This document shows positions 1 to 64,000 of a stretch of 64,000 nt of DNA, in pieces. The first letter of the stretch is position 1. The number at the start of each line of letters is the position of its first letter. Source of the DNA: Terriglobus sp. RCC_193. Lineage in GTDB: Bacteria; Acidobacteriota; Terriglobia; Terriglobales; Acidobacteriaceae. A model generated the notes under the pieces. That model was not told the DNA's origin. It searched no databases and was given only the letters and a program-made list of their open reading frames with translations. The translations under genes and the position numbers were made by a program. The DNA lies in contig NZ_JBFUPK010000001.1 of assembly GCF_041355105.1 (NCBI RefSeq), positions 930,001 through 994,000 on the forward strand, given 5' to 3'.

Positions 1-3
1 AAG

Positions 4-1446
4 ATGTCTATCGGAACAAGGAGTTGCCGATTGGATCGTCGGGATTTTCTTCGAAAAAGTGGAATTGCAGCAGCCGCACTGACCGCCAGCGGTGAGATGC
101 CGGCCCAGCAGACGCCTCGGCGCCGACCGAACATCATCCTGTATCTTTCAGACCAGTTCCGGTGGGACTTTGTAGGAGCGAACGGAGCCAATAGTTCCAC
201 GCGGACTCCCAATCTGGATGCCATGGCGCGTCGCGGGACCAATTTCACGCACGCCATCACCAATCAGCCGGTCTGTGCTCCCTCGCGCTCGGTCCTGTTC
301 ACCAGTCGTTATGCCACGGAAACCGGTGTGTGGCAGAACGGCCCCGGAATGCGGCAGGATCTGCCCACACTGGCCGGCGAACTGCGCAAGGCTGGCTACA
401 CCGCAAACCTGATTGGCAAATGGCATCTGGCTCCCGGCAATGCAAAGCAAGGTGGTCCCGGTGCCGTGGCTCCGGAATGGCGCGGCGGGTTTGACGATTT
501 ATGGGAGGGTGCAAACGCGTTGGAGCATACCAGCCATCCCTATGAAGGCACTCTCTACGACCGCGATGGCAAGGAGATCACCTACAAAGACCGTTACCGC
601 GTGGACTTTCTAACCGATCGCGCCGAACAGTTCCTGCGGCAGAAGCATGACAAGCCCTTCTTTCTCTTCGTGTCGCAACTGGAACCGCATCAGCAGAACG
701 ACCTGAATCGCATGGTCGGCCCCAAGGGATCGGCAGAGCGATTTATCAATGCCTACGTCCCTCCTGATCTGCGCGCATTCCCCGGTGATTGGCACCAGCA
801 GTTGCCGGACTATTACGGAGCCTGCGAAAGCATTGATGCTTCTGTGGGCCGTTTGCACAACGTGCTGAAGGAAACCGGACAGGACGAAGACACCATCTTC
901 ATCTTCTTCTCAGACCACGGCTGCCACTTCATGACACGCAATACGGAATACAAACGCTCCACGCACAACAGCAGCATCCGTGTACCCATGATCATCGACG
1001 GCGCGGGCTTCAACGGAGCGCAGCAGATCAGCCAGCTCGTGGGCATCATCGATATGGCACCGACGCTGCTACAGGCCGCAGGCGTCCCAGTTCCCTCTTC
1101 ATGGAAGGGTCGCAGTTTTCTGCCTCTGTTGCAGGACGGAGCCGCACGCACCGCATGGCCAGATCAGCAACTGGTACAGATCAGCGAGTCCATGACGGCA
1201 CGTGCTCTTCGCACACAGGACTGGACCTATTGCGTAGCCGATATCTCCGGCGTCAGGAACGCCGCAAGTCCGCAGTACATGGAATGGCAGATGTACGACC
1301 AGCGCAACGATCCGCACGAACTGGTAAACCTTGCCGGACGCAAAGAGTATCGCGAAAAAGCGAAGGAGTTAAAGGCACTCCTTTTGGAACACATGAAGTA
1401 TGCCGGTGAGAGCGCCGAGATTAAAGATGCGACGCTCTACCACTAA
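4..1446 (+). CDS. Tat-exported sulfatase (arylsulfatase-type)
   Basis: This 480-aa protein is a type I sulfatase that would remove sulfate esters in the periplasm. The N-terminus carries a twin-arginine signal (RRDFLRKS, residues 12-19) followed by an Ala-rich stretch. The metal-binding start of the fold is LYLSDQ near residue 46-51. The formylglycine motif CAPSR begins at Cys91, and FSDHG near residue 300 is the second metal-site motif. Activity would need a formylglycine-generating enzyme, which is not in the window. The start lies three bases from the window edge, so an upstream start cannot be excluded, but the Tat motif sits where expected. The substrate is unknown; sulfatases of this kind act on sulfated polysaccharides or small esters. 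A tRNA follows on the same strand. Confidence 0.88.
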   Translation: MSIGTRSCRLDRRDFLRKSGIAAAALTASGEMPAQQTPRRRPNIILYLSDQFRWDFVGANGANSSTRTPNLDAMARRGTNFTHAITNQPVCAPSRSVLFTSRYATETGVWQNGPGMRQDLPTLAGELRKAGYTANLIGKWHLAPGNAKQGGPGAVAPEWRGGFDDLWEGANALEHTSHPYEGTLYDRDGKEITYKDRYRVDFLTDRAEQFLRQKHDKPFFLFVSQLEPHQQNDLNRMVGPKGSAERFINAYVPPDLRAFPGDWHQQLPDYYGACESIDASVGRLHNVLKETGQDEDTIFIFFSDHGCHFMTRNTEYKRSTHNSSIRVPMIIDGAGFNGAQQISQLVGIIDMAPTLLQAAGVPVPSSWKGRSFLPLLQDGAARTAWPDQQLVQISESMTARALRTQDWTYCVADISGVRNAASPQYMEWQMYDQRNDPHELVNLAGRKEYREKAKELKALLLEHMKYAGESAEIKDATLYH

Positions 1447-1507
1447 CGCCACATCACCATCAGCATTCCACAGCACGAGCCTGCGGCGGACTCTACAATA
1501 GATGCAA

Positions 1508-1594
1508 GCCCGGATGGTGAAATCGGCAGACACAGCGGACTTAAAATCCGCAGACCGCAAGGTCGTGGGGGTTCAAGTCCCCCTCCGGGCACCA
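1508..1594 (+). tRNA. tRNA-Leu (anticodon UAA)
   Basis: The acceptor stem GCCCGGA (1508-1514) pairs with TCCGGGC (1584-1590), followed by A and an encoded CCA. The anticodon stem GCGGA/TCCGC closes a seven-base loop with TAA at 1542-1544. A T-arm with GTTCAAGTC is present, and the extra bases between anticodon and T arms fit the long variable arm of tRNA-Leu. Length is 87 nt. Confidence 0.96.
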
Positions 1595-1687
1595 CAATGA
1601 TGAGAGTCGAGGCAGCAACTTTCCAGTCCGGGAAATGGACGGAAGGCAATATGCTTCCGCGCGAACAATGTAAGAACATCTCCCAAG

Positions 1688-1699
1688 TACACTGACTGT
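1688..1699 (+). promoter_or_regulatory. -10-like element placed for a leaderless start
   Basis: TACACT (1688-1693) lies exactly six bases before the ATG at 1700, and no Shine-Dalgarno sequence is present upstream. This spacing would place the transcript start at or next to the ATG. The same arrangement recurs at other genes in the window. Confidence 0.4.
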
Positions 1700-2230
1700 A
1701 TGATCATCGCCGCGCGCATCTTTCGTCTGCTGGCTCTTGCTGTCTGGCTTGGTGGCATCGTCTATTTCGGAGCAGTCGTCGCGCCCGGTGCGGCCGGTAT
1801 TTTTGGCACCACGGAGCGCTTCGCTGACTTCATTGGCCGCTCCATTCTTATGCTGCACATGATCGGCATTTACTGCGGCATTGTCATGCTGGTTGCGCTG
1901 CGGTTCCTGAATAACCGCGCCTTCAAGCCGCTGTGGCAGGGCGTGCTCATCCTGCTCATGCTAGTGCTTACGTTCGTATCGAATCGCGCCATCGTTCTGC
2001 CCATGGAACATGACCGCGCACTCGCAGGTGGCAACATCAGCATCCTGCTGCCGGATTCACCGCTGCGCAAGGACTTCGATGCGCGCCATCAGTGGTCCAC
2101 ACGTGTCGAAAGCACCGTGCTACTGCTCGGCATTGGACTGGCAGTGCTCATCGGCTGTGAAGCGGGCTTGCGCGAACGCATCACCACCGCGCCACCCAAA
2201 CGCGTGTTCGATCTGGATGACGAAGCATAA
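1700..2230 (+). CDS. DUF4149 family membrane protein
   Basis: This 176-aa integral membrane protein matches the DUF4149/TMEM205-like family. It has an N-terminal segment LAVWLGGIVYFGAVVAP (about residues 13-29), typical of that family. Further hydrophobic segments lie near 50-70 and 75-95, and another near 140-158, giving about four membrane spans. The function of the family is not established. The ATG is preceded by TACACT and six bases with no ribosome-binding site, suggesting a leaderless message. It lies downstream of tRNA-Leu and convergent with the SMR exporter gene, ten bases away. Confidence 0.75.
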   Translation: MIIAARIFRLLALAVWLGGIVYFGAVVAPGAAGIFGTTERFADFIGRSILMLHMIGIYCGIVMLVALRFLNNRAFKPLWQGVLILLMLVLTFVSNRAIVLPMEHDRALAGGNISILLPDSPLRKDFDARHQWSTRVESTVLLLGIGLAVLIGCEAGLRERITTAPPKRVFDLDDEA

Positions 2231-2239
2231 GCGCTGTCT

Positions 2240-2584
2240 TCAGTGCGCCTGCGACTTCGAAAATATCTGGATGACCAGCACGCCGATGCAGATCAGCACA
2301 ATGCCAAGCACTGCGGGAACATCAAGACGTTCGCGATACACGAGCCATCCCAGCAGTGAAATCAGCGTAATGCCAACACCGGACCAGATGGCATACACCA
2401 CGCCCACCGGCATGGTGCGAAGTGCAATGGTCATGGAATAGAACGCGATGGCATAACCAATCACAACAATGACGGAAGGCCATAGTCGCGTAAAACCATG
2501 AGACGCCTTCAGCGCCGTGGTCGCGGAAGTCTCCGCGCCGATCGCAACGGCAAGAGCCAGCAGACTGGCAGTACGTGGAACCAT
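2240..2584 (-). CDS. SMR-family multidrug efflux protein (EmrE-like)
   Basis: This 114-aa protein has four membrane segments and is of full small-multidrug-resistance length. The membrane-embedded glutamate is in AIGAETSATT near residue 18. The stretches FTRLWPSV and YAIWSGVGI (with the conserved Trp) and ISLLGW match EmrE very closely. The expected role is proton-coupled export of lipophilic or quaternary cations across the inner membrane as a homodimer. Upstream on its strand, TAGACT lies six bases before the ATG, and an AGGAG is too far away (over ten bases) to act as a normal ribosome-binding site. A guanidinium exporter (Gdx) is an alternative within the family, but the EmrE-like signature makes a broad exporter more likely. 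Confidence 0.88.
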   Translation of the reverse strand: MVPRTASLLALAVAIGAETSATTALKASHGFTRLWPSVIVVIGYAIAFYSMTIALRTMPVGVVYAIWSGVGITLISLLGWLVYRERLDVPAVLGIVLICIGVLVIQIFSKSQAH

Positions 2585-2610
2585 GCTGCCAGTCTAGCTC
2601 CTACTGCTCA

Positions 2611-3771
2611 CTACTCCACCGGCATACGCGCACGATATCCATCGCGCGCCATCACCGAATACTTCAGCTTCTTACTCTTCTCATCCACCATCGTCAGCGG
2701 CTGGCCTTCACGGTCCACCAACTCCACCTTGATCTTCCGGTACGTCCCATCCTGCGCCGTGTTGGTGGGGTGATACGTCAGCACATACTGGTTGCGGATC
2801 GAGTTATTGATGGAAGCAAACACCTCTGGAAACGCGCCCTGAAAGACGGGGAAATAGCTCTGCCCACCCGTCATCGCGGAAATCGTCTTCATCTGGTTAT
2901 CCGCCTGCAGATAATCCATGCGTGTGATGGCGCCCATATTACCGCGTGAATCCGACAACTCACGCGCCAGCCCGCCGGTGCTTACGGTGTAAATCGTAAT
3001 GTCCTTCGAGTCGCGAACCTTCTTGTAGATCTGGTCCAGGTTCAGCTTCGAAAATGTATCGCGCCCACTCGACACCAGGATGATGTATTTGCGCCCTTCA
3101 ATGCGGCTCAACCGGTCCAGCGTTTCGGAGATCGCATCAAACTCGTTCGTATCGCTGAAGCCCGGAATCGTCAGCGATTGCAGCGCCTGAGCCGTCAACT
3201 GCTTGTCCTGCGTGAAATCCGTCAGGATGTGGGTCCTCAGGTCATACGTCACCACGGCGACGTAGTCTTCCTGCCGCAACTGCTTGAAGAACACATACGA
3301 AGCCTGCTGCATATCGCGGATAAACGCCCAGCTATTCGCCGCAAATTCCAGCAGCATCACCGCTGTTATGGGCTTCTGCTGCATGCGCAGATCGGTCAGT
3401 TTCTGCGGCACACCATCTTCCGTCACACGGAAGTTCTCCGGCTTCAGTCCCGGCACAAACTGCCCTGTCTTCTGCAACTGCACGCTCACATCCACCGTGA
3501 CCACGGGCACATCCACGCGGATGGAGTAGTTCTCCAACTCCTTCGGGTTCTTTACCTTCTCCTGGTCCGGAGCGGGCGGTGGCGGTTCGTCCTCCTGCGC
3601 ATTGGCGCGCTTCTTTTTCAGGATGACGGGAGAGTCCTGCTGCTGCGGACCGGCATCATCCGTCTGCGTGGGCGTAGTCGGCTTGGTCTGCGTCTGCTGT
3701 GCCATCGCTACTGCTGGCAGCAGCATTGTCGCGGCAACCATGGCAGCCAGTGTGTGCTTCGTTCTGCTCAA
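2611..3771 (-). CDS. VWFA-related acidobacterial domain protein
   Basis: This secreted 386-aa protein begins with a signal peptide ending near AVAMAQ. A Gln/Pro-rich linker follows, then an N-terminal segment PVVTVDVSVQL (about residues 87-97), and a von Willebrand factor A domain from about residue 125 to 340. It matches the family restricted largely to Acidobacteriota (TIGR03436-type). The metal-ion-dependent adhesion site normally reads DxSxS, but here the position reads LLEFAANSW, so the leading Asp is absent and metal binding is doubtful. The start is TTG, supported by GGGAG eight bases upstream; no ATG fits better. The function is unknown, and the family is thought to act in protein interactions at the cell surface. 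Confidence 0.8.
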   Translation of the reverse strand: MSRTKHTLAAMVAATMLLPAVAMAQQTQTKPTTPTQTDDAGPQQQDSPVILKKKRANAQEDEPPPPAPDQEKVKNPKELENYSIRVDVPVVTVDVSVQLQKTGQFVPGLKPENFRVTEDGVPQKLTDLRMQQKPITAVMLLEFAANSWAFIRDMQQASYVFFKQLRQEDYVAVVTYDLRTHILTDFTQDKQLTAQALQSLTIPGFSDTNEFDAISETLDRLSRIEGRKYIILVSSGRDTFSKLNLDQIYKKVRDSKDITIYTVSTGGLARELSDSRGNMGAITRMDYLQADNQMKTISAMTGGQSYFPVFQGAFPEVFASINNSIRNQYVLTYHPTNTAQDGTYRKIKVELVDREGQPLTMVDEKSKKLKYSVMARDGYRARMPVE

Positions 3772-3840
3772 GACTTCGTCTCCCGAATCCGTTGGTGGTA
3801 TCCCCTAGCCTAAACCCGTCGCGCCAGGTGCATCACGGGT

Positions 3841-5685
3841 ATGGCACCAAGGCGAAACTTGGCACAGGGTACACTTGGCCCTACTGTGGTAGACGTGATT
3901 CTTCCCCGAAGGGCTACGCTGGCAGCGGTCGCACTGGCTGCCGTTTTGCCTATGGCAATCGCTGCGGCACAAAACGCCGTACAGCCGCCCCTGCACGCCG
4001 ATCCGTTCCCTCTCTCCGAGGTCCATCGCGGCCTGCATGGCACTGCGTGGACTGTCTTTGAAGGCACTGACCCCGAACCTATGGACGTCGAAATCCTGGG
4101 TCGCCTGAAAGACGCCATCGGCCCGGGACAGGACATGATCCTTGCACGCCTCCACGGCGCCAAACCGGAATTCACTGGCGTCGTTGCAGGCATGAGCGGC
4201 TCGCCCGTTTACATTGACGGCAAACTCCTCGGCGCGCTCGCCTACCGTATCGGCCAGTTCAGCAAGGAACCCATCTGCGGCATCACACCCATCGGCAGCA
4301 TGTTCCAGGTGCGCGACCTGCCAACGCTTGCACCGCCGACCATTGCCACGCCACTCAGCAAAGCCTCCGTCAGTGAGTCCAGTCCGGAGATCCACGCCAT
4401 CGACACGCCGCTGGTCTTCAGCGGATTCTCTCCGGATACCGTCGCAAAATACGCAGACAACTTTCGTGCAATCGGCCTCGAACCCGTCAGCGGCATCGGC
4501 TCCGCATCGCCGGAAACACACCAGCCGCAACCCATCGTCCCCGGCTCAGCAGTTTCCGCAATCCTTGCGCGCGGAGACCTCAACGTAGCCGCCACTTGCA
4601 CCGTCACTTACGTCGACGAGAAGCAACTCCTCGCCTGCGGTCATCCCATCACGCAGTACGGCAACATCTCCATCCCCATGACGAAGTCCGAGGTGATCGC
4701 CACACTCGCCTCTCCGATGAACGCCTTCAAAATCGTCAATTCCACGGAGACCGTCGGCTCGTTCACGCAGGACCGCGCGAATGCCGTCGCTGGCACCTTC
4801 GGCCGCACCGCTCGCATGATCCCTGTCAGCGTCGACATCTCACCGGAAGACGGCAGCGGCCTGCCCGCGCAATCATTGCACTTTGAAGTGCTGGACAACC
4901 GCCAACTCACACCGCAAGTCATGCTGGCCGCTGTTTATCAGTCGTTGAACCAGAACAACACCGCCGCCAACCAGATGAGCCTTCGCCTTACCGGCGACAT
5001 TGCGCTGGAAGACGCGGAAGGCCGCCCCGGTACCGTGCATCTGGCCAGCACGTTCGCCGCCTCAGACAATCAACCCGCGGCACAGCTTGCCACACTTTCC
5101 TTCGCGCAGAAATTTCTCGCCGTCTTTGGCAACGATCTGGCACAACCCAAAATCACCGGCATCCAGCTTCACGCCATTGCCGTGCCGCGCCGTGAATCTG
5201 CTGAATTGGAAACCGCGCGCCTCAGCACCAATGAAGCGCAGCCCGGCGATACTATCCAGGTGGAAGCCACCATCCGCCCGTTCCAACGCCAGTCCCGGGT
5301 AGTGCGCATCCCCATCACACTGCCCACCACGCTCACGCCCGGCCCGCTGCGCATCTTCGTCAGCGACGGCCCTTCGCTGGACCGCCTGCTCACGCCGCCA
5401 CCCGCCGCTGGCAGCGTAAACCTCGGCGTGCAGGATACCGTCGCGCAACTCAATCGCACCCACAGCAACGACCGCCTCTACGTCACGCTGCTCGACCACC
5501 AGACGCAGGCCGTCACCGCCGCCGCCGCTCTGCCATCGTTGCCGCCTTCCATCGCCAACGTGCTGCAGCCCATGCGCGGCACACGCCAGATCACCTTTAC
5601 CTCTGAAACCGCCGCCGAAGCCGGTTCCGCACCTGCGGAGGCGCAATTCTCCGGCGCGGAGGTTCTCACCGTTCGCATCCGGTAA
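3841..5685 (+). CDS. SpoIVB peptidase S55 domain protein, secreted
   Basis: The protein is 614 aa from the ATG at 3841, or 596 aa from the GTG at 3895. It carries an S55-type peptidase domain at about residues 55-270 in the longer numbering. The segment GMSGSPVYIDGK near residue 117 matches the nucleophile motif of this clan. A signal peptide is evident at LPRRATLAAVALAAVLP. It starts close to the N-terminus only with the GTG start, which favours 3895. The C-terminal 300 residues are Thr/Pro-rich and beta-sheet-like, without a recognised fold. S55 is best known from sporulation signalling, but this organism type does not sporulate, so the role is unknown; a surface protease or regulator is possible. 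It is followed by the secreted propeller gene on the same strand. Confidence 0.75.
   Translation: MAPRRNLAQGTLGPTVVDVILPRRATLAAVALAAVLPMAIAAAQNAVQPPLHADPFPLSEVHRGLHGTAWTVFEGTDPEPMDVEILGRLKDAIGPGQDMILARLHGAKPEFTGVVAGMSGSPVYIDGKLLGALAYRIGQFSKEPICGITPIGSMFQVRDLPTLAPPTIATPLSKASVSESSPEIHAIDTPLVFSGFSPDTVAKYADNFRAIGLEPVSGIGSASPETHQPQPIVPGSAVSAILARGDLNVAATCTVTYVDEKQLLACGHPITQYGNISIPMTKSEVIATLASPMNAFKIVNSTETVGSFTQDRANAVAGTFGRTARMIPVSVDISPEDGSGLPAQSLHFEVLDNRQLTPQVMLAAVYQSLNQNNTAANQMSLRLTGDIALEDAEGRPGTVHLASTFAASDNQPAAQLATLSFAQKFLAVFGNDLAQPKITGIQLHAIAVPRRESAELETARLSTNEAQPGDTIQVEATIRPFQRQSRVVRIPITLPTTLTPGPLRIFVSDGPSLDRLLTPPPAAGSVNLGVQDTVAQLNRTHSNDRLYVTLLDHQTQAVTAAAALPSLPPSIANVLQPMRGTRQITFTSETAAEAGSAPAEAQFSGAEVLTVRIR
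3859..3887 (+). promoter_or_regulatory. sigma70-like promoter overlapping the predicted 5' end of the S55 gene
   Basis: TTGGCA (3859-3864) and TACTGT (3882-3887) are separated by 17 bases. The expected transcription start, seven bases after the -10, coincides with an in-frame GTG at 3895. This argues that translation may begin at 3895 on a leaderless message instead of the ATG at 3841. Confidence 0.45.
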
Positions 5686-5735
5686 ACATTTTCCCTGACG
5701 GTCTATGCGGAGAGTGGATGTCTGCGTCGTTTTCA

Positions 5736-5766
5736 ATCAAGGAAAACGACATTCGCTATCCTTGAT
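5736..5766. repeat. 8-bp inverted repeat in the upstream region of the propeller gene
   Basis: ATCAAGGA (5736-5743) and TCCTTGAT (5759-5766) are perfect inverted copies separated by 15 bases, between the S55 gene and the propeller gene. It could be an operator or an mRNA hairpin; nothing else in it is recognisable. Confidence 0.5.
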
Positions 5767-5794
5767 CGAAACCACAATGTTTTAGAGGCACGCC

Positions 5795-7963
5795 ATCCGA
5801 TACGCCGCAGCCATCCTGCTCGCCACCACCGCTCTCACCGCAACGGCACAAGGCACTCGCCAGTGGACGGAAAGCCGCTACGACGAGTTCGAGCGCGGCA
5901 CTCCCACTAACGTCGCCATGCGCAACGATGGCCGTCTGGAACCGGCACCCGCGCTTCGCAGCATCGCCGCCACACCGGCAACTTTCCTGTGGTCGCTCGC
6001 AGCCGCTGGCACTGACCTTTACGCAGGGACCGGCGCACCCTCCGGCGGTTCACAACTCCTCAAAATCGACGCGAAAGGCGCCATCAGCACCGCCGCGTCC
6101 TTCAAGGAACTGAACGTCCAGGCCACGCTCGCTCTGGCAGACGGCAGCATCCTCGCCGCAACGTCGCCAGACGGCAAGGTCTATCGCGTCACCTCCGGCA
6201 ACACCACGCCGCAGGTCATCTTCGACCCGACACAGACCACTGAGAAACCGAAATATCTCTGGGCACTAGCCTTGGCAAAGAATGGCGATCTGCTCATCGC
6301 CGCCGGTGCTCCCGCCACCGTCTTCCGCGTGTCGCTGCAATCAGCGAATGCCAAGCCACAACTGCTCTTCCGCAGCGGCGATCAGCACATCCGCTCTCTC
6401 GTAGTAGCGACGGACTGCACCATCTACGCGGGTTCTGACGGCGCAGGCCTCATCTATCGCATCTCGCCAGAGGGCAAACCCTTCGCGCTGTACGCCGCGC
6501 CCAAACACGAAATCACGGCGCTGGCACTCGACACCGCTGGCAACCTCTACGCCGCAGCCGTCGGCGATCGCAAACCACCTGCCCTGCCACCGCTTCCCGC
6601 ATCTGGCCAACCCGCCGTGGCCATTACGATTCTGCAGCCCGGTTCGGCCATCTCCGCGGCAAGCAACTCCATCGTCCCCGACGGCTCCGAAATCTATCGC
6701 ATCGCCCCAGACGGCACGCCGCTGCGCCTCGTCGCGCTTCAGCAGGATGTGGTCTACGCCCTCACCGTCCGCAACAATGCACTCTTCGCTGCCACCGGCA
6801 ATCGCGGCCGCATCTACCGCATCGACACAACGCAGGCCAACACCTACACCGACATCGCGCACACTGAAGCCAGCCAGGTTACCGCCATTGCGCAAACGCC
6901 CTCTGGCCTCGCTCTGGCCACCGCTAACAGCGGCAAAATTCTGCAGGTGTCTGATATCGTCGCGGTCAATGCCACCTTCGTCTCCGACGTTTTCGATGCC
7001 TCCACTACTACGCGTTTCGGTCGAGTCGAAACCGAGGGCAGCGCCTCCGGCATTGACCTCTTCGTCCGTTCCGGCAACGTCGAAAACGCGCACGACTCCC
7101 TCGCGCATCTCTGGTCTGACTGGACACCCGTCAGACCCAACCAGACGCCGCTGCCTATTCCCGCGGCGCGTTACGTGCAGTGGAAGGCCGTCCTGCACCC
7201 CGGCACCCAACTCCGCTCTGTCGCGGTGAACTACCTCCAGCGCAACCTGCCGCCGCAGATAGATGACATCGCGGTACAGCCCGGCGCTCGTATCCCTAAT
7301 GCCACAGCGGCAACGCCCGCAGGCAGCGGCAGCATCGCTATCGGCTTCCGAGGCGCACCTTCAGCGGCTCCGCCGCTCTCCATTGCAGAGACCAGCGCAC
7401 CCCCCATCATCGCCACGCGCGACCGCAACGCCGTCACCGCCCGCTGGCTCGCGCACGACCCCAACAATGATCCTCTAACCTTTACCCTGGAATACCGCGA
7501 CGTCCGCGAGACCAACTGGCACACGCTGAAGACCGACCTCCGCGAGCGCTCTTACAGCTTCGATTCTTCGCTGCTACCCGACGGCAACTACGAACTCCGC
7601 ATCACCGCCACTGACGCTGCCGCGCACACCGTCGCCGATGCACTCACTGGCCAACGCACCTCCGACACCTTCACGATTGATACCACGCCACCCGTCCCTG
7701 GCCTGCTGACAGCCACCGTACAAAACGGCAAGCTCCACGCCACCTTCGAAGCCACAGACGCCACCAGCCCCATCGCTCGCGCCGAATACTCCCTCGACGC
7801 AGGCGACTGGCAATACCTGGAACCCACCGGCAGTCTAAGCGACAGCCTCACCGAGCACTACGACCTGACCCTCCCGGTTACAGGCACCGGTGAACACACC
7901 CTAGCTATCCGCCTAGCCGACCGAGCCGGAAACGCCACCAGCATCAAAGCGATTGCCAGGTAA
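5795..7963 (+). CDS. Secreted beta-propeller protein with C-terminal Ig-like domain, apparent ATC start
   Basis: The reading frame runs from an in-frame stop at 5783-5785. It encodes a clean signal peptide whose first codon would be ATC at 5795, seven bases after AGAGG. The next ATG is at 5918, which would delete the signal sequence (IRYAAAILLATTALTATA). From 5795 the protein is 722 aa. Residues 60-420 contain repeated segments such as GSDGAGLIYRISPEG, IYRIAPDG and GRIYRID, as in NHL/SMP-30-type propellers. The C-terminus (about 540-720) holds Ig/fibronectin-like segments with IDTTPPVPG. No enzyme motif is seen. Location is probably periplasmic or cell surface. The role is unknown. The unusual start is either real or a base change from ATG. 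Confidence 0.72.
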   Translation: MRYAAAILLATTALTATAQGTRQWTESRYDEFERGTPTNVAMRNDGRLEPAPALRSIAATPATFLWSLAAAGTDLYAGTGAPSGGSQLLKIDAKGAISTAASFKELNVQATLALADGSILAATSPDGKVYRVTSGNTTPQVIFDPTQTTEKPKYLWALALAKNGDLLIAAGAPATVFRVSLQSANAKPQLLFRSGDQHIRSLVVATDCTIYAGSDGAGLIYRISPEGKPFALYAAPKHEITALALDTAGNLYAAAVGDRKPPALPPLPASGQPAVAITILQPGSAISAASNSIVPDGSEIYRIAPDGTPLRLVALQQDVVYALTVRNNALFAATGNRGRIYRIDTTQANTYTDIAHTEASQVTAIAQTPSGLALATANSGKILQVSDIVAVNATFVSDVFDASTTTRFGRVETEGSASGIDLFVRSGNVENAHDSLAHLWSDWTPVRPNQTPLPIPAARYVQWKAVLHPGTQLRSVAVNYLQRNLPPQIDDIAVQPGARIPNATAATPAGSGSIAIGFRGAPSAAPPLSIAETSAPPIIATRDRNAVTARWLAHDPNNDPLTFTLEYRDVRETNWHTLKTDLRERSYSFDSSLLPDGNYELRITATDAAAHTVADALTGQRTSDTFTIDTTPPVPGLLTATVQNGKLHATFEATDATSPIARAEYSLDAGDWQYLEPTGSLSDSLTEHYDLTLPVTGTGEHTLAIRLADRAGNATSIKAIAR

Positions 7964-8083
7964 GTGAGGGCCGAGAGAGTGTCGTCAGCCAAGCTGAAAC
8001 TAGGCCACAGTCCAATAAGCAGCCACAGCAACAAACGGCCAAAGCAGGGACAAATGAGGGCCAAAGGCCTGACGAGATATTAG

Positions 8084-8102
8084 CCTAGGCCGAAGGCCTA
8101 GG
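8084..8102. repeat. GC-rich palindrome between convergent genes
   Basis: CCTAGGCC (8084-8091) and GGCCTAGG (8095-8102) are perfect inverted copies with a three-base loop. They lie in the 195-base gap between the convergent propeller and permease genes. The surrounding bases repeat the word AAGGCCT. It may act as a bidirectional terminator, although no T-run follows. Confidence 0.5.
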
Positions 8103-8157
8103 TAGGCTTCACCATTGCAAGAAATGCGCTGAAGGCGCGCTCTATACTCGCCGCGCG

Positions 8158-9390
8158 CTACTCATACCGCAGCGCCTCAGCAGGCAGAATCTTCGCCGCC
8201 GACCCACTCGGATACAGCGTAGCCAGCAACGAAACTGCCAGCGAAACCGTCGCCACCAGAACCCCATCCATCACTCGCGGCGCAAACGGCAGATAGTCAA
8301 TCGAGTACACCTCCGCCGAAAGCTGAATGAAGTGGTAATGTCCACCGACCCACGACAGCGAATAGCCAAGTACCAACCCAATCACCGTTCCAGTCAGTGA
8401 AATCAACAATCCCTGTGCGAGGAAGATACGCCGCACCTGCTCCGGCCTCACACCAAAGCTCATCAGCACGGCAATGTCGCGCGTCTTCTCCATCACCAAC
8501 ATGGTGAGAGCAATAAGAATATTCAACGCTGCCACGCACACAATCAGCGCAATCACAATGAACGTGACGATGCGTTCCAGCGAAAGCGCACGGAACAGCT
8601 CACGGTTCTGGTCAATCCAGTTCGTCGCCTGGAAGCCCTGCCCTGCAGCCGCTTCCAGATCTTTTCCAATCTCGCGAGCGCGGTACATATCGTCCACCTT
8701 GAACGAAATGACGGAGATCAGATCCGGCTCACTAAACAACCGCTGCGCATCCACGAGTCGCGTGAACGCATAGCTGGAGTCGTACTGGTAAAAGCCGGAA
8801 TGAAAGATGCCGACTAGCTGAAACCGCTGATACTTCGGCACAATTCCCAGCGGCGTCAACTCACCCTGCGGACTCGTCACCAGTACGGTATCGCCCACAC
8901 CCGCGCCAATCGTCTCCGCTAAATCCGAACCGAAAACAATCGGGGGCAACACCATCGGACCAGTGCTCTCCAGCGCCGATGCACTTCCGGTCTTCACAGA
9001 CTGCAGCAGATCGCTGACGGTCTTTTCTTCCGCCGGAACCACGCCTTTGATCAATCCACCACCCGACCGGGGCCCGCGCGAAATCAGCACTTGTCCATAC
9101 AATCCCGGAGCCGCCGCTGTTACATGCGGTGCTTGCCGCAGCCGCTCCAGCAACGGACGCCAATCGCGGATACCGTCTCCCGCCACGCGCATCAGGTCCA
9201 CATGCGCCGTCGACCCCAGCAGCCGCGACTGCAAATCCCGCCGCATCCCATTCGTGATGGCCAGCGCAATAATCAGCGACGCTACACCCGCAGCCACACC
9301 GGCCACAGAAATCGCCGTAATCACACCAATGACCGCCTGCCGCCGCTTGGCACGCAGGTAACGGGCGGCAATAAAAAGCTCAAAGCGCAT
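8158..9390 (-). CDS. ABC transporter permease, LolC/LolE family
   Basis: This is an FtsX-like permease of 410 aa. The N-terminus FELFIAARYLRAKRRQ matches the cytoplasmic lead-in of LolC/LolE proteins. One membrane helix is at about 20-45, a large periplasmic domain spans about 46-260, and three helices follow at about 275-400. LolCDE extracts lipoproteins from the inner membrane for outer-membrane sorting. The ATG at 9390 is chosen; an in-frame TTG six codons upstream lacks a ribosome-binding site. No LolD ATPase gene is adjacent, so the partner must be encoded elsewhere, or this is a related MacB-type permease. Confidence in the family is high, in the exact role moderate. Confidence 0.82.
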   Translation of the reverse strand: MRFELFIAARYLRAKRRQAVIGVITAISVAGVAAGVASLIIALAITNGMRRDLQSRLLGSTAHVDLMRVAGDGIRDWRPLLERLRQAPHVTAAAPGLYGQVLISRGPRSGGGLIKGVVPAEEKTVSDLLQSVKTGSASALESTGPMVLPPIVFGSDLAETIGAGVGDTVLVTSPQGELTPLGIVPKYQRFQLVGIFHSGFYQYDSSYAFTRLVDAQRLFSEPDLISVISFKVDDMYRAREIGKDLEAAAGQGFQATNWIDQNRELFRALSLERIVTFIVIALIVCVAALNILIALTMLVMEKTRDIAVLMSFGVRPEQVRRIFLAQGLLISLTGTVIGLVLGYSLSWVGGHYHFIQLSAEVYSIDYLPFAPRVMDGVLVATVSLAVSLLATLYPSGSAAKILPAEALRYE

Positions 9391-9472
9391 TCGTCTAAGA
9401 CTATCCAATTGTTCTTGGAAGCGACGGGCTTTTACCTATCACTTTTTAACGAACCAGTTAGGATTAAAGGCC

Positions 9473-9498
9473 GTCATTCTGAGCGAAGCGAAGAATCC
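9473..9498. repeat. Intergenic dispersed-type repeat
   Basis: GTCATTCTGAGCGAAGCGAA and the following bases contain ATTCT and AGAAT as inverted arms (9476-9480 and 9492-9496). Words of this type (cattctgagcgaagcgaag) are, from general knowledge, widespread between genes in acidobacterial and some other genomes. Only one copy is in this window. Confidence 0.5.
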
Positions 9499-9586
9499 CG
9501 ATGGACTTCATCCTGCCCGAACCGTCCATCGCTTCCAGCCAACGAAGCCAACCAGACTTGGCAAGCGAAGCTCCGGCAGGTAGGGG

Positions 9587-9606
9587 CAGGGGCCTTCAGG
9601 CCCCTG
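9587..9606. repeat. GC-rich intergenic hairpin
   Basis: CAGGGGCC (9587-9594) pairs with GGCCCCTG (9599-9606) around the loop TTCA. It lies downstream of the esterase gene on the minus strand and could stop or stabilise that transcript; no T-run follows on either strand. Confidence 0.55.
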
Positions 9607-9622
9607 AAATCCAATCGCCAAC

Positions 9623-9644
9623 AGCCGGGGCTTTAGCCCCGGCT
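9623..9644 (-). terminator. Hairpin overlapping the esterase stop codon
   Basis: AGCCGGGGC (9623-9631) and GCCCCGGCT (9636-9644) form a perfect nine-pair stem with loop TTTA. The last two bases overlap the stop codon of the minus-strand esterase gene. It is a likely 3'-end hairpin but lacks a strong T-run. Confidence 0.5.
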
Positions 9645-10608
9645 ACTGCGCCCAGCCATTCTCTTTCAACCACTTCAACAACAAATCCGGCCAGACACTC
9701 AACTCCGGATTCGTCGGAGCCAACCCCGCACCATGAGCCCCGTGACGAAAAATGTGCATCTCAACCGGTACTTTCGCCTTTACCAGTGCCGAATAGAAAA
9801 GAAGTGAGTTAGCAATCGGTACCGTCTTGTCATCGGTTGTGCTGAACAGGAAAGTCGGAGGCGTCTGCGCCGTCACCTGCAGTTCGCTCGACATCAGCGT
9901 CACCGTCGCAGGATCAGGATTGTCTCCCAGCAGATATTTCTTCGATCCCGCATGCATCACCGCCGGATCCCACGAAATTACCGGATACGCCAGCATCAGG
10001 AAGTCAGGTCTGCTCGACACGCGCTCCATCGAATCGGTCGCCGAAGGATTGCCCGCATCAAAATGTGTTCCCGCCGACGATGTCAGATGCCCACCCGCCG
10101 AAAAGCCCCACATTCCAATGTGAGACGTATCCACGCCCCACTCCGCTGCATGTGAACGCGCAAACCGGATCGCTCGTTGCGCATCGCCAAGCTCGATCGG
10201 ATGGTGATACTTCGGCCCGAGCCGATAGCGCAGCAGCACAGCGGCTACGCCGTGGTCGTTCAGCCACTGGCAAATGTCATACCCCTCATGCTTCATTGCC
10301 AGATGAACATACCCACCCCCCGGGGCCACTACCACCAGCGAGTGCGTGGGATTCTCCTTCGGCAGGAACACGCTCACTGCTGGGATGTCGATAACGTCGT
10401 TCCCCTGCTGTCCCGGTGCACCATTCGGCCAGAGCGGCGTCCACGTATGCCCCTCAGGCAACGGCAGCAACGTCTTTCCCGGATCAGGCGGAAAGGACGC
10501 GGTAAAGCCCGAGGGAACTGCATTCTGAGCAGGAGCAGCAACCGGCGCAGCCGTCTGCGCCACACCCGCAACCGAAATAAGGGCAAGCATCACAGCAACA
10601 ATTCGCAT
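9643..10608 (-). CDS. Secreted alpha/beta hydrolase, BD-FAE/acetylxylan-esterase-like
   Basis: This 321-aa serine esterase has a signal peptide (to about residue 18), the oxyanion segment PGGGY at 96-100, and the nucleophile elbow GFSAG with Ser170. Later DDKTVP and HGAHGAG supply the probable Asp and His. It resembles the esterase family that removes acetyl or feruloyl groups from plant polysaccharides. The ATG at 10608 is chosen because AAAGGAAC lies just upstream and the signal peptide begins there; an open frame continues upstream but overlaps the divergent RecQ gene. It stands alone, with RecQ divergent. Confidence 0.82.
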   Translation of the reverse strand: MRIVAVMLALISVAGVAQTAAPVAAPAQNAVPSGFTASFPPDPGKTLLPLPEGHTWTPLWPNGAPGQQGNDVIDIPAVSVFLPKENPTHSLVVVAPGGGYVHLAMKHEGYDICQWLNDHGVAAVLLRYRLGPKYHHPIELGDAQRAIRFARSHAAEWGVDTSHIGMWGFSAGGHLTSSAGTHFDAGNPSATDSMERVSSRPDFLMLAYPVISWDPAVMHAGSKKYLLGDNPDPATVTLMSSELQVTAQTPPTFLFSTTDDKTVPIANSLLFYSALVKAKVPVEMHIFRHGAHGAGLAPTNPELSVWPDLLLKWLKENGWAQ

Positions 10609-10693
10609 CAAGGTTCCTTTGCGCACCAGCCTAACCCAGCCCACCGCATTCTGAAAACAGGGAGAAGATTGTGCGAAAATAGCACCACTCCTG

Positions 10694-12937
10694 ATGCAGC
10701 CGTCCACCCCATCTCCGGACCTCGAATCGCTCCTCCACAGCGTCTTCGGATTCCGTGAATTCCGAGCCAGCCAACAGGCCGTCTGCGAAGCGACCACCAA
10801 AGGTCGCGACGTCCTTCTGGTTATGCCGACGGGCGCAGGCAAAAGCCTCTGCTATCAACTCCCCGCTATCGCACGCGGCGGCACGGCACTCGTCATCTCG
10901 CCGCTGATCGCGCTCATGGACGACCAGGCGCACAAGCTGACTTCGCTTGGATTGCAAGTGGGTCGCATCCACTCCGGCCTCGACCGCGAAGCCAGCCGTC
11001 AGGTCTGCCGCGACTACCTCGACGGCAAACTCCAGTTCCTTTTCATTGCGCCCGAGCGCTTCCGCGTTCCCGGCTTCGGTGCGATGCTTGCCAAGCGCAA
11101 GCCCTCACTCATCGCCATTGACGAAGCCCACTGCATCTCGCAATGGGGCCATGACTTCCGTCCTGATTACCGCAACCTCGCCGCCCATCTCGACGCCCTG
11201 CGCCCCGCGCCCATCATCGCGTTAACCGCGACCGCAACGCCGCAGGTGCAGAAGGACATCGTCACCGAACTCGCGCTGAACAACGCCGCGGAATTTATCC
11301 AGGGCTTCCGCCGCACCAACCTCGCCGTAGAAGTTGTGGAAGTCTCCAAGCCACGCCGCACCGAGATGGCGCGCAAACTCCTCAGCGAATCGACAAGCCG
11401 CCCCGCAATCATCTACGCACCATCGCGCAAAGACGCGGAGACCATCGCCGGCGAACTCAACCGTGATTTCCCCACGGCCACCTATCACGCTGGCCTGGAA
11501 CCCGGCACGCGCGAGAAGGTGCAGCGCGGCTTCCTCGATGGAAAACTCGAAGTCGTCGTGGCCACCATCGCCTTCGGCATGGGTATCGACAAAGCCGATG
11601 TGCGCACCGTGCTTCACATGGCCATGCCCTCCACCGTCGAGAGCTTCTATCAGGAGATCGGCCGCGCCGGACGCGACGGCAATCCAGCGCGTTCCGTCCT
11701 GATGTACAGCTTCGCCGACCGCCGCATGCACGACTTCTTCCTGGAGCGTGATTACCCTCCCACGGACACACTCTCGCGCATTGCCACTGCCCTGCAAACC
11801 GAGCCTATCCACGCCGACGACCTCCGCATCAAGCTCCGTCTCGACCTTGATGTCTTCGGCCCTGCATTGGACAAACTGCTCGCACAGGGTGCCGCGCAGA
11901 TCGACATGGGCGGCAACGTCACCCGCGCAGAAAATCCTTCACCTGCATGGATGGCTCGTTACAACACGCAGGTCAGCTTCCGCCGCGGCCAGATCGACGC
12001 CATGATGCGTTTCGCCTCCGCTGCTGAATGCCGCATGTCCGCACTCATCCGCCACTTCGGCGATATGTCAGACAATCGCGTCTGCGGCCTCTGCGACTTC
12101 TGTTCGCCCGAACGCGCTTCCTCGCAAACCTTCCGCGATCCCTCAATCTCTGAGTTGCGCGAGATGCATCGGATCCTCCGCGAACTCGCCGCTTCACCCC
12201 ACGGAAAATCCACCGGCAAGCTGCACACTGAGCTCTACTCGCGCGACGAACTCAATCGCAAGGAACTCGACGTCCTGCTCGACGCCCTGGGCCGCGCCGG
12301 CTACCTCACGCTGGAAGCCGCAACCTTCGTCAATCCCGAGGGCAAAGAGATCAGCTATCGCCGCGCCCTCATCACGCACGAAGGCCGCGAAGCCAACGAC
12401 GGCGAACCCATCACCGGCATCCAGATGCGCGACGTCACGGAGACTGCCGCCCTGCCGTCCAAGCGTTCCCGCAGCCAATCCAAAAGCGCAGCCTCTGGCA
12501 GTCGCTCCAAATCGCAAAAGAGCGAGCAGGAAAACACCCCGCTCACCGCTGACCAGAAGATCGCCGACGCAGCCCTCCGCGCCTGGCGCGCCGATGAAGC
12601 AAAGAAGATGAAGAAGCCGGCATTCGTCATCTTCAGCGACCGCACCCTCCGCCAGATCGTCCTCGATACACCGCGCTCCGTCGAAGACCTGGAAGACGTC
12701 TCCGGCATCGGCGCAGCCAAGGCCGCCCGCTGGGGCGACGCCATCATCGCCGTTCTCCACGGCGAACTCCCGTTGCACACAACGGAGCGAACGGCGCAAC
12801 CAAACGCGCAGTCACACTCCTCAGCGGACGAATCCGCTCAAGCGTCCTCTTCTGCACCGGTGGAAAAGAAAACTGATAGCACACGCAACTTCACGCCTAC
12901 GCCCATGCGTCCATCCACGCTCTCCTACATGCGATAA
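10694..12937 (+). CDS. recQ: ATP-dependent DNA helicase RecQ
   Basis: This 747-aa superfamily 2 helicase unwinds DNA 3' to 5' in recombination and repair. It shows the Walker A motif MPTGAGKS (about residues 44-51), the DEAH box IDEAHCISQWGHDF (about 133-146), and the helicase motif IGRAGRDG. The RecQ zinc-binding cysteines lie in CRMSALIRHFGD through CGLCDFC. A charged Ser/Lys-rich linker (about 585-620) leads to an HRDC domain near 645-690 with VSGIGAAKAARWG. The last 60 residues are low complexity. No strong ribosome-binding site is seen before the ATG. It is divergent from the esterase gene. Confidence 0.93.
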   Translation: MQPSTPSPDLESLLHSVFGFREFRASQQAVCEATTKGRDVLLVMPTGAGKSLCYQLPAIARGGTALVISPLIALMDDQAHKLTSLGLQVGRIHSGLDREASRQVCRDYLDGKLQFLFIAPERFRVPGFGAMLAKRKPSLIAIDEAHCISQWGHDFRPDYRNLAAHLDALRPAPIIALTATATPQVQKDIVTELALNNAAEFIQGFRRTNLAVEVVEVSKPRRTEMARKLLSESTSRPAIIYAPSRKDAETIAGELNRDFPTATYHAGLEPGTREKVQRGFLDGKLEVVVATIAFGMGIDKADVRTVLHMAMPSTVESFYQEIGRAGRDGNPARSVLMYSFADRRMHDFFLERDYPPTDTLSRIATALQTEPIHADDLRIKLRLDLDVFGPALDKLLAQGAAQIDMGGNVTRAENPSPAWMARYNTQVSFRRGQIDAMMRFASAAECRMSALIRHFGDMSDNRVCGLCDFCSPERASSQTFRDPSISELREMHRILRELAASPHGKSTGKLHTELYSRDELNRKELDVLLDALGRAGYLTLEAATFVNPEGKEISYRRALITHEGREANDGEPITGIQMRDVTETAALPSKRSRSQSKSAASGSRSKSQKSEQENTPLTADQKIADAALRAWRADEAKKMKKPAFVIFSDRTLRQIVLDTPRSVEDLEDVSGIGAAKAARWGDAIIAVLHGELPLHTTERTAQPNAQSHSSADESAQASSSAPVEKKTDSTRNFTPTPMRPSTLSYMR

Positions 12938-12970
12938 AGTGGGTGCCCGAGGTTCGCGAAGCTAACCTGG

Positions 12971-12993
12971 GGATTTGCGCTTTGCGCAAATCC
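12971..12993. terminator. Hairpin downstream of recQ
   Basis: GGATTTGCGC (12971-12980) and GCGCAAATCC (12984-12993) form a perfect ten-pair stem with a three-base loop, 34 bases after the recQ stop. No clear T-run follows, so it may be a structured 3' end or intergenic repeat. Confidence 0.5.
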
Positions 12994-13164
12994 TACGCGA
13001 AGCCGAAGGGGTCGCTTCCCTCTCGCACCACGTCAATTCCACCGGGAAGCTGAAAACACGCAACCGCGATTTCATGGGCACGAAACAAACTGCGTATCGC
13101 TGTTAAAATGGATATATCTCCATCTCTTCATCGAAAACGTTCACCCTTACAAGGAGCATTTACC

Positions 13165-14121
13165 ATGGCTGACCTGCCCTGTTCCAACGGTAACCACGCG
13201 TCAACCGGCCTTCGGCTCAAGACTGGCCTCGCCGAGATGCTCAAGGGCGGCGTCATCATGGACGTCATGAACGTTGAGCAGGCTCGCATCGCCGAAGAAG
13301 CGGGCGCCGTCTCCGTCATGGCGCTTGAGCGCGTCCCTGCCATGATTCGCGCCGAGGGCGGCGTGGCCCGCATGGCCAATCCCAAGCTCATCAAGGAAAT
13401 CATCGCCACCGTCTCCATCCCGGTCATGGCAAAGGCGCGCATCGGCCACTTCGCCGAAGCGCAGATCCTGCAGCAGCTCGGCGTGGACTTCATCGACGAG
13501 AGCGAAGTCCTCACTCCTGCCGACGACACCTTCCACATCGACAAGCACGCCTTCACCACACCTTTCGTCTGCGGCGCTCGCAACCTGGGTGAAGCGCTTC
13601 GCCGCATCGCGGAAGGCGCAGCCATGATCCGCACCAAGGGCGAACCCGGCACCGGCGACGTTGTCCATGCCGTGCAGCACATGCGCACCATGGTCCGCGA
13701 GATCAAGCAGATTGCCGTCATGGGAGACGACGAGCTGTACAACGCCGCCAAGACCCACGGCGCGCCCTACGAACTTGTCCGTCTGGTCAAGGAACTCGGC
13801 AAGCTGCCCGTCCCCAACTTCTCCGCCGGTGGCATTGCCACCCCGGCAGACGCGGCTCTCATGATGCAGCTCGGTGCGGAAACAGTCTTTGTCGGCAGCG
13901 GCATCTTCATGAAAGAGCGCGCTACCCCTCTGGACGTGGAGAACAATGCCAAGGAGCGCGAGGAGGCCGTCAGCCGCGCCACCGCCATCGTGCAGGCAGC
14001 CCGTCACTTCGACGATCCCAAGATTCTTGCGGAAGTCAGCGAACAGGTTCTGGGCAGCATGAAAGGCCTTGCCGCCCTCGCCATCGAAGAGAAGGAACTG
14101 ATGCAGACCCGCGGCTGGTAG
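13165..14121 (+). CDS. pdxS: Pyridoxal 5'-phosphate synthase, PdxS subunit
   Basis: This 318-aa lyase subunit makes pyridoxal phosphate from ribose 5-phosphate, glyceraldehyde 3-phosphate and ammonia, and normally works with the glutaminase PdxT. The sequence matches the family throughout, for example [38 protein letters not shown] and the phosphate-binding end [13 protein letters not shown]. The ATG at 13165 is preceded by AAGGAG at the right spacing; an upstream ATG at 13108 lacks this. No pdxT lies next to it, so the glutaminase must be elsewhere. A strong terminator follows. Confidence 0.95.
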
Positions 14122-14150
14122 CCCCATTACCTACCAAAAAGTGGAGAACG

Positions 14151-14183
14151 GAAGCCGCGAGACATCGCGGCTTCTGCTTTTTC
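14151..14183 (+). terminator. Intrinsic terminator of pdxS
   Basis: GAAGCCGCGA (14151-14160) pairs with TCGCGGCTTC (14165-14174) around a four-base loop. TGCTTTTTC follows, fitting a rho-independent terminator 30 bases after the pdxS stop. Confidence 0.85.
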
Positions 14184-14240
14184 GCTTCAAATGGGGTCCA
14201 TCAAGTGTTCTAAACCCCTCCCAGAACGCCAAACAGCGCC

Positions 14241-14273
14241 ATTTCTACTAAAAACTGTAGATGAAGTAGAAAT
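14241..14273. promoter_or_regulatory. Inverted repeat upstream of the candidate RNA
   Basis: ATTTCTACT (14241-14249) and AGTAGAAAT (14265-14273) are perfect inverted copies, with a nested TCTAC/GTAGA pair between them. The AT-rich repeat sits upstream of a -10-like CATAAT (14300-14305). It may be an operator for the RNA below; a BlaI-like site is one possibility. Confidence 0.4.
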
Positions 14274-14311
14274 ATGCAACTTCTCATAGATTTCTGAGTC
14301 ATAATCAATGT

Positions 14312-14424
14312 GTGGGCAAGAAGCCCTAAAGTTCGCGGACGGTAGAGCCAACATCCCGCCGCTACAAGTTGCGTCACTGGCCTCCCCCCTATCGGCAATC
14401 TATCGTCGGTAGGGGCTTTTTTTT
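14312..14424 (+). ncRNA. Candidate structured small RNA with its own terminator
   Basis: About 110 bases without a gene can fold into several helices: GGGC/GCCC near 14314-14326, GTAG/CTAC, and GCCA/TGGC. They end in the stem formed by CCCCTA (near 14387) and TAGGGG (near 14411), followed by eight T residues. A -10-like CATAAT lies upstream. The segment AGAAGCCCTAAAG resembles the AGAAGCCTTAAA part of 6S RNA, and CTACAAG...GCG resembles its 3' portion. The expected 5' half of a 6S RNA is not evident. It could instead be an attenuator before the TIGR03435 gene. The class is unassigned. Confidence 0.4.
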
Positions 14425-14565
14425 GCTTGCCGTGAAATTTCCCTCCCTATAGCGTTCCTCATTTCCCATAACTGGACATGGCTCACACGATTTCGCATTC
14501 ATTGCACTGGGAACACCGTAGTATGGTTCTGATTTCCTCCAACAACTGCTTTCTGTGAGGTCTGC

Positions 14566-15747
14566 ATGCGCTTTTCCCTATCCGTACCGTTTCGTTCGGT
14601 AGTTCTCGCCTGCAGCTCGTTGCTGCCCGTAGCCTCGGTGACGCTGCCGGTTGCCGCGGCGCAGACAGCGTCACAGGTAAAGCTCGATGGCACATGGCAG
14701 GGTGCGGTGCGACAGCCCAACGGCACGGACAATCGATGGGTCGTAAAGATCGAAAAAGCGGCCAACGGCTGGAAAGGAACCATGTGGTTCATCGATCAAA
14801 AGTCACCGGCGATTCCGATCGAAAAAGTCGCGTTCAGCGACGGAACACTGAGCCTCAACATCGAACGTGTCTTCATTACCTACGAGGGCAAGATATCGCC
14901 AGATGGAAACACCATTGCTGGCACGCGCACGCAGGGCGACAACAAGGTGCCACTGATCTTCGTGCGGGCTACGCCGGAAACAGCGTGGACCATCCCTGAA
15001 CCTCCACCGCCCCAGCCCAGGATGGATCCCAATGCCACCCCATCCTTCGAAGTCGCTACCATCAAGCCCCAGGCGCCCGGCGACAAGGGTTTTGCATTCC
15101 TGCTGAACCACGGGAACTTCATCGGCAAGGGACTCACCCTTGAAAAGATGATGACCATCTCGTTGAACCTGAACTCCGCACAGATTGTGGGTCTGCCGGA
15201 CTGGGCCACGCAGGACAAATACGACATCGATGCTAAGCCAGACACGCCCGGCCAGCCTTCCCTGAAGCAGTTCATGGGCGAGGTCGCAAAACTCATGACG
15301 GAACGCTACGGCCTGAAGTACCACGTCGAAAAACGCATCATGACGGCCTATTCGCTGACACTGGCCAAGGGCGGTATCAAGATGAAGCCCGCACCCACGG
15401 GCTCCGGCGACATCCCAGGCTTCGGCCTTCCTCCCGGACGATTGATCATCAACAATGCAACCATGAAGGAGTTCTGCGGCCTTCTACAGTCCGATATCCT
15501 CGATCATCCAGTCGTGGACCAAACGGAGCTTGGCGCCACGCGCTACGGCGGGATGCTGAAATACCAGATGGATGACAATCAACTGATCAAGATGGGACTG
15601 AAGGCTCAGCCACAGGCCGACAACGGTGATGCGCCGCCACCGCTGATCACAGCACTCTCCGAAGAGTTCGGCCTAAAGCTGGAATCGGGCAAGATGCCGG
15701 TGGATGTGATCGTGGTGGATAGCGTTTCAAAGCCAACGCCAAACTAG
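14566..15747 (+). CDS. TIGR03435 family secreted protein
   Basis: This exported 393-aa protein has a signal peptide ending near VAAAQT. A small beta-rich domain (about 40-140) has repeated segments such as LDGTWQGAVRQPNG. The acidobacterial TIGR03435 domain spans about 155-390. Hallmarks of the latter are FEVATIKP, MMTISLNL, a DKYDIDAKP segment and PVDVIVVDSV at the end. The family is greatly expanded in soil acidobacteria and often sits with BlaI/M56 antirepressor genes, but none is adjacent here. The function is unknown. The ATG is supported by GAGG five bases upstream. Confidence 0.85.
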   Translation: MRFSLSVPFRSVVLACSSLLPVASVTLPVAAAQTASQVKLDGTWQGAVRQPNGTDNRWVVKIEKAANGWKGTMWFIDQKSPAIPIEKVAFSDGTLSLNIERVFITYEGKISPDGNTIAGTRTQGDNKVPLIFVRATPETAWTIPEPPPPQPRMDPNATPSFEVATIKPQAPGDKGFAFLLNHGNFIGKGLTLEKMMTISLNLNSAQIVGLPDWATQDKYDIDAKPDTPGQPSLKQFMGEVAKLMTERYGLKYHVEKRIMTAYSLTLAKGGIKMKPAPTGSGDIPGFGLPPGRLIINNATMKEFCGLLQSDILDHPVVDQTELGATRYGGMLKYQMDDNQLIKMGLKAQPQADNGDAPPPLITALSEEFGLKLESGKMPVDVIVVDSVSKPTPN

Positions 15748-15878
15748 AACGTCGATCTCCACTGGGCTTTCTTTCCTGACCAGACTCTTTCGCATGTTCT
15801 TCTGCTTCACCAGGGTCTATGTGTAAGAGTGCGAATAGCAACGTTGGCGCACCCAATGGGAAATGTAAGGAGTAGCGG

Positions 15879-17164
15879 ATGACACCAGGCAGCACTTCCG
15901 ATTCCGCGGATGAACTGGCTCGCTTGCGGGAGATTGTTTCCCTCAACTCAGACTGGATCTGGGAGGTCAACCCGGAAGGGCGTTATGTCTACTCTTCTCC
16001 GGTAGGAACCGAAATTCTCGGATATTCGACGGAAGAGATTCTCGGTAGAACTCCTTTGGATTTTATGTTGCCGGAGGAAGTGGCAAACGTTGGAGCTGTC
16101 TTTGCCGCAAAAACAAGGCATCGCGAACGGTTTTCCGGCCTGATCAATCGCAATCGGCGCAAGGATGGCACCGTCATTGTTCTGGAAACCAGCGGTATCC
16201 CCATCTACAACAAGAACGCCGAGTTTGCAGGCTACCGAGGCATTGATCGTGACGTCACCGCATTATGGTCACGACAGTACCAGTTGGAAGCAGTCTACGA
16301 TTCCGCACCGGTTGCGCTGTATGTCGTGGATCGCGAGCTTCGTTTTGCAAATGCGAACGATGCGATGGCACTGTTATGCGGCATTCCACCAAAAGAATTG
16401 ATTGGTCGAAAGGTTAGCGATTTTCTATCTCCATCGCACAGCGGCAAGGAAGGAAATGATTTCGCTGTCCTGGAGGCAGGCGGCAATGTGCCGAACCGTG
16501 ATATCGCGTGGGATGGGATGCAGTACGAAATGATCGTGAAGCCGTTACGTGACATCTCCAGCACTATTACCGGGCTGACGGTTGCCCTCGTCGATATTAC
16601 CGAACGAGTTCATGCAAAGCGTGCATTACAGGAAGCAAAACACCGCCTGGAAATCTATGCGGGGCAAGACTATCTGACCGGCCTGGCTAACAGACGAAGC
16701 TTCGATGAACTGCTGATTCGCTCGGTCCGCGGTGCCCTTCGCGAGAGGCAGATGATTGCCGTGATTATGGCGGACATCGATTTCTTCAAAAAATATAACG
16801 ACCGCTATGGACATCAAGCCGGTGATGTTTGTCTGCGGGAGATTGCACACGTATTACGCCACACCGTGAAGCGGCCGGAAGACGTGGTGGGGCGCTATGG
16901 CGGCGAGGAGTTCATCGCTGTCCTGCCAAACACTGGATTGGACGGCGCGAAGCTGGTTGCTGAGCAGATGCGTATTGCTGTTGAGGAGATGAACAAACCA
17001 CATGAAGATCATCCCCTGCAACATGTCACGATGAGCTTCGGCGTTGCATCCATTGATCCTGCTCTTCCATCCCCGCGGGCGCCACTCCATGGGAGACGTT
17101 AGTGAAGCAGGCCGATCAAGCTCTCTACGAAGCCAAATCCAGTGGCCGTAATTGCGTTCGTTAG
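15879..17164 (+). pseudogene. PAS-PAS-GGDEF diguanylate cyclase with a C-terminal frameshift
   Basis: The open frame from 15879 stops at 17102 after 407 residues. PAS domains lie at about 10-125 and 140-250 and a GGDEF domain from about 262. The active site is RYGGEEF, and an RPED inhibitory site lies five residues before GGEEF, so c-di-GMP synthesis with product feedback would be expected. The last helix of the domain is missing from this frame. It is encoded in another frame as TLVKQADQALYEAKSSG, ending at 17164. A one-base insertion or deletion between about 17055 and 17090 would restore a full protein. AAGGAG lies before the start. Whether this is a true mutation, a sequencing error or a recoding site cannot be told. 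Confidence 0.75.
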
Positions 17165-17190
17165 AAACAAATCGCTTCCGCTGAAAACAC

Positions 17191-18312
17191 CTATTGAAGA
17201 ATCGTGCGGCAATGACGCGCCATCTGTAGCTCTTCCTGGGCGGGCACAATGGCAATGCGATCCGGCGTTAGTCCCAGAAAGGACAGGCCATCACAAATGG
17301 TATTGCGCACATCGTCGCTGTGTTCGCCGATGCCTCCAGTAAAGATCAACAGGTCAATGCCTCTCATCAGCGCGGCATAGGCTCCAATGGTTTTGCGAAC
17401 ACTTGTACAGAATGCGTCGATGGCAAGTGCAGCGCCAGTATCCCCTGCAGCGCGTCGCTGTAGTAGAGCACGCATATCACTTTCGCCATTGCTGTATCCC
17501 GCGAGTCCGCTACGCCGGTTCACCAGTGACTCCAGTGCGTCAGCGTCCAGTGCTTCCTTGCGCATCAGGTAAAGAAGAACGCCCGGATCCAGATCGCCCG
17601 TGCGTGTTCCCATCACAACACCGCCGGTTGGCGTGAGGCCCATGCTGGTATCAATCGACTGGCCGCGAAAGACCGCAGTCACGCTGCTGCCATTTCCAAG
17701 ATGCGCCATCACCGTGCGTTCCGGCAGACCGCTGCCAAGATGATGCACGATGGATTCGTACGAAAGGCCATGAAAGCCATAACGCATTACACCCTCTTCA
17801 AAGTAATGCGAGGGCAAGGGCAAATGTGCTGCCACCGGCGGCATCGTGCGGTGGAACGCCGTGTCAAAACACGCGATATGAATTGCGCTGGAAAATATCT
17901 CCTGCGACTGTCGTACAAGCTGCAACGCGGATGGGATGTGCAGCGGCGCCAAATGAATGGCTGCGTCCAGTGTCTGCAAAAGCTGCGGTGTGATGCGTTG
18001 ATGCTCTCGCAGGTGCGGCCCACCGTGAACAATACGATGGCCAACGGCAATGGTGTCTTCGTGCAGATAGTCCTGCAAAGAAGCTGCTATCGCCTGTAAC
18101 GCTTCCGGTTGTGATTCGTGAATAGCCTCACGCTGCAGCAATGTTGTTCCATCGGCAGACTGAATGTGCAGAGTGCCATCGCTGCGACCAATTCCCTGAG
18201 CACTACCGGACAACAGCAGTTCCTCATCGCTTCCTGAATTGGAGAAAACTCCAAACTTCAGCGATGAAGAGCCGCTATTCAGCGTGAGGATAGCGTTGTG
18301 CGATGCATTCAT
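17191..18312 (-). CDS. ackA: Acetate kinase
   Basis: This 373-aa enzyme converts acetyl phosphate and ADP to acetate and ATP. It shows the family signatures LTLNSGSSSLKF near the N-terminus, CFDTAFHRTMP, HLGNGSS, and the nucleotide-binding region TGGIGEHSDDVR. The start ATG at 18312 lies four bases after the stop codon of the phosphoketolase gene, which implies translational coupling. Together the pair yields ATP from xylulose 5-phosphate or fructose 6-phosphate. No phosphate acetyltransferase is nearby, so acetyl phosphate is most likely supplied by the upstream enzyme. Confidence 0.94.
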   Translation of the reverse strand: MNASHNAILTLNSGSSSLKFGVFSNSGSDEELLLSGSAQGIGRSDGTLHIQSADGTTLLQREAIHESQPEALQAIAASLQDYLHEDTIAVGHRIVHGGPHLREHQRITPQLLQTLDAAIHLAPLHIPSALQLVRQSQEIFSSAIHIACFDTAFHRTMPPVAAHLPLPSHYFEEGVMRYGFHGLSYESIVHHLGSGLPERTVMAHLGNGSSVTAVFRGQSIDTSMGLTPTGGVVMGTRTGDLDPGVLLYLMRKEALDADALESLVNRRSGLAGYSNGESDMRALLQRRAAGDTGAALAIDAFCTSVRKTIGAYAALMRGIDLLIFTGGIGEHSDDVRNTICDGLSFLGLTPDRIAIVPAQEELQMARHCRTILQ

Positions 18313-18316
18313 CGCA

Positions 18317-20701
18317 TTAACCCGGCCATGTCCAATTACGAATCTCTTCGCGGTCGATGCCTTCCGCGTAGGCATAGTTCTTGTGTTCAATAATCTCGTT
18401 CTTGAGCCAGTCTTTCAGGTGCGCCGCGGTATCGCGGAAACGCGGCACTCGATCAATCACGTCAATCGCAAGGTTGAAACGATCGATCTGATTGATGATG
18501 GCCAGTTCCAGCGGTGTATTGATATTTCCCTTTTCCTTGTAGCCGCGGACATGGATGTTCTCGTGATTCGTTCGACGATATGCAAGTTTATGAATCAGCG
18601 ACGCGTAGCTGTGAAACGCGAAGATCACTGGCTTGCTGTGCGTAAACAGTGAGTCGAAGTCACGGTCCGTCAAGCCATGTGGATGTTCCGTATGAGGCGT
18701 AAGCCGAAACAGATCGACCACATTTACAAAGCGCAACTTCAGGTCTGGCAGTTTTTCTTTCAGGATTGCCGCGGCAGCAAGTGCCTCCATAGTGGGCACA
18801 TCTCCGGCACATGCCAGCACCACGTCGGGCTCCTGTCCATTGTCAGTGCTGGCCCAATCCCAGATACCAATGCCTTTGGTGCAATGCTTCACCGCATCAT
18901 CCATGGTGAGGTACGTGAGATGCGGCTGTTTATCTGCGACGATAACGTTGAAATAGTCCACTGACTTCAGGCAATGATTCGCCACGCTCAAGAGGCAGTT
19001 CGCGTCCGGTGGCAGGTAGATGCGGACTACATCCGCGCTCTTGTTAGTCACAATGTCCAGAAACCCCGGGTCCTGGTGTGTGAAACCATTGTGATCCTGA
19101 CGCCATACCAGCGATGTAATCAGCAGATTGATCGAAGGGATAGGTGCTCGCCAGCTTAATTCCTTCTTGGACTTCTCCAACCACTTCGCGTGCTGGTTAA
19201 ACATGGAGTCGATGACGTGGACGAATGCTTCATAGGTCGAGAAGAAGCCATGTCTTCCGGTCAGCACATATCCCTCAAACCAGCCTTCCAGCGTATGTTC
19301 GCTGAGCATCTCCATGACACGCCCATCGAGAGCAATCTCCGTACCATCAGCGTCTTCCGGTTTGTACTCCGCCACCCATGTTTTCTCAGAAGCGGCGTAG
19401 ATGCCATCGAGCTTGTTCGAAGCCGTTTCATCCGGGCCAAAGACACGAAACGTCTTCATGTTCTGCTTCATCACATCGCGCAGAAACTTTGCCAATGTGG
19501 CTGTGGGTGAGATGTACTCTGCCGCTGGCTTTTTCACCTCCACGGCATAGTTGCAGAAGTTGGGAAGATTCAAAGGCTGGCGTATCAAGCCGCCATTCGC
19601 ATGCCGATTTGCGCTGATGCGGCGATCACCTTCAGGTGTGGTGGCACGCAGATCTGCACGCAGGCGTCCTGTTTCATCAAACAACGCTTCTGGCTTGTAA
19701 CTGCGGAGCCAGTCTTCCACTTGCGTCAGGCTCTTCGGATTGGTCACAGGGTCAAGAATAGGGACCTGATGAGCACGCCAGAAGTCCTCCACCTTGTGGC
19801 CGTTGACTTCCTTCGGGCCCGTCCATCCTTTTGGCGAACGCAGCACGATCATGGGCCAGCGAGGACGTTCAAATGTTCCAGCGGCACGAGCTGCATCTTG
19901 AATCGCACGAATCTCCAGAACGCTCTTCTCCAGCGTGGCGGCCATCTCCTGATGCATCGTCTCCGGATCGGAACCTTCAACAAAATAGGGCTTGTATCCC
20001 AATCCCAGGAACAGCCACTCCAACTCCTCATGCGGAATGCGTGCAAGGATGGTGGGATTTGCAATCTTGTATCCGTTGAGATGAAGAATCGGCAGCACAG
20101 CGCCATCACGAATCGGATTCAGAAATTTGTTTGAATGCCATGACGTTGCTAACGGTCCCGTTTCTGCTTCACCATCACCGACAACACACGTAACGATCAA
20201 TTCAGGATTATCAAACGCCGCGCCATAAGCGTGCGACAGGCTGTATCCCAGTTCTCCTCCTTCATGGATGGACCCCGGCGTCTCAGGCGTGCAATGGCTA
20301 CCGATGCCCCCGGGGAAAGAGAACTTCTGGAAGAACAATTTCATTCCAGCATCGTCCAGAGTGCGATCGGGATAAATCTCGGAGTAGTGCCCTTCCAGAT
20401 AGCTATTGGCCAGGGTCGAGGGCGCGCCATGCCCAGGTCCAGAGACGAACATCACATCCAGGTCATACTTGCGAATCAACCGGTTCAGGTGGACCCAGAC
20501 GAAGGACTGTCCGGGGGCTGAGCCCCAGTGGCCCAGCAGCCGATTCTTAATATGTGCCGGCTTAAGCGGTTCGCGCAGCAAGGGATTGTCACGCAGATAA
20601 ATCATGCCTGCGGAAAGATAGTTGCAGGCCAGCCAATAGGCATGGATCTTCTTAAGTTCATCCTGTTCAAGGGGAGTGCTGCTGGGGGTGGTACCGGACA
20701 T
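18317..20701 (-). CDS. Phosphoketolase (xylulose 5-phosphate/fructose 6-phosphate)
   Basis: This 794-aa thiamine-diphosphate enzyme cleaves xylulose 5-phosphate, and in many members fructose 6-phosphate, to acetyl phosphate plus an aldose phosphate. It shows [42 protein letters not shown] and the cofactor motif GDGEAETGP. The length is normal for the family. The ATG at 20701 is preceded by AAAGGAG at seven bases. It heads an operon with ackA. The pair would let pentoses from plant polymers feed a phosphoketolase route with ATP gain. The split between the two substrates cannot be read from sequence. Confidence 0.93.
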
Positions 20702-20860
20702 TCGAAACTCCTTTACAGAAAAGGGACCGTTTACGAAGGGCGAAAATGCTTTACCGCCAGAACCATACACGGACCTGCCGATCCGTTGCTAACAGCATAC
20801 GTTCCCCTGTGCGATTGCGCAGTGAACGATATGCGATTGGCAAGTTTGTTGGATGCAAGA

Positions 20861-20887
20861 ACTGAAGCCCCTCATCGGGGCTTCAGT
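20861..20887 (-). terminator. Hairpin downstream of the GH95 gene
   Basis: ACTGAAGCCCC (20861-20871) and GGGGCTTCAGT (20877-20887) form a perfect eleven-pair stem with a five-base loop. It lies just after the stop of the minus-strand GH95 gene and before the phosphoketolase promoter region. The T-rich side is on the plus strand, so it may only shield the transcript end. Confidence 0.6.
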
Positions 20888-20892
20888 TGTGT

Positions 20893-23382
20893 TTATTGAA
20901 TTTTTATTTCGTATGTTTGATTTTTCTTTACCGGAAGCACACCCGCCGTCACAGCAATTTTCCTACCCTGACTTATGACGTCTGCAACAGCGGTACCTGT
21001 AGGTAATAACAGGTGCAAATTCGTATCACCATCTGCATGGATGCTCATGGCAGTAATTCTGCCGTTGCTCCAACGCATGTTCACGCTGGCACCACCGCGT
21101 ACACGTAAACCCGTGACCGCACCAGAACTCCACTGCCTTGGCAATGCTGGAAGCAACTCCAGTTCTACTCCATCTTCGCCCCATCGTGATTGCAGAATCG
21201 CTTCGAGCATCCCGTTGGCTGCACCGAGATTGCCGTCAATCTGGAAGACTCCTGGAGGATGCGTGTCCATCAGATTCGGAAAGGTCGATTGCCGGAACAA
21301 TACCTGCAGGCTTTCATACGCCTTCTCGCCTTCATGCAGATGGTCCCAGTAGTTGACTACCCATGCGCGCGACCATCCGGTCTGGCCGCCACCATTTGCA
21401 AGTCGGCGCTCCAGTGTGATGCGTGCTGCTTTTGCAAGCTCCGGTGTGTGTGCCAGAGAAATCTGCGTTCCCGGAAACAGAGCCCACAGGTGCGAGATGT
21501 GTCTGTGCCCCGGAGCATCTTCGGTGTAATCGAGGGGCCACTCCTGTAACTGCCCCAGCTTGCCCACCTGGAACGGCAACAGCTTCGCTCTGGCGTCCTC
21601 CACCTGTTTTAGAAATGCAGGATCTTCGTGCAGCAGACGGCCGCTATCCAACGTACGTGTGAACAGTTCGCGGACAATCTCCATGTCCATGGTTGGCCCC
21701 ATGGTCAGTGAATGCGATTTCCCATCCGGCAGCTTGTATTTGTTCTCCGGTGAAAGCGACGGTCCTGTTACTAGATGCCCGGAACCATCATCGGTCAGAT
21801 AATCCAGATAGAACTGCGAAGCATCATGCAGGATGGGCCATGCACGCTGCTTAAGAAACGTATTGTCCAGCGTGAAGGCATAGTGTTCCCACGCATGCAG
21901 TGCCAGCCACGCACCGCCCATAGGCCAGATACCGTACTGGTATCCGTCGATCGGCTCTGCATCGCCCCATAGATCGGTGTTGTGATGAATCACAAACCCG
22001 CGCGCGCCGTAATACTTCTGCGCCACCTGCATACCAGTGCCGCTGGAGGGCGTGCGCACCATGTCGATGAGGTTGATCAACGGCAAGGTCGTATCCGACA
22101 GACCTGCGGGCTCGGCCAGCCAGTAATTCATCTCGGTATTCACGTTGATGGTGTACTTCGAACCCCACGGATTGTTGACACCCGCGGCCCAAAGCCCCTG
22201 CAGGTTTGCAGGAAGGCCATCCGGGCGCGACGAACTGATCAACAGATAGCGGCCAAACTGAAAGTAAAGCTGCTGTAGTCCAAGATCGTCTGCACCCGCA
22301 CTGACACGCTTTACGCGTTCGTCCGTTGGAAGTGATGAGGTTGTCGGATCACCCGAACCCAACTGTAGCGACATGCGCCGGTAGACCGGTTGATACACCG
22401 CCTGCTGCGCTCCGAACATGCCAAGGAAGGTCAGTCCGTTTGCTTTGCGGAATGCCTGCTGGCATTGCTCTTCCGGATCTCCGCCTGCAAACGGGCCACC
22501 TTTGAAGTCCGTTGCTGCGGCGATGAGCACGGTTACTGCGTTCGCACCTGATACGACAATCTGCTTGCCGTCAGCTTTGGCCGAGCCACCAACGGTTATG
22601 AACTTCGCTTCACCGGCAAAGTGGATCTGGCCGTCGTGTTTTGTGCCTTCACGCAGAACCAGCGTGTCATTGCCCTGCGTACGGACGTCGAAGTCCGCAG
22701 GCCGATCCATGCTGGCGCGGAAGCCGATCGCTCCTTTTTTGTCAGCAGAAATCCGCATGACGATCAGTTGTTGCGGAATGGACGCGAAGACCTCGCGCAC
22801 ATAATGCACGCCGCCCATGGTGTACGTTACGCGTGCCACGCCTGTCTGAAGATCGAGCTCACGGCGATAGTCTGTGACAGTCTGCGGATTCATTGCGCGC
22901 AGATAAAGATCGCCCAGCGTGCTGTACCCCGGCATCTTGATCGGAATACCAAGCATGCCTTCCTGCGCAAGTTTTTCCGCGGCTGCAATCTTTGCGCCGT
23001 CCGTGCCTTTGGACTCAAGCAGCAGTCGGCGCGCTTCAAGAAACGATTCGCGCCCCTTGGGATTCAGCCGATCAGTACGGCTTCCCTGCCACACACTGGT
23101 TTCGTTCAATTGCAGATGCTCATCGGCGGCCGAGGTCTGGCTGCCATCCATCAGTGCAGCATTTTCCTTCGCATCCTGCAGATCGCCATTGTTCGCGCCG
23201 GTATTTGCACCACCGAACACCATCGCGCCAAGCCTGCCGTTGCCAATGGGCAACGCATGGTCCCAGATGGGAGCGGGCTGGCGATACCACAACACGCTCT
23301 CTCCCGGTGTAACAGAGTGTGTCTGTGCGGGGAGGCACAAGCCCCCCATCAGCAGGCATGAAAGCACAAGGATGCGGCGCAT
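20893..23382 (-). CDS. GH95 glycoside hydrolase (alpha-L-fucosidase / alpha-L-galactosidase)
   Basis: This secreted 829-aa enzyme has a signal peptide ending near LCLPAQ. The GH95 N-terminal domain begins with WYRQPAPIWDHALPIGNG, and a (alpha/alpha)6 barrel follows. Conserved catalytic segments are present: NTEMNYW with its asparagines, LSPEN with the likely general acid Glu, and QIDGN with the likely Asp. GH95 inverting enzymes release L-fucose or L-galactose from plant side chains such as xyloglucan or rhamnogalacturonan II. The start ATG has AGAGGAAC upstream. It lies 20 bases downstream of a LacI regulator gene on the same strand, so the two are likely cotranscribed. Confidence 0.9.
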   Translation of the reverse strand: MRRILVLSCLLMGGLCLPAQTHSVTPGESVLWYRQPAPIWDHALPIGNGRLGAMVFGGANTGANNGDLQDAKENAALMDGSQTSAADEHLQLNETSVWQGSRTDRLNPKGRESFLEARRLLLESKGTDGAKIAAAEKLAQEGMLGIPIKMPGYSTLGDLYLRAMNPQTVTDYRRELDLQTGVARVTYTMGGVHYVREVFASIPQQLIVMRISADKKGAIGFRASMDRPADFDVRTQGNDTLVLREGTKHDGQIHFAGEAKFITVGGSAKADGKQIVVSGANAVTVLIAAATDFKGGPFAGGDPEEQCQQAFRKANGLTFLGMFGAQQAVYQPVYRRMSLQLGSGDPTTSSLPTDERVKRVSAGADDLGLQQLYFQFGRYLLISSSRPDGLPANLQGLWAAGVNNPWGSKYTINVNTEMNYWLAEPAGLSDTTLPLINLIDMVRTPSSGTGMQVAQKYYGARGFVIHHNTDLWGDAEPIDGYQYGIWPMGGAWLALHAWEHYAFTLDNTFLKQRAWPILHDASQFYLDYLTDDGSGHLVTGPSLSPENKYKLPDGKSHSLTMGPTMDMEIVRELFTRTLDSGRLLHEDPAFLKQVEDARAKLLPFQVGKLGQLQEWPLDYTEDAPGHRHISHLWALFPGTQISLAHTPELAKAARITLERRLANGGGQTGWSRAWVVNYWDHLHEGEKAYESLQVLFRQSTFPNLMDTHPPGVFQIDGNLGAANGMLEAILQSRWGEDGVELELLPALPRQWSSGAVTGLRVRGGASVNMRWSNGRITAMSIHADGDTNLHLLLPTGTAVADVISQGRKIAVTAGVLPVKKNQTYEIKIQ

Positions 23383-23402
23383 AACGTTCCTCTGGGTGCG
23401 GG

Positions 23403-24473
23403 CTATTCTTTCGCGGGCGGGGCCGTCGACTCACGCAAGACAATGTTTGCCGATAGCGTCGGTTCGTTCACATGCTCTTCGCCGTCAATGTAGCGGAACA
23501 ACATATCCAGAACGCTGTGGGCCAGCTCGTTGCGAGGCGTTGCCACCGTCGTCAACGGAGGATGCAGGAAGCGACATAGGTAGGTGTCATCGAATCCCAC
23601 CACAGAAACATCATTGGGGATCGTCAAGCCTGCTGCCTGTAACGCGCGGAATGCACCCAGAGCCACCAGATCGTTGATGGCAACTACCGCCGTAAATTGG
23701 TAATGCTTCAACGCGCGCTCCACGGCACTGAGCCCCGCTGCGGCTGGCTCGCCCGGCTCGTCGATGATATGCACGTCCATATCTGCGGCGTTGTACTGAT
23801 GCAGAGCTTCTTCAAAACCGATCTGGCGCTCCATGTGCGAAAACATGGGCGGTGCCGTGGAATCGCGCTGCGAATTCTTGATCAACAGAATGCGCCGGTG
23901 GCCAAGCTCCAACAGATGCTTCACCGCCACATACATGCCGTGGCGCTTGTCTACGCGCACCGTGCCGATGGTTGGCGCAGAATGATTGTTGTCCAGGTAG
24001 ACCGCAGGCGTACCGCTTGCTTTGAGTTGGAAGAATGCTTCTGGATCATTCTCGGAGGTCATCATCGCAATGCCAGCCACGCGGAGCGACATCATCTGAC
24101 GGACCGCTTCACCCTGCTGCTCCAGGTTGAAGTTCGTAGAAGTCAGAAACGTCTCGTAGCCATGCTTGCGCGCCTGCATATCCAAAGCGCGGGCAATCTC
24201 CGCAAAGAACGGGTTCAGCAAATCGGACACGATAATGCCGATCAGCTTCGTACGGCGGCGCGCCAGATTGCTGGCGAACATATTCGGCGTGTAGCCAAGC
24301 TGTGCAATCACGTCCAGTACGCGCTGCCGCGTCTCTGGACGGATATTGTCCTTTTCGTTCAACACGCCGGAAACGGTGCTGAGCGATACCTGCGCCAGCC
24401 GTGCAACGTCCTGAATTTTGATTCGGCCGGAGCGGCTCTTCTTGCGTGCATCCGGTTTTCGGGTAACGGACAA
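23403..24473 (-). CDS. LacI-family transcriptional regulator upstream of GH95
   Basis: This 356-aa regulator has the helix-turn-helix IQDVARLAQVSLSTVSGVLN (about 22-41), the hinge-helix region NLARRRTKLIGI, and a sugar-binding effector domain at about 80-345. The start codon is TTG, supported by GGAG seven bases upstream. An ATG start is not available near the helix-turn-helix. The gene precedes GH95 and is a candidate regulator of that gene and possibly of the AAACGTTT-type sites in the pectin module; this link is inference. The ligand is unknown. Confidence 0.9.
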   Translation of the reverse strand: MSVTRKPDARKKSRSGRIKIQDVARLAQVSLSTVSGVLNEKDNIRPETRQRVLDVIAQLGYTPNMFASNLARRRTKLIGIIVSDLLNPFFAEIARALDMQARKHGYETFLTSTNFNLEQQGEAVRQMMSLRVAGIAMMTSENDPEAFFQLKASGTPAVYLDNNHSAPTIGTVRVDKRHGMYVAVKHLLELGHRRILLIKNSQRDSTAPPMFSHMERQIGFEEALHQYNAADMDVHIIDEPGEPAAAGLSAVERALKHYQFTAVVAINDLVALGAFRALQAAGLTIPNDVSVVGFDDTYLCRFLHPPLTTVATPRNELAHSVLDMLFRYIDGEEHVNEPTLSANIVLRESTAPPAKE

Positions 24474-24602
24474 TTTAAATCTCCTGAGAAGGCAAAGCAG
24501 GTGACACGGTAAAACCGAGAATTGCGTTGTAAAACTTATACATTCTTCAGCCCTGAAAGGGGCTGCGGACTCGCATAAAAGTAACGCTTACCGGCCTCTG
24601 CA

Positions 24603-25982
24603 TCACTGCGCCTTCCCTTCTTCCAGTGCGCGTGCTTTCTCGGCCCACGCATCGTAGAGCAACACATTCTTCTGATGCTCCCATTCGTCGTCTGGCAGCA
24701 CCATCAGATCCTTGCGAGGAATCGCCGGAAAGCCCTGCCCCACGGCATCCAGCCCGCCCTCGCGATCTTCGCGGAAGTATGCAGGCGAAATATCGACGTT
24801 ATTCGCACGAATCCATGTGGAGATATGGGTTGTACCAGCCGCACGAATCGCTCCTTCATCCCATAGGGCAAAGTGAAGTTGCTGATTCAGCCACAGCATT
24901 CCGTCCAGGTTTACCCAGCTTGTACGGTGGCTAATGCCTGGATACATGATGTTCGTGAATATGTTGCGATCATTGCCGTTCAGCGCGATTGCCCGCGCAC
25001 GCACCGCATCGAACCACGGTTGCGGATGATCTGCCATCTTCATCACGGTATCGCTGTTGCCGTTCATCACATATAACGGTCCACGAGCCGCGTTCAGCGC
25101 ATACAGGATGGCTCCGCGATCTCCGAGTACGCCCAGCGCCAGGTACGGCGGTGTCTGGCAGGGCAGCTTGTTGCTGTCGTAATACTCGTGGGGGCCGTCA
25201 TAGATCCCGCCACCGCTCAGCACAATCGCATGGATACGGGGATCGATGGCGCCGGTAATGCCAGCGATCAAGGAACCCATGGAGTATCCCACCATGCCGA
25301 TACGCTGCGAATCAACTTCCGGAAGCGAACGCAGATAGCTGACTCCCTGCATTGCATCCACCTGCATCAATCCCGCAAGTCGCTGGCCCCAATGCGGCAG
25401 ATCGACAACGCGGTCATGCTCGGCTGGCGACTGGCGGCTGGCCTTATGCGCATTGCGCTCGCCCTCGCCAATCTGGTCGTAAGTAACAGCAACGGCACCT
25501 GCTTTGGCGAACAGTATCCCGCTATAGAAGGCATACCAGCCGAACTTGTCATTGCCATGCCCGTTCACCACAACGACGCCGGGCAGCTTACCCTTCCAGT
25601 GCGTTGTCTTGGGATCGGGGCGATACACGATGGCGGGCACACGCATACCGTTGGCCGTGGCATAGGTCACACGGTCTGCCAGAACGCCGGGCGTGGGAGA
25701 AAACGTCGACCAGACCTTTGCTTGTAGTGCAGGAAGTTTATCCGGAACAAAAAGCTGCTTGCGGATTTCTGCACGCCACGCCGCATCGCGCTTTTTGATC
25801 TGAGACGGGGAAAGGTCCTTGCCCGGTGCGACAAAGATCCCGTTGTTATACGGAGCTTGTACGGAGAAGAACTGGTCAGGACGCGGTACCCCACCACCTC
25901 CTGCCGCCACTTGTCCGTGGAGGCTCGTGAAGACGGAGACGGTAATCAATACGGCAGCGGAGAGGCAGGATGAAATTCGCAT
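24603..25982 (-). CDS. Secreted alpha/beta hydrolase of acetylxylan-esterase/dienelactone-hydrolase type
   Basis: This 459-aa hydrolase has a signal sequence and the nucleophile elbow GYSMG with Ser at about residue 234. An oxyanion region VNGHGNDKFGWY and a late segment GISHRTSW may supply the His. Similar proteins are found in plant-polysaccharide loci as acetyl or carboxyl esterases. I place the start at the ATG at 25982. A farther ATG at 26012 falls in the loop of the terminator of the preceding gene, and the signal peptide reads naturally from 25982. No strong ribosome-binding site is seen. The gene lies 66 bases after the TonB receptor stop; some read-through could still cotranscribe them. 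Confidence 0.75.
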   Translation of the reverse strand: MRISSCLSAAVLITVSVFTSLHGQVAAGGGGVPRPDQFFSVQAPYNNGIFVAPGKDLSPSQIKKRDAAWRAEIRKQLFVPDKLPALQAKVWSTFSPTPGVLADRVTYATANGMRVPAIVYRPDPKTTHWKGKLPGVVVVNGHGNDKFGWYAFYSGILFAKAGAVAVTYDQIGEGERNAHKASRQSPAEHDRVVDLPHWGQRLAGLMQVDAMQGVSYLRSLPEVDSQRIGMVGYSMGSLIAGITGAIDPRIHAIVLSGGGIYDGPHEYYDSNKLPCQTPPYLALGVLGDRGAILYALNAARGPLYVMNGNSDTVMKMADHPQPWFDAVRARAIALNGNDRNIFTNIMYPGISHRTSWVNLDGMLWLNQQLHFALWDEGAIRAAGTTHISTWIRANNVDISPAYFREDREGGLDAVGQGFPAIPRKDLMVLPDDEWEHQKNVLLYDAWAEKARALEEGKAQ

Positions 25983-25992
25983 AGAAAGTAAG

Positions 25993-26033
25993 AAGACAAG
26001 ACCACCGACCATATTAATCGGTGGTCTTGTCTT
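25993..26033 (-). terminator. Strong intrinsic terminator after the TonB receptor gene
   Basis: AAGACAAGACCACCGA (25993-26008) and TCGGTGGTCTTGTCTT (26018-26033) form a perfect 16-pair stem with a nine-base loop. A pyrimidine-rich tract follows on the minus strand. It lies 15 bases after the receptor stop at 26048. Confidence 0.85.
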
Positions 26034-26047
26034 TGTGAGGTTAGGAG

Positions 26048-29000
26048 TTAGAACTCGATACGTGCAGCAAGCTGCAGCGCACGGATGTAAGGAACGGTCG
26101 TGTCGCGCACCTTGGTGCCGTAGCTGGACGTTCCAAACGTGTTGATGACGGCGTTTGCCTGACTGTAGACGAACCGTGTGTGATTCGTCACGTTGAAGTA
26201 GTCCGCCTCAAGCACCAGTTTGGTACCTTCATGCAGCCCACCGGTCGGGATATCGATCGCCCGGCGAAGGCTCATGTCCAGGTTGTAGTTGCCCGGCTGG
26301 AACAGTCCCGAGAGTGGGGCTGAACGGGCCGTCGTGCTGAACATGTAGTTCGGTGTGTTGGCGGTGCTCAGGAAAGCGCTGGAATCCAGATATTGCGTGG
26401 TTCCCAGGTCGGCCGAGGTCTTCGGACGTGTGCTGCCTTGGATCTTTCCGTTACCCGAATAGTTCGGGTTCAGGAATGGATAGCACACGTTCTGCGATGG
26501 GTTCGTGTTGCACGAGTTCATGACGATGGACAGTGGTGCGCCGGAGAACGCCGTGAAGATGCCCGACAGTTTGAAACCGCCAAAAGCCGTACGCGTGAAT
26601 GCATTACCGCCACCCAATACGCCAGTACCAAAGGGCAGATTGTAAGCCCCAGTTACGACGAACTTGTGGCGCTGATCACCCAGCGACAGGCTCTTGTCCA
26701 ACGAACGCGCTGCGTGGAACTTTCCATCCGCCGCGTAGGCCGCAGGAATATCGTAGCCAGAACGGAACGTTGCATTATTGTCGATTGACTTCGCCCACTG
26801 ATAGTTCGTCATGAAGGTGAGGCCATGTGTCAGGCGCTTCGTCATGTACAACTGCAGAGCGTGGAAGCGGGTATTACCGACGAAGCCGTACGCGTCGCTG
26901 ATGCTGCCATACTGCGCAAAGGGCTTCAGCGCTTGAGCAATGGTGGGATTCTGCGATCCACCAAAGCTGGCATACGGCACCGTGACACCTGCTGCCGCCA
27001 GATTCGCTGCAGTGGCATTATTCGCCAACTGTGTGCCCAGCCCCAGGTACTTGGGATCAAGCTGGTTGCTGGCAATGCCGCGACCGTTCAAGCTGTCTGG
27101 CTGCAGGAAATGCCCCTGCGATCCAACATAGCTGATGGTCAGCGTGGTGCTCGGGCTGATCTCCCGCTGCAGGCCAAAGTTCCAGTTCAGGAACTGCGGT
27201 GCACGTCCACCGTAATACGGGTCGGCGTACGTGGGTGTCTGCGAAGAAGCGGTGGTTGCCGTTGTGTACGAGGTGCCCAGACCTGGATCGAGCGTCGGGG
27301 GCAAGGTATAGGTCGGATATGGGTTATCAATCTTCCAGTACTGGGTTCCCGTCTGGCTGGCCGTGGGTTGAACCACCGTTGTGCTGGGGCTCACGCTGTA
27401 GCCCTGCAGGCCGGATCCCTGGCGGCTGGTCGCTGAGCCACCGTTTGCGTTGCCGTGGGTGTAGATCACGCTGAAGCTTCCGCGGAACACTGTCTTCGGG
27501 TCAGCCTGGTAGGCAAACCCAACACGCGGTCCGAAGTTTTTCATGGAGTCATGCACGGGGCTATTGCAATTGCAGAGTCCGCTACCGTAACCACCAAAGG
27601 CAAGTGCGCCCTTCGATCCCGTCAGTGGATTCGTCGCATTCGGGTCGAAATAAGCGAAGCGGTTCTTCACTTCGCGATACGTTGGGAAGTAATCCCAGCG
27701 CAGGCCGTAGTCGAGTGTCAGCTTTGAAGTGACCTTCCAGTTGTCCTGGAAATACGGCGACTGCGGACGAAAACGGCCACCCGTCTCGGGTACCGAGGAG
27801 AGCGTGAAGCCACCGGAGTTCGCCGCGCCCAGCATAAAGCTGGCGTAGCCCTGACCCGAAGTCGATAGGGCGGTCGTATTGTTGCTGTACCCCGCAGTCA
27901 ACGAATTCGTAAATGCCAGCTGAAGTGGATTGACTCCCGTTGCGTTGTTCAGGAAGTTGTACTGCATCCAGGCAATCTGATAACCGAAGGTAAAGGTGTG
28001 GCTGCCTTTCACCCACTGCAGGTTGTCCAGCAGTACATAACCGTTGGCAACGGGACGGTTGCTGGAATAACCAGCCCAACGATTGATATTGGTGTTGCCG
28101 CTGAACGTAACCGTCGGGAACGAGTCCTGCGCCTGGCCCGCGGGCAGGCCCTGGATGCCGTTTGCTGCAGCGCCATAGTTCCCGCCCATATCCTGGTTGT
28201 AGCCGGGGCCGTCATATCGGCCATAACCGTACTTCAACTGGTTCGTGATGTGCGGTGTGATGGCGTAGGTGTGCTCAAACAGGAACACCTTCGTCTTCGG
28301 CGCAAACTGCTGCGAAGAGATATACGGAGGCGGCATGCCGTTTGACGTGGAGGAGACGGTCACAGCCGCAGGAGCCGTCGTTGCCTGGCGACCCCACGCC
28401 AGCACCACAGATGCCGCCTGCTTCTGATTGATTGTCCAGTCGAAGCGATTCGTGGTGGTCCAGTTGTTCAGGCCAGTCTTGTAGTTGACCAGGTAGTTGT
28501 TGTTCACATTGCCGTTCGTCGGCGTGGGCAGATAGGACTGCATGCGCTGCGCCACCGGAGAGAGGCGCGAAGTCGGAATGATGTTGTTCGCGAACGGCGT
28601 ACGCTGATAAGCCTGCGTTGCTTTGCCATTTACTGTGATCGTCACCAGCTTTGTGCTGTCCGGATCGTAGATGCAACCCGCAACCGCCTGCGTGGTGGGG
28701 GCGGTACCGCAGCTAGCGGGAGTCGTAACGAACTCGCCAAAATCACCCGTACGCATGCGAGCGGTGGGAATCGTCTCAAGCTGGAACGGTACCTGGCGTG
28801 AGAAACGGTAGCCTTCGTAACCACCAAAGACAAACAGCTTGTCTTTGATAATGGGCAGGCCTGCGAACAAGCCATATTCATGCTGGTGTTCGGTCGGTTT
28901 CTGTGCGCGGCCCGTCACCGGATTGATCGTTTGCTGGAAGCCCCATGTATCCAGGCCGGTGTCACGGAAGTAGTCGTACACGGCGCCGTGTATGTTGTTG

Positions 29001-29800
29001 GTACCACGCTTCACCACGTAGTTCTGGACGCCCTGACCTTCGTAGATTGCCGAGTAACCTACGGTCTGCACCTGGAACTGCTCAATCGCGTCTACCGCCA
29101 TCGACGTCCACACAAAACGCGGATCGCCTTCACCGGCGACGGAGGTGATCGGCACACCGTTGATGTAGATCGCCGATACCGCGCCACGGCTACCCGAGCC
29201 GTTGACCGATCCAGCGTTCGTCGTCTGGTTGCCGTTCGTCGTCTGCGAATTCACACCCGGCAGCAGAGCGGCGAAGTCTGTCGCGCGGCGCTGACCACCA
29301 CCATCCTGAATCAGCGGTAGTGCCGAGTACTGTTCCTGCTCGATGGTGACGCCCAGGGTGGCGTTCGAGGTCTCGAGGGTCGGCGGTGTGTCAACGACCG
29401 TGACCGTCTCCGTTGTCTCGCCGGTGGGCAGCGTCACGTCCACAGAGAACGTCTGCAACGCGTTAACATTCACGTTCTCCTGCGTGACAGATTTGAATCC
29501 TTCGTGCGCCACCGAGATGGTGTACTTCCCCGGATCAAGGGAGAAGCTGTACTCACCCGAACCGCTGGACTTCAGACTCTGCAGCTTATTTGTCGCGTTG
29601 TCCTTGATAGTCACCATCGCATCGGGAATGGCGGCACCGGTGCTGTCCACGATGCGGCCATTAATGGCACCCTTGCCGGCAAGCTGCGCGCCCGCCGTAA
29701 GAGTCATCGTGGCCACCAGGGCGAGCGGCGCCGCAAGGCACATCGGTTGCAGAAGACCTGCACCGAGCGTCATGCGGGAAAGTGGGTTACGAAACGTCAT
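26048..29800 (-). CDS. TonB-dependent receptor with carboxypeptidase-regulatory-like N-domain (pectin module)
   Basis: This outer-membrane protein of 1250 aa is of the Oar-like type common in acidobacteria. After the signal peptide, a carboxypeptidase-D regulatory-like domain (about 40-125) contains GRIVDSTGAAIPDAMVTI. A plug domain (about 130-300) and a long beta-barrel follow, ending in ALQLAARIEF, where the final Phe is the usual barrel-insertion signal. CAGGAG lies before the ATG. There is no SusD-like gene, so uptake would be by this receptor alone with TonB/ExbBD encoded elsewhere. Its position beside GH28, CE8 and CE12 suggests pectic oligosaccharides as ligands; this is inference. Two operator-like sites lie upstream. 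Confidence 0.88.
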   Translation of the reverse strand: MTFRNPLSRMTLGAGLLQPMCLAAPLALVATMTLTAGAQLAGKGAINGRIVDSTGAAIPDAMVTIKDNATNKLQSLKSSGSGEYSFSLDPGKYTISVAHEGFKSVTQENVNVNALQTFSVDVTLPTGETTETVTVVDTPPTLETSNATLGVTIEQEQYSALPLIQDGGGQRRATDFAALLPGVNSQTTNGNQTTNAGSVNGSGSRGAVSAIYINGVPITSVAGEGDPRFVWTSMAVDAIEQFQVQTVGYSAIYEGQGVQNYVVKRGTNNIHGAVYDYFRDTGLDTWGFQQTINPVTGRAQKPTEHQHEYGLFAGLPIIKDKLFVFGGYEGYRFSRQVPFQLETIPTARMRTGDFGEFVTTPASCGTAPTTQAVAGCIYDPDSTKLVTITVNGKATQAYQRTPFANNIIPTSRLSPVAQRMQSYLPTPTNGNVNNNYLVNYKTGLNNWTTTNRFDWTINQKQAASVVLAWGRQATTAPAAVTVSSTSNGMPPPYISSQQFAPKTKVFLFEHTYAITPHITNQLKYGYGRYDGPGYNQDMGGNYGAAANGIQGLPAGQAQDSFPTVTFSGNTNINRWAGYSSNRPVANGYVLLDNLQWVKGSHTFTFGYQIAWMQYNFLNNATGVNPLQLAFTNSLTAGYSNNTTALSTSGQGYASFMLGAANSGGFTLSSVPETGGRFRPQSPYFQDNWKVTSKLTLDYGLRWDYFPTYREVKNRFAYFDPNATNPLTGSKGALAFGGYGSGLCNCNSPVHDSMKNFGPRVGFAYQADPKTVFRGSFSVIYTHGNANGGSATSRQGSGLQGYSVSPSTTVVQPTASQTGTQYWKIDNPYPTYTLPPTLDPGLGTSYTTATTASSQTPTYADPYYGGRAPQFLNWNFGLQREISPSTTLTISYVGSQGHFLQPDSLNGRGIASNQLDPKYLGLGTQLANNATAANLAAAGVTVPYASFGGSQNPTIAQALKPFAQYGSISDAYGFVGNTRFHALQLYMTKRLTHGLTFMTNYQWAKSIDNNATFRSGYDIPAAYAADGKFHAARSLDKSLSLGDQRHKFVVTGAYNLPFGTGVLGGGNAFTRTAFGGFKLSGIFTAFSGAPLSIVMNSCNTNPSQNVCYPFLNPNYSGNGKIQGSTRPKTSADLGTTQYLDSSAFLSTANTPNYMFSTTARSAPLSGLFQPGNYNLDMSLRRAIDIPTGGLHEGTKLVLEADYFNVTNHTRFVYSQANAVINTFGTSSYGTKVRDTTVPYIRALQLAARIEF

Positions 29801-29971
29801 TGGTTACTCCTGAAAGAGACTCGAAAGGTTTTTATTTTCGCCTCCAGCTAGCTCTCTTTGCTCGGCTGGTAGGACATATCTCGGTTTTAGCGAGAACGGG
29901 CGAATACTAGCGGTCAGAACATGGCGTAGTCAACCAGTTTTCACTGTTTCGAAAAAAGTCCGTGAAAATAG

Positions 29972-29983
29972 CGAAACGCTTTG
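29972..29983. promoter_or_regulatory. LacI-type operator-like site 1 (pectin module)
   Basis: CGAAACGCTTTG matches the palindrome CGAAACGTTTCG found upstream of GH28 at ten of twelve positions. It lies about 170 bases before the TonB receptor start. Confidence 0.45.
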
Positions 29984-30029
29984 CCGTATTCGTGGAGAAT
30001 TCCATGTAGATAGAGGTCATTCCGTTTAC

Positions 30030-30041
30030 CAAACCGTTTCG
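30030..30041. promoter_or_regulatory. LacI-type operator-like site 2 (pectin module)
   Basis: CAAACCGTTTCG matches CGAAACGTTTCG at ten of twelve positions. It lies about 230 bases upstream of the TonB receptor start, 58 bases from site 1. Confidence 0.4.
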
Positions 30042-30112
30042 ATTTTAATCGATTCAGATACTCTTTTCCTTCGCTTTACAGAATGGGCTTTCGCCGATGC
30101 CGATACTGCGTG

Positions 30113-31168
30113 CTATCGGCGATGCCGCAGCGCATCGGCTGCTTTCACTGGCTTCCATCCGTCACCATCAGACAGTAGAGCTTCCGGAGTGAGCCGCTTT
30201 TCCTCTTCAGCCGATAACGGAGGATAAGACACAATCCGGTGACCACCGTTTACGCCGGGCCCGTGAGACAGGTATTCGCGATAGGTGCTGGTCTTCAACT
30301 TGCCACCCCACTCCGACCATCCATCGGCGGCCAGCGTGGGTTTGATTTCCGTGTCATAAAACAACACCGTCGAATACGTGCGCCACGGCCTTCCCAGCAC
30401 CAGCTTGTCATCGGTCTGCGAATCTCCTGTGATGCGGCAATGCAGGAAGTAATAACCCGAATCCTCTGCCGGAAACTGGCGGCTCTGCGCCGTGAACATT
30501 ACGTTGCTGTTATGCCTGGCGTGCAGTTCACAGTGATCGAAGACAGCCTTGGCGTCACCAAAGATGAAGTCGACATGGCCTTCGATATAGCAGTTGCGGA
30601 AGTACTGCCTGGATGCCTGGCATGCGGCGCGCCCCGGTGGCGGAGGGCTTCCATCCTTCGGAAGATTCTCATGACAGGTACGGCTGTTGGCATACAGCGT
30701 GTCCTGCGCCGCAATCAGGCGCACATTGTCCAGCACCGCGCGGTCACTGCTCATCAGCAGCGCCACCGCCTGCGAACCTTCTTCGGTGCGCGTGTGCTCC
30801 AGCTCCCAGGTGTTCTCGATGGTCAGGTTCTCCGCCATGAATCCATCAGCATCGACACTGACGCTGCCGCTCTTGCCGGTACCGCCAGCGCTCTTCGCGG
30901 AATCGTTCCAACTCAACACCACATCCTGCGGCTGTTTCCCTGTGCCAATCAGATGAATGTTCTGTGTCCTGATGTGAATCTTCTCGCGATACATTCCCGG
31001 TGCAATGCGAATTTCTTCGCCGTCGGCAGGCGCATGGTCAATAGCCTCCTGCACGGTGTGGAAGTCAGACTTCCCTTCCCGCGCCACAGTGACACGCTTC
31101 AATGCCTGCGCATGGAAGGTCATCACACAAGTAAACGCAACAAGCAACGTAAGAAGGGCTCGATGCAC
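30113..31168 (-). CDS. Pectinesterase, CE8 family, secreted
   Basis: This 351-aa right-handed beta-helix enzyme removes methyl esters from homogalacturonan. The signal peptide ends near FHAQ. Catalytic residues are visible: Gln133 in SQAVALL, Asp155 in AAQDTLY, Asp200 in EGHVDFIFG, and Arg260 in LGRPW. The start is GTG with AAGGA six bases upstream. It is the last gene of a likely operon GH28 - tandem CE12 - CE8, 32 bases after the CE12 stop. Its job would be to demethylate pectin so that the polygalacturonase can act. Confidence 0.93.
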   Translation of the reverse strand: MHRALLTLLVAFTCVMTFHAQALKRVTVAREGKSDFHTVQEAIDHAPADGEEIRIAPGMYREKIHIRTQNIHLIGTGKQPQDVVLSWNDSAKSAGGTGKSGSVSVDADGFMAENLTIENTWELEHTRTEEGSQAVALLMSSDRAVLDNVRLIAAQDTLYANSRTCHENLPKDGSPPPPGRAACQASRQYFRNCYIEGHVDFIFGDAKAVFDHCELHARHNSNVMFTAQSRQFPAEDSGYYFLHCRITGDSQTDDKLVLGRPWRTYSTVLFYDTEIKPTLAADGWSEWGGKLKTSTYREYLSHGPGVNGGHRIVSYPPLSAEEEKRLTPEALLSDGDGWKPVKAADALRHRR

Positions 31169-31200
31169 AATCCATCCTTTTTCGAGGTGAGTCAGTAGTT

Positions 31201-32709
31201 TTAGTGACCGTCGGTAGGAGCAGTCTGCAATACGGTCGGTGCGCTGTCTGGAACTCCATTGACATTTGGCCCTAGTTCCACCTGAATGCGAATTACATTG
31301 TCCGCAACCATGCGACCGAAGAGAGCTTTGCCTCTGTCATTCAGGTGCGTGCGATCGGGCTTTGCCGCATTGACGTTTTCTGCCTTCTCGTCGGGGTGCC
31401 CACTCATGTCAAAGGAGTCAGCCTGTTCCTGCGTTATACCGCTGAGATACTTCTGCGACACGCTGAACAAATCAACAACAGACACCTTCTCCTCAGCCGC
31501 CACTTTCCGAACGGAAGCCGCATACTCTTCCAGGCCATCCTTCACCAGAACGCCATCCTTGTAATTGCGGCGAGACAACGGTGTCACAAGAATGGGAACA
31601 CCACCTTGAGCGCGAACATCGTGGATGAAACGCTTCAGATTCTCGGCATAGAGTCCATTCGCATCGGCATGACGTTTCGGGTCCGGCTTCTGATCGTTAT
31701 GACCAAACTGGATGAAGTAATAATTCCCTTTTTCATCCAGCGCCTTTTGCCACAAACCTTCGTCAAGGTAACTCGTCGTGCTACGGCCATTCATGGCCAC
31801 ATCCACACACGAGACATTCGGGGTCAACGTGGCGCAGAAACCCGGCCCCCATCCACCCTCTGTGGCAACTGTGGAATCACCCGTTAGAACAATCTTGAAG
31901 GGCTCCTGCTGAAGAACACGCATGGCAAGCTGTCCTTCCGTGGGCAGAGTTGCAGCCTGCGGAAGAACAAACTTTTTCAGCGCAAGTACAGCATTACCGA
32001 GATCCACTGCAACCATGCGACCGAAGACATAGCTTCCCTGCCAGTTCAGGTGCGTCTTGTCAGGAATCGTCTTTCCCTGCCCGTCTTTTTTCGTTATCCC
32101 CAGCTTGTTGCCAGCGGCCTCGCCAATGCCATCCAGATACGCGATGCTTTCGCTCTGCAGATCAATCACCGGCACATGCATGTCGGCGGCGACGCGCTTC
32201 ATCACCGCGGCGTGTCCCAGCAGGTCGCTATGGATCTTTCCATCCGTCTGAAAATAGCGACGCGTCAAAGGTGTTACCAGCACCGGCTTGATGCCGTGGC
32301 TTCGCGCCTCAGTCACAAAGTTGCGTAAGTTCTGTTCGTAAACACTGATCGGAACCTGTCGATCGTTATGCTCGGCCGATTCCATATCGTTATGACCGAA
32401 TTGAATCAACATGTAATCCGGCTTCGTGGCGAGAGCACGATCCCACAATCCAAGCTCGCGATACGTCTTGGTACTGGCTCCGCCCTTTGCCATGTTCATG
32501 CAGTCGATCTGTGGCGTCAGGTTCGCGCAGAATCCTCGGCCATATCCCGCATTGTCTGTTTGCGTAGAGTCGCCGATGAGGTCGACACGAACAGAAGTAC
32601 CGGCCTTACGCTGCGCGGGATTGTTGACGCTATACGCATTCTGCCCGGACGCACCCATCGTGCTGGCAACCAGAAGGGCTACGGAGAGTGAAAGTCTATG
32701 CCACGACAT
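31201..32709 (-). CDS. Tandem-domain rhamnogalacturonan acetylesterase (CE12 x 2)
   Basis: The protein is about 502 aa and contains two complete SGNH esterase domains. Domain 1 (about 35-245) shows LIGDSTQTDNAG, FGHNDMES and DKTHLN. Domain 2 (about 260-480) shows LTGDSTVATEGG, FGHNDQKP and DRTHLN. Both thus keep the Ser, Asn and Asp/His residues of the family. CE12 enzymes remove acetyl groups from rhamnogalacturonan I. A signal peptide ends near GASGQ. The ATG at 32709 is seven bases after the GH28 stop, with GAGG inside the end of the GH28 gene, so translation is probably coupled. Most CE12 proteins have one domain. Confidence 0.9.
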   Translation of the reverse strand: MSWHRLSLSVALLVASTMGASGQNAYSVNNPAQRKAGTSVRVDLIGDSTQTDNAGYGRGFCANLTPQIDCMNMAKGGASTKTYRELGLWDRALATKPDYMLIQFGHNDMESAEHNDRQVPISVYEQNLRNFVTEARSHGIKPVLVTPLTRRYFQTDGKIHSDLLGHAAVMKRVAADMHVPVIDLQSESIAYLDGIGEAAGNKLGITKKDGQGKTIPDKTHLNWQGSYVFGRMVAVDLGNAVLALKKFVLPQAATLPTEGQLAMRVLQQEPFKIVLTGDSTVATEGGWGPGFCATLTPNVSCVDVAMNGRSTTSYLDEGLWQKALDEKGNYYFIQFGHNDQKPDPKRHADANGLYAENLKRFIHDVRAQGGVPILVTPLSRRNYKDGVLVKDGLEEYAASVRKVAAEEKVSVVDLFSVSQKYLSGITQEQADSFDMSGHPDEKAENVNAAKPDRTHLNDRGKALFGRMVADNVIRIQVELGPNVNGVPDSAPTVLQTAPTDGH

Positions 32710-32716
32710 AACCGCG

Positions 32717-34135
32717 TTAATCCTCATAAGGAACAAACTTGCCATCGCAAGAGAAAGTGGGCTTCACGATGGGTGGGGTTGCAGGATTGCTCGTTACGCC
32801 CTCGCCCGAGAAGCTCATGTTCGCGCCCTTCGGCCCATAGGTAAACGCAGCAAATCGAGCACGCATCTGCGCAGGTTGAATGCCGCGCACTTCCACTCCG
32901 TTCAATGTGACTTCGCTGATGTGGTCTTTGTTCAACCCGGCCACCTGCACAATACCCGGCGTAATGCTCAGTACATCTTCGATATGAATGCCCTTGTAAT
33001 CCGGGGTCATCTCGCCCTTCAAGCCCGTGTCCTCAATGCCGTCGGTTGTCTGTCCGGTGTAAAACGGCGAAATGGAAATCGGCATGGCCACATTGCGCAT
33101 GCACACGTTGCGATACGTCACACCGCGCACCATACCACCACGTTGCACATTGCTCTTGATGCGAATGCCGCTGGTGGTGTGGTCCAGCGTCAGCGTGTCC
33201 ACGTAGATGTCCGATTCATCGCGTGCCTCGGACCCCATGGACATGCCATGACCACTATAGAAATGGTTGTCCAATACGCTCATGTGGTGAACGCTCGCCT
33301 TGATGGCGATGTTGTCATCACCGTTATCAATCCAACTCTTTGCAACGGTTACATTCTCCGACGAACCGGGATCAATACCGTCAGTATTGCGCGCATCCGT
33401 GCCGCGCACCGTGGGCGTCAGCAGATGCACACCCCATGTGGTAAAACCGTTCGTGTTGTTCACCGTCACGTGAAAGTTCGGCGAGTTATGCAGGCGGATG
33501 CGATACAGGATCAATCCATCGGCATGGTTCGCAACGATCAATCGCGGGGCAGAGTATTTCGTGTTCGTTGGCTCCGTCGCGCGTGATTGCTGCCACCAGG
33601 TAAACGGCTTGCCGAGGATCTGCTTGTCGCCGCGTCCATCAATTACGCCATCGCCCATCACGGCCGCGTTCTTCACGTCGCGCACGTTGATCAGCGCAAG
33701 GCAGTTCTTTGCCTGCGGCCCAGTGATACCGCAGGTATCTGGCGTTGCATCAAACAGCCGAGGATCGCGTGAAGCATACAGTGTCACGCCTTTTTCAATC
33801 AACAGCGTGACGCCGCTACGCAGTTGCAGCGGCCCACTGAGGAACGCGTTCGAAGTCCCATCCACCTTGAGCACCACGGCCTTTCCTTCGCCGCAGAGGT
33901 CCATTGCCTTCTGAATGCGAGCAGAATCGAGTTTCTTCTCGTCTTCTTCACGCAGCGCATTATTCGTTGCATGAAGCTGCGCCTTCAGCACCGTGCATGC
34001 AGGAGGGATCACGGGTTCGGTGACATGCCGCGTGTCCTGTGCGTGGAGGAGGAGTGGCGAACCAAACAAAAGAGCAACTGCGGGTGCGTAGCGTTTCAAG
34101 CGGATTCCATTCTGATGCCGATTCGGTGGGTGCAT
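32717..34135 (-). CDS. Polygalacturonase-type glycoside hydrolase, GH28
   Basis: This secreted 472-aa beta-helix enzyme hydrolyses galacturonan linkages. All four GH28 signatures are present in order: NTDGID, GDDNIAIK, SGHGMSMGSE and GIRIKSNV. A signal peptide ends near LLLHAQ. I chose the ATG at 34135; a GTG two codons upstream is possible. On the minus strand, TTGACG and TATAGT with an 18-base spacer precede it, so the leader would be very short. A perfect CGAAACGTTTCG palindrome lies just before that promoter. It heads the operon with CE12 and CE8. Exo- versus endo-action, and galacturonan versus rhamnogalacturonan preference, cannot be decided. Confidence 0.92.
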   Translation of the reverse strand: MHPPNRHQNGIRLKRYAPAVALLFGSPLLLHAQDTRHVTEPVIPPACTVLKAQLHATNNALREEDEKKLDSARIQKAMDLCGEGKAVVLKVDGTSNAFLSGPLQLRSGVTLLIEKGVTLYASRDPRLFDATPDTCGITGPQAKNCLALINVRDVKNAAVMGDGVIDGRGDKQILGKPFTWWQQSRATEPTNTKYSAPRLIVANHADGLILYRIRLHNSPNFHVTVNNTNGFTTWGVHLLTPTVRGTDARNTDGIDPGSSENVTVAKSWIDNGDDNIAIKASVHHMSVLDNHFYSGHGMSMGSEARDESDIYVDTLTLDHTTSGIRIKSNVQRGGMVRGVTYRNVCMRNVAMPISISPFYTGQTTDGIEDTGLKGEMTPDYKGIHIEDVLSITPGIVQVAGLNKDHISEVTLNGVEVRGIQPAQMRARFAAFTYGPKGANMSFSGEGVTSNPATPPIVKPTFSCDGKFVPYED

Positions 34136-34176
34136 CGACACTATAGGAGTCCGAATTGACTGTCGTCAATGAATAT

Positions 34177-34188
34177 CGAAACGTTTCG
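34177..34188. promoter_or_regulatory. LacI-type operator, perfect palindrome, upstream of GH28 operon
   Basis: CGAAACGTTTCG is a perfect 12-bp palindrome, 42 bases upstream of the GH28 start and next to a TTGACG/TATAGT promoter on the minus strand. The sequence is of the type bound by LacI-family proteins. Confidence 0.65.
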
Positions 34189-34206
34189 TATTCTGACGTA
34201 GAGGAG

Positions 34207-35028
34207 CTATCGCGAAGTGAACACCAGCAGGTTGCCATCGGGATCACGAACCAGTACGCGATGCTTCTGCACTGTGGCCGAAACCCCACGTTCTTTCAGT
34301 TTTCGCAACGTTTCTTTCGCTTTTACACCGGTAAAGACCAGCACAAGTTTTTCCGGCGAACTCATCGGCAGAAAGGCGAACTCGCCGCCCCTTTGGCCCG
34401 CAGGAGACGTTACATGCGCACCCTCACGCACGCCGCCATCTAAGAAATTCATCTTCTGGGTGAAATACGCCGCAGCCGCCGTCGAATCCTTCATGGGAAC
34501 CACCGCCGCAGCAAGATGCGTTGCGATGCGGTCCGCCCCCAGATGCTGTCCGAAATCGTTGCTGTGCTTCGAACCGGGAAGATATTCCGTAATCTCTTCG
34601 GTCTGCCCTTCTGGCCCCTTCCACGCCATCAGCATGTTTCCCGCCCCGGCCTTGCGAACGGGTGGCGCAACGATACCATTCGCCGTGTAAATGGGATACA
34701 AACCCCGCAAATTAACCGCCTCAAAACACACATGTAGAAACGCTGCTACCTGTCCCGCGTCGGCGGGATACAGCTCGAGGTACTGGCGGTCATTCAGCTT
34801 GATGAACGCCTCGGTGACCTTCCCGTCCCTGGTAATTTCAAACGGTTGGGCGAAGCCGAGCTTCTCGTAAAACGCACGGGATGCCTGCAAGTCCGCCACC
34901 CGAATCGCCACATGCGCAATGCCGACAATCGCGGGCTTTTGCGCCGCACTGGGCGACTCCACTTGCGCATGCAATACAGGCAGCACCATCGCAGATAGAA
35001 GGGCCAAACGAGCAACACACTTTTTCAT
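34207..35028 (-). CDS. Exported VOC (glyoxalase-fold) protein
   Basis: This 273-aa protein has a signal peptide (KKCVARLALLSAMVLPVLHA) and two VOC domains, at about 35-150 and 165-270. The first shows VGIAHVAIRVADLQASRAFYEKLGF. The second ends with VQKHRVLVRDPDGNLLVF. VOC proteins are metal-dependent isomerases, lyases or dioxygenases; the reaction here is unknown. The ATG overlaps the kduD stop as ATGA, so the two genes are translationally coupled. Location between KduD and the GH28 operon suggests a role on unsaturated uronates, possibly in the periplasm; this is inference. Confidence 0.75.
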   Translation of the reverse strand: MKKCVARLALLSAMVLPVLHAQVESPSAAQKPAIVGIAHVAIRVADLQASRAFYEKLGFAQPFEITRDGKVTEAFIKLNDRQYLELYPADAGQVAAFLHVCFEAVNLRGLYPIYTANGIVAPPVRKAGAGNMLMAWKGPEGQTEEITEYLPGSKHSNDFGQHLGADRIATHLAAAVVPMKDSTAAAAYFTQKMNFLDGGVREGAHVTSPAGQRGGEFAFLPMSSPEKLVLVFTGVKAKETLRKLKERGVSATVQKHRVLVRDPDGNLLVFTSR

Positions 35029-35795
35029 CGCGCCATCCATCCCCCGTCCACAGTCAGGACGGTTCCGGTTACGTAATCGCTGGCCGAAGACGACAGAAAG
35101 AGAGTCGCTCCCACCAGATCCGTAGGCTGGCCCCACCGGCCTGCCGGAATCCTCTCCAGGATTTGCCGATTACGCGTTTCGTCGGCCTGCAATGCCTCCG
35201 TATTGGTCGTTGCAAAATAGCCCGGGGCAATCGCATTTACCTGAATCTGCTTCACGGCCCACTCATTCGCCAGCGCCTTCGTCAGCTGCGCCAGACCGCC
35301 CTTCGACGCCGCGTAAGCAGGCACTCGGATGCCGCCCTGAAAACTCAGTAGCGATGCGATGTTCACAATCTTGCCCGGTGCGCCACGGCCAATCATGTCG
35401 CGTCCCACTAGCTGCGAAAGCTGGAAAACACTCGTCAGGTTCACTTGCAAAACTTGCTGCCAGTCTTCCAGCAACACATTCTCCGCTTCATTGCGGTGAA
35501 TCATCCCAGCGTTATTGATGAGGATGTCAACGCGGCCGAACTTTGCCTTCACCTGGTCGAAGAGCGTGCGCGCGCCGTCTGTTTCCGATAAATCCGCCTG
35601 GAACGCCGCGGCAGACTCGCCGATTGCAGTAGCGGTTTCATCCGCTGGACGGCGGTTTCCATGCACCGCGACGGATGCACCAGCCTGGGCCAGACCCGTG
35701 GCGATGGCGGCACCGAGGCCGCTGGCAGCGCCGGTTACCAGCGCCACCTTTCCATCCAGACGAAATAGATCGAGCGAAGAAACGGTAGTCGACAT
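35025..35795 (-). CDS. kduD: 2-dehydro-3-deoxy-D-gluconate 5-dehydrogenase (KduD)
   Basis: This 256-aa short-chain dehydrogenase converts 2,5-diketo-3-deoxygluconate to 2-keto-3-deoxygluconate, following KduI. It shows the cofactor motif TGAASGLG (about 21-28), NNAGMIHR, the catalytic YAASK, and the C-terminal GTVLTVDGGWMAR typical of KduD. The cupin gene lies 65 bases upstream on the same strand and the VOC gene overlaps its stop. KduI is encoded nearby on the opposite strand. No strong ribosome-binding site precedes the ATG. An operator-like site lies upstream. Confidence 0.92.
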   Translation of the reverse strand: MSTTVSSLDLFRLDGKVALVTGAASGLGAAIATGLAQAGASVAVHGNRRPADETATAIGESAAAFQADLSETDGARTLFDQVKAKFGRVDILINNAGMIHRNEAENVLLEDWQQVLQVNLTSVFQLSQLVGRDMIGRGAPGKIVNIASLLSFQGGIRVPAYAASKGGLAQLTKALANEWAVKQIQVNAIAPGYFATTNTEALQADETRNRQILERIPAGRWGQPTDLVGATLFLSSSASDYVTGTVLTVDGGWMAR

Positions 35796-35834
35796 AGCTG
35801 CATGTCACTCTATGCGTCGCATGCCACGCTCTGC

Positions 35835-35846
35835 AAATACGTTTCG
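35835..35846. promoter_or_regulatory. LacI-type operator-like site upstream of kduD
   Basis: AAATACGTTTCG matches CGAAACGTTTCG at nine of twelve positions, 40 bases upstream of the kduD start, in the gap after the cupin gene. Confidence 0.4.
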
Positions 35847-35860
35847 ATTCACCAGCCGAA

Positions 35861-36379
35861 TTAGCGACTAATTCCTTCGGACGAGATCAGATAGAAGGCC
35901 ACCTTGCCTGTGGTGGTGCGCTTGTGCAGCGTGCCGCGAGGAATCACCAGCACATCTCCCTTTTTCAGCTCTACGCGGCTGGCACCGTCCGCCGCTGGCG
36001 CAAGCCATTCTCCGGGCTTCACATTGCGACCGTTTTTCGGAGTGCCACCCAGTTCGTAGACCGTGGAGCCTTCCAAAACCTGGAAGATGTGGTCGCGGCC
36101 TTCGTGCCACTCAAATTCCGCTGCAGCCTTTTTCTCTTCCACAGTCATCGTCAGTGCCAATCCGGCGGATCCTTTGAACAGATTGTCGTTGCCCGGAGTC
36201 GCATTCAGGTTCTTTCTGGAGGTCTCTAGCTTTTCATCAGAGAACACCTGAAAGGGCTCAGGATGTGGGATCGCCTGCGCTTGTGTCTCCATGAGTGGAA
36301 GGGCCAATGCAGTCATGGAAGCAGATGAGAGAAAATTGCGTCGAGTGGAAGTCATAGCCATGGTGTGTGAAGCATACAT
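35861..36379 (-). CDS. Tat-exported cupin protein
   Basis: This 172-aa single-domain cupin has a twin-arginine signal (TSTRRNFLSSAS). Cupin motif 1 reads EWHEGRDHIFQVLEG and motif 2 reads GDVLVIPRGTLHKR. The classic HxH pair of motif 1 is not intact, with His only at WHEG and DHIF, so metal binding may differ from the cytoplasmic KdgF family. Context beside kduD and kduI, in a pectin locus, suggests a KdgF-like role in opening unsaturated galacturonate, here in the periplasm; this is inference. The start ATG at 36379 follows GAGG by six bases; ATGs at 36361 and 36355 are alternatives. It is divergent from kduI. Confidence 0.72.
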   Translation of the reverse strand: MYASHTMAMTSTRRNFLSSASMTALALPLMETQAQAIPHPEPFQVFSDEKLETSRKNLNATPGNDNLFKGSAGLALTMTVEEKKAAAEFEWHEGRDHIFQVLEGSTVYELGGTPKNGRNVKPGEWLAPAADGASRVELKKGDVLVIPRGTLHKRTTTGKVAFYLISSEGISR

Positions 36380-36416
36380 GTGTGTCCTCACTTGCGGCTA
36401 CATCGTGACGGCTCGC

Positions 36417-36428
36417 TATACTGCACAC
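36417..36428 (+). promoter_or_regulatory. -10-like element for a leaderless kduI message
   Basis: TATACT (36417-36422) lies six bases before the kduI ATG at 36429. TTGCGG lies 19 bases upstream of it. There is no ribosome-binding site, so the transcript may begin at the ATG. Confidence 0.5.
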
Positions 36429-37259
36429 ATGAAACTGCTTCAAATGTCCGATCCCGTGCGTTTTCCCCGCATGACCACTGCAGAATTGCGCGAGACCTTC
36501 CTGCTGGAAAGCCTCTTCACCGCAGGCGCCATCGATCTGGTCTACGTTGATCTGGACCGCACCGTCATTGGCTCTGCCGTTCCAACAGACGCCCCTCTCC
36601 ATCTGGAAACACAGCCAGAACTGCGCGCAGAGTTCTTTTGTGAGCGTCGCGAACTTGGCATATTGAATGTTGGCGGCGCCGGCTCCATCACGGTAGACGG
36701 CGAGCGTTTCCCCATGGAGAAACTAAGCTGCCTCTATGTGGGGCGCGGTAGCAAGGCTGTCACTTTCGAAAGCGAAAACTCAGAAACTCCCGCAGCGTTT
36801 TATCTACTCAGCTATCCCGCGCACGCGGACTATCCCACAAAGTGCGTTGTGTTCAAAGACCTGCAGGGATTGCAGCTTGGCACCGTGGAAACATGCAACA
36901 GGCGCACCATCTACAAGGCTATTTATCGCGATGGTATTCGTTCCTGCCAGCTTGTGATGGGCTTCACATTGCTCGATGCAGGATCAAACCTGAACACTAT
37001 GCCGCCACACACGCACATGCGCCGCTCTGAGGTGTACATGTACTTCGATGTCGATCCAGCCCACCGCGTGTTTCACCTGATGGGACCTCCGCAGGAGACA
37101 CGACACCTCGTCGTTGCCAATCGCGAAATCGCTGTCTCACCGGGATGGAGTATTCATGCGGGCGCAGGAACCAGCGCATACGGTTTCTGCTGGGGCATGG
37201 GTGGAGAGAATCAAGCGTACGATGACATGGATGGCGTCAGCATTGCCGATCTGAAGTAA
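36429..37259 (+). CDS. kduI: 5-dehydro-4-deoxy-D-glucuronate isomerase (KduI)
   Basis: This 276-aa cupin-fold isomerase converts 5-keto-4-deoxyuronate, from unsaturated galacturonate, to 2,5-diketo-3-deoxygluconate for KduD. The metal site is visible as PPHTHMRRSEVYMYF, with two His and one Glu, and a further His in the late WSIHAGAG segment. Length equals the family norm. The start at 36429 is chosen because the protein aligns from KLLQMSDPVRFPRM and a TATACT element is placed for a leaderless start. The open frame extends further upstream but would overlap the divergent cupin gene. A terminator follows, embedded in the end of the convergent GH105 gene. Confidence 0.93.
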   Translation: MKLLQMSDPVRFPRMTTAELRETFLLESLFTAGAIDLVYVDLDRTVIGSAVPTDAPLHLETQPELRAEFFCERRELGILNVGGAGSITVDGERFPMEKLSCLYVGRGSKAVTFESENSETPAAFYLLSYPAHADYPTKCVVFKDLQGLQLGTVETCNRRTIYKAIYRDGIRSCQLVMGFTLLDAGSNLNTMPPHTHMRRSEVYMYFDVDPAHRVFHLMGPPQETRHLVVANREIAVSPGWSIHAGAGTSAYGFCWGMGGENQAYDDMDGVSIADLK

Positions 37260-37279
37260 ATAAAACTAATGAGAGTGAG

Positions 37280-37316
37280 ACGGTCCGCAGTTACTTCTTG
37301 CGGACCGTTTTCTTTT
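37280..37316 (+). terminator. Intrinsic terminator of kduI inside the end of the GH105 gene
   Basis: ACGGTCCGCA (37280-37289) and TGCGGACCGT (37299-37308) form a perfect ten-pair stem with a nine-base loop, followed by TTTCTTTT. The right arm and T-run encode the last residues (TVRKK) of the convergent GH105 protein. Confidence 0.85.
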
Positions 37317-38538
37317 CGATTTGCTGTATCTCGCTCGTCGCCAGAAGATATGCGCCAACGCCTTTCGCATCGTTATCGCCAACCGCTTCGTACACGTAAT
37401 AGTTGTAATCGCCTGCGCGATACGGTTTCCCGCCCAGACCGCTGACCTTCACGGTTCCGTGCAATGTGACCTTGCCGTTACTGTCCGTAGTGATGAACTC
37501 CTTTTCGATTCCAAGCCAGCCTTTCACAGCATTGGCGCGATACTTCTCCGGAAGATAACCCAGCCGTACACCCTTTGCTAATGCATAGGTAAACATGGCG
37601 CTTGCGGATGCTTCACGGAAATTACCGGCCTGCCCGCCCTTGTCCATCACATCCCACCACGTGCCATTATCAGCATCCTGATACTTAGCTGCGCCTTCAG
37701 CAACGTGCTGCAACACAGCAATCAACTTCGCGCGCTGCGGATGGTTCGTTGGAAACGACGGGATGGTATCCACCAGCGCCATTGCATACCAGCCAAGCGC
37801 ACGCGCCCATACTTCCTGCGAAAGCCCGGTAGTTTTATCCGCCCACGGCTGCTCCATGCTCGCGTCCCAACCATGACGAAGCAATCCTGTCTTCGGATCG
37901 CGCATATGCTCATCCATCAACAGAAGCTGCTTTGCGATGTCGTCAAACTCGCTTGCCACATGGAAGGTCTTTGCATAACCCGCGCGAAATGGCTCGCCCA
38001 TGTACGCGCCGTCGAGCCACATCTGGTTGGGATAAATCTGTTTGTGCCAGTAGCCACCCATTGCGTTACGTGGCATCGTTTGAAATTGATCGAAGATCAG
38101 TTTCGCCGCCTTTGCATATCGTTGATCGCCAGTTTTCAGATATACGGCCAATACAGCGCGACCGGGTTCCAGGTTGTCCAGCGTATGCAGTTCGGGATTG
38201 AAAGGCTTACCCGGCTCCGTCCTTACATTGCCGTCTTTATCCACCCAGCGATCGACCGTTGCATGCACGTAGGCAAATGCATTTGCATCGCCGCTTGCCT
38301 GCGATTGCGCCATCATGCCATCCAGCAGTGTGCCAACTTCATAAGCCCATGCGCCCGGTCGCGCCTGCGTGGTGATGACGCCTGCAGGCCACGCCTGCTC
38401 CACAGTACGGGCCATCGCTGCGCCCTGCGCGGCAGCTTGTTTTACGACAGCATCCACTGCCTGTCCATACATTGGCGCAACCACAGACAAGACAACAGTA
38501 GCCAAAGCCAATCGAACACCGACGAACCGAACCGACAT
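37291..38538 (-). CDS. Unsaturated rhamnogalacturonyl/uronyl hydrolase, GH105
   Basis: This secreted 415-aa (alpha/alpha)6-barrel enzyme removes the unsaturated galacturonate from the end of oligosaccharides made by pectate or rhamnogalacturonan lyases. It shows WLDGAYMGEPFRAGYA, LLRHGWDAS, WARALGWYAMALVD and FREASASAMFTYAL, all typical of GH105. A signal peptide ends near APMYGQ. The start ATG at 38538 follows AGAGG by about six bases; a farther ATG at 38556 is less likely. Two AAACGTTT-core sites lie 20 and 51 bases upstream of the start. Its product feeds KduI/KduD, encoded beside it. Confidence 0.92.
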   Translation of the reverse strand: MSVRFVGVRLALATVVLSVVAPMYGQAVDAVVKQAAAQGAAMARTVEQAWPAGVITTQARPGAWAYEVGTLLDGMMAQSQASGDANAFAYVHATVDRWVDKDGNVRTEPGKPFNPELHTLDNLEPGRAVLAVYLKTGDQRYAKAAKLIFDQFQTMPRNAMGGYWHKQIYPNQMWLDGAYMGEPFRAGYAKTFHVASEFDDIAKQLLLMDEHMRDPKTGLLRHGWDASMEQPWADKTTGLSQEVWARALGWYAMALVDTIPSFPTNHPQRAKLIAVLQHVAEGAAKYQDADNGTWWDVMDKGGQAGNFREASASAMFTYALAKGVRLGYLPEKYRANAVKGWLGIEKEFITTDSNGKVTLHGTVKVSGLGGKPYRAGDYNYYVYEAVGDNDAKGVGAYLLATSEIQQIEKKTVRKK

Positions 38539-38552
38539 GACACCTCTTTTGG

Positions 38553-38564
38553 GCAAACGTTTTC
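38553..38564. promoter_or_regulatory. LacI-type operator-like site upstream of GH105 (proximal)
   Basis: GCAAACGTTTTC carries the AAACGTTT core. It lies just upstream of the GH105 ribosome-binding site, with its centre 31 bases from the distal site, close to three helical turns. Confidence 0.5.
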
Positions 38565-38583
38565 ACCGATGTTACGCACAGAG

Positions 38584-38595
38584 AAAAACGTTTTT
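38584..38595. promoter_or_regulatory. LacI-type operator-like site upstream of GH105 (distal)
   Basis: AAAAACGTTTTT is a perfect 12-bp palindrome sharing the AAACGTTT core with the GH28 site. Its spacing to the proximal site would suit a dimer of dimers or cooperative binding. Confidence 0.5.
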
Positions 38596-38655
38596 AGAAT
38601 TCCTACGCCCAAATACTACGGCAATGAATACACCTTCGTCTGATTCGCTCTCCGC

Positions 38656-38688
38656 AATATCAGGCGAAGCGGCACTCCGCCTGATATT
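38656..38688 (+). promoter_or_regulatory. 11-bp inverted repeat before the 88-aa gene
   Basis: AATATCAGGCG (38656-38666) and CGCCTGATATT (38678-38688) are perfect inverted copies, 12 bases before the ATG at 38701. It may be an operator or a hairpin limiting translation. Confidence 0.6.
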
Positions 38689-38700
38689 CTTCCCCTTAAG

Positions 38701-38967
38701 ATGACTACCGTTGACGTGCTCTACCACTTCGAGATCACCCCGAGCGAACGCTCCGTTCTGGCCATTGCGCGCATTCGCGAGGTATATGGCATCCGCCGCG
38801 TCACATTGGACGAACGTGCTAAAACGATTGGACTTGAGTACGATGCAACACGCCTGACGGAACCCTCTGTGCGCCAACTTGTGCGCCGTGCCGGTGTCAT
38901 GCTGATCGATCCGCCGTCCCCGGAAGAACCGCTGGAGATCGACGACCCCGCAGTGGCCCAGGCGTAA
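38701..38967 (+). CDS. Conserved-type small protein with HMA-like fold
   Basis: This 88-aa soluble protein has the beta-alpha-beta-beta-alpha-beta pattern suggested by DVLYHFEITPSERSVLAIAR, then TLDERAKTIGLEYDA, then VRQLVRRAGVMLIDPP. That resembles a heavy-metal-associated ferredoxin-like domain, but the CxxC metal motif is absent. The C-terminus is acidic and Pro-rich. No function is assigned. It is preceded by a perfect 11-bp inverted repeat and no Shine-Dalgarno sequence. It is convergent with the Sua5 gene, whose stop is 34 bases away. Confidence 0.6.
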   Translation: MTTVDVLYHFEITPSERSVLAIARIREVYGIRRVTLDERAKTIGLEYDATRLTEPSVRQLVRRAGVMLIDPPSPEEPLEIDDPAVAQA

Positions 38968-39000
38968 TGGCCTCAGGACATCCTGCAGGGGGTAATACAT

Positions 39001-40050
39001 CTACGCATCGCGCGCGGCTTTGAGCAGGCGGTCGCGAATGGCCTCCACCAGTGGTTCTTCACTGGAAGCAGGAAGCGGACAGACGATCGTCCGTACTCCC
39101 TTTTCATCAAGCGAACGCAGGCCGATGTAGAGCGTTCTTGCCAGCGAGGCAGGATCACTCCACAATTCCCACGCGAAGACGTTACCGCTCCATCCACTCG
39201 CCGTCCAGCCCTTGGGTAACATCACGCCGGTATGCTCCGGCGTAACGTGCAGCAGCAGATCATTCATATCCGCCTGTGTATGCACCAGCATCACATTTGC
39301 CTTCGGTGCGTAATGCCGTATGCCCACGCCAGGCGACGGAAGGCTCTCTGGCCTGGCCGCAGGCTTCGTGACGTCCTCGCGCTGATGGTAGACGGTTACA
39401 GGCTTATTCAATACGGCTTCGATCTGCCCCCTGCTCACGCCTCCCTGCCGATACAACACGCGCGCAACCGGGTCCAGGACAGTAGATTCCACACCGATCT
39501 CGGTTGGGCCGGCATCCAGCACGGCGTCAATCCGACCGTCCAGATCCGCCAGCACGTGCGCAACGGTCGTGGGGCTGACGTGGCCAAAGAGATTAGCGCT
39601 GGGAGCAGCCAGGGGTAGTCCGGAGCGGCGGATCAGCTCTTGCGGCGTCTTGTGCGCGGGCATTCGCACACCCACCAATTCACGGCCTGCCGTCACGGTG
39701 GCGGATAGGTTCGGATGGCGCGGCAACAGCAGCGTCAGCGGTCCGGGCCAGAATTTCTCCATCAGCATCAAAGCAGCCGTTGGCACCTCGCGCACCACGC
39801 GGGAGAGCATCGCCATATCGCTCACATGGACAATCAGCGGATCCCAGCCTGGACGCATTTTGGCCGCAAAGATTCCTGCTACGGCCTTTTCATCCAGTGC
39901 GTTAGCAGCCAGACCGTACACAGTCTCAGTCGGCATGGCGACCAGGCCGCCGTCCTGAAGAATCTTTGCCGCTTTGTCGATGTCCGTCGAGTGATCGGCC
40001 CGAAGATGCAGCGTTCGTTGTGCAGAGGAAGAAGATGTCGCAATTTTCAC
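39001..40050 (-). CDS. L-threonylcarbamoyladenylate synthase (Sua5/YrdC/YwlC type)
   Basis: This enzyme makes threonylcarbamoyl-AMP for the t6A modification of ANN-decoding tRNAs. The YrdC domain is clear: AAKILQDGGLVAMPTETVYG, KMRPGWDPLIVHV, FWPGPLTLLLPR, and LPLAAPSANLFGHVSPT. A C-terminal Sua5 domain (about the last 130 residues) contains SPGVGIRHYAPKANV. The start is uncertain. The GTG at 40050 gives 349 aa and avoids overlap with the divergent CYTH gene; a farther start at 40134 would overlap it by 26 bases. No ribosome-binding site decides. A TATAGT element lies three bases upstream of the GTG. Confidence 0.85.
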   Translation of the reverse strand: MKIATSSSSAQRTLHLRADHSTDIDKAAKILQDGGLVAMPTETVYGLAANALDEKAVAGIFAAKMRPGWDPLIVHVSDMAMLSRVVREVPTAALMLMEKFWPGPLTLLLPRHPNLSATVTAGRELVGVRMPAHKTPQELIRRSGLPLAAPSANLFGHVSPTTVAHVLADLDGRIDAVLDAGPTEIGVESTVLDPVARVLYRQGGVSRGQIEAVLNKPVTVYHQREDVTKPAARPESLPSPGVGIRHYAPKANVMLVHTQADMNDLLLHVTPEHTGVMLPKGWTASGWSGNVFAWELWSDPASLARTLYIGLRSLDEKGVRTIVCPLPASSEEPLVEAIRDRLLKAARDA

Positions 40051-40108
40051 CGGACTATACTGCCCACTTTCCCGTACCGTTCGCAAGTACCCATGCCTAT
40101 ACTTTGTT

Positions 40109-40696
40109 ATGCAACACGCGGAGATTGAGCTCAAGTTCCGTGTCGGTGATGCGCGCGAGTTCCTTGCGCGTGCTCTGCGCGCCGGCTTTCAGATTCGCAC
40201 CCAACGCACGCTCGAATGCAATACTCTCTTCGACACGTCAGAGCGCCGCCTACTCTCGGAGCGCCAGATTCTACGACTTCGTGGGTACAACGGCCGTAAT
40301 CTGCTTACCCACAAAAAGCCGCCGGCGGATAACGATGACACTTCGTTCTACAAAGAACGTGTGGAAACGGAAACCGATGTGGCCGACCCGGACGCACTGG
40401 CCACAGTGCTTGTTGAGCTAGGATACGGCCCGGTCTTCCGCTATGAAAAGTTCCGCACCGAGTTTCACGACGGGCAGGGTGAGCTTTTGCTGGATGAGAC
40501 TCCTATCGGCATCTTTGCAGAGCTGGAAGGCACACCAGATTGGATTGACGGCTCACTGGAACGCCTGAATATCTCCCGCGATCTCTGCTTTACCGATAGC
40601 TATGGCCGCATGTTTCTCGACTGGAAAGAACGCAGCGGATCACTCGCTGAAAATATGACCTTTGAAGAGATCGAAGCTTCACGTGTTCTGGCGTAA
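40109..40696 (+). CDS. CYTH domain protein (CyaB/triphosphatase-like)
   Basis: This 195-aa protein belongs to the CYTH superfamily, whose members are class IV adenylate cyclases, inorganic triphosphatases or thiamine triphosphatases. The family motif ExExK is at the N-terminus in AEIELKFRV. Further conserved charges follow in LRLRGYNGRNLLTHKKP, RYEKFRTEF and LLDETPIGIFAELEG, which line the tunnel. Length is typical of bacterial CyaB-like proteins. The ATG has TATACT five bases upstream and no ribosome-binding site, suggesting a leaderless message. The reaction in this organism cannot be told; triphosphatase activity is common. Confidence 0.85.
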   Translation: MQHAEIELKFRVGDAREFLARALRAGFQIRTQRTLECNTLFDTSERRLLSERQILRLRGYNGRNLLTHKKPPADNDDTSFYKERVETETDVADPDALATVLVELGYGPVFRYEKFRTEFHDGQGELLLDETPIGIFAELEGTPDWIDGSLERLNISRDLCFTDSYGRMFLDWKERSGSLAENMTFEEIEASRVLA

Positions 40697-40814
40697 GAGC
40701 CACCTCTTGAAGGCAGGAATCAGAACATGTAACTGCTTTCCACAGCAGATGTTATTCCAAGGGGCAGCGCACGTTGACCTCTGCCCTTCCATTCGATATA
40801 GTTAATCTTGTTGA

Positions 40815-40889
<75 letters not shown>

Positions 40890-40961
40890 TTTCATCCTTC
40901 CTCCGATCCCCCAATGGAGTTGTAAGGTTCAGCACGTTCCTCTCCTCTTGAATGTGCGAGT

Positions 40962-41036
40962 GGCGCGGTACCCAAGTGGTAAGGGAGAGGTCTGCAAAAC
41001 CTTTATGCGTCGGTTCGATTCCGACCCGCGCCTCCA
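40962..41036 (+). tRNA. tRNA-Cys (anticodon GCA)
   Basis: Acceptor strands GGCGCGG and CCGCGCC pair, with discriminator T and encoded CCA. The anticodon loop CTGCAAA carries GCA. It lies 72 bases after tRNA-Gly on the same strand, so the two may form one transcript. Confidence 0.96.
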
Positions 41037-41176
41037 CCCTCTCAATACTTAGGTCAACCGAAACCAGAAGTTGCCACTCATGGTTTCCGCTTCAGTCCCG
41101 CGACGAAGAGTTCGATCCTGGAATGCGGCTGGAACTGGGTAGCTATCCTTGCGTCTGTCGGCAGACTCCCACACTA

Positions 41177-42295
41177 CTAAGTCACTGCGTTGTTACGACG
41201 TGAGGCTGGGGGCAGGCTCTTGCGCGTGATCAGTTCGTGTTCCACGTAGTTGTATGGTGGCACGGTGTCGCCATCCAGGATCGCGAGGGCAAGACGAAGC
41301 ACTTCACCACCATAGTTCTGCGTGTGGTGAGCCGTCGTCGCTATCAATACCGATTTTGCCTTGCGTAACTCCTGCAACGCTTCTGGAATCGCGTCGTGGC
41401 CCGCGATCATCACCTGTTTCTCGCGGCCCAATTCGCGCGCTGCATCCAGGGCGCCAAGCGCACTGGTATCGTTCGCTGCAGCGATAAGAATGTGGGCGCT
41501 CTTGGGATGCCGCTTGAGGAACTCATAGACCGCCTTGCGGCTACTGTCCCGTTTGCCGCGACCGTCGATGCGCACAAAGTACTCCACCGGAACGTCCGGC
41601 ATCACGGCCTTGATGCCTTCAAAGGCTCCCGTGATGCGGCTCTGCACGATTTGACCCGCCTCCGGAATATCGAGCCCAAGGATCCAGTCCGCCTCTCCCT
41701 TCCAGTTTTGCACTGCACGCTTCCCAAGCAATTCACCCACGTCATAGCCCATGCGATAGTTGTCCACGCCAAAGAAAATGGCGCGGGGATGCGGAATCTC
41801 GATTGCGATCATGGGAATGCCTGCGCCTGCGATTTTGTCCGCGATCACGGGCGCTATCTTCTGCTCGATCTGAAATTCGATGACGAGATCGACCTTGGCA
41901 CTGACAAACTCCTCGGCGTTTCGGATAGCCGTCGCCTCGTCATAGGCGTTGTCCAGCACCATGAGTTCTACTCCGGCTGCCTGAGCCGCTTCCTGCAGGC
42001 TCTGCGTCACCGCCATGGAGAACGGCATATCTGCGCTCTGGGCTGCAAAGCCGAACAGCAACTTATTCTGTTTGGAGAGCACCCGATATAGACCATCGCT
42101 GCCCCGCGCCACGTAGCCGCGGTGCACAAACGTGCGCAACACCCGATACGCAGTGGTCTTGGAGATGCGTGTTGTACGGTGGATCGCCTCAAGCGACAGG
42201 GCTTCCCGCCCATCCCGCAGTAGTTCCAGGATATCAAGTGCCTTGGAGAGAACTGGAACCAGGTAGAGTCGTTTCGGAGACTTGACCAACGGCAT
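41177..42295 (-). CDS. Chimeric regulator: IclR-type HTH fused to a sugar-binding (PBP/LacI-like) domain
   Basis: This 372-aa protein starts with a winged helix-turn-helix of IclR type (about 10-72; VPVLSKALDILELLRDGRE, then ISKTTAYRVLRTFVHRGYV). It continues, not with the IclR effector domain, but with a periplasmic-binding-protein-type sugar domain (about 85-345) like those of LacI regulators and ribose-binding proteins. It has LVIEFQIEQKIAPVIADKI, IPMIAIEIPHPRAIFFGVDN and AANDTSALGALDAA. There is no signal peptide. Its position 81 bases after rhaI points to a rhamnose-responsive regulator. The start ATG at 42295 lies next to an operator-like repeat, suggesting autoregulation. Ligand and sense of control are inferred. 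Confidence 0.85.
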   Translation of the reverse strand: MPLVKSPKRLYLVPVLSKALDILELLRDGREALSLEAIHRTTRISKTTAYRVLRTFVHRGYVARGSDGLYRVLSKQNKLLFGFAAQSADMPFSMAVTQSLQEAAQAAGVELMVLDNAYDEATAIRNAEEFVSAKVDLVIEFQIEQKIAPVIADKIAGAGIPMIAIEIPHPRAIFFGVDNYRMGYDVGELLGKRAVQNWKGEADWILGLDIPEAGQIVQSRITGAFEGIKAVMPDVPVEYFVRIDGRGKRDSSRKAVYEFLKRHPKSAHILIAAANDTSALGALDAARELGREKQVMIAGHDAIPEALQELRKAKSVLIATTAHHTQNYGGEVLRLALAILDGDTVPPYNYVEHELITRKSLPPASRRNNAVT

Positions 42296-42297
42296 TC

Positions 42298-42309
42298 CTC
42301 TATTGAAAA
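42298..42309. promoter_or_regulatory. Rhamnose-module operator-like site A (regulator gene)
   Basis: CTCTATTGAAAA lies directly upstream of the regulator start codon, downstream of a TATACT element (plus-strand 42320-42325). The same word, in the same orientation relative to its gene, precedes rhaI. Confidence 0.5.
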
Positions 42310-42375
42310 CAGTAACGGAAGTATAGTACGTACCGGAACCGCGATAAACACCCGGTTCCCTACGACTCTCTGGCG

Positions 42376-43560
42376 CTATGCGTATCTGGACACCGAACCT
42401 GCGTTCGATTTGCCTCGCTCGGCCTCGGTAGCCTCGACGTAACCGCTCGCGTACAGTTCGGCCAGCGGGTCTACGGGCAGATTGCGTGCCCGCCGCCATT
42501 CGCGTACTACGGGGCGAACATCCGTCCAAAAAGCGCCACGAAAGAGTTCTTCCGCAGCCACGAGATTCACAGAATCCTGCAGCTCTGCAAGCTGAGTTCG
42601 ATCGACCAGCGCCGCCCGCGCATAGAGTTCCTGCGCAGTCACAACGGTCTGCACGGCTGCCTCCATCTTGCCCTTCAGGTTATGGCTCTGATCAATCATG
42701 AAAGCCACTTCCTGCGTGGCTGAACCACCATCCGACAGCAGTTCATGAAAGATGCGGAAGACCTGGTAGGGATCGATGGAGCCAAGTGTCAGATCATCAT
42801 CCGCATACTTGCGATCGTTGAAGTGGAAACCTCCCAGCATGTTCAGGTGCAGCAACCACGCCACGATCTGCTCGATGTTCTGGCCGACGTAATGATGGCC
42901 GGTGTCCACCAGTACCTTTGCCTGCGGACCAGCCTTGTAGGCAAGCATGAGTGCCATACCCCAGTCAGCGATGTCCGTGTGGTAGAACGCAGGCTCAAAC
43001 GGTTTGTACTCCACCAGCAGGCGCTGGCCGGGTGCGAGTGCGGCATGCGTCCGGCTCAAGGCGTCCTGCGTCCACTCGATGCGCCTGCGAATGCTCTGCG
43101 TTCCCGGGTAGTTCGAGCCGTCGGAATCCCAGATAGAGATATCCCGTGATCCCAGGCGGCGTGCAAGCTCCACGGATTCGAGCAGATGCGAGACAGCAAT
43201 CTCGCGCACCTCTGCCGACGGGTTCGCAATGGAACCAAACTTGTACGCCTGATCCTGAAAGAGGTTCGGGTTAATGGACCCAGCTTTAATACCGTATTTC
43301 GCCTCGAGAGCCTTGATGGCCGAAACATCCGCGACGCCGTTGGGAAGATCCCAAAGTACGTGCAGCGCGACTGTGGGGGCAGCCCCGGTAAGACGATTCA
43401 CTTCACCCGCGTCTGCAAACTTCTCTTCGATCGAGGTAGCTGCTCCGGCCTGTACAAACTTTCCAAAGCGCGTTCCGGTATTAGCAAAGCCCCACGACGG
43501 CAGTTCGATACGGAATGTATCCAGCGCGGAAAATATAAGATCTTGCACGGCAGAGGTCAT
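42376..43560 (-). CDS. rhaI: L-rhamnose isomerase (RhaI type)
   Basis: This 394-aa TIM-barrel isomerase converts L-rhamnose to L-rhamnulose. It shows the metal-site segments ISIWDSDGSNYPGTQS, LLVEYKPFEPAFYHTDIADWG, VDTGHHYVGQNIEQIVAWL and GGFHFNDRKYADDDLTLGS, typical of the Pseudomonas stutzeri-type isomerase and not of E. coli RhaA. The ATG at 43560 is preceded by GGAG at eight bases. It is divergent from rhaT and upstream of the chimeric regulator. No rhamnulokinase or rhamnulose-phosphate aldolase is in the window. Confidence 0.9.
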   Translation of the reverse strand: MTSAVQDLIFSALDTFRIELPSWGFANTGTRFGKFVQAGAATSIEEKFADAGEVNRLTGAAPTVALHVLWDLPNGVADVSAIKALEAKYGIKAGSINPNLFQDQAYKFGSIANPSAEVREIAVSHLLESVELARRLGSRDISIWDSDGSNYPGTQSIRRRIEWTQDALSRTHAALAPGQRLLVEYKPFEPAFYHTDIADWGMALMLAYKAGPQAKVLVDTGHHYVGQNIEQIVAWLLHLNMLGGFHFNDRKYADDDLTLGSIDPYQVFRIFHELLSDGGSATQEVAFMIDQSHNLKGKMEAAVQTVVTAQELYARAALVDRTQLAELQDSVNLVAAEELFRGAFWTDVRPVVREWRRARNLPVDPLAELYASGYVEATEAERGKSNAGSVSRYA

Positions 43561-43586
43561 TAGAATTTCTCCAGGTAAACCTGCAC

Positions 43587-43598
43587 CTCTATTGAAAC
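43587..43598. promoter_or_regulatory. Rhamnose-module operator-like site B (rhaI)
   Basis: CTCTATTGAAAC lies 27 bases upstream of the rhaI start codon. It shares CTCTATTGAAA with site A. Confidence 0.5.
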
Positions 43599-43660
43599 AC
43601 TTTCCCGCTATACGTTCCAACAGCAATGGGTTTGCCCAGCATAAAGTTTGAGGACCTATA

Positions 43661-43673
43661 CTTCAATAGAAAC
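43661..43673. promoter_or_regulatory. Rhamnose-module operator-like site C (rhaT)
   Basis: CTTCAATAGAAAC is the reverse complement of GTTTCTATTGAAG. It lies in the spacer of a possible promoter (TTGAGG upstream, CATAAT downstream) 32 bases before the rhaT start. Confidence 0.5.
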
Positions 43674-43704
43674 ATAATTCCTATAGAGACTGTGATACGC
43701 AGCC

Positions 43705-44859
43705 ATGGGTTCTAACCCGCTTGTCGGTGTGATCTACCACTGGATCGGTGGCTTTGCCTCCGCGACCAACTTCATCCCTTTCCGCGGTATTAAGCGCTGG
43801 TCGTGGGAGATCTACTGGCTCATCCAGGGTGTGGCCGCCTGGATCGTCGCGCCGATCTTGCTGTCGAGCATCTTCGTGCCCGACACAATTCATATTCTGT
43901 TAATCACGCCGCGCCCGGTCATGGAACACGCGATTTTGTGGGGCATGCTCTGGGGTATCGGAGGCATCACATTTGGCCTGTCCATCCGCTACCTGGGGTT
44001 GGCGTTGGGCTATGCCATTGCCCTGGGCTTCTCGACCGTTGTCGGCACGCTGATGCCTCCCATCCTCAGCGGACAGCTAGTGGAGATCGTCAGTGAACGT
44101 TCCGGACAGGTCGTATTAGCGGGCATCGGCTTGTGCCTATTGGCAATCGTGGTGAATGGCCTTGCCGGCCGGCGCAAAGAAAAGGAAGTCACAGCCGCTG
44201 ACAAGATCGAAGGCGGGGATCGGGACTATTCCTTTGGCCGCGGCATGGCAGTGGCTGTGTTTGCCGGCATCATGAGTAGCTTTTTTGCAGTTGGACTGGA
44301 CGCTGGCAAGCCCATTGGCGCTCTTGCGCGTGAGTCCTTGCTGCAGCACGGGCGCCTTGAACTGTGGCAGAACCTGCCGGTCTTGATCGTTGTGCTTTGG
44401 GGCGGGTTTGCCACGAACCTGATCTGGTCGGTCATACTGATCGTCAAGAACCACTCAGCACGTGAGTTCCTCGGACAGCCAGGGCTCAACCCGATGCGGT
44501 CTGTGCGCCGTTCGGATGTGACTTTGGAAAGCTTCGATCCAGGGAACCCAGACACCTTTCGCATTGCGCCCTGCACACTGCTGACCAATTACCTTCTTGC
44601 AGCGGCAGCCGGCGTCATTTGGTACTTCCAGTTCTTCTTCTATTCCATGGGTCAGACCAAAATGGGTAAGTTTGACTTCTCATCGTGGACCCTCCACATG
44701 GCTTCTATCATCCTCTTCGCAACACTATGGGGTATTGTGCTGAAGGAGTGGCGCGGCACCAGCGCCAGGACGAAAGTGCTGGTTGCGCTGGGCATCGTCC
44801 TCCTGGTGAGTTCGACAATCGTGGTCGGACTCGGGAACTACCTGAAGAGCACGCAATAG
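43705..44859 (+). CDS. rhaT: L-rhamnose/proton symporter RhaT
   Basis: This 384-aa inner-membrane transporter has ten hydrophobic segments and the RhaT family sequence throughout. It begins NPLVGVIYHWIGGFASATNF and includes WLIQGVAAWIVAP and LGLALGYAIALGFSTVVGT. It imports L-rhamnose with protons. It is divergent from rhaI across a 144-base region that holds two operator-like sites. Its substrate would come from the GH106 rhamnosidase encoded just downstream. The ATG lacks a strong ribosome-binding site. Confidence 0.92.
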   Translation: MGSNPLVGVIYHWIGGFASATNFIPFRGIKRWSWEIYWLIQGVAAWIVAPILLSSIFVPDTIHILLITPRPVMEHAILWGMLWGIGGITFGLSIRYLGLALGYAIALGFSTVVGTLMPPILSGQLVEIVSERSGQVVLAGIGLCLLAIVVNGLAGRRKEKEVTAADKIEGGDRDYSFGRGMAVAVFAGIMSSFFAVGLDAGKPIGALARESLLQHGRLELWQNLPVLIVVLWGGFATNLIWSVILIVKNHSAREFLGQPGLNPMRSVRRSDVTLESFDPGNPDTFRIAPCTLLTNYLLAAAAGVIWYFQFFFYSMGQTKMGKFDFSSWTLHMASIILFATLWGIVLKEWRGTSARTKVLVALGIVLLVSSTIVVGLGNYLKSTQ

Positions 44860-44978
44860 TAGTTAGTTTGTACTGTGTCCGGCCATGGATATGCGTGCCG
44901 TTCCGATTAGTGTTTCTCATCTGGTATTGTTTCTGTCGTGAGTCCACGCTTCACGGACCGGGGAAATTGGAGTCTTGC

Positions 44979-47720
44979 ATGAGCGGCAGTGAAGGCATAA
45001 CAGCAGTAGCCGTAAGGCGCCGTCGTTCGATACATAATGTTTGGATACGATCATTGGCAATAGCCGCAGTCCTGGCGTGCACCGGATTTGCGTCGACCGC
45101 GCAGGAGATCGCGCAGTTGCGGAAACAGTTCGCCGATCCGCCTGCGGATGCTCGTCCTATGGTTCGCTGGTGGTGGTTCGGACCCGCTGTCACGAAGGAA
45201 GAGATCGGCCGCGAGATCGACCAGATGCATGCAGGTGGTTTCGGGGGTTTCGAACTCGCATCGGTCTATCCGTTGACACTGGATGATCCAGCCAAGGGTA
45301 TTCAGAACCTGCGCTATGCCTCTCCGGAGATGGTGGACATGTTGCGCTTCGCGCAACAGCATGGACGCCAACTTGGCATGCGCGCAGACCTGACGCTGGG
45401 TAGCGGATGGCCGTTTGGTGGGCCCCACATCACCATCGACCTTGCTGCAGCAAAACTGAAGACGGTGGCCTTGCCCCTGCACTCGCCACCACCCAAATTG
45501 GATGCGGGGGAGTCACTGATCGCAGTATTCGGCGCCAAGGGGACACCAGAGCGCTGGAACGCGGCGACCGCGAAGCGTGCGACCGCGGATGGAGCAGGGG
45601 TTCACTTTGACGAGGCGGATCGCCCGGATGTTGCGCTGTACTTCATCCTCAGTCACACCAGGCAGATGGTGAAGCGCGCAGCTGTCGGTGGCGAGGGCTA
45701 TGTCATGGATCACATGTCACGACAGTCGGTTCAGACGCACCTGCGCGCGGTCGGCGAGCCGTTGCTCGGTGCGTTCAAAGATGCGCCGCCGTATGCCATC
45801 TTCTCCGATTCGTTGGAGGTCTACGGTCACGACTGGACACCCGCGCTGCCAGAGGAGTTCCGCAAGCGGCGCGGCTATGATCTGCTGGACCACCTGCCCG
45901 AGCTTATGCAGGGCGGAACACCGCAGGCTGAGGCTGTTCGGCACGACTGGGGTGTGACCCTTTCCGATCTGGTAAGCGAGAACTATCTGAAGCCGATGGC
46001 CGACTTCGCCACGCAGCACGGCACAAAGTTCCGCTCACAGACCTATGGCGAACCCGCTGTGACACTGGCCGACGAGCGCTTTCCACAATTACCAGAAGGC
46101 GAGGGTCCGCAGTGGAGAGCGTTCTCCTTTACGCGATGGGCAACATCCGCGAATCACATCTTTGGAAACAATGTCTCGTCGACGGAGACCTGGACGTGGC
46201 TGCACTCGCCCGTCTTCCGCGCGACTCCTCTCGATATGAAGGCGGAGGCCGATAAGCACTTTCTGGAGGGCGTGAACCAGTTGATCGGTCACGGCTGGCC
46301 GTACTCGGCGCCTTACGCACAGGAACCTGGTTGGTCGTTGTATGCAGCGGCCGTTTTCAATGCTCATAACCCCTGGTATCCCGTGATGCCTCAGGTAACT
46401 CGCTATCTGCAGCGCGTGAGCTGGATGATGCGACAAGGCCAACCCGCGAACGATGTCGCGATCCTGCTGCCGGAAGATGATGCACAGGCTGCCTTCCAGC
46501 CGGGGCATGTCTCTGTGACGGTGGAGATGAAGAAGCACATTACTCCAGAGCTGATGGAGTCCGTGCTGAACGCGGGCTACAACCTGGATTACATCGACGC
46601 CGAAGCCATCGCCCTGCGCGGCCTGCATTACCCGGTGCTCATTGTTCCACCCACGAAGCGCATGCCGCTGACGATGCCTGGGCAATTGCAACAGTATGCC
46701 GCAACAGGTGGCAAGATCATCTTTGTGGGTGAGCTGCCGTCAGTCGCTCCGGGCTTGATCGATGCAGCGCAAAGTGCTGACTTAAGGAGAGAGATTGCAG
46801 CCCTCCAAGCGCATGCACAACATGTCGCTTCATTCTCAGAGTTACAGCCTGCGCTTCGTAAGGCGCTGCCGCCCGACCTGGACGTTAGCGCATCGAAAGG
46901 GGCTGTCGGCTTCATCCATAGAAAGCTGGACGGCGGCGACATCTACTTCATCGCGAATACCTCTTCGGCGACACAATCGCTTACGATGACACCTCGCGCA
47001 CAGCGTGCCCATGCCGAGTGGTGGAACGCTGATGATGGCACGGAGACGCAGGCCCGCACCGGTACGACCGTCGTGCTGCCACCGTACGGGTCGCGGTTAC
47101 TCGTGTTACATGATGGCCCTGCCGCGAAGCTTCCCGTAGAACCTGCGATGACGGCTGCGAGCGAAGCGCCCACCAGCCTCACAGGTTGGCATGCTGAGTT
47201 TCCTGGCAGCCCTGGTTCCAGCAGCGTTGCAGACCATGCTGTGTCATCTACGGACTGGAGCACGGAGGCGAGTACGCGCTTCTATTCCGGCGAAGCACGC
47301 TATCGAACAACATTTGAAGAGAAGAAAGCCAGGAAGGCCAACAGAGTTGTCTTGCGCTTTGCTGACGGAAAGGCTCTTCCCGATCTACAAGCTGCTGACA
47401 AGCCAGGTTCCAGAGCGTGGTACGACGCTCCCGTGCGCGATGCCGCCATTGTCTTGGTGAATGGACAAGAAGCCGGTGTGCTCTGGCATCCACCGTATGA
47501 GGTGGACATCACGCCGATGCTGAAGAGCGGTAAAAATCAGATCGAATTGCGTGTGTTCAATACCGCGATGAATGAAATGGCAGGAAGGCCGCCCGTGGAC
47601 TATACCGCGCTGAAGGCAAAGTACGGCGACCGATTCCAAATGCAGGACATGGATCAGGTCAAAGCGGAACCCTCGGGCATCGTGGGTCCAGTTGTTGTGG
47701 AGTACCGTCATGCGAAATAA
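44979..47720 (+). CDS. Alpha-L-rhamnosidase, GH106
   Basis: This 913-aa secreted enzyme hydrolyses alpha-L-rhamnosides. The GH106 opening is seen in PMVRWWWFGPAVTKEEIGREI, with the following segments MRADLTLGSGWPFGGPH and DSLEVYGHDWTPALPEEF, and a C-terminal beta-sandwich with GQEAGVLWHPPYEVDITP. The signal region precedes ASTAQE. The ATG at 44979 has GGAG seven bases upstream; an open frame continues upstream but only inside the rhaT gene. Its end overlaps the PL22 start by 11 bases. It would release rhamnose from rhamnogalacturonan fragments for RhaT. Confidence 0.9.
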   Translation: MSGSEGITAVAVRRRRSIHNVWIRSLAIAAVLACTGFASTAQEIAQLRKQFADPPADARPMVRWWWFGPAVTKEEIGREIDQMHAGGFGGFELASVYPLTLDDPAKGIQNLRYASPEMVDMLRFAQQHGRQLGMRADLTLGSGWPFGGPHITIDLAAAKLKTVALPLHSPPPKLDAGESLIAVFGAKGTPERWNAATAKRATADGAGVHFDEADRPDVALYFILSHTRQMVKRAAVGGEGYVMDHMSRQSVQTHLRAVGEPLLGAFKDAPPYAIFSDSLEVYGHDWTPALPEEFRKRRGYDLLDHLPELMQGGTPQAEAVRHDWGVTLSDLVSENYLKPMADFATQHGTKFRSQTYGEPAVTLADERFPQLPEGEGPQWRAFSFTRWATSANHIFGNNVSSTETWTWLHSPVFRATPLDMKAEADKHFLEGVNQLIGHGWPYSAPYAQEPGWSLYAAAVFNAHNPWYPVMPQVTRYLQRVSWMMRQGQPANDVAILLPEDDAQAAFQPGHVSVTVEMKKHITPELMESVLNAGYNLDYIDAEAIALRGLHYPVLIVPPTKRMPLTMPGQLQQYAATGGKIIFVGELPSVAPGLIDAAQSADLRREIAALQAHAQHVASFSELQPALRKALPPDLDVSASKGAVGFIHRKLDGGDIYFIANTSSATQSLTMTPRAQRAHAEWWNADDGTETQARTGTTVVLPPYGSRLLVLHDGPAAKLPVEPAMTAASEAPTSLTGWHAEFPGSPGSSSVADHAVSSTDWSTEASTRFYSGEARYRTTFEEKKARKANRVVLRFADGKALPDLQAADKPGSRAWYDAPVRDAAIVLVNGQEAGVLWHPPYEVDITPMLKSGKNQIELRVFNTAMNEMAGRPPVDYTALKAKYGDRFQMQDMDQVKAEPSGIVGPVVVEYRHAK

Positions 47721-49089
47721 AGCCATCGTCGCTTCCCTTGCCTTAGTGTGCTGTGCGGTCGCGACAGCACAGACCGCTGTCCCGCCAAAGACATGGGTGG
47801 ATAAAGACACGGGACACCGTGTCTATCGGTTAACCGATGAACCAAATTCTTCTGGCTTCTATTTCAATAACAACGCCTACTCTCCGGATGGACGATGGAT
47901 GGTTTACACCGCGCCCGACGGCGTCCACGCGCTGGAATTAACGACAAGGAAGACGCGCCTGTTAGTGGCGAATCCTCCGCGCAACGGAACTGGCCCGTCG
48001 ACGAACTATCGGACGATCGTTGTTGGTCATAAGACCAATAGCGTATTTCTGTCACGCTTCGATGCAGAGGCGAAGGGCACCATACTCTTCAAGGCCGACC
48101 TCGAAAGCGGTCAACTTACAAGGCTGGCTGCGTTGCCTGCTCGCGGTAGTGTCGCCAGCATCAATGCAGATGAGACGCTCGGCGTTGGCACCTATGACGA
48201 GACGGAGCAAGGTGCTCAGCAGGAATACAACAGGCCCGCAGTTGTACCCAGAGGTGCGGGCAGCCCAGCAGCAGTGCCCGGTGGGCTGGTACAGCCTGAG
48301 GGCAAGGGCGAGATGATGGAACGGCGCCTGGCCGCCCGCATTCCTGTCGTGCTGTACACGGTAGATCTGCGAACAGGCAAGGTGCGAGAGCTGCTGCACT
48401 CCACCGACTGGATTGGCCACATGCTCTTCTCACCCACAGATCCCACTCTGCTGATGTATTGTCACGAAGGTCCATGGCAGAAGGTCGATCGCATTTGGAC
48501 GATCCGCACGGATGGCACGCAGAACACGTTGATGCATAAGCGCACCATGTTCATGGAGATTGCAGGCCATGAGTTCTGGGGCCTTGACGGCGAGACGATC
48601 TGGTACGACTGGCAGCCAGCGAAAGGCGAAGACTTCTGGTTGGCCGGGATCAATCTGCAGACGCATAAACGCGTGGCATATCACATGCAGCGGAACGAAT
48701 GGTCGATCCACTTCAATCTGACGCAGGACATGGACCTATTCGCCGGAGATGGCGGTGACCCAGGCCAGGTTGCAAAGGCGCCTGATGGCGAGTGGATTTA
48801 TCTCTTCCATCCACAGTGGGTGAAGGATCAGGGCGGCATCGACCAACCAGATTTCACGAAGCCTGGTTTTTTCCAGGCAGAGCGGCTGGTGAACATGTCC
48901 AGGCACAACTATCGGCTGGAGCCGAATGTGCGCTTCTCTCCTAACAAGAAATTGGTGTTATTCACCTCGAACATCTTCGGCGCTTCCTATGTCTTCGGTG
49001 TTGAGGTAGCGAAAGCAGACAACGCGTTGGATGTGGAGTCGACGCCAGAGTTAGCAGCTCGGTTTAGACCATCCGCTCCGGCGAAATAG
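47710..49089 (+). CDS. Oligogalacturonate lyase-like protein, PL22
   Basis: This 459-aa protein is a seven-bladed propeller of the PL22 type, which cleaves short oligogalacturonates by beta-elimination with a metal ion. It shows NNNAYSPDGRWMVYTAPDG early, GHEFWGLDGETIWYDWQP in the middle, and EPNVRFSPNKKLVLFTSN at the end, as in known members. Unlike the cytoplasmic enterobacterial enzyme, it has a signal peptide (RNKAIVASLALVCCAVATA), so it acts in the periplasm or outside. The start overlaps the end of GH106 by 11 bases, with GGAG upstream, so the two are coupled. Confidence 0.85.
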   Translation: MRNKAIVASLALVCCAVATAQTAVPPKTWVDKDTGHRVYRLTDEPNSSGFYFNNNAYSPDGRWMVYTAPDGVHALELTTRKTRLLVANPPRNGTGPSTNYRTIVVGHKTNSVFLSRFDAEAKGTILFKADLESGQLTRLAALPARGSVASINADETLGVGTYDETEQGAQQEYNRPAVVPRGAGSPAAVPGGLVQPEGKGEMMERRLAARIPVVLYTVDLRTGKVRELLHSTDWIGHMLFSPTDPTLLMYCHEGPWQKVDRIWTIRTDGTQNTLMHKRTMFMEIAGHEFWGLDGETIWYDWQPAKGEDFWLAGINLQTHKRVAYHMQRNEWSIHFNLTQDMDLFAGDGGDPGQVAKAPDGEWIYLFHPQWVKDQGGIDQPDFTKPGFFQAERLVNMSRHNYRLEPNVRFSPNKKLVLFTSNIFGASYVFGVEVAKADNALDVESTPELAARFRPSAPAK

Positions 49090-49237
49090 CATAGGGCGCA
49101 ATCCCCTCGATTTTCGGCTCATACTTCCGAGAGCGTCTCATTCCCCTGCTGTTCGCATGGTTCGGGCGAGATGAGTACGCCCGTTACTCATTGCGTTATG
49201 AAGTCTGCTGCCTCTACCAAAGTCCGAGCAAAGAAAT

Positions 49238-49263
49238 GCCCTGAACGTTTCCACGTTCAGGGC
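49238..49263 (-). terminator. Intrinsic terminator of the second TonB receptor gene
   Basis: GCCCTGAACG (49238-49247) and CGTTCAGGGC (49254-49263) form a perfect ten-pair stem with a six-base loop. ATTTCTTTG follows on the minus strand, 26 bases after the receptor stop. Confidence 0.8.
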
Positions 49264-49288
49264 TAAAAGAGTCACCACGTTTTTGGTC

Positions 49289-52200
49289 TTAGAACTGCAG
49301 GCGTCCTGAGAGTTGGAAGGAGCGGGGGTCGGCGCTTGCGAAGTTCAGCGTTCCGAATGCCGCGCTGTTGACGTTGACGTTGATCTGGTTGTTGCCCGCG
49401 TTGTTCCCGAAGGTTGTGTGATTAGTCATGTTCGAGCCGTCTACGCCAAAGACGAAGTTCACCCGTTCGGTGATTGGGAAGGTGCGACGTAGCGCCATGC
49501 TGAGACGGTAGTTATCGGGTCCACGCAGGTTACCGGGGAAACGCGGCGCGTCGCCGATCATGTAGTTGCCCGAGTTGCAGAACGGCCCGGTGGAGACTCC
49601 GCACGCGACATTACCAACGCCGACTCCCGATGTGGTGGTGGAGATGTAGCCGGTCAGGTAGCTGAGCGAGCCGAGGTTTGCGGAGGTGACTCCCTTGCCC
49701 CACTTGCCGTTGGTGCGGATGTCACCGTGGAAGTTCGGGTTCGAATCCGGCATGCAGGTGCCCTGACCAACGTTCTGTGTTGAGTTGCACGTGGCGACGA
49801 TGGGCAGGGGCAGACCTGAACTGTACTGAAAGATCAGCGATGTCTGCCAACCGCTCAGCAGAGCGCGGTTCACGAAGTGACTTCCACCAAAGCTGCCTTT
49901 GCCGTACTGGCTGTTATAGACGCCGTAGATGCTGAGGTTCTGCGGCTGGTCATTGATAGAGATGGAGCGGTCGATCCTATTGCGCGGATGGCTTTGGCCG
50001 TCCGCGATCGCGGAAGCGGGGATGTCATAACCGCTTCGCTGGGTGCCCGCATTGTCCACGTTCTGAGAGTAGGTGTAGTTGATGTTGAGGGTCAGTCCTT
50101 TATACGCACGTTGCGCAACTGCTACCTGGAGCGAGTTGTAGTTGGCATTCGCGACATAGTTGCCCCAGAAGTCCGATGTACCGGAGTACTGCGGCATCCA
50201 TGTGAGCATGTGTGCGATGGTTGCGTTGGTGTTGACGCCTGCCGCAGCCGTATACGCCGCGTAAGGAATGGGTAGAGTGATGCCGCTGGCAGCTTGCGCC
50301 GCAGCAATGTTCGCTGCCGTTGCCGGCTTGGTCAGGTTGGCGCCCAGTGCAAGGTACTTGGGATCAAGCTGGCCAGCATACAGGCCGCGGATGTTACTTG
50401 CGCCCGCAATGAAATGGCTCTGGCTGCCGGAATAGTCGACAGAGACTGTCAGGTTCTTTGTGATCTCGCGCTGGATGCCATAGTTATAGAAGGAGAACTG
50501 CGGCGAGCGGCTTCCGATGTACGGATCCGCGTAGTTGATGCCGGAACCGTTACCACCGGAGGCGCCAGTGCTTGTGACGTAGAAGCCCGTACCAAGCGAC
50601 TGCGCTGCCAGCGATGGTGTGGACGTCCCCGGAAGCGAGTAGTTGGCTCCGCCATAGTTGGCATTGCGCTGCGAGAATGCCGGGTTGTTGTTCAAGTAGA
50701 AGGCAGGACCTGCCGTGCTGTCGGCGAAGGAGATGGGCGTTGAGAAGCCGGTCTGACCTGTACCGGTACCCGCACCCGCCGCACCACCGGTGGCACCACC
50801 GTGAGAGTAAGTAAGGCTGTAACCACCGCGGAGGACAGTCTTGTCGTCGAGCTGGAAGGCGAAGCCGATACGGGGCTCGAAGTTCTTCATATAGGTGTTG
50901 ACGGGGGTGGTGCACTCACAGCTCAAGCCTGCGCCGCGGTGGCCTGCAAACTGAAGCGCACCTTTGTTCCCCGTGATGGGATTGGTGATGTCCGGGTTCA
51001 GGAACGACCAACGGTCTGCCACTTCACGATAGGGAGGGATATAGTCCCAGCGAAGGCCGGCGTTGATGGTCAGCTTGCTGGTGATCTTGAAGTCGTCCTG
51101 GAAGTACAGGGCGAACGGGCGATAGCGACCGCCAACGATGCTGAAGGGCTGCTGTGTAACGCTGGAGGACCCGACTGCACCTAATAGGAAGCTGGCATAT
51201 GAATAACCAGTGTTGGCAACGTAGGTCGATCCCGTGAGGTTGGCCGTTTCGTTGGTGCTGAATCCAAGCGAGGTAGGCGTAGACGGGCCGTCTGCCGTGT
51301 CCGCATTGTTCTGCAACCACTGGATCTGTCCACCGAAGTTCATGGAGTGGCGGCCCACGACGTAAGACAAATTATCCACGAACTCATAGGTGTAAGAACG
51401 ATTCGTCGTGGTGGGCGTGTTGCCTACCCAGGAGGTTGGGGCGTTGGTGCCGGTGAACGAGAGGTTCGCTGCGTTGTCCGAAGCCTGGCCGGAAGGAAGA
51501 CCCGTGATGCCAGAGGCAGCCAGGCCATACAGACCGGGGTTGGTCTGACCGGTGATGTTGCCGACCGGCGGGCCACCGAAGTAGATGAAGCCATACTTGG
51601 CCTGGTTCACGAGGCGGTCCGTGATCTGGTATGTGTGCTGCAAGTCCGCGACCCGACCCAGGATGGTCGAGAGTGTGGTCTGGATGTATGGAACAACCGC
51701 GACACCTGCCGTGCTGCTACCGGTATACGGAGAGGCATGCCGCTGGCCCTGGCTGTACGCGCCGGACAGGGTCTGCTTAGAAGAGATGGTGTAATCAATG
51801 CGCGCAGAATACAGATAGTTGTCGAACCCGGTTGGCGCCGCGCTATAGAAGTTATTTACCAGCGACGTTGTCTGCGGTGCCGGAAGGAACTTCGCCATGT
51901 ATTGGGTGATCGGCGAGATCTGCGCGGTAGGAATAACGTTTACGGGAGCGGCCGTCCGTACGGGATTCCCTGCCGGTCCTGCGGCTGCACCGCCGGTGTA
52001 GCCGTACTGGTACCGGCATGGGCCATTCGTGCTTTTGGCTGTGCACGCTGCCTGGGTAGTGGGATCGTAGATGGCATAAGGCAGATCCGAGAAATCACCC
52101 GTACGCATCTTCAACGTGGGAACGGTGCTGGGCGAGGGGTTGGCACCCAGGCGAGACCGGAAGCGATCCAGTGTGGTGAAGAAGAAGAGGCGGTCCCGAC

Positions 52201-53176
52201 CATTGAAAAGGAACGGAATTCTGACCGGGCCACCGAAGGTATAGCCGTATTCGATCTGGTGCTCTGGTGGCTTTGGCCCTGGAGTAGCGGTGGCAACACC
52301 GTTGATGATCTTGTAGGTCACATTGCCGGGCGAACCAGGCTTGGAGGAGAAGGACCACGCATCGAAGATGGTGTTACGGACGTATGCGAATAAGGAGCCG
52401 TGATAATCGTTCGTGCCGGCCTTCAGGTTGTAATTCTCCAGGCCTGCGCCCTGATACTGCGCGGAGTAGCCGCTGGTTAGAACCTTGACGGAATCGATCG
52501 CCTCGAGAGGAATGATGTTGAAGACAGGGCGATTGTCACCCTGCTGACTCGCCGTGGTGAGGGGCAGTCCATCGACGTAGAGTTCGCCCACGCGCTGCCC
52601 CGTACCACCAATGATGGAAGATCGTCCGCCGGGATTGACCTGTGCGCCAGGCAGCAGGTTTGAGAACTGCGTGATGTCGCGCTGCTGACCACCCGCCATG
52701 AGCAGCGGCAACGCTGCATAGGTCTTGTTGTCGATCAGGCCGCCAAGCGAGGCTGTAGTCGTATCCAGTTGGGGCGGTGCCGCGCTTACCATCACGGTCT
52801 CAGCCTGGTTGCCAATCTGCAGCGTAACATTCAGGCCGACACTGCCAAGTGCTTCAAGGACTACGTTCTTCTGCTCTGTTGTGGTGAAGCCGGGACTAGA
52901 CACAGTGATGGTATAGGTGCCAGGGAGCAGAGGTGAGAGTGTGTACACGCCGCTGGAGGTGGAGGTGCGGACCGTTGTGACACCCGTGGCTACATTGAGC
53001 GCGGTGACCGTTGCATTTGGGATGGAAGCGCCAGTCTGATCGACGACGATGCCGCTGACGGTGCCGCCGCCTGACTGGGCGAAGCTCGCTCCAACGCTGA
53101 AGCACAGGAGTACAGCAGCGGCGGCAATGGGCCTGACCGCGTGGACTCTCCCGTAGATGTATTTGGGTTGTTTCAC
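49289..53176 (-). CDS. TonB-dependent receptor with carboxypeptidase-regulatory-like N-domain (rhamnose module)
   Basis: This 1295-aa outer-membrane receptor is of the same Oar-like type as the one in the pectin module. The signal peptide ends near GASFAQ. The regulatory-like domain (about 38-120) contains GIVVDQTGASIPNATVTALN. The plug and a long barrel follow, ending in RSFQLSGRLQF with the terminal Phe. The start is GTG, supported by GGAGG at four to five bases. An operator-like site shared with rhaT lies upstream, so it is likely coregulated with rhamnose uptake. No SusD-like gene is present. The ligand is probably rhamnogalacturonan-derived; this is inference. Confidence 0.88.
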   Translation of the reverse strand: MKQPKYIYGRVHAVRPIAAAAVLLCFSVGASFAQSGGGTVSGIVVDQTGASIPNATVTALNVATGVTTVRTSTSSGVYTLSPLLPGTYTITVSSPGFTTTEQKNVVLEALGSVGLNVTLQIGNQAETVMVSAAPPQLDTTTASLGGLIDNKTYAALPLLMAGGQQRDITQFSNLLPGAQVNPGGRSSIIGGTGQRVGELYVDGLPLTTASQQGDNRPVFNIIPLEAIDSVKVLTSGYSAQYQGAGLENYNLKAGTNDYHGSLFAYVRNTIFDAWSFSSKPGSPGNVTYKIINGVATATPGPKPPEHQIEYGYTFGGPVRIPFLFNGRDRLFFFTTLDRFRSRLGANPSPSTVPTLKMRTGDFSDLPYAIYDPTTQAACTAKSTNGPCRYQYGYTGGAAAGPAGNPVRTAAPVNVIPTAQISPITQYMAKFLPAPQTTSLVNNFYSAAPTGFDNYLYSARIDYTISSKQTLSGAYSQGQRHASPYTGSSTAGVAVVPYIQTTLSTILGRVADLQHTYQITDRLVNQAKYGFIYFGGPPVGNITGQTNPGLYGLAASGITGLPSGQASDNAANLSFTGTNAPTSWVGNTPTTTNRSYTYEFVDNLSYVVGRHSMNFGGQIQWLQNNADTADGPSTPTSLGFSTNETANLTGSTYVANTGYSYASFLLGAVGSSSVTQQPFSIVGGRYRPFALYFQDDFKITSKLTINAGLRWDYIPPYREVADRWSFLNPDITNPITGNKGALQFAGHRGAGLSCECTTPVNTYMKNFEPRIGFAFQLDDKTVLRGGYSLTYSHGGATGGAAGAGTGTGQTGFSTPISFADSTAGPAFYLNNNPAFSQRNANYGGANYSLPGTSTPSLAAQSLGTGFYVTSTGASGGNGSGINYADPYIGSRSPQFSFYNYGIQREITKNLTVSVDYSGSQSHFIAGASNIRGLYAGQLDPKYLALGANLTKPATAANIAAAQAASGITLPIPYAAYTAAAGVNTNATIAHMLTWMPQYSGTSDFWGNYVANANYNSLQVAVAQRAYKGLTLNINYTYSQNVDNAGTQRSGYDIPASAIADGQSHPRNRIDRSISINDQPQNLSIYGVYNSQYGKGSFGGSHFVNRALLSGWQTSLIFQYSSGLPLPIVATCNSTQNVGQGTCMPDSNPNFHGDIRTNGKWGKGVTSANLGSLSYLTGYISTTTSGVGVGNVACGVSTGPFCNSGNYMIGDAPRFPGNLRGPDNYRLSMALRRTFPITERVNFVFGVDGSNMTNHTTFGNNAGNNQINVNVNSAAFGTLNFASADPRSFQLSGRLQF

Positions 53177-53240
53177 AACGCCTCCGAAGGACGAATCAAG
53201 GATTGGCCACGTTTAAATCAGTAGAACCAATACAAGAATA

Positions 53241-53255
53241 GTTTCTATATTGAAG
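53241..53255. promoter_or_regulatory. Rhamnose-module operator-like site D (TonB receptor)
   Basis: GTTTCTATATTGAAG is nearly identical to the reverse complement of site C (GTTTCTATTGAAG), with two extra central bases. It lies 65 bases upstream of the receptor start. Confidence 0.5.
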
Positions 53256-53407
53256 TACGCACAATCTGGTCTGCGTAAATGCGAATCGACTGGCCAAAAC
53301 AATGTAACGCTGGGAATGCAGATTAGTACAGGAATTTTCTTGCGATGCCTAAAGAGATGTATTCCGTCTTATGCGAAGTGATTGTCTGTCCGCATATCAT
53401 TTCCCTA

Positions 53408-53437
53408 TTGACTTGCCTGTCCCCGCCAACCTATCCT
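53408..53437 (+). promoter_or_regulatory. Promoter candidate for the GH105-CE12 gene
   Basis: TTGACT (53408-53413) and TATCCT (53432-53437) are 18 bases apart and oriented towards the GH105-CE12 gene. Confidence 0.4.
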
Positions 53438-53611
53438 CTGGCCATCGAGAAGGCGACGTAAAGAGCGAAGTGCGCAGGCCGCAAAGGTGAATCGATTCAA
53501 AAGCCCGCGGAGGACCAAGTCTGCGGCATTGCTTTATAGAAGCCTCTGTGACGGTTCTCTTCGGTTTCGATCGATACACCATCTGCAATACAACACAAGT
53601 AGGAGTTTTCT

Positions 53612-55696
53612 GTGGCCGCTTTCTTTCGCAATCCCCTGATTGCAGTTGTGCTTCTGTCAACGACGACTATTGCCTCAGGGCAAATGGCGTGGCCGCATCC
53701 TACAGCGCCGATGCAGGCCGGCATTGATAAGGACACATCGCGGCACTTTGGCGATGCACCTGCCGATGCCGGGCCGCTGGCGAAGGACCTGTCACCTGCG
53801 CTGACGCCTGCAGCGATTGATGCCGCAACACGAAAGGTTGCGGATTGGCAATTGCGCATCGCGGAGCCCTACTTTGACCGCATCTGGACATGGAGTGTTC
53901 TCTACTCCGGCTTTATCGCTGCGTCAGAGTCGACGGGCGATCCGAAGTACCGCGATGCGATGCAGCGGATGAGTGAGCATTTCAGCTTTGAGCTGGCAGG
54001 GCGGTTGCCAAATGCCGATACAGAAGCCATAGCGCAGACTTACCTGGAACTGAATCTGCAGCGTGCGGCACAGAACAATGGGTGGTCCCCTGCCCTGGCG
54101 GCGACAATGGTCGATCCCACTCGGAGGGATCTCGATTCCATCATTGATCTGCCAACGTTAAAGCCCGGCGATCAGCGGATTGCATGGTGGTGGTGCGATG
54201 CGCTCTTTATGGCGCCACCGGTGTGGGCGAGGATGTATGCCGCAACGGGCGAGCACAAGTACATCGACTACCTGAACAAGCAGTGGGCTATGACCTATGC
54301 CGCGCTGTGGGATGCCGATGAGCACATGTATGCGCGAGATGAAAGCTACAAGTCGCAACGTGGGCCTGGCGGGAAGAAAATCTTCTGGTCACGCGGTGAG
54401 GGTTGGGTCATGGGTGGGCTGGTGCGGACGCTGGAATACCTGCCCAGGGATGATCCGCGCCGTAGCTTCTACGAGCAGAATCTAAGGGAACTGGCTGCGG
54501 CTGTGACGCGTCAGCTTGATCCTAAAACGCACCAGTTGCATGCATCGTTGCTGGATGCGGAGCACTTTCCGTTGGATGAGACGTCCGGGACGGCACTGTA
54601 TCTGTACGGGCTGACGTGGGGCGTGAATGAGGGTGTGCTGGATGCGAAGACGTACCGGCCGGTGATTGCGAAGGTTTGGGCAGGGCTATTGAAGCATGTA
54701 TATGCCAACGGACGGCTGGGAGGCATTCAGCAGACCGGTCCTGAGCCTGCGTTCTATCCTCCGTCAGCATCATTCAACTATGGCGTGGGTGCGTACCTCA
54801 TGGCTGCGGCGGAGTTGAAGCGAATGAGTTTAGGCTCTGGTGCTCCGGCCCGACTGGCTTCGCGGTTGCCGGTGCATTCGAAACAGGTAGGGACGATGGT
54901 CAGCACGGACCCATTGGTGCAGGCACATATTGATCTGCCCGTGCCGGCCAATCCCACGTTGCGCAACCTGATCCTGGTGGGAGATTCCACAGTACGTAAC
55001 GGCAAGGGTGACGGCGCGAATAACCAGATGGGCTGGGGAGATGAACTCGCGCCGTATTTCGATACTTCGAAGATCAATGTGGTGAACCGGGCCATCGGCG
55101 GGCGGAGTTCTCGGACGTACATTACGGAGGGTCACTGGGATTCGACCCTGCCTTATATCCGGAAGGGTGATGTCGTGCTGATCCAATTTGGGCATAACGA
55201 TGGCGGGCCGCTCGACGATACAGCGCGTGCGCGTGGAACGATGCCCGGTGTTGGAGAGGAGAGCAAAGAGATTGAGAACCCGATCCTGAAACGCCATGAA
55301 ACCGTGCACACGTTTGGGTGGTATCTGACCAAGTATGTTCGCGACGTGAAGGCGCGTGGGGCGAGTCCGATCCTGTGTTCGCTGATCCCACGGAAAATCT
55401 GGCAGGACGGCAAGGTTGTGCGTTCGACATCGACCTATCGCGGCTGGACCCAGGCAGTGGCGGAGCGGGAGCATGTAGGGTTCATTGATCTAAATGAGAT
55501 TATTGCCGAGCAGTACGACGCGCTGGGTGCAACGGCTGTAGAGCCGCTGTTTGGGGATGAACATACGCACACGACGGCGGCCGGAGCCATGCTGAATGCA
55601 AAGGCTGTGGTGAGTGGGTTGAAGCATCTTGCAGATGATCCCGTTGCTGGAGATTTCTCGCCTACGGGAGCAAGTGTGGCGGCGTTTCGACCCTGA
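53612..55696 (+). CDS. GH105-CE12 fusion: unsaturated uronyl hydrolase plus rhamnogalacturonan acetylesterase
   Basis: This secreted 694-aa two-enzyme protein has a signal peptide ending near ASGQ. The N-terminal part (about 60-410) is a GH105 barrel, with RIAWWWCDALFMAPPVWARM, FWSRGEGWVMGGLVRTLEYL and FPLDETSGTALYLYGLTWG. The C-terminal part (about 445-680) is a CE12 SGNH esterase with LVGDSTVRNG, FGHNDGGP and DEHTHTTAAG. It would clip unsaturated galacturonate and remove acetyl groups from rhamnogalacturonan fragments. The start is GTG with AGGAG six bases upstream; no nearby ATG fits. It is the second GH105 and third CE12 domain in the window. Confidence 0.88.
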   Translation: MAAFFRNPLIAVVLLSTTTIASGQMAWPHPTAPMQAGIDKDTSRHFGDAPADAGPLAKDLSPALTPAAIDAATRKVADWQLRIAEPYFDRIWTWSVLYSGFIAASESTGDPKYRDAMQRMSEHFSFELAGRLPNADTEAIAQTYLELNLQRAAQNNGWSPALAATMVDPTRRDLDSIIDLPTLKPGDQRIAWWWCDALFMAPPVWARMYAATGEHKYIDYLNKQWAMTYAALWDADEHMYARDESYKSQRGPGGKKIFWSRGEGWVMGGLVRTLEYLPRDDPRRSFYEQNLRELAAAVTRQLDPKTHQLHASLLDAEHFPLDETSGTALYLYGLTWGVNEGVLDAKTYRPVIAKVWAGLLKHVYANGRLGGIQQTGPEPAFYPPSASFNYGVGAYLMAAAELKRMSLGSGAPARLASRLPVHSKQVGTMVSTDPLVQAHIDLPVPANPTLRNLILVGDSTVRNGKGDGANNQMGWGDELAPYFDTSKINVVNRAIGGRSSRTYITEGHWDSTLPYIRKGDVVLIQFGHNDGGPLDDTARARGTMPGVGEESKEIENPILKRHETVHTFGWYLTKYVRDVKARGASPILCSLIPRKIWQDGKVVRSTSTYRGWTQAVAEREHVGFIDLNEIIAEQYDALGATAVEPLFGDEHTHTTAAGAMLNAKAVVSGLKHLADDPVAGDFSPTGASVAAFRP

Positions 55697-55926
55697 GGGT
55701 TCCGCCTGCTTTTGGGTTCGAACAAGCTCGGTGGAAAACACGCTTGGAGACCACAGACCACAGCTCTCCTTGCCAGTCGCTGCCACGGCTCTGTTCCACC
55801 CTGTAACGCAAAAGAGGTGTAGGTCTGTTCGGAAGGCGCATCGAGGAACGAAGCTGAGTCGCCGAATCCACATGCTATTCAGTGGATGGAAAAACTGCAA
55901 AACCATTTTCAGCCACCGACATATCG

Positions 55927-56973
55927 CTAGGAAATCCATTTCAACAAACGGATGATTCCCATCTCGGCTGGTTTGCGGTGTGCGCTTACGTCCGTACGCA
56001 CGGCGATTTCGTTCCGGTTCTGTTTGTAGTAGTCATACGCACGCAGCAACATCTCTTCATTGGTCAAGGTCGGCTGCCAGCCAAGCTCGCGCTTGATCTT
56101 CGTCGTGTCGAAGATGAAACTCTCCGCAATCATTTTGTAGTGATACGGCCCCAGGGGTGACACCTTCAGTTTGTGCGCCAATATCATTGCGGCAATCGTG
56201 GGAGATTTCGGTAACGAGCGCACTTTGCTTCGGCTACCACCTGCGGTGATGACAGCTTCATACACCTCGCGCATGGACTTCACATGGTCGGAACCAATGT
56301 GGAAGATGCCGCTGCCCTGATAACCCGCGCCCTGAATGCAGGCTGTTGCCAGATCGTCGGCATAGATGAACTGATAGCGATTGCTGCCGTCGCCCACCAC
56401 CCACACCGTTTTGTGGTCGTCGATGAACTCGTACAGGATGGCCAGCAGACCAAGCCTGCCGCTGTCCATGATCGTGGGGCAACGGATGATGACCACGTTT
56501 AGGTCACCCATGAAGTGCTTCAGGCGATGCTCCGCCTCCAGCTTGGATCGACCGTAGAGTTCCACGGGGGCAGGTGTGTCATTTTCTTCATGAACAGGAT
56601 GCCCCAGATTCGATGCCCATAAGCAGTTCGTGGAGACAAAGACAAACGGCTTCACACCATGCCTCTTTGCCAGCTCTGCCAGCAATGCCGTGGCATCCAC
56701 GTTGCTGGTCCACATCAGGTGTTCATCCAGCTTCATGCCGTGCGCAAGCTGCGCTGCTGCATGAAAGATGGCGTCGAAGCGATGTTCTGCAAAGGTGCGT
56801 TCCATCAGCGCACGATCACGCAGATCGCCCTGAATGCTGGTCAATCCTTCGAGCACGGCGTCTTCATCGCGTTCCAGGTCGATGTTGACGACGGTATGTC
56901 CTTCGCGCAGCAGCCTGCGCTTCAACACGCCGCCAAAGAATCCTGATGCACCGGTTACCAGATAGTGAGCCAC
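55927..56973 (-). CDS. NAD-dependent epimerase/dehydratase (extended SDR)
   Basis: This 348-aa extended short-chain dehydrogenase has the Rossmann motif TGASGFFGG at the N-terminus, a conserved FHAAA segment, and the catalytic triad in VSTNCLW and ELYGRSK. Such enzymes act on nucleotide sugars or on 3-hydroxysteroid-like substrates; the substrate cannot be read. The start is GTG with AGGA about six bases upstream. It is divergent from the FAD oxidoreductase, and the two may act in one envelope-sugar pathway; that is inference. Confidence 0.82.
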   Translation of the reverse strand: MAHYLVTGASGFFGGVLKRRLLREGHTVVNIDLERDEDAVLEGLTSIQGDLRDRALMERTFAEHRFDAIFHAAAQLAHGMKLDEHLMWTSNVDATALLAELAKRHGVKPFVFVSTNCLWASNLGHPVHEENDTPAPVELYGRSKLEAEHRLKHFMGDLNVVIIRCPTIMDSGRLGLLAILYEFIDDHKTVWVVGDGSNRYQFIYADDLATACIQGAGYQGSGIFHIGSDHVKSMREVYEAVITAGGSRSKVRSLPKSPTIAAMILAHKLKVSPLGPYHYKMIAESFIFDTTKIKRELGWQPTLTNEEMLLRAYDYYKQNRNEIAVRTDVSAHRKPAEMGIIRLLKWIS

Positions 56974-57089
56974 TTGAAATCCTGTCTTCTATCGTACCGA
57001 AATACGCCATTGCCAATCTGACTGCAACAAAGGAAGGCACTTCCTCGATGCAATCCGTACACTAGCGTGAGTAAGCCTTGAAGGAAGCA

Positions 57090-58733
57090 ATGCCGTCCCG
57101 CAAAACCGCCCTCATCATCGGCGCAGGCCCCGCTGGCCTCACTGCCGCATTGGAGTTTCAGAAGCAGAGCTCCATTCACCCCGTCGTCCTGGAAGCTTCC
57201 GGCGAGATTGGGGGTATCTCGCGCACCGTGCGATACAAGGGCAACCGCATGGACATTGGCGGGCACCGCTTCTTTTCAAAGAATGATCGCGTGATGAAGT
57301 GGTGGCTGGACCAGATGCCGACCGAACGCGGTGCCGATAGTAAGGCCGCCATCGCCTATCAGAACACCACCCGCTCCATCGAAGGTCTTGCGGCAAACTC
57401 TGACAAAACAGCGCAGGAAGCAGACCTGCTCATGCTCATTCGTCCACGCAAGAGCCGCATCTACTATCTGCGCCGCTTTTTCGACTACCCCATCACCCTC
57501 ACGCGCGACACACTGGAAAAGCTCGGCCTTCTGCGAGCCGTGCGCATCGGTATCAGCTACATCGAATCGCGACTGGCACCGATTGAAAACGAAAAGTCGC
57601 TGGAAGACTTTCTCATCAACCGCTTTGGCCGACAGCTTTACCTCACCTTCTTCAAGAGCTACACGGAGAAGGTCTGGGGAACCCGCTGCGACGAAATCAG
57701 CGCAGAATGGGGAGCGCAGCGCATCAAGGGACTATCGCTGACCACGGCGATCAAGCATTTCCTGAAGAAATCCTTCAGCAAGAAGAACGCTGACGCAACG
57801 GACATACAGCAAAAGAAAACAGACACATCGCTGATTGAACGCTTCCTCTATCCCAAGTATGGTCCCGGTCAACTATGGGAGCATGTCGCGGAGAAGATCG
57901 TCAATAACGGCGGGGAGATTCATCTGGAAAGCACCGTCGTTGGCATTCACACAGAAGGCCATCGTGTGATCTCCGTGGATGCCTCTGATCCCCATGGCAA
58001 CATCACAAACTATCCAGCAGACGTCTTCCTTTCCACCATGCCCATGCGCGATCTTGTCCGCGCCATGGAGCGCACTGGCACGGCCATTCCTGCAAATGTG
58101 AAGCAGGTGGCAGAAGGCCTTGTGTATCGCGATTTCATCACGATCGGTCTTCTCGTCGATCGACTTTCGGTTACAGAAAACGATGGCTCGCTGCTGAAGG
58201 ACACATGGATTTATATCCAGGAACCGGACGTCCTGATAGGTCGCCTGCAGATCTTCAATAACTGGAGTCCGTACCTCGTTGCGTCCGACAAAATCTGGAT
58301 TGGTTTGGAGTATTTCTGCTATGAGACGGACCCGTTATGGAGCATGCCGGACGACGAGTTAAAGCAACTTGGCGCAGCAGAACTGCACAAGATAGGCATT
58401 CTGCCTTCGCCACAGTTTGAAGATGCACATGTGGTTCGAGTACCCAAGACATATCCGGCTTACTTCGGAACATACGATCGCTTCGATGAACTTCGTGCGT
58501 TCACCGACCAGTTTGAAAACCTGTTCCTCGTAGGCCGCAATGGCATGCACAAGTACAACAATCAGGATCACTCGATGTTGACCGCGATGCAGGCCGTGGA
58601 CAACGTCATACACGGCATTACGGACAAGCGCAATCTCTGGAAGATCAACTCGGAGATGGTCTATCACGAAGAGAAAGACGCAGAAGAAGTACCCGATGCT
58701 GAAGAAGACACGATGCGCGCTCCGACTGCCTAA
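57090..58733 (+). CDS. FAD-dependent oxidoreductase, UDP-galactopyranose mutase/amine oxidase-like
   Basis: This 547-aa flavoprotein opens with the dinucleotide motif [16 protein letters not shown] and continues with [20 protein letters not shown] and a late [16 protein letters not shown] segment. It belongs to the group that includes UDP-galactopyranose mutases and protoporphyrinogen-oxidase-like proteins. It is longer than classic mutases, with an acidic C-terminal tail. The ATG at 57090 follows AAGGA by four bases; a TTG at 57078 is an alternative. The neighbouring SDR gene hints at an envelope-glycan role. The exact reaction is unknown. The stop overlaps the stop of the convergent Rieske gene. 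Confidence 0.8.
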
Positions 58734-58750
58734 CGCAAATTAGGCAGTCG
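58723..58750. terminator. Bidirectional hairpin formed by two overlapping gene ends
   Basis: CGACTGCCTA (58723-58732) and TAGGCAGTCG (58741-58750) form a perfect ten-pair stem with an eight-base loop. It spans the overlapping stop codons of the convergent FAD oxidoreductase and Rieske genes. Confidence 0.75.
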
Positions 58751-59047
58751 CACGAATACTTCATCGTCATATCGACGGATGTCATAGGTTTCCAGATCAG
58801 GGTCGGCAATGTTCTCGCTTTTGCCATTCGTTACGTCGAATCGCCATGCGTGATACGGGCACACCACCATACATCCATCCAGGTGTCCCGCAGACAGCGG
58901 TGCGCCCTGATGTGGGCAACGGTTATTGAATGCAACCAGCTTCCCTGCTGCCTGTGTCACGCAGATCTGCAGTCCATTGCGGCCTGCGAAAGTCTTCATT
59001 TTCCCTGCATCCGGCAGGTCGTTCGCATCGCACAGCTTCGCAATCAT
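58730..59047 (-). CDS. Rieske [2Fe-2S] ferredoxin-like protein
   Basis: This 105-aa protein is a stand-alone Rieske domain. The cluster ligands are CPHQGAPL (about 45-52) and CPYHAWRFD (about 65-73), giving two Cys and two His. It resembles the ferredoxin components of dioxygenase or NirD-type systems and would carry electrons. The partner is not evident. The ATG at 59047 is preceded by AAGGG at about seven bases; the frame continues upstream without support. It ends inside the hairpin shared with the FAD oxidoreductase gene. Confidence 0.88.
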
Positions 59048-59071
59048 TCCAAACCCTTTTCCTGCCCGCAC

Positions 59072-59100
59072 TTGACATCGCTTTCGCGGCACCCTAACGT
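59072..59100 (+). promoter_or_regulatory. Promoter candidate for the small membrane peptide/GRP transporter
   Basis: A perfect TTGACA (59072-59077) is followed after 17 bases by a weak -10, TAACGT (59095-59100). Confidence 0.4.
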
Positions 59101-59135
59101 GACATTCGCAAAGCACTTATCGTAGCGAGGACCGT

Positions 59136-59252
59136 TTGAGCACATCGCCATCCGCAGGCCGCACCCTTAAAGCCATTGTTACCGACGTCCAGTTCTGGGT
59201 GCCAGTCGCTGTTCTTGGCTTCGGCCTCGCATTGCTTATCGCGCTTCATTAA
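59136..59252 (+). CDS. 38-aa single-span membrane peptide
   Basis: A short frame from TTG at 59136 encodes a peptide with a hydrophilic head and one membrane span (FWVPVAVLGFGLALLIALH). GAGG lies five bases before the start. It is 28 bases upstream of the GRP transporter start and likely cotranscribed. I recall similar tiny proteins annotated as hypothetical in acidobacteria, but cannot check. It may be an accessory of the transporter or a leader peptide controlling it. Confidence 0.6.
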   Translation: MSTSPSAGRTLKAIVTDVQFWVPVAVLGFGLALLIALH

Positions 59253-59280
59253 GCGTTAATTTTTCTTCAGGATTACTGCC

Positions 59281-60561
59281 CTGTCACAAGAACATTCATC
59301 CAAAGTTTCATCGCTCCATTCGCTCGGCGTTCTTTGCGGTCTGACCGCAGGCGTCTGGCTGGGAGCCGCAGAAGCGCCCACCAAACTCGTCACCGCAGGC
59401 TTTTCACCCTTTGCCATCTCACTCTGCATGGTGGCAGGCGTCTTTACCGCACGCTGGACTTTTCCGACGCTACTCAAGGGCACAGGTTACGTTTTCCGCG
59501 ATCTGATGGCGCGCAAGCACCTTCTCGTCTGGGCAATTCTCGCAGGTGCGTTGTGGGCTGTTGCCAATACGCTGACCGTCTTCGCCATTAGGGATGTAGG
59601 CCTGGCCATCGCCTTCCCCATGTGGAACACCAACTCTCTGGTGGGCCTCTTCTGGGGGCGTGTTCTCTTTCGCGAACTGCAAGGTGCGGACGGCAAGACC
59701 ACAACCAAGGTCGTTTTGGGAACCACCTGCATCATCATTGCAGCCATCATGCTTGGCTTCAGCACCCTTCACGGCGCCACCTCCACCGGCCACAACGCCA
59801 TCGGCGGCGTACTGGCTGCCATTGGAGCCAGCCTGATGTGGGGCACCATGTATGTGCCTTATCGCAAAGCGTATCTGAGCGGTATGAATCCGCTATCATT
59901 CGTCACCGCTTTTACGGTCGGCGAATTGTTCACGATGTTCGCTCTCACCTGGACTCTGGACGGCGGACGTAACTCTTCCGCGTTCACCCTCGCACAGAGC
60001 GGCCCACTTCTCTTCTGGCTCTTCCTCGGCGGATTTGTCTGGGTCATTGGCGACCTCTTTCAGCAGTTCGCAACGAAGTATCTCGGCATCGGGCGCGGTA
60101 TTCCGCTCTCGAATACGAACCAGCTTTGGGGACTGGCATGGGGCGCCCTGGTCTTTGGTGAACTTCGTAACGCCGACGGCTCACACAAGGCGTTGGTCAT
60201 AGCAGGATCGCTCATCATGATCCTCGGGGCGCTGTTCATCAGCACGGCCAAGGCTTCCGTTGGCGAGCACACCTCGCGCAATAAGGCACTGGAACGCGAG
60301 TGCGACCGCTATGGCCTGGACTACCGCGAAACACTGCTGGCACAGGCGGGCGATGAGTTCTCCGGTCGTGAAGAAAAGCGGCGCTGGTGGGATTACCTCA
60401 TCGTTGCCCTGGCTACCGGATTCTTCATTTTCCTGGCAGTACGTGCCGTAGTGCCGCCGTTGGAGATGAATTTCCGCTGGATGGCCCTGCTTGGCGTCGT
60501 CCTGGTGATAAGTCTGATTGCCGCCGGGATGCGCCTCCGTCGCGAAACACGCTTTTCCTGA
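59281..60561 (+). CDS. GRP/DMT-type sugar transporter, apparent CTG start
   Basis: This inner-membrane transporter, about 426 aa from CTG at 59281, has around ten hydrophobic segments and resembles glucose/ribose porter (GlcU) and RhaT-like proteins. It has CGLTAGVWLGAAEAPTKLV at the first span, then FPMWNTNSLVGLFWGRVLF and SLMWGTMYVPYRKAYLSG. The first in-frame ATG, at 59428, would remove most of the first span. No ATG, GTG or TTG occurs between the upstream stop (59257-59259) and 59428. CTG follows CAGGA at the proper distance; ATT at 59272 is another option. Substrate is unknown; the neighbours (LacI regulator, inositol oxygenase, PfkB kinase) suggest a sugar or inositol. Confidence 0.72.
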   Translation: MSQEHSSKVSSLHSLGVLCGLTAGVWLGAAEAPTKLVTAGFSPFAISLCMVAGVFTARWTFPTLLKGTGYVFRDLMARKHLLVWAILAGALWAVANTLTVFAIRDVGLAIAFPMWNTNSLVGLFWGRVLFRELQGADGKTTTKVVLGTTCIIIAAIMLGFSTLHGATSTGHNAIGGVLAAIGASLMWGTMYVPYRKAYLSGMNPLSFVTAFTVGELFTMFALTWTLDGGRNSSAFTLAQSGPLLFWLFLGGFVWVIGDLFQQFATKYLGIGRGIPLSNTNQLWGLAWGALVFGELRNADGSHKALVIAGSLIMILGALFISTAKASVGEHTSRNKALERECDRYGLDYRETLLAQAGDEFSGREEKRRWWDYLIVALATGFFIFLAVRAVVPPLEMNFRWMALLGVVLVISLIAAGMRLRRETRFS

Positions 60562-60590
60562 TACCCGCTGCACCATAAACTGGATTCACT

Positions 60591-61610
60591 GTGGCCGTAC
60601 GACTGAAAGACATTGCGCGTGACCTGAACGTGTCCACCGTGACCGTTTCCAAAGTGCTGCGCGGCAACCCGGACATCAGCGAGGCCACGCGCGCGCGCGT
60701 GCTGCAGCGCATGCAGGAACTGAACTACCAGCCGAACATGCTGGCACGCGGGCTGGCCAGCGGGCGCACGTACACCGTTGGCCTGGTCGTTCCCGACCTG
60801 GTGCAGACCTTCTTCGCGGAGTTCGCAAAGTCACTCTCTGAAGTTCTGCGTGAGACGGGTCGAGCCCTCATCATCGCGTCTTCGGAAGACAACCCGGCAA
60901 TTGAGCAATCGGAGATCCGCACGCTACTCAGCCGTGGCGTGGATGTGCTGCTCATTGCCTCGTGCCAGCAGAACCTGACCAGCATCTACCAGTCCGGTGA
61001 TGAACGTACCCCGTACCTGCTGATTGACCGTAACCACCCGGAACTGGAAGCTCCTTTCGTGGGTGGTGATGATTTCGCTGTAGGCTGCATGGCCACGCAG
61101 CACCTCATCGATACCGGCAGAAAACGCATCGCCCACATCACGGGGCGTCCGCTCAGCCCATCGCTCGAGCGCGCCCGTGGCTATCGTGAAACGCTTGCGG
61201 CAAACCAGCTTTCGATGGACGAATCACTCGTCGTCCGCTTCGACCACATGGACGAAGCGGGTGACCGCGAAGGCTATGCTGCCATGCAACGCCTGCTGGA
61301 AACGCATCCTGATGTCGACGCGGTCTTCTGCTACAACGACCTTGCCGCCATCGGCGCTATGGAAGCCGCGCGTGACGCTGGGCGCTCCATCCCCGGCGAT
61401 ATCGCTTTCGTTGGCTGCGGCAACATGCGTTATGCCCGCTACCTGCGAACACCGCTGACTTCCATTGACCAGGGCACGGATCGCCTCGGCCAGCAGGCCG
61501 GACGACTGGCGATTCAACTCGCAGAACAGCCGAATCTTGAACCTCGCTCCGTTCTGTTGGAACCCTCGCTGGTCATCCGCGAATCCTCTCTGACAACTTC
61601 CGCCAAATAA
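60591..61610 (+). CDS. LacI-family transcriptional regulator
   Basis: This 339-aa regulator has the helix-turn-helix LKDIARDLNVSTVTVSKVLR (about 4-23), the hinge-helix segment MLARGLASGRTYTVGLV and a sugar-binding core to about residue 335. The start is GTG; an ATG is not available before the helix-turn-helix. It lies 29 bases after the GRP transporter stop and is probably cotranscribed. Candidate targets are the transporter and the inositol oxygenase operon, or the AAACGTTT sites in the pectin module. The ligand is unknown. Confidence 0.9.
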   Translation: MAVRLKDIARDLNVSTVTVSKVLRGNPDISEATRARVLQRMQELNYQPNMLARGLASGRTYTVGLVVPDLVQTFFAEFAKSLSEVLRETGRALIIASSEDNPAIEQSEIRTLLSRGVDVLLIASCQQNLTSIYQSGDERTPYLLIDRNHPELEAPFVGGDDFAVGCMATQHLIDTGRKRIAHITGRPLSPSLERARGYRETLAANQLSMDESLVVRFDHMDEAGDREGYAAMQRLLETHPDVDAVFCYNDLAAIGAMEAARDAGRSIPGDIAFVGCGNMRYARYLRTPLTSIDQGTDRLGQQAGRLAIQLAEQPNLEPRSVLLEPSLVIRESSLTTSAK

Positions 61611-61622
61611 GAACTTTTCTCC

Positions 61623-61652
61623 TTGCGCACCGTCTCATTGACTGGGTATAGT
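61623..61652 (+). promoter_or_regulatory. Promoter candidate for inositol oxygenase
   Basis: TTGCGC (61623-61628) and TATAGT (61647-61652) are 18 bases apart in the gap before the inositol oxygenase gene, giving a leader of about 40 bases. Confidence 0.45.
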
Positions 61653-61701
61653 TACCGCTAACTAAGCGCTCGTAAGCAAAGGCGCGGCGGGGAGGGTTGT
61701 C

Positions 61702-62568
61702 ATGGGTACTGCAATTGTTGATGTCGTGGGTGAGAACGGTTTGCCAATTGAGCATGAGTGGGACGAGTTTCTTGAGGGCCGCTACAAGGAAGGCAAGACC
61801 CAGGAAGAATTTCGAGTCTATGACGCGGCGGCAAACCCCGGCGTTGCAGAGTTTTACCGCCTGAACCACACCTTCCAGACACACGAGTATGTCCTGGGCA
61901 AAGAGAAGGAATACTTCGGCCTGACGCGCGGCAAAAAGAGCATCTGGGAAGCTGCGGAGTACCTGAATACCCTTGTCGACGACAGTGACCCCGACACCGA
62001 TCTGACCCAGATCGAGCACCTGCTGCAGACCTCGGAAGCCATGCGCGCCAACAACGAGCCGCGCTGGATGGTTGCCACCGGTTTCGTCCATGATCTGGGC
62101 AAGTGCCTCTGCCTGTATGGCGAACCCCAATGGAGCGTCGTGGGCGACACCTTCCCCACCGGCTGCGCATACTCCGACCAGGTGGTCTTCCCCGAATACT
62201 TCAAAGCGAACCCGGATTACAACAATCCCCTGTACCAGACCAAGTACGGCATCTACGAGCCAAACTGCGGACTGGACAAGGTGAAAATGAGCTTCGGCCA
62301 CGACGGCTACATCTACGAAGTCATGAAGAACTACCTCCCCATGGAGGCGCTCTACATGCTTCGTTATCACTCGTTCTACGCATGGCACCGTCACGGAGCG
62401 TACGACCACCTGTGCAATGAACAGGATCGCGCCATGCTTCCTTCAGTGCTTCGATTCAATCCCTACGACCTGTACTCGAAGGGCAACACTAAGCCGGATA
62501 TGGCCGAACTGAAGCCTTACTACGACGAGCTTTTCGCTGAGTTCTTTCCCGAAAAGCTCGACTGGTAA
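61702..62568 (+). CDS. Myo-inositol oxygenase
   Basis: This 288-aa di-iron oxygenase cleaves myo-inositol to D-glucuronate. The HD-type iron ligands are visible: FQTHEYV, FVHDLGK, FGHDGYIYEV, and HSFYAWHRHGAYDHL. Length and order match the eukaryote-like family. The ATG has GGAGGG about five bases upstream. A strong terminator follows the gene. Glucuronate could join the same ketodeoxygluconate pathway that receives the pectin products, linking this operon to the rest of the window. A dedicated inositol transporter is not identified, though the GRP protein nearby is a candidate. Confidence 0.9.
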   Translation: MGTAIVDVVGENGLPIEHEWDEFLEGRYKEGKTQEEFRVYDAAANPGVAEFYRLNHTFQTHEYVLGKEKEYFGLTRGKKSIWEAAEYLNTLVDDSDPDTDLTQIEHLLQTSEAMRANNEPRWMVATGFVHDLGKCLCLYGEPQWSVVGDTFPTGCAYSDQVVFPEYFKANPDYNNPLYQTKYGIYEPNCGLDKVKMSFGHDGYIYEVMKNYLPMEALYMLRYHSFYAWHRHGAYDHLCNEQDRAMLPSVLRFNPYDLYSKGNTKPDMAELKPYYDELFAEFFPEKLDW

Positions 62569-62587
62569 ATCAGCATCTTTCTCCAGC

Positions 62588-62617
62588 GCCCCCGGTTATC
62601 CGGGGGCCTTTTCGTTT
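62588..62617 (+). terminator. Intrinsic terminator after inositol oxygenase
   Basis: GCCCCCGG (62588-62595) and CCGGGGGC (62600-62607) pair around a TTAT loop, followed by CTTTTCGTTT. Confidence 0.85.
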
Positions 62618-62667
62618 CCTACGACCCAACAATATGGCGCTCTGTTTTTGCTTTCCAGGGGAGTACG

Positions 62668-63639
62668 ATGAAGGAGATGTCGCACAAACCGAAGAGCACA
62701 AAGGTCGATCTGGTGGGCGTGGGTCTGAACGCCACCGATACTGTCATTCCCCTTGCCAGCTTCCCCGCCCTCGGTTCCAAGACCGAATATTCAGAGCGCA
62801 GTATCCTTCTTGGCGGCGAAGTCTCCACTGCTGTCATTGCCTGCCGACGCTGGGGCCTGCGGACGCGTTACATCGGCCGTCTTGGCGACGATTACGCCGC
62901 ACGCCTCCATCGTGCCGCCTTTGACGATGTCGGTGTAGAAACGCACATCACCACCGTTGAGGATTCTGCCAGTCCGCAGTCGCTGATCCTTGTCGACGGC
63001 TCCGGTGAGCGCACGGTACTTTGCCATCGTGACCCGCGGCTTACGTTGCAACCGGAAGACCTTCACCGCGAATGGATCACTTCTGCTCGTGCGCTGCTCG
63101 TGGATGGCTATCACACCACTGCTGCGATCACCGCCGCCGGCTGGGCGCGTGAGGCCGGAATCCCCGTCATCGCAGATCTGGACGTCATCCGACCCGGAGT
63201 GGACGACCTGCTGCCATTGGTCGATTACGTTCTTGCCAGCCGCGAGTTCCCTTCCGCACTGACCGGCGAACCTGATCCATTGAAAGCTCTTAAACTTTTG
63301 CAGGAACGTGCGGATTGCAACCTTGCAGGTATCACCCTGGGGCTTGATGGTGTGCTCACCTTCAACGGCAAGCAGATCCTGCAGCGGCCAGCCTACCGCG
63401 TCTCAACAGTCGACACGACAGGAGCCGGTGATCTCTTCCATGCGGGCTTTATCTATGGCTTACTACAGGGCTGGCCACTGGAACGCCAGCTTGACTACGC
63501 CTGTGCTGCAGCCGCACTGAATTGCACCCGCGCAGGCGCACGTGGCCGCATTGGCACGGTAGAAGAAGTCACACGCATCATGCTCGCGGACCAGCGTTAT
63601 GCGATCCAGAATGCAGTTACGGAAAAGGCTGCTTCGTAG
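62668..63639 (+). CDS. PfkB-family sugar kinase
   Basis: This 323-aa ribokinase-like enzyme phosphorylates a sugar or ketodeoxy acid with ATP. It shows the N-terminal LLGGEVSTAVIACRRWG and the C-terminal anion-hole signature TTGAGDLFHAGF (about 249-260), with Asp254 the likely base. The substrate cannot be read. A ketodeoxygluconate kinase would complete the KduI/KduD route, and fructokinase or inositol-related kinases are alternatives. The ATG follows GGGGAG by four bases. A terminator separates it from inositol oxygenase. Confidence 0.85.
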   Translation: MKEMSHKPKSTKVDLVGVGLNATDTVIPLASFPALGSKTEYSERSILLGGEVSTAVIACRRWGLRTRYIGRLGDDYAARLHRAAFDDVGVETHITTVEDSASPQSLILVDGSGERTVLCHRDPRLTLQPEDLHREWITSARALLVDGYHTTAAITAAGWAREAGIPVIADLDVIRPGVDDLLPLVDYVLASREFPSALTGEPDPLKALKLLQERADCNLAGITLGLDGVLTFNGKQILQRPAYRVSTVDTTGAGDLFHAGFIYGLLQGWPLERQLDYACAAAALNCTRAGARGRIGTVEEVTRIMLADQRYAIQNAVTEKAAS

Positions 63640-63642
63640 GAG

Positions 63643-64000
<358 letters not shown>

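Follow-up and report, generated by a model that had tools for sequence, protein, structure and literature searches.

A conserved operator motif in two forms at rhamnose genes of Terriglobus and its relatives, the candidate target of an IclR-type hybrid regulator

The rhamnose genes and their chimeric regulator

The window analysed here is a 64-kb stretch of the genome of the soil acidobacterium Terriglobus sp. RCC_193. It contains a gene for a chimeric regulator (41177..42295, minus strand, 372 aa) next to rhaI (42376..43560, minus strand), which encodes an L-rhamnose isomerase of the RhaI_grampos type (NCBIfam TIGR02635, E=1.3e-140, a match that falls under the curated cut-off at 468.7 vs 531.35 bits). 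Divergent from rhaI is rhaT, which encodes an L-rhamnose/proton symporter (43705..44859, plus strand; Pfam PF06379, E=9.7e-57, and NCBIfam). Judged by the spacing, rhaT is probably the first gene of an operon that continues with a GH106 alpha-L-rhamnosidase (44685..47720, plus strand; PF17132) and an oligogalacturonate-lyase-like protein of the PL22 family (47692..49089, plus strand; PF14583). The GH106 reading frame overlaps the 3' end of rhaT, and its true start is probably near 44.86 kb. Further downstream are a TonB-dependent receptor or outer-membrane beta barrel (49289..53176, minus strand; Pfam OMP_b-brl_4) and a LacI-type regulator (60591-61610).

The build of the chimeric regulator was examined through Pfam domains, orthologs and alignment. 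Its N-terminal part is an HTH_IclR winged helix (residues 16-64; PF09339, E=2.3e-13, 50.1 bits vs a cut-off of 22), while its C-terminal part is a Peripla_BP_4 sugar-binding domain (residues 81-343, E=1.8e-27). In this second part both PF13407 and PF00532 exceed their cut-offs, marking a sugar-binding periplasmic-binding-protein (PBP) domain, and among proteins of known structure the best relatives by sequence are periplasmic sugar-binding proteins, 2ioy for example. The effector-binding domain of the IclR family had no Pfam match at E<=0.001, and the protein is therefore not filed as a full member of that family. Likewise, the LacI-type DNA-binding domain PF00356 had no match at E<=0.001, although it is present in the neighbouring LacI-type protein at 60591. 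HTH_IclR is the sole DNA-binding model above its Pfam cut-off, with no domain of the AraC, DeoR or LacI type. Across the aligned orthologs the recognition helix SKTT.YR.LKT is almost without variation, so covariation of its residues with operator variants offered little to test. The same genome encodes a second IclR-PBP paralog, which adjoins uxuA.

A probable operator motif in two forms

A sequence-only reading of this DNA had proposed four sites sharing ten bases, upstream of the regulator, rhaI, rhaT and the receptor. The sites lie within a few bases of where it put them, at 42299, 43588, 43662 and 53244. The first three (A, B and C) carry TCTATTGAA exactly, at 42299 (+), 43588 (+) and 43662 (-). 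This sequence is expected 0.21 times in 64 kb, and three copies were reached in 1 of 100 shuffles. The fourth (D) reads TCTATATTGAA at 53244 (+) and is a weaker relative. Under strict counting the insertion model TCTAT(AT)TGAA, which joined D to the others, left the class of D (TCTATNNTGAA with one mismatch) at chance (10 observed vs 6.85 expected). For this reason the model was dropped in favor of a motif learned from other genomes.

De novo expectation maximization from random seeds, applied to 90 promoters of orthologous loci (the three of the window included), converged on the site sequence. The operator spans about 21 bp, so that the ten bases, common to the sites as proposed, are only its left, conserved half. 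It occurs in two forms: TTTCAATAGanAttttaTTTC upstream of rhaI and rhaT (the rha-form) and TTTCAATAGgGAAAc upstream of the regulator (the REG-form). The latter is often TTTCATTAGCGAAAC, whose half-sites agree by eye with the published IclR group 1 consensus GKTYCRYW3-4RYGRAMC (PMC8222616), with a centre one base shorter. The profile model was built on 45 of 56 sites, the 11 omitted being mostly variant or low-scoring. When the motif was trained without the window (87 promoters from other genomes), C, B and A ranked first to third in the window and D fifth.

Site C, a full-length candidate operator (CTTCAATAGAAACATAATTCC; 43661..43681, plus strand) centred 34 bp upstream of the rhaT start, scores 22.1, a value that none of 60 simulated windows equalled (highest 20.8). 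Second is site B (TTTCAATAGAGGTGCAGGTTT; 43577..43597, minus strand), with a score of 18.7 and a centre 27 bp upstream of the rhaI start codon. Site A (TTTTCAATAGAGGAATG...; 42288..42310, minus strand) overlaps the Shine-Dalgarno sequence and start codon of the regulator, as read from the sequence. Its rha-form score (16.9) is third in the window and its REG-form score (21.9) is first; a REG-form score of 21.5 was found in none of 100 simulated windows. The pattern TCTATTGAAN{0,1}A has three occurrences in the 4.2 Mb of the genome, A and B among them; an exact pattern match at C1:1128160 (8.7 bits) was taken as chance. Searching the genome with the profile from other genomes, with scores for 150 of the 479 candidates of the first look, gave two places at E<=10, namely B and C (E-values 1.6 and 2.5). 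A scan for the sigma-70 consensus detected no promoter at A, B or C.

Site D (53225..53255, minus strand) consists of two overlapping motif matches, at 53235-53255 (minus) and 53225-53245 (plus), scoring 13.2 and 10.9 bits. The claim that it shares the motif holds in this weaker sense, and a one-base variant of the full-length operator (TTCAATAtAGAAACTATTC, by eye) fits it better than the insertion of AT. Compared with the rhaI/rhaT operators of two genomes of the same genus, D is equal at 20 and 19 of 31 bases, and the best of 3000 random 31-mers from the window reached 19 and none 20; both operators were picked after the likeness had been noticed, so this test was not blind. D is probably an operator variant before the receptor gene, where we infer its role. 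A weak fifth candidate at 53393..53413 (minus strand; rha-form 13.0, REG-form 14.9), alone at chance level, overlaps a promoter-like TTGACT-18-TATCCT before a GH88-GDSL gene at 53612 (1 such site found vs 0.6 expected). A match at 59244 upstream of a sugar transporter (14.1-14.6 bits) was taken as chance.

It had also been claimed that the motif is absent upstream of those pectin-module genes that were inspected. This is borne out for the rha-form, whose best score before 41 kb is 9.6, while C, B and A reach 22.1, 18.7 and 16.9. REG-form matches were found there at 5729 (15.3) and 20886 (13.2); with 0.82 matches of at least 14 and 2.35 of at least 12 expected, they were taken as chance. Neither rhaEW-rhaB (contig C2) nor the second rhaI has a site upstream in this genome, and neither is visibly part of the regulon here. 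Strong sites are also found in other genomes upstream of RhaEW-like aldolase-dehydrogenases, TonB-type receptors and one GH106 rhamnosidase.

Conservation and association with the regulator

Conservation was examined in held-out loci. Of 175 relatives the 80 best were retained. Among 80 named loci, 21 that shared 60-mers with genomes used before were removed as duplicates, leaving 59 among which close relatives may remain. The predicted conservation in orthologous loci was found: the site precedes rhaI in 37/39 and rhaT in 12/12, compared with 0 in coding sequences and <1% in shuffles. Regulator promoters carry the REG-form in 43/59 loci (0.9% in shuffles), counting as a miss one locus (L159) with no sequence upstream of the regulator; only 21/59 pass with the rha-form. 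Autoregulation through binding at the regulator's own promoter, predicted by the sequence-only reading, is thus well supported at the level of sequence comparison by these promoters and by the REG-form score of site A.

That the four sites are coincidental, of the kind of ten-base match that AT-rich intergenic DNA yields, is extremely improbable. It draws on site D, whose score of 13.2 has a chance expectation of 0.65 per 64 kb, and on the remaining intergenic DNA of the window, where 2 of 23 stretches reach 12 bits (a set that includes the stretch of D by construction). In the loci examined 12/193 and 1/77 other intergenic stretches (13/270 together) also reach 12 bits, and some of these matches are perhaps true targets. 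All stretches counted lie more than 400 bp from the regulator, rhaI and rhaT. An equal frequency in other intergenic DNA had been named as grounds for rejecting the motif; some matches do occur elsewhere, but 13/270 is set against 37/39 and 12/12. In the window A, B and C stand well clear of chance, the profile search of the genome gave B and C and no other place at E<=10, and the motif is conserved in the held-out loci. For A, B and C chance is refuted.

Further analysis addressed rhaI promoters in 150 genomes drawn from a larger family and surveyed for regulator and rhaI. With leave-one-genus-out training and a 12-bit threshold, 32/46 promoters in genomes with a regulator ortholog reach at least 12 bits, compared with 0/16 in genomes without one (Fisher p 5e-7, with no correction for shared ancestry). 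This count used 62 of 66 rows (omitting G044, G036, G126 and the second G071 row), and 4 of the 16 regulator-less genomes are less than 90% complete (76, 84, 84 and 88%). The contrast recurs within genera: 24.5 and 22.1 with the regulator vs -3.0 without it in g33, 14.0 vs 3.9 in g43 (the latter genome 88% complete), and 26.6, 18.1, 13.8 and 11.1 vs -7.5 in g1. Counting against the tie, 14/46 promoters in regulator-bearing genomes stay below 12 bits, and genus g9 contradicts it, with two of three regulator-bearing genomes having no site at rhaI. In five genomes (G041, G019, G089, G054, G062) the site is elsewhere in the cluster and not at rhaI. The sole match of at least 15.5 in the 18 kb examined of G056 adjoins a GH78 rhamnosidase gene, and the only matches in G083 and G124 (15.7 and 17.0) are upstream of unnamed genes. 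Comparison between sequences thereby establishes that the motif exists, that it has two forms and is conserved, and that it is tied to the presence of the chimeric regulator.

It is quite unlikely that a real motif is read by another protein, with the chimeric regulator merely adjacent. Two such proteins are at hand, the LacI-type regulator of the window and the IclR-PBP paralog near uxuA. The site nevertheless tracks the chimeric ortholog, also in G072, G104 and G133, where it precedes rhaI though the regulator is far away or on a different contig. Six paralog-only genomes (G013, G029, G031, G059, G092, G146) score <=5.8 at rhaI, and in G029, G059, G092 and G146, where the paralog is close to rhaI, the scores are <=1.9. 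The LacI protein has only 27-29% relatives, in 3 of 40 ortholog loci, and the REG-form has half-sites that agree by eye with those of the IclR family.

Proposed mode of control and its relation to known systems

A, B and C are very probably operators of the adjoining chimeric regulator, which would act as a sugar-released repressor; direct binding, repression and the ligand are what we infer from sequence. The IclR-type winged helix would read TTTCAATAG, and the probable ligand of the PBP-like domain is L-rhamnose or an early product of it. As long as no sugar is present, the regulator would occupy A, B and C as a dimer or tetramer, and with them the start of the regulator gene, the start of rhaI and the gap between rhaI and the divergent rhaT-GH106-PL22. 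Sugar binding would release the regulator, switching on rhamnose uptake and isomerisation.

The sign of control was considered from promoter hexamers, in counts that mix discovery and held-out loci and cover only sites pointing to the gene. Of the rhaI promoters, 17/48 have a TTGACR beginning 31-45 bp ahead of the operator and 3 have it elsewhere, which puts the operator across the transcription start, as expected of a repressor. At rhaT, a TABGAT begins 40-44 bp downstream of the operator start in 16/20, so that the operator ends at the -35 position in a fixed phase with no TTGACA, an activator-dependent layout. Regulator promoters, 16/48 of which have a YATAAT beginning 30-34 bp beyond the site start, also lend something to the possible but rather unlikely reading that the regulator is an activator at some or all promoters, or takes both signs depending on the site. 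Against it, sites over -35 boxes fit repression too, and the rhaT of the window is too near site C for the geometry of its relatives. The geometry favours repression at rhaI and the regulator, and leaves rhaT undecided.

An unlikely, more tentative proposal would join the two signs to the two operator layouts. The regulator's own promoter would carry a two-box inverted repeat, TTTC-N6/7-GAAA, and the longer rhaI/rhaT site an additional TTTC box 17 bp on. With the operator covering the transcription start rhaI would be repressed, and rhaT would be activated by an operator at fixed phase replacing the -35 box. Alternative dimerisation of the IclR-type helix on the sugar-binding body would set the sign.

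AraR of Bacillus subtilis serves arabinose genes. Like the chimeric regulator, it joins a winged helix of one family to a sugar-binding domain, there of the GalR/LacI type, but the DNA-binding part is described as GntR-type (PMC4218819) and here it is IclR-type. The likeness to the IclR family (PMC8222616) lies in the HTH_IclR winged helix and, judged by eye, the operator half-sites TTYC...GRAA; the differences lie in the sugar-binding PBP domain in place of the IclR ligand domain, the shorter operator centre and the two operator forms. Site centres in that family are given as mostly 20-80 bp upstream of the start codon, and sites with three alternating boxes are reported there for 32 ortholog groups (PMC8222616), a kind to which the rhaI/rhaT form with its second TTTC may by analogy belong. 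Rhamnose regulons described by Rodionova et al. (2013; PMC3870299) have the same target classes (catabolism, transport and rhamnosidases), and their regulators vary between lineages, with only AraC, DeoR or LacI types named in the main text. That main text does not contain 'IclR' or 'Acidobacter', and the main text of PMC8222616 does not contain the words Acidobacter, rhamnose or periplasmic. Open-licence full-text literature, searched by title and the start of the abstract, yielded no IclR-PBP or IclR-type rhamnose regulator.

Rhamnose control would thereby gain a further architecture, an IclR helix with a sugar-binding domain. The soil bacteria in which it occurs are a major group that is absent from the main text of both surveys (PMC8222616; PMC3870299). 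A testable operator and regulon are now at hand in dozens of named genomes, and the existence of two layouts of the operator for a single regulator would offer a direct way into the dimerisation of such hybrids.

The probable operator motif and its matches in the window

The rhamnose module of the 4.2 Mb Terriglobus genome contains, by domain and family matches, a regulator, rhaI, rhaT, a GH106 rhamnosidase, a PL22-like lyase and a TonB-type receptor. The regulator (41177-42295, minus strand) carries HTH_IclR and Peripla_BP_4 domains. Relatives of it were found at E≤1e-30 in 55 of 150 family genomes. From these, 47 were classed as ortholog carriers, the window's own included (49-69% identity, own excepted; three are fragments), and the remaining eight carry only a paralog (33-40% identity). 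Forty ortholog neighbourhoods were fetched, and in 33 of them rhaI and/or rhaT lay inside the fetched stretch, up to ~9 kb off (matches with ≥47% identity). Started from random seeds, EM on 90 promoters (41 regulator, 31 rhaI and 18 rhaT, including the window's three) converged on TTTCAATAG in the best two runs for each of two widths; the refined motif is a 21 bp site with TTTC as its right box.

The motif was then retrained on 87 promoters, excluding those of the window, and all window positions were scored on both strands. The ranking was led by site C before rhaT (43661-43681; 22.1 bits), B before rhaI (43577-43597; 18.7) and A before the regulator (42288-42310; 16.9), followed by 59244 (14.6), site D before the TonB receptor (53225-53255; 13.7) and 53393 (13.4). 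Across 60 simulated windows the best score had a mean of 13.8 and a maximum of 20.8, and the fourth-best was at most 12.5; expected matches per 64 kb were 0.00 at 21 bits, 0.01 at 18, 0.08 at 16.5 and 0.65 at 13 (100 simulations, slightly different background). When the whole genome was scanned, a profile built from sequence only (45 sites, other genomes) returned two places at E≤10, B and C; TCTATTGAAN{0,1}A occurred there three times, two of these being A and B.

The sequence-only reading had proposed a short mark, with an optional AT, common to all four sites. In A, B and C TCTATTGAA is exact (three in the window vs 0.21 expected); D reads TCTATATTGAA, and its class alone is at chance. An exact TTCTATTGAA was found three times among the matches listed in the genome, C included; with one mismatch, this ten-mer is not commoner in the window genome than its reversed control (119 vs 108). 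Taken by themselves the ten bases therefore carry little weight, and the case needs the longer motif.

Conservation, operator forms and the tie to the regulator

A named-genome search provided 80 loci, the best 80 of 175 relatives (Edaphobacter, Granulicella, Silvibacterium, Acidipila, Terriglobus and others), which after removal of 21 duplicates left 59 held-out loci. The motif suggested from the window alone was conserved at these orthologous loci: the form of the motif seen in rhaI and rhaT promoters reached at least 12 bits at 37/39 rhaI, 12/12 rhaT and 21/59 regulator promoters, against none in coding controls, <1% of shuffles and few other intergenic stretches (1/77 in the held-out loci, 12/193 in the first 40). 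A second form, learned on the regulator promoters of the first locus set, reached 12 bits in 43/59 held-out regulator promoters vs 0.9% of shuffles, and site A scores 21.9 with it. Compared by eye, its frequent spelling, TTTCATTAGCGAAAC, contains the half-sites described for IclR group 1 (PMC8222616), with a centre shorter by one base. A 15.3-bit match to this form also lies at 5729-5746, before an ORF at 5918 (0.82 hits of at least 14 bits expected per 64 kb). On a contig labelled Rhodanobacteraceae (JANXWZ010000182.1), perhaps through a binning error, a regulator copy of 65% identity was found with the operator before both rhaI and rhaT.

Under leave-one-genus-out training, 32 of 46 rhaI promoters from genomes with the ortholog scored at least 12 bits vs 0 of 16 from genomes without it (Fisher p 5e-7, relatedness of genomes ignored); four of these 16 genomes are <90% complete, making regulator absence less certain in them. 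The contrast was kept within genera g33, g43 and g1 and broken in g9: of the three genomes of that genus that carry the regulator, two have no site at rhaI either. The site is present at rhaI genes unlinked to the regulator (G072, G104 and G133), which speaks for the regulator acting in trans on rhaI.

Sign of control and candidate further targets

In rhaI promoters TTGACR begins 31-45 bp upstream of the operator start in 17/48 cases and elsewhere in 3, which would put the operator on the transcription start. YATAAT follows the site start by 30-34 bp in 16/48 regulator promoters, and TABGAT follows the operator start by 40-44 bp in 16/20 rhaT promoters. We interpret this geometry as repression of both rhaI and the regulator itself; at rhaT either sign would fit. 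In the window, A overlaps the Shine-Dalgarno sequence and start codon of the regulator, and C is too near the rhaT start for the rhaT geometry of relatives. The hexamers TATACT and TATAGC were noted by eye shortly before A and B; a promoter scan gave no full match at either.

Strong sites were also found in other genomes upstream of RhaEW-like proteins (aldolase II plus short-chain dehydrogenase; loci L037, L050, L062), a GH106 gene (L049) and large outer-membrane receptors adjoining the regulator (L066, L068; Pfam on L066 only). A receptor target is thus plausible, and D may be such an operator. Over 31 bases, D has 20 in common with a rhaI/rhaT operator of the congeneric genome G095 and 19 with one of G128, likewise congeneric, both operators having been picked once the likeness was noticed; among 3000 random 31-mers the best had 19. 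In the window genome no site was found before rhaEW (C2:438819; 75% identity to its G034 counterpart) or rhaB, both on another contig, and the single 15.9-bit match in the 18 kb rhaEW-rhaB region lies inside another ORF. This argues against a wider target set including RhaEW in this genome. Two further operator-like sites were observed in the window: a weak one (53393-53413) overlying the -35 box of a promoter-like element ahead of a GH88-GDSL gene, and a 14-bit one (59244-59264), at chance level alone, before a sugar transporter neighboured by a LacI regulator, MIOX and a PfkB kinase.

Paralogs and known systems

A second rhaI of the window genome (C1:368608-369780; L104:4606-5790), 70% identical to that of the window, has no operator in its promoter; genes in its vicinity encode an M19 peptidase, a PSCyt1 protein and an enzyme of the glutamate-dehydrogenase type. 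A regulator paralog of 38% identity (C2:1013989-1015065; L122) adjoins uxuA (mannonate dehydratase) and an outer-membrane beta-barrel receptor, and may be a regulator of uronate use with this same hybrid build. Paralogs of 38-39% are also found close to rhaI at L110, L111, L115 and L118, in genomes without the ortholog, and at L114, in a genome with it (G135). These five rhaI promoters score at most 9.6 for the operator; the motif recognised by the paralog group is therefore probably a different one.

The main text of an IclR survey mentions neither Acidobacteria nor rhamnose (PMC8222616). A precedent for joining a winged helix to a sugar-binding domain is AraR (PMC4218819). Compared with the AraC, DeoR and LacI regulators named in a 2013 rhamnose survey (PMC3870299), the regulator described here combines an IclR-type helix with a sugar-binding domain.
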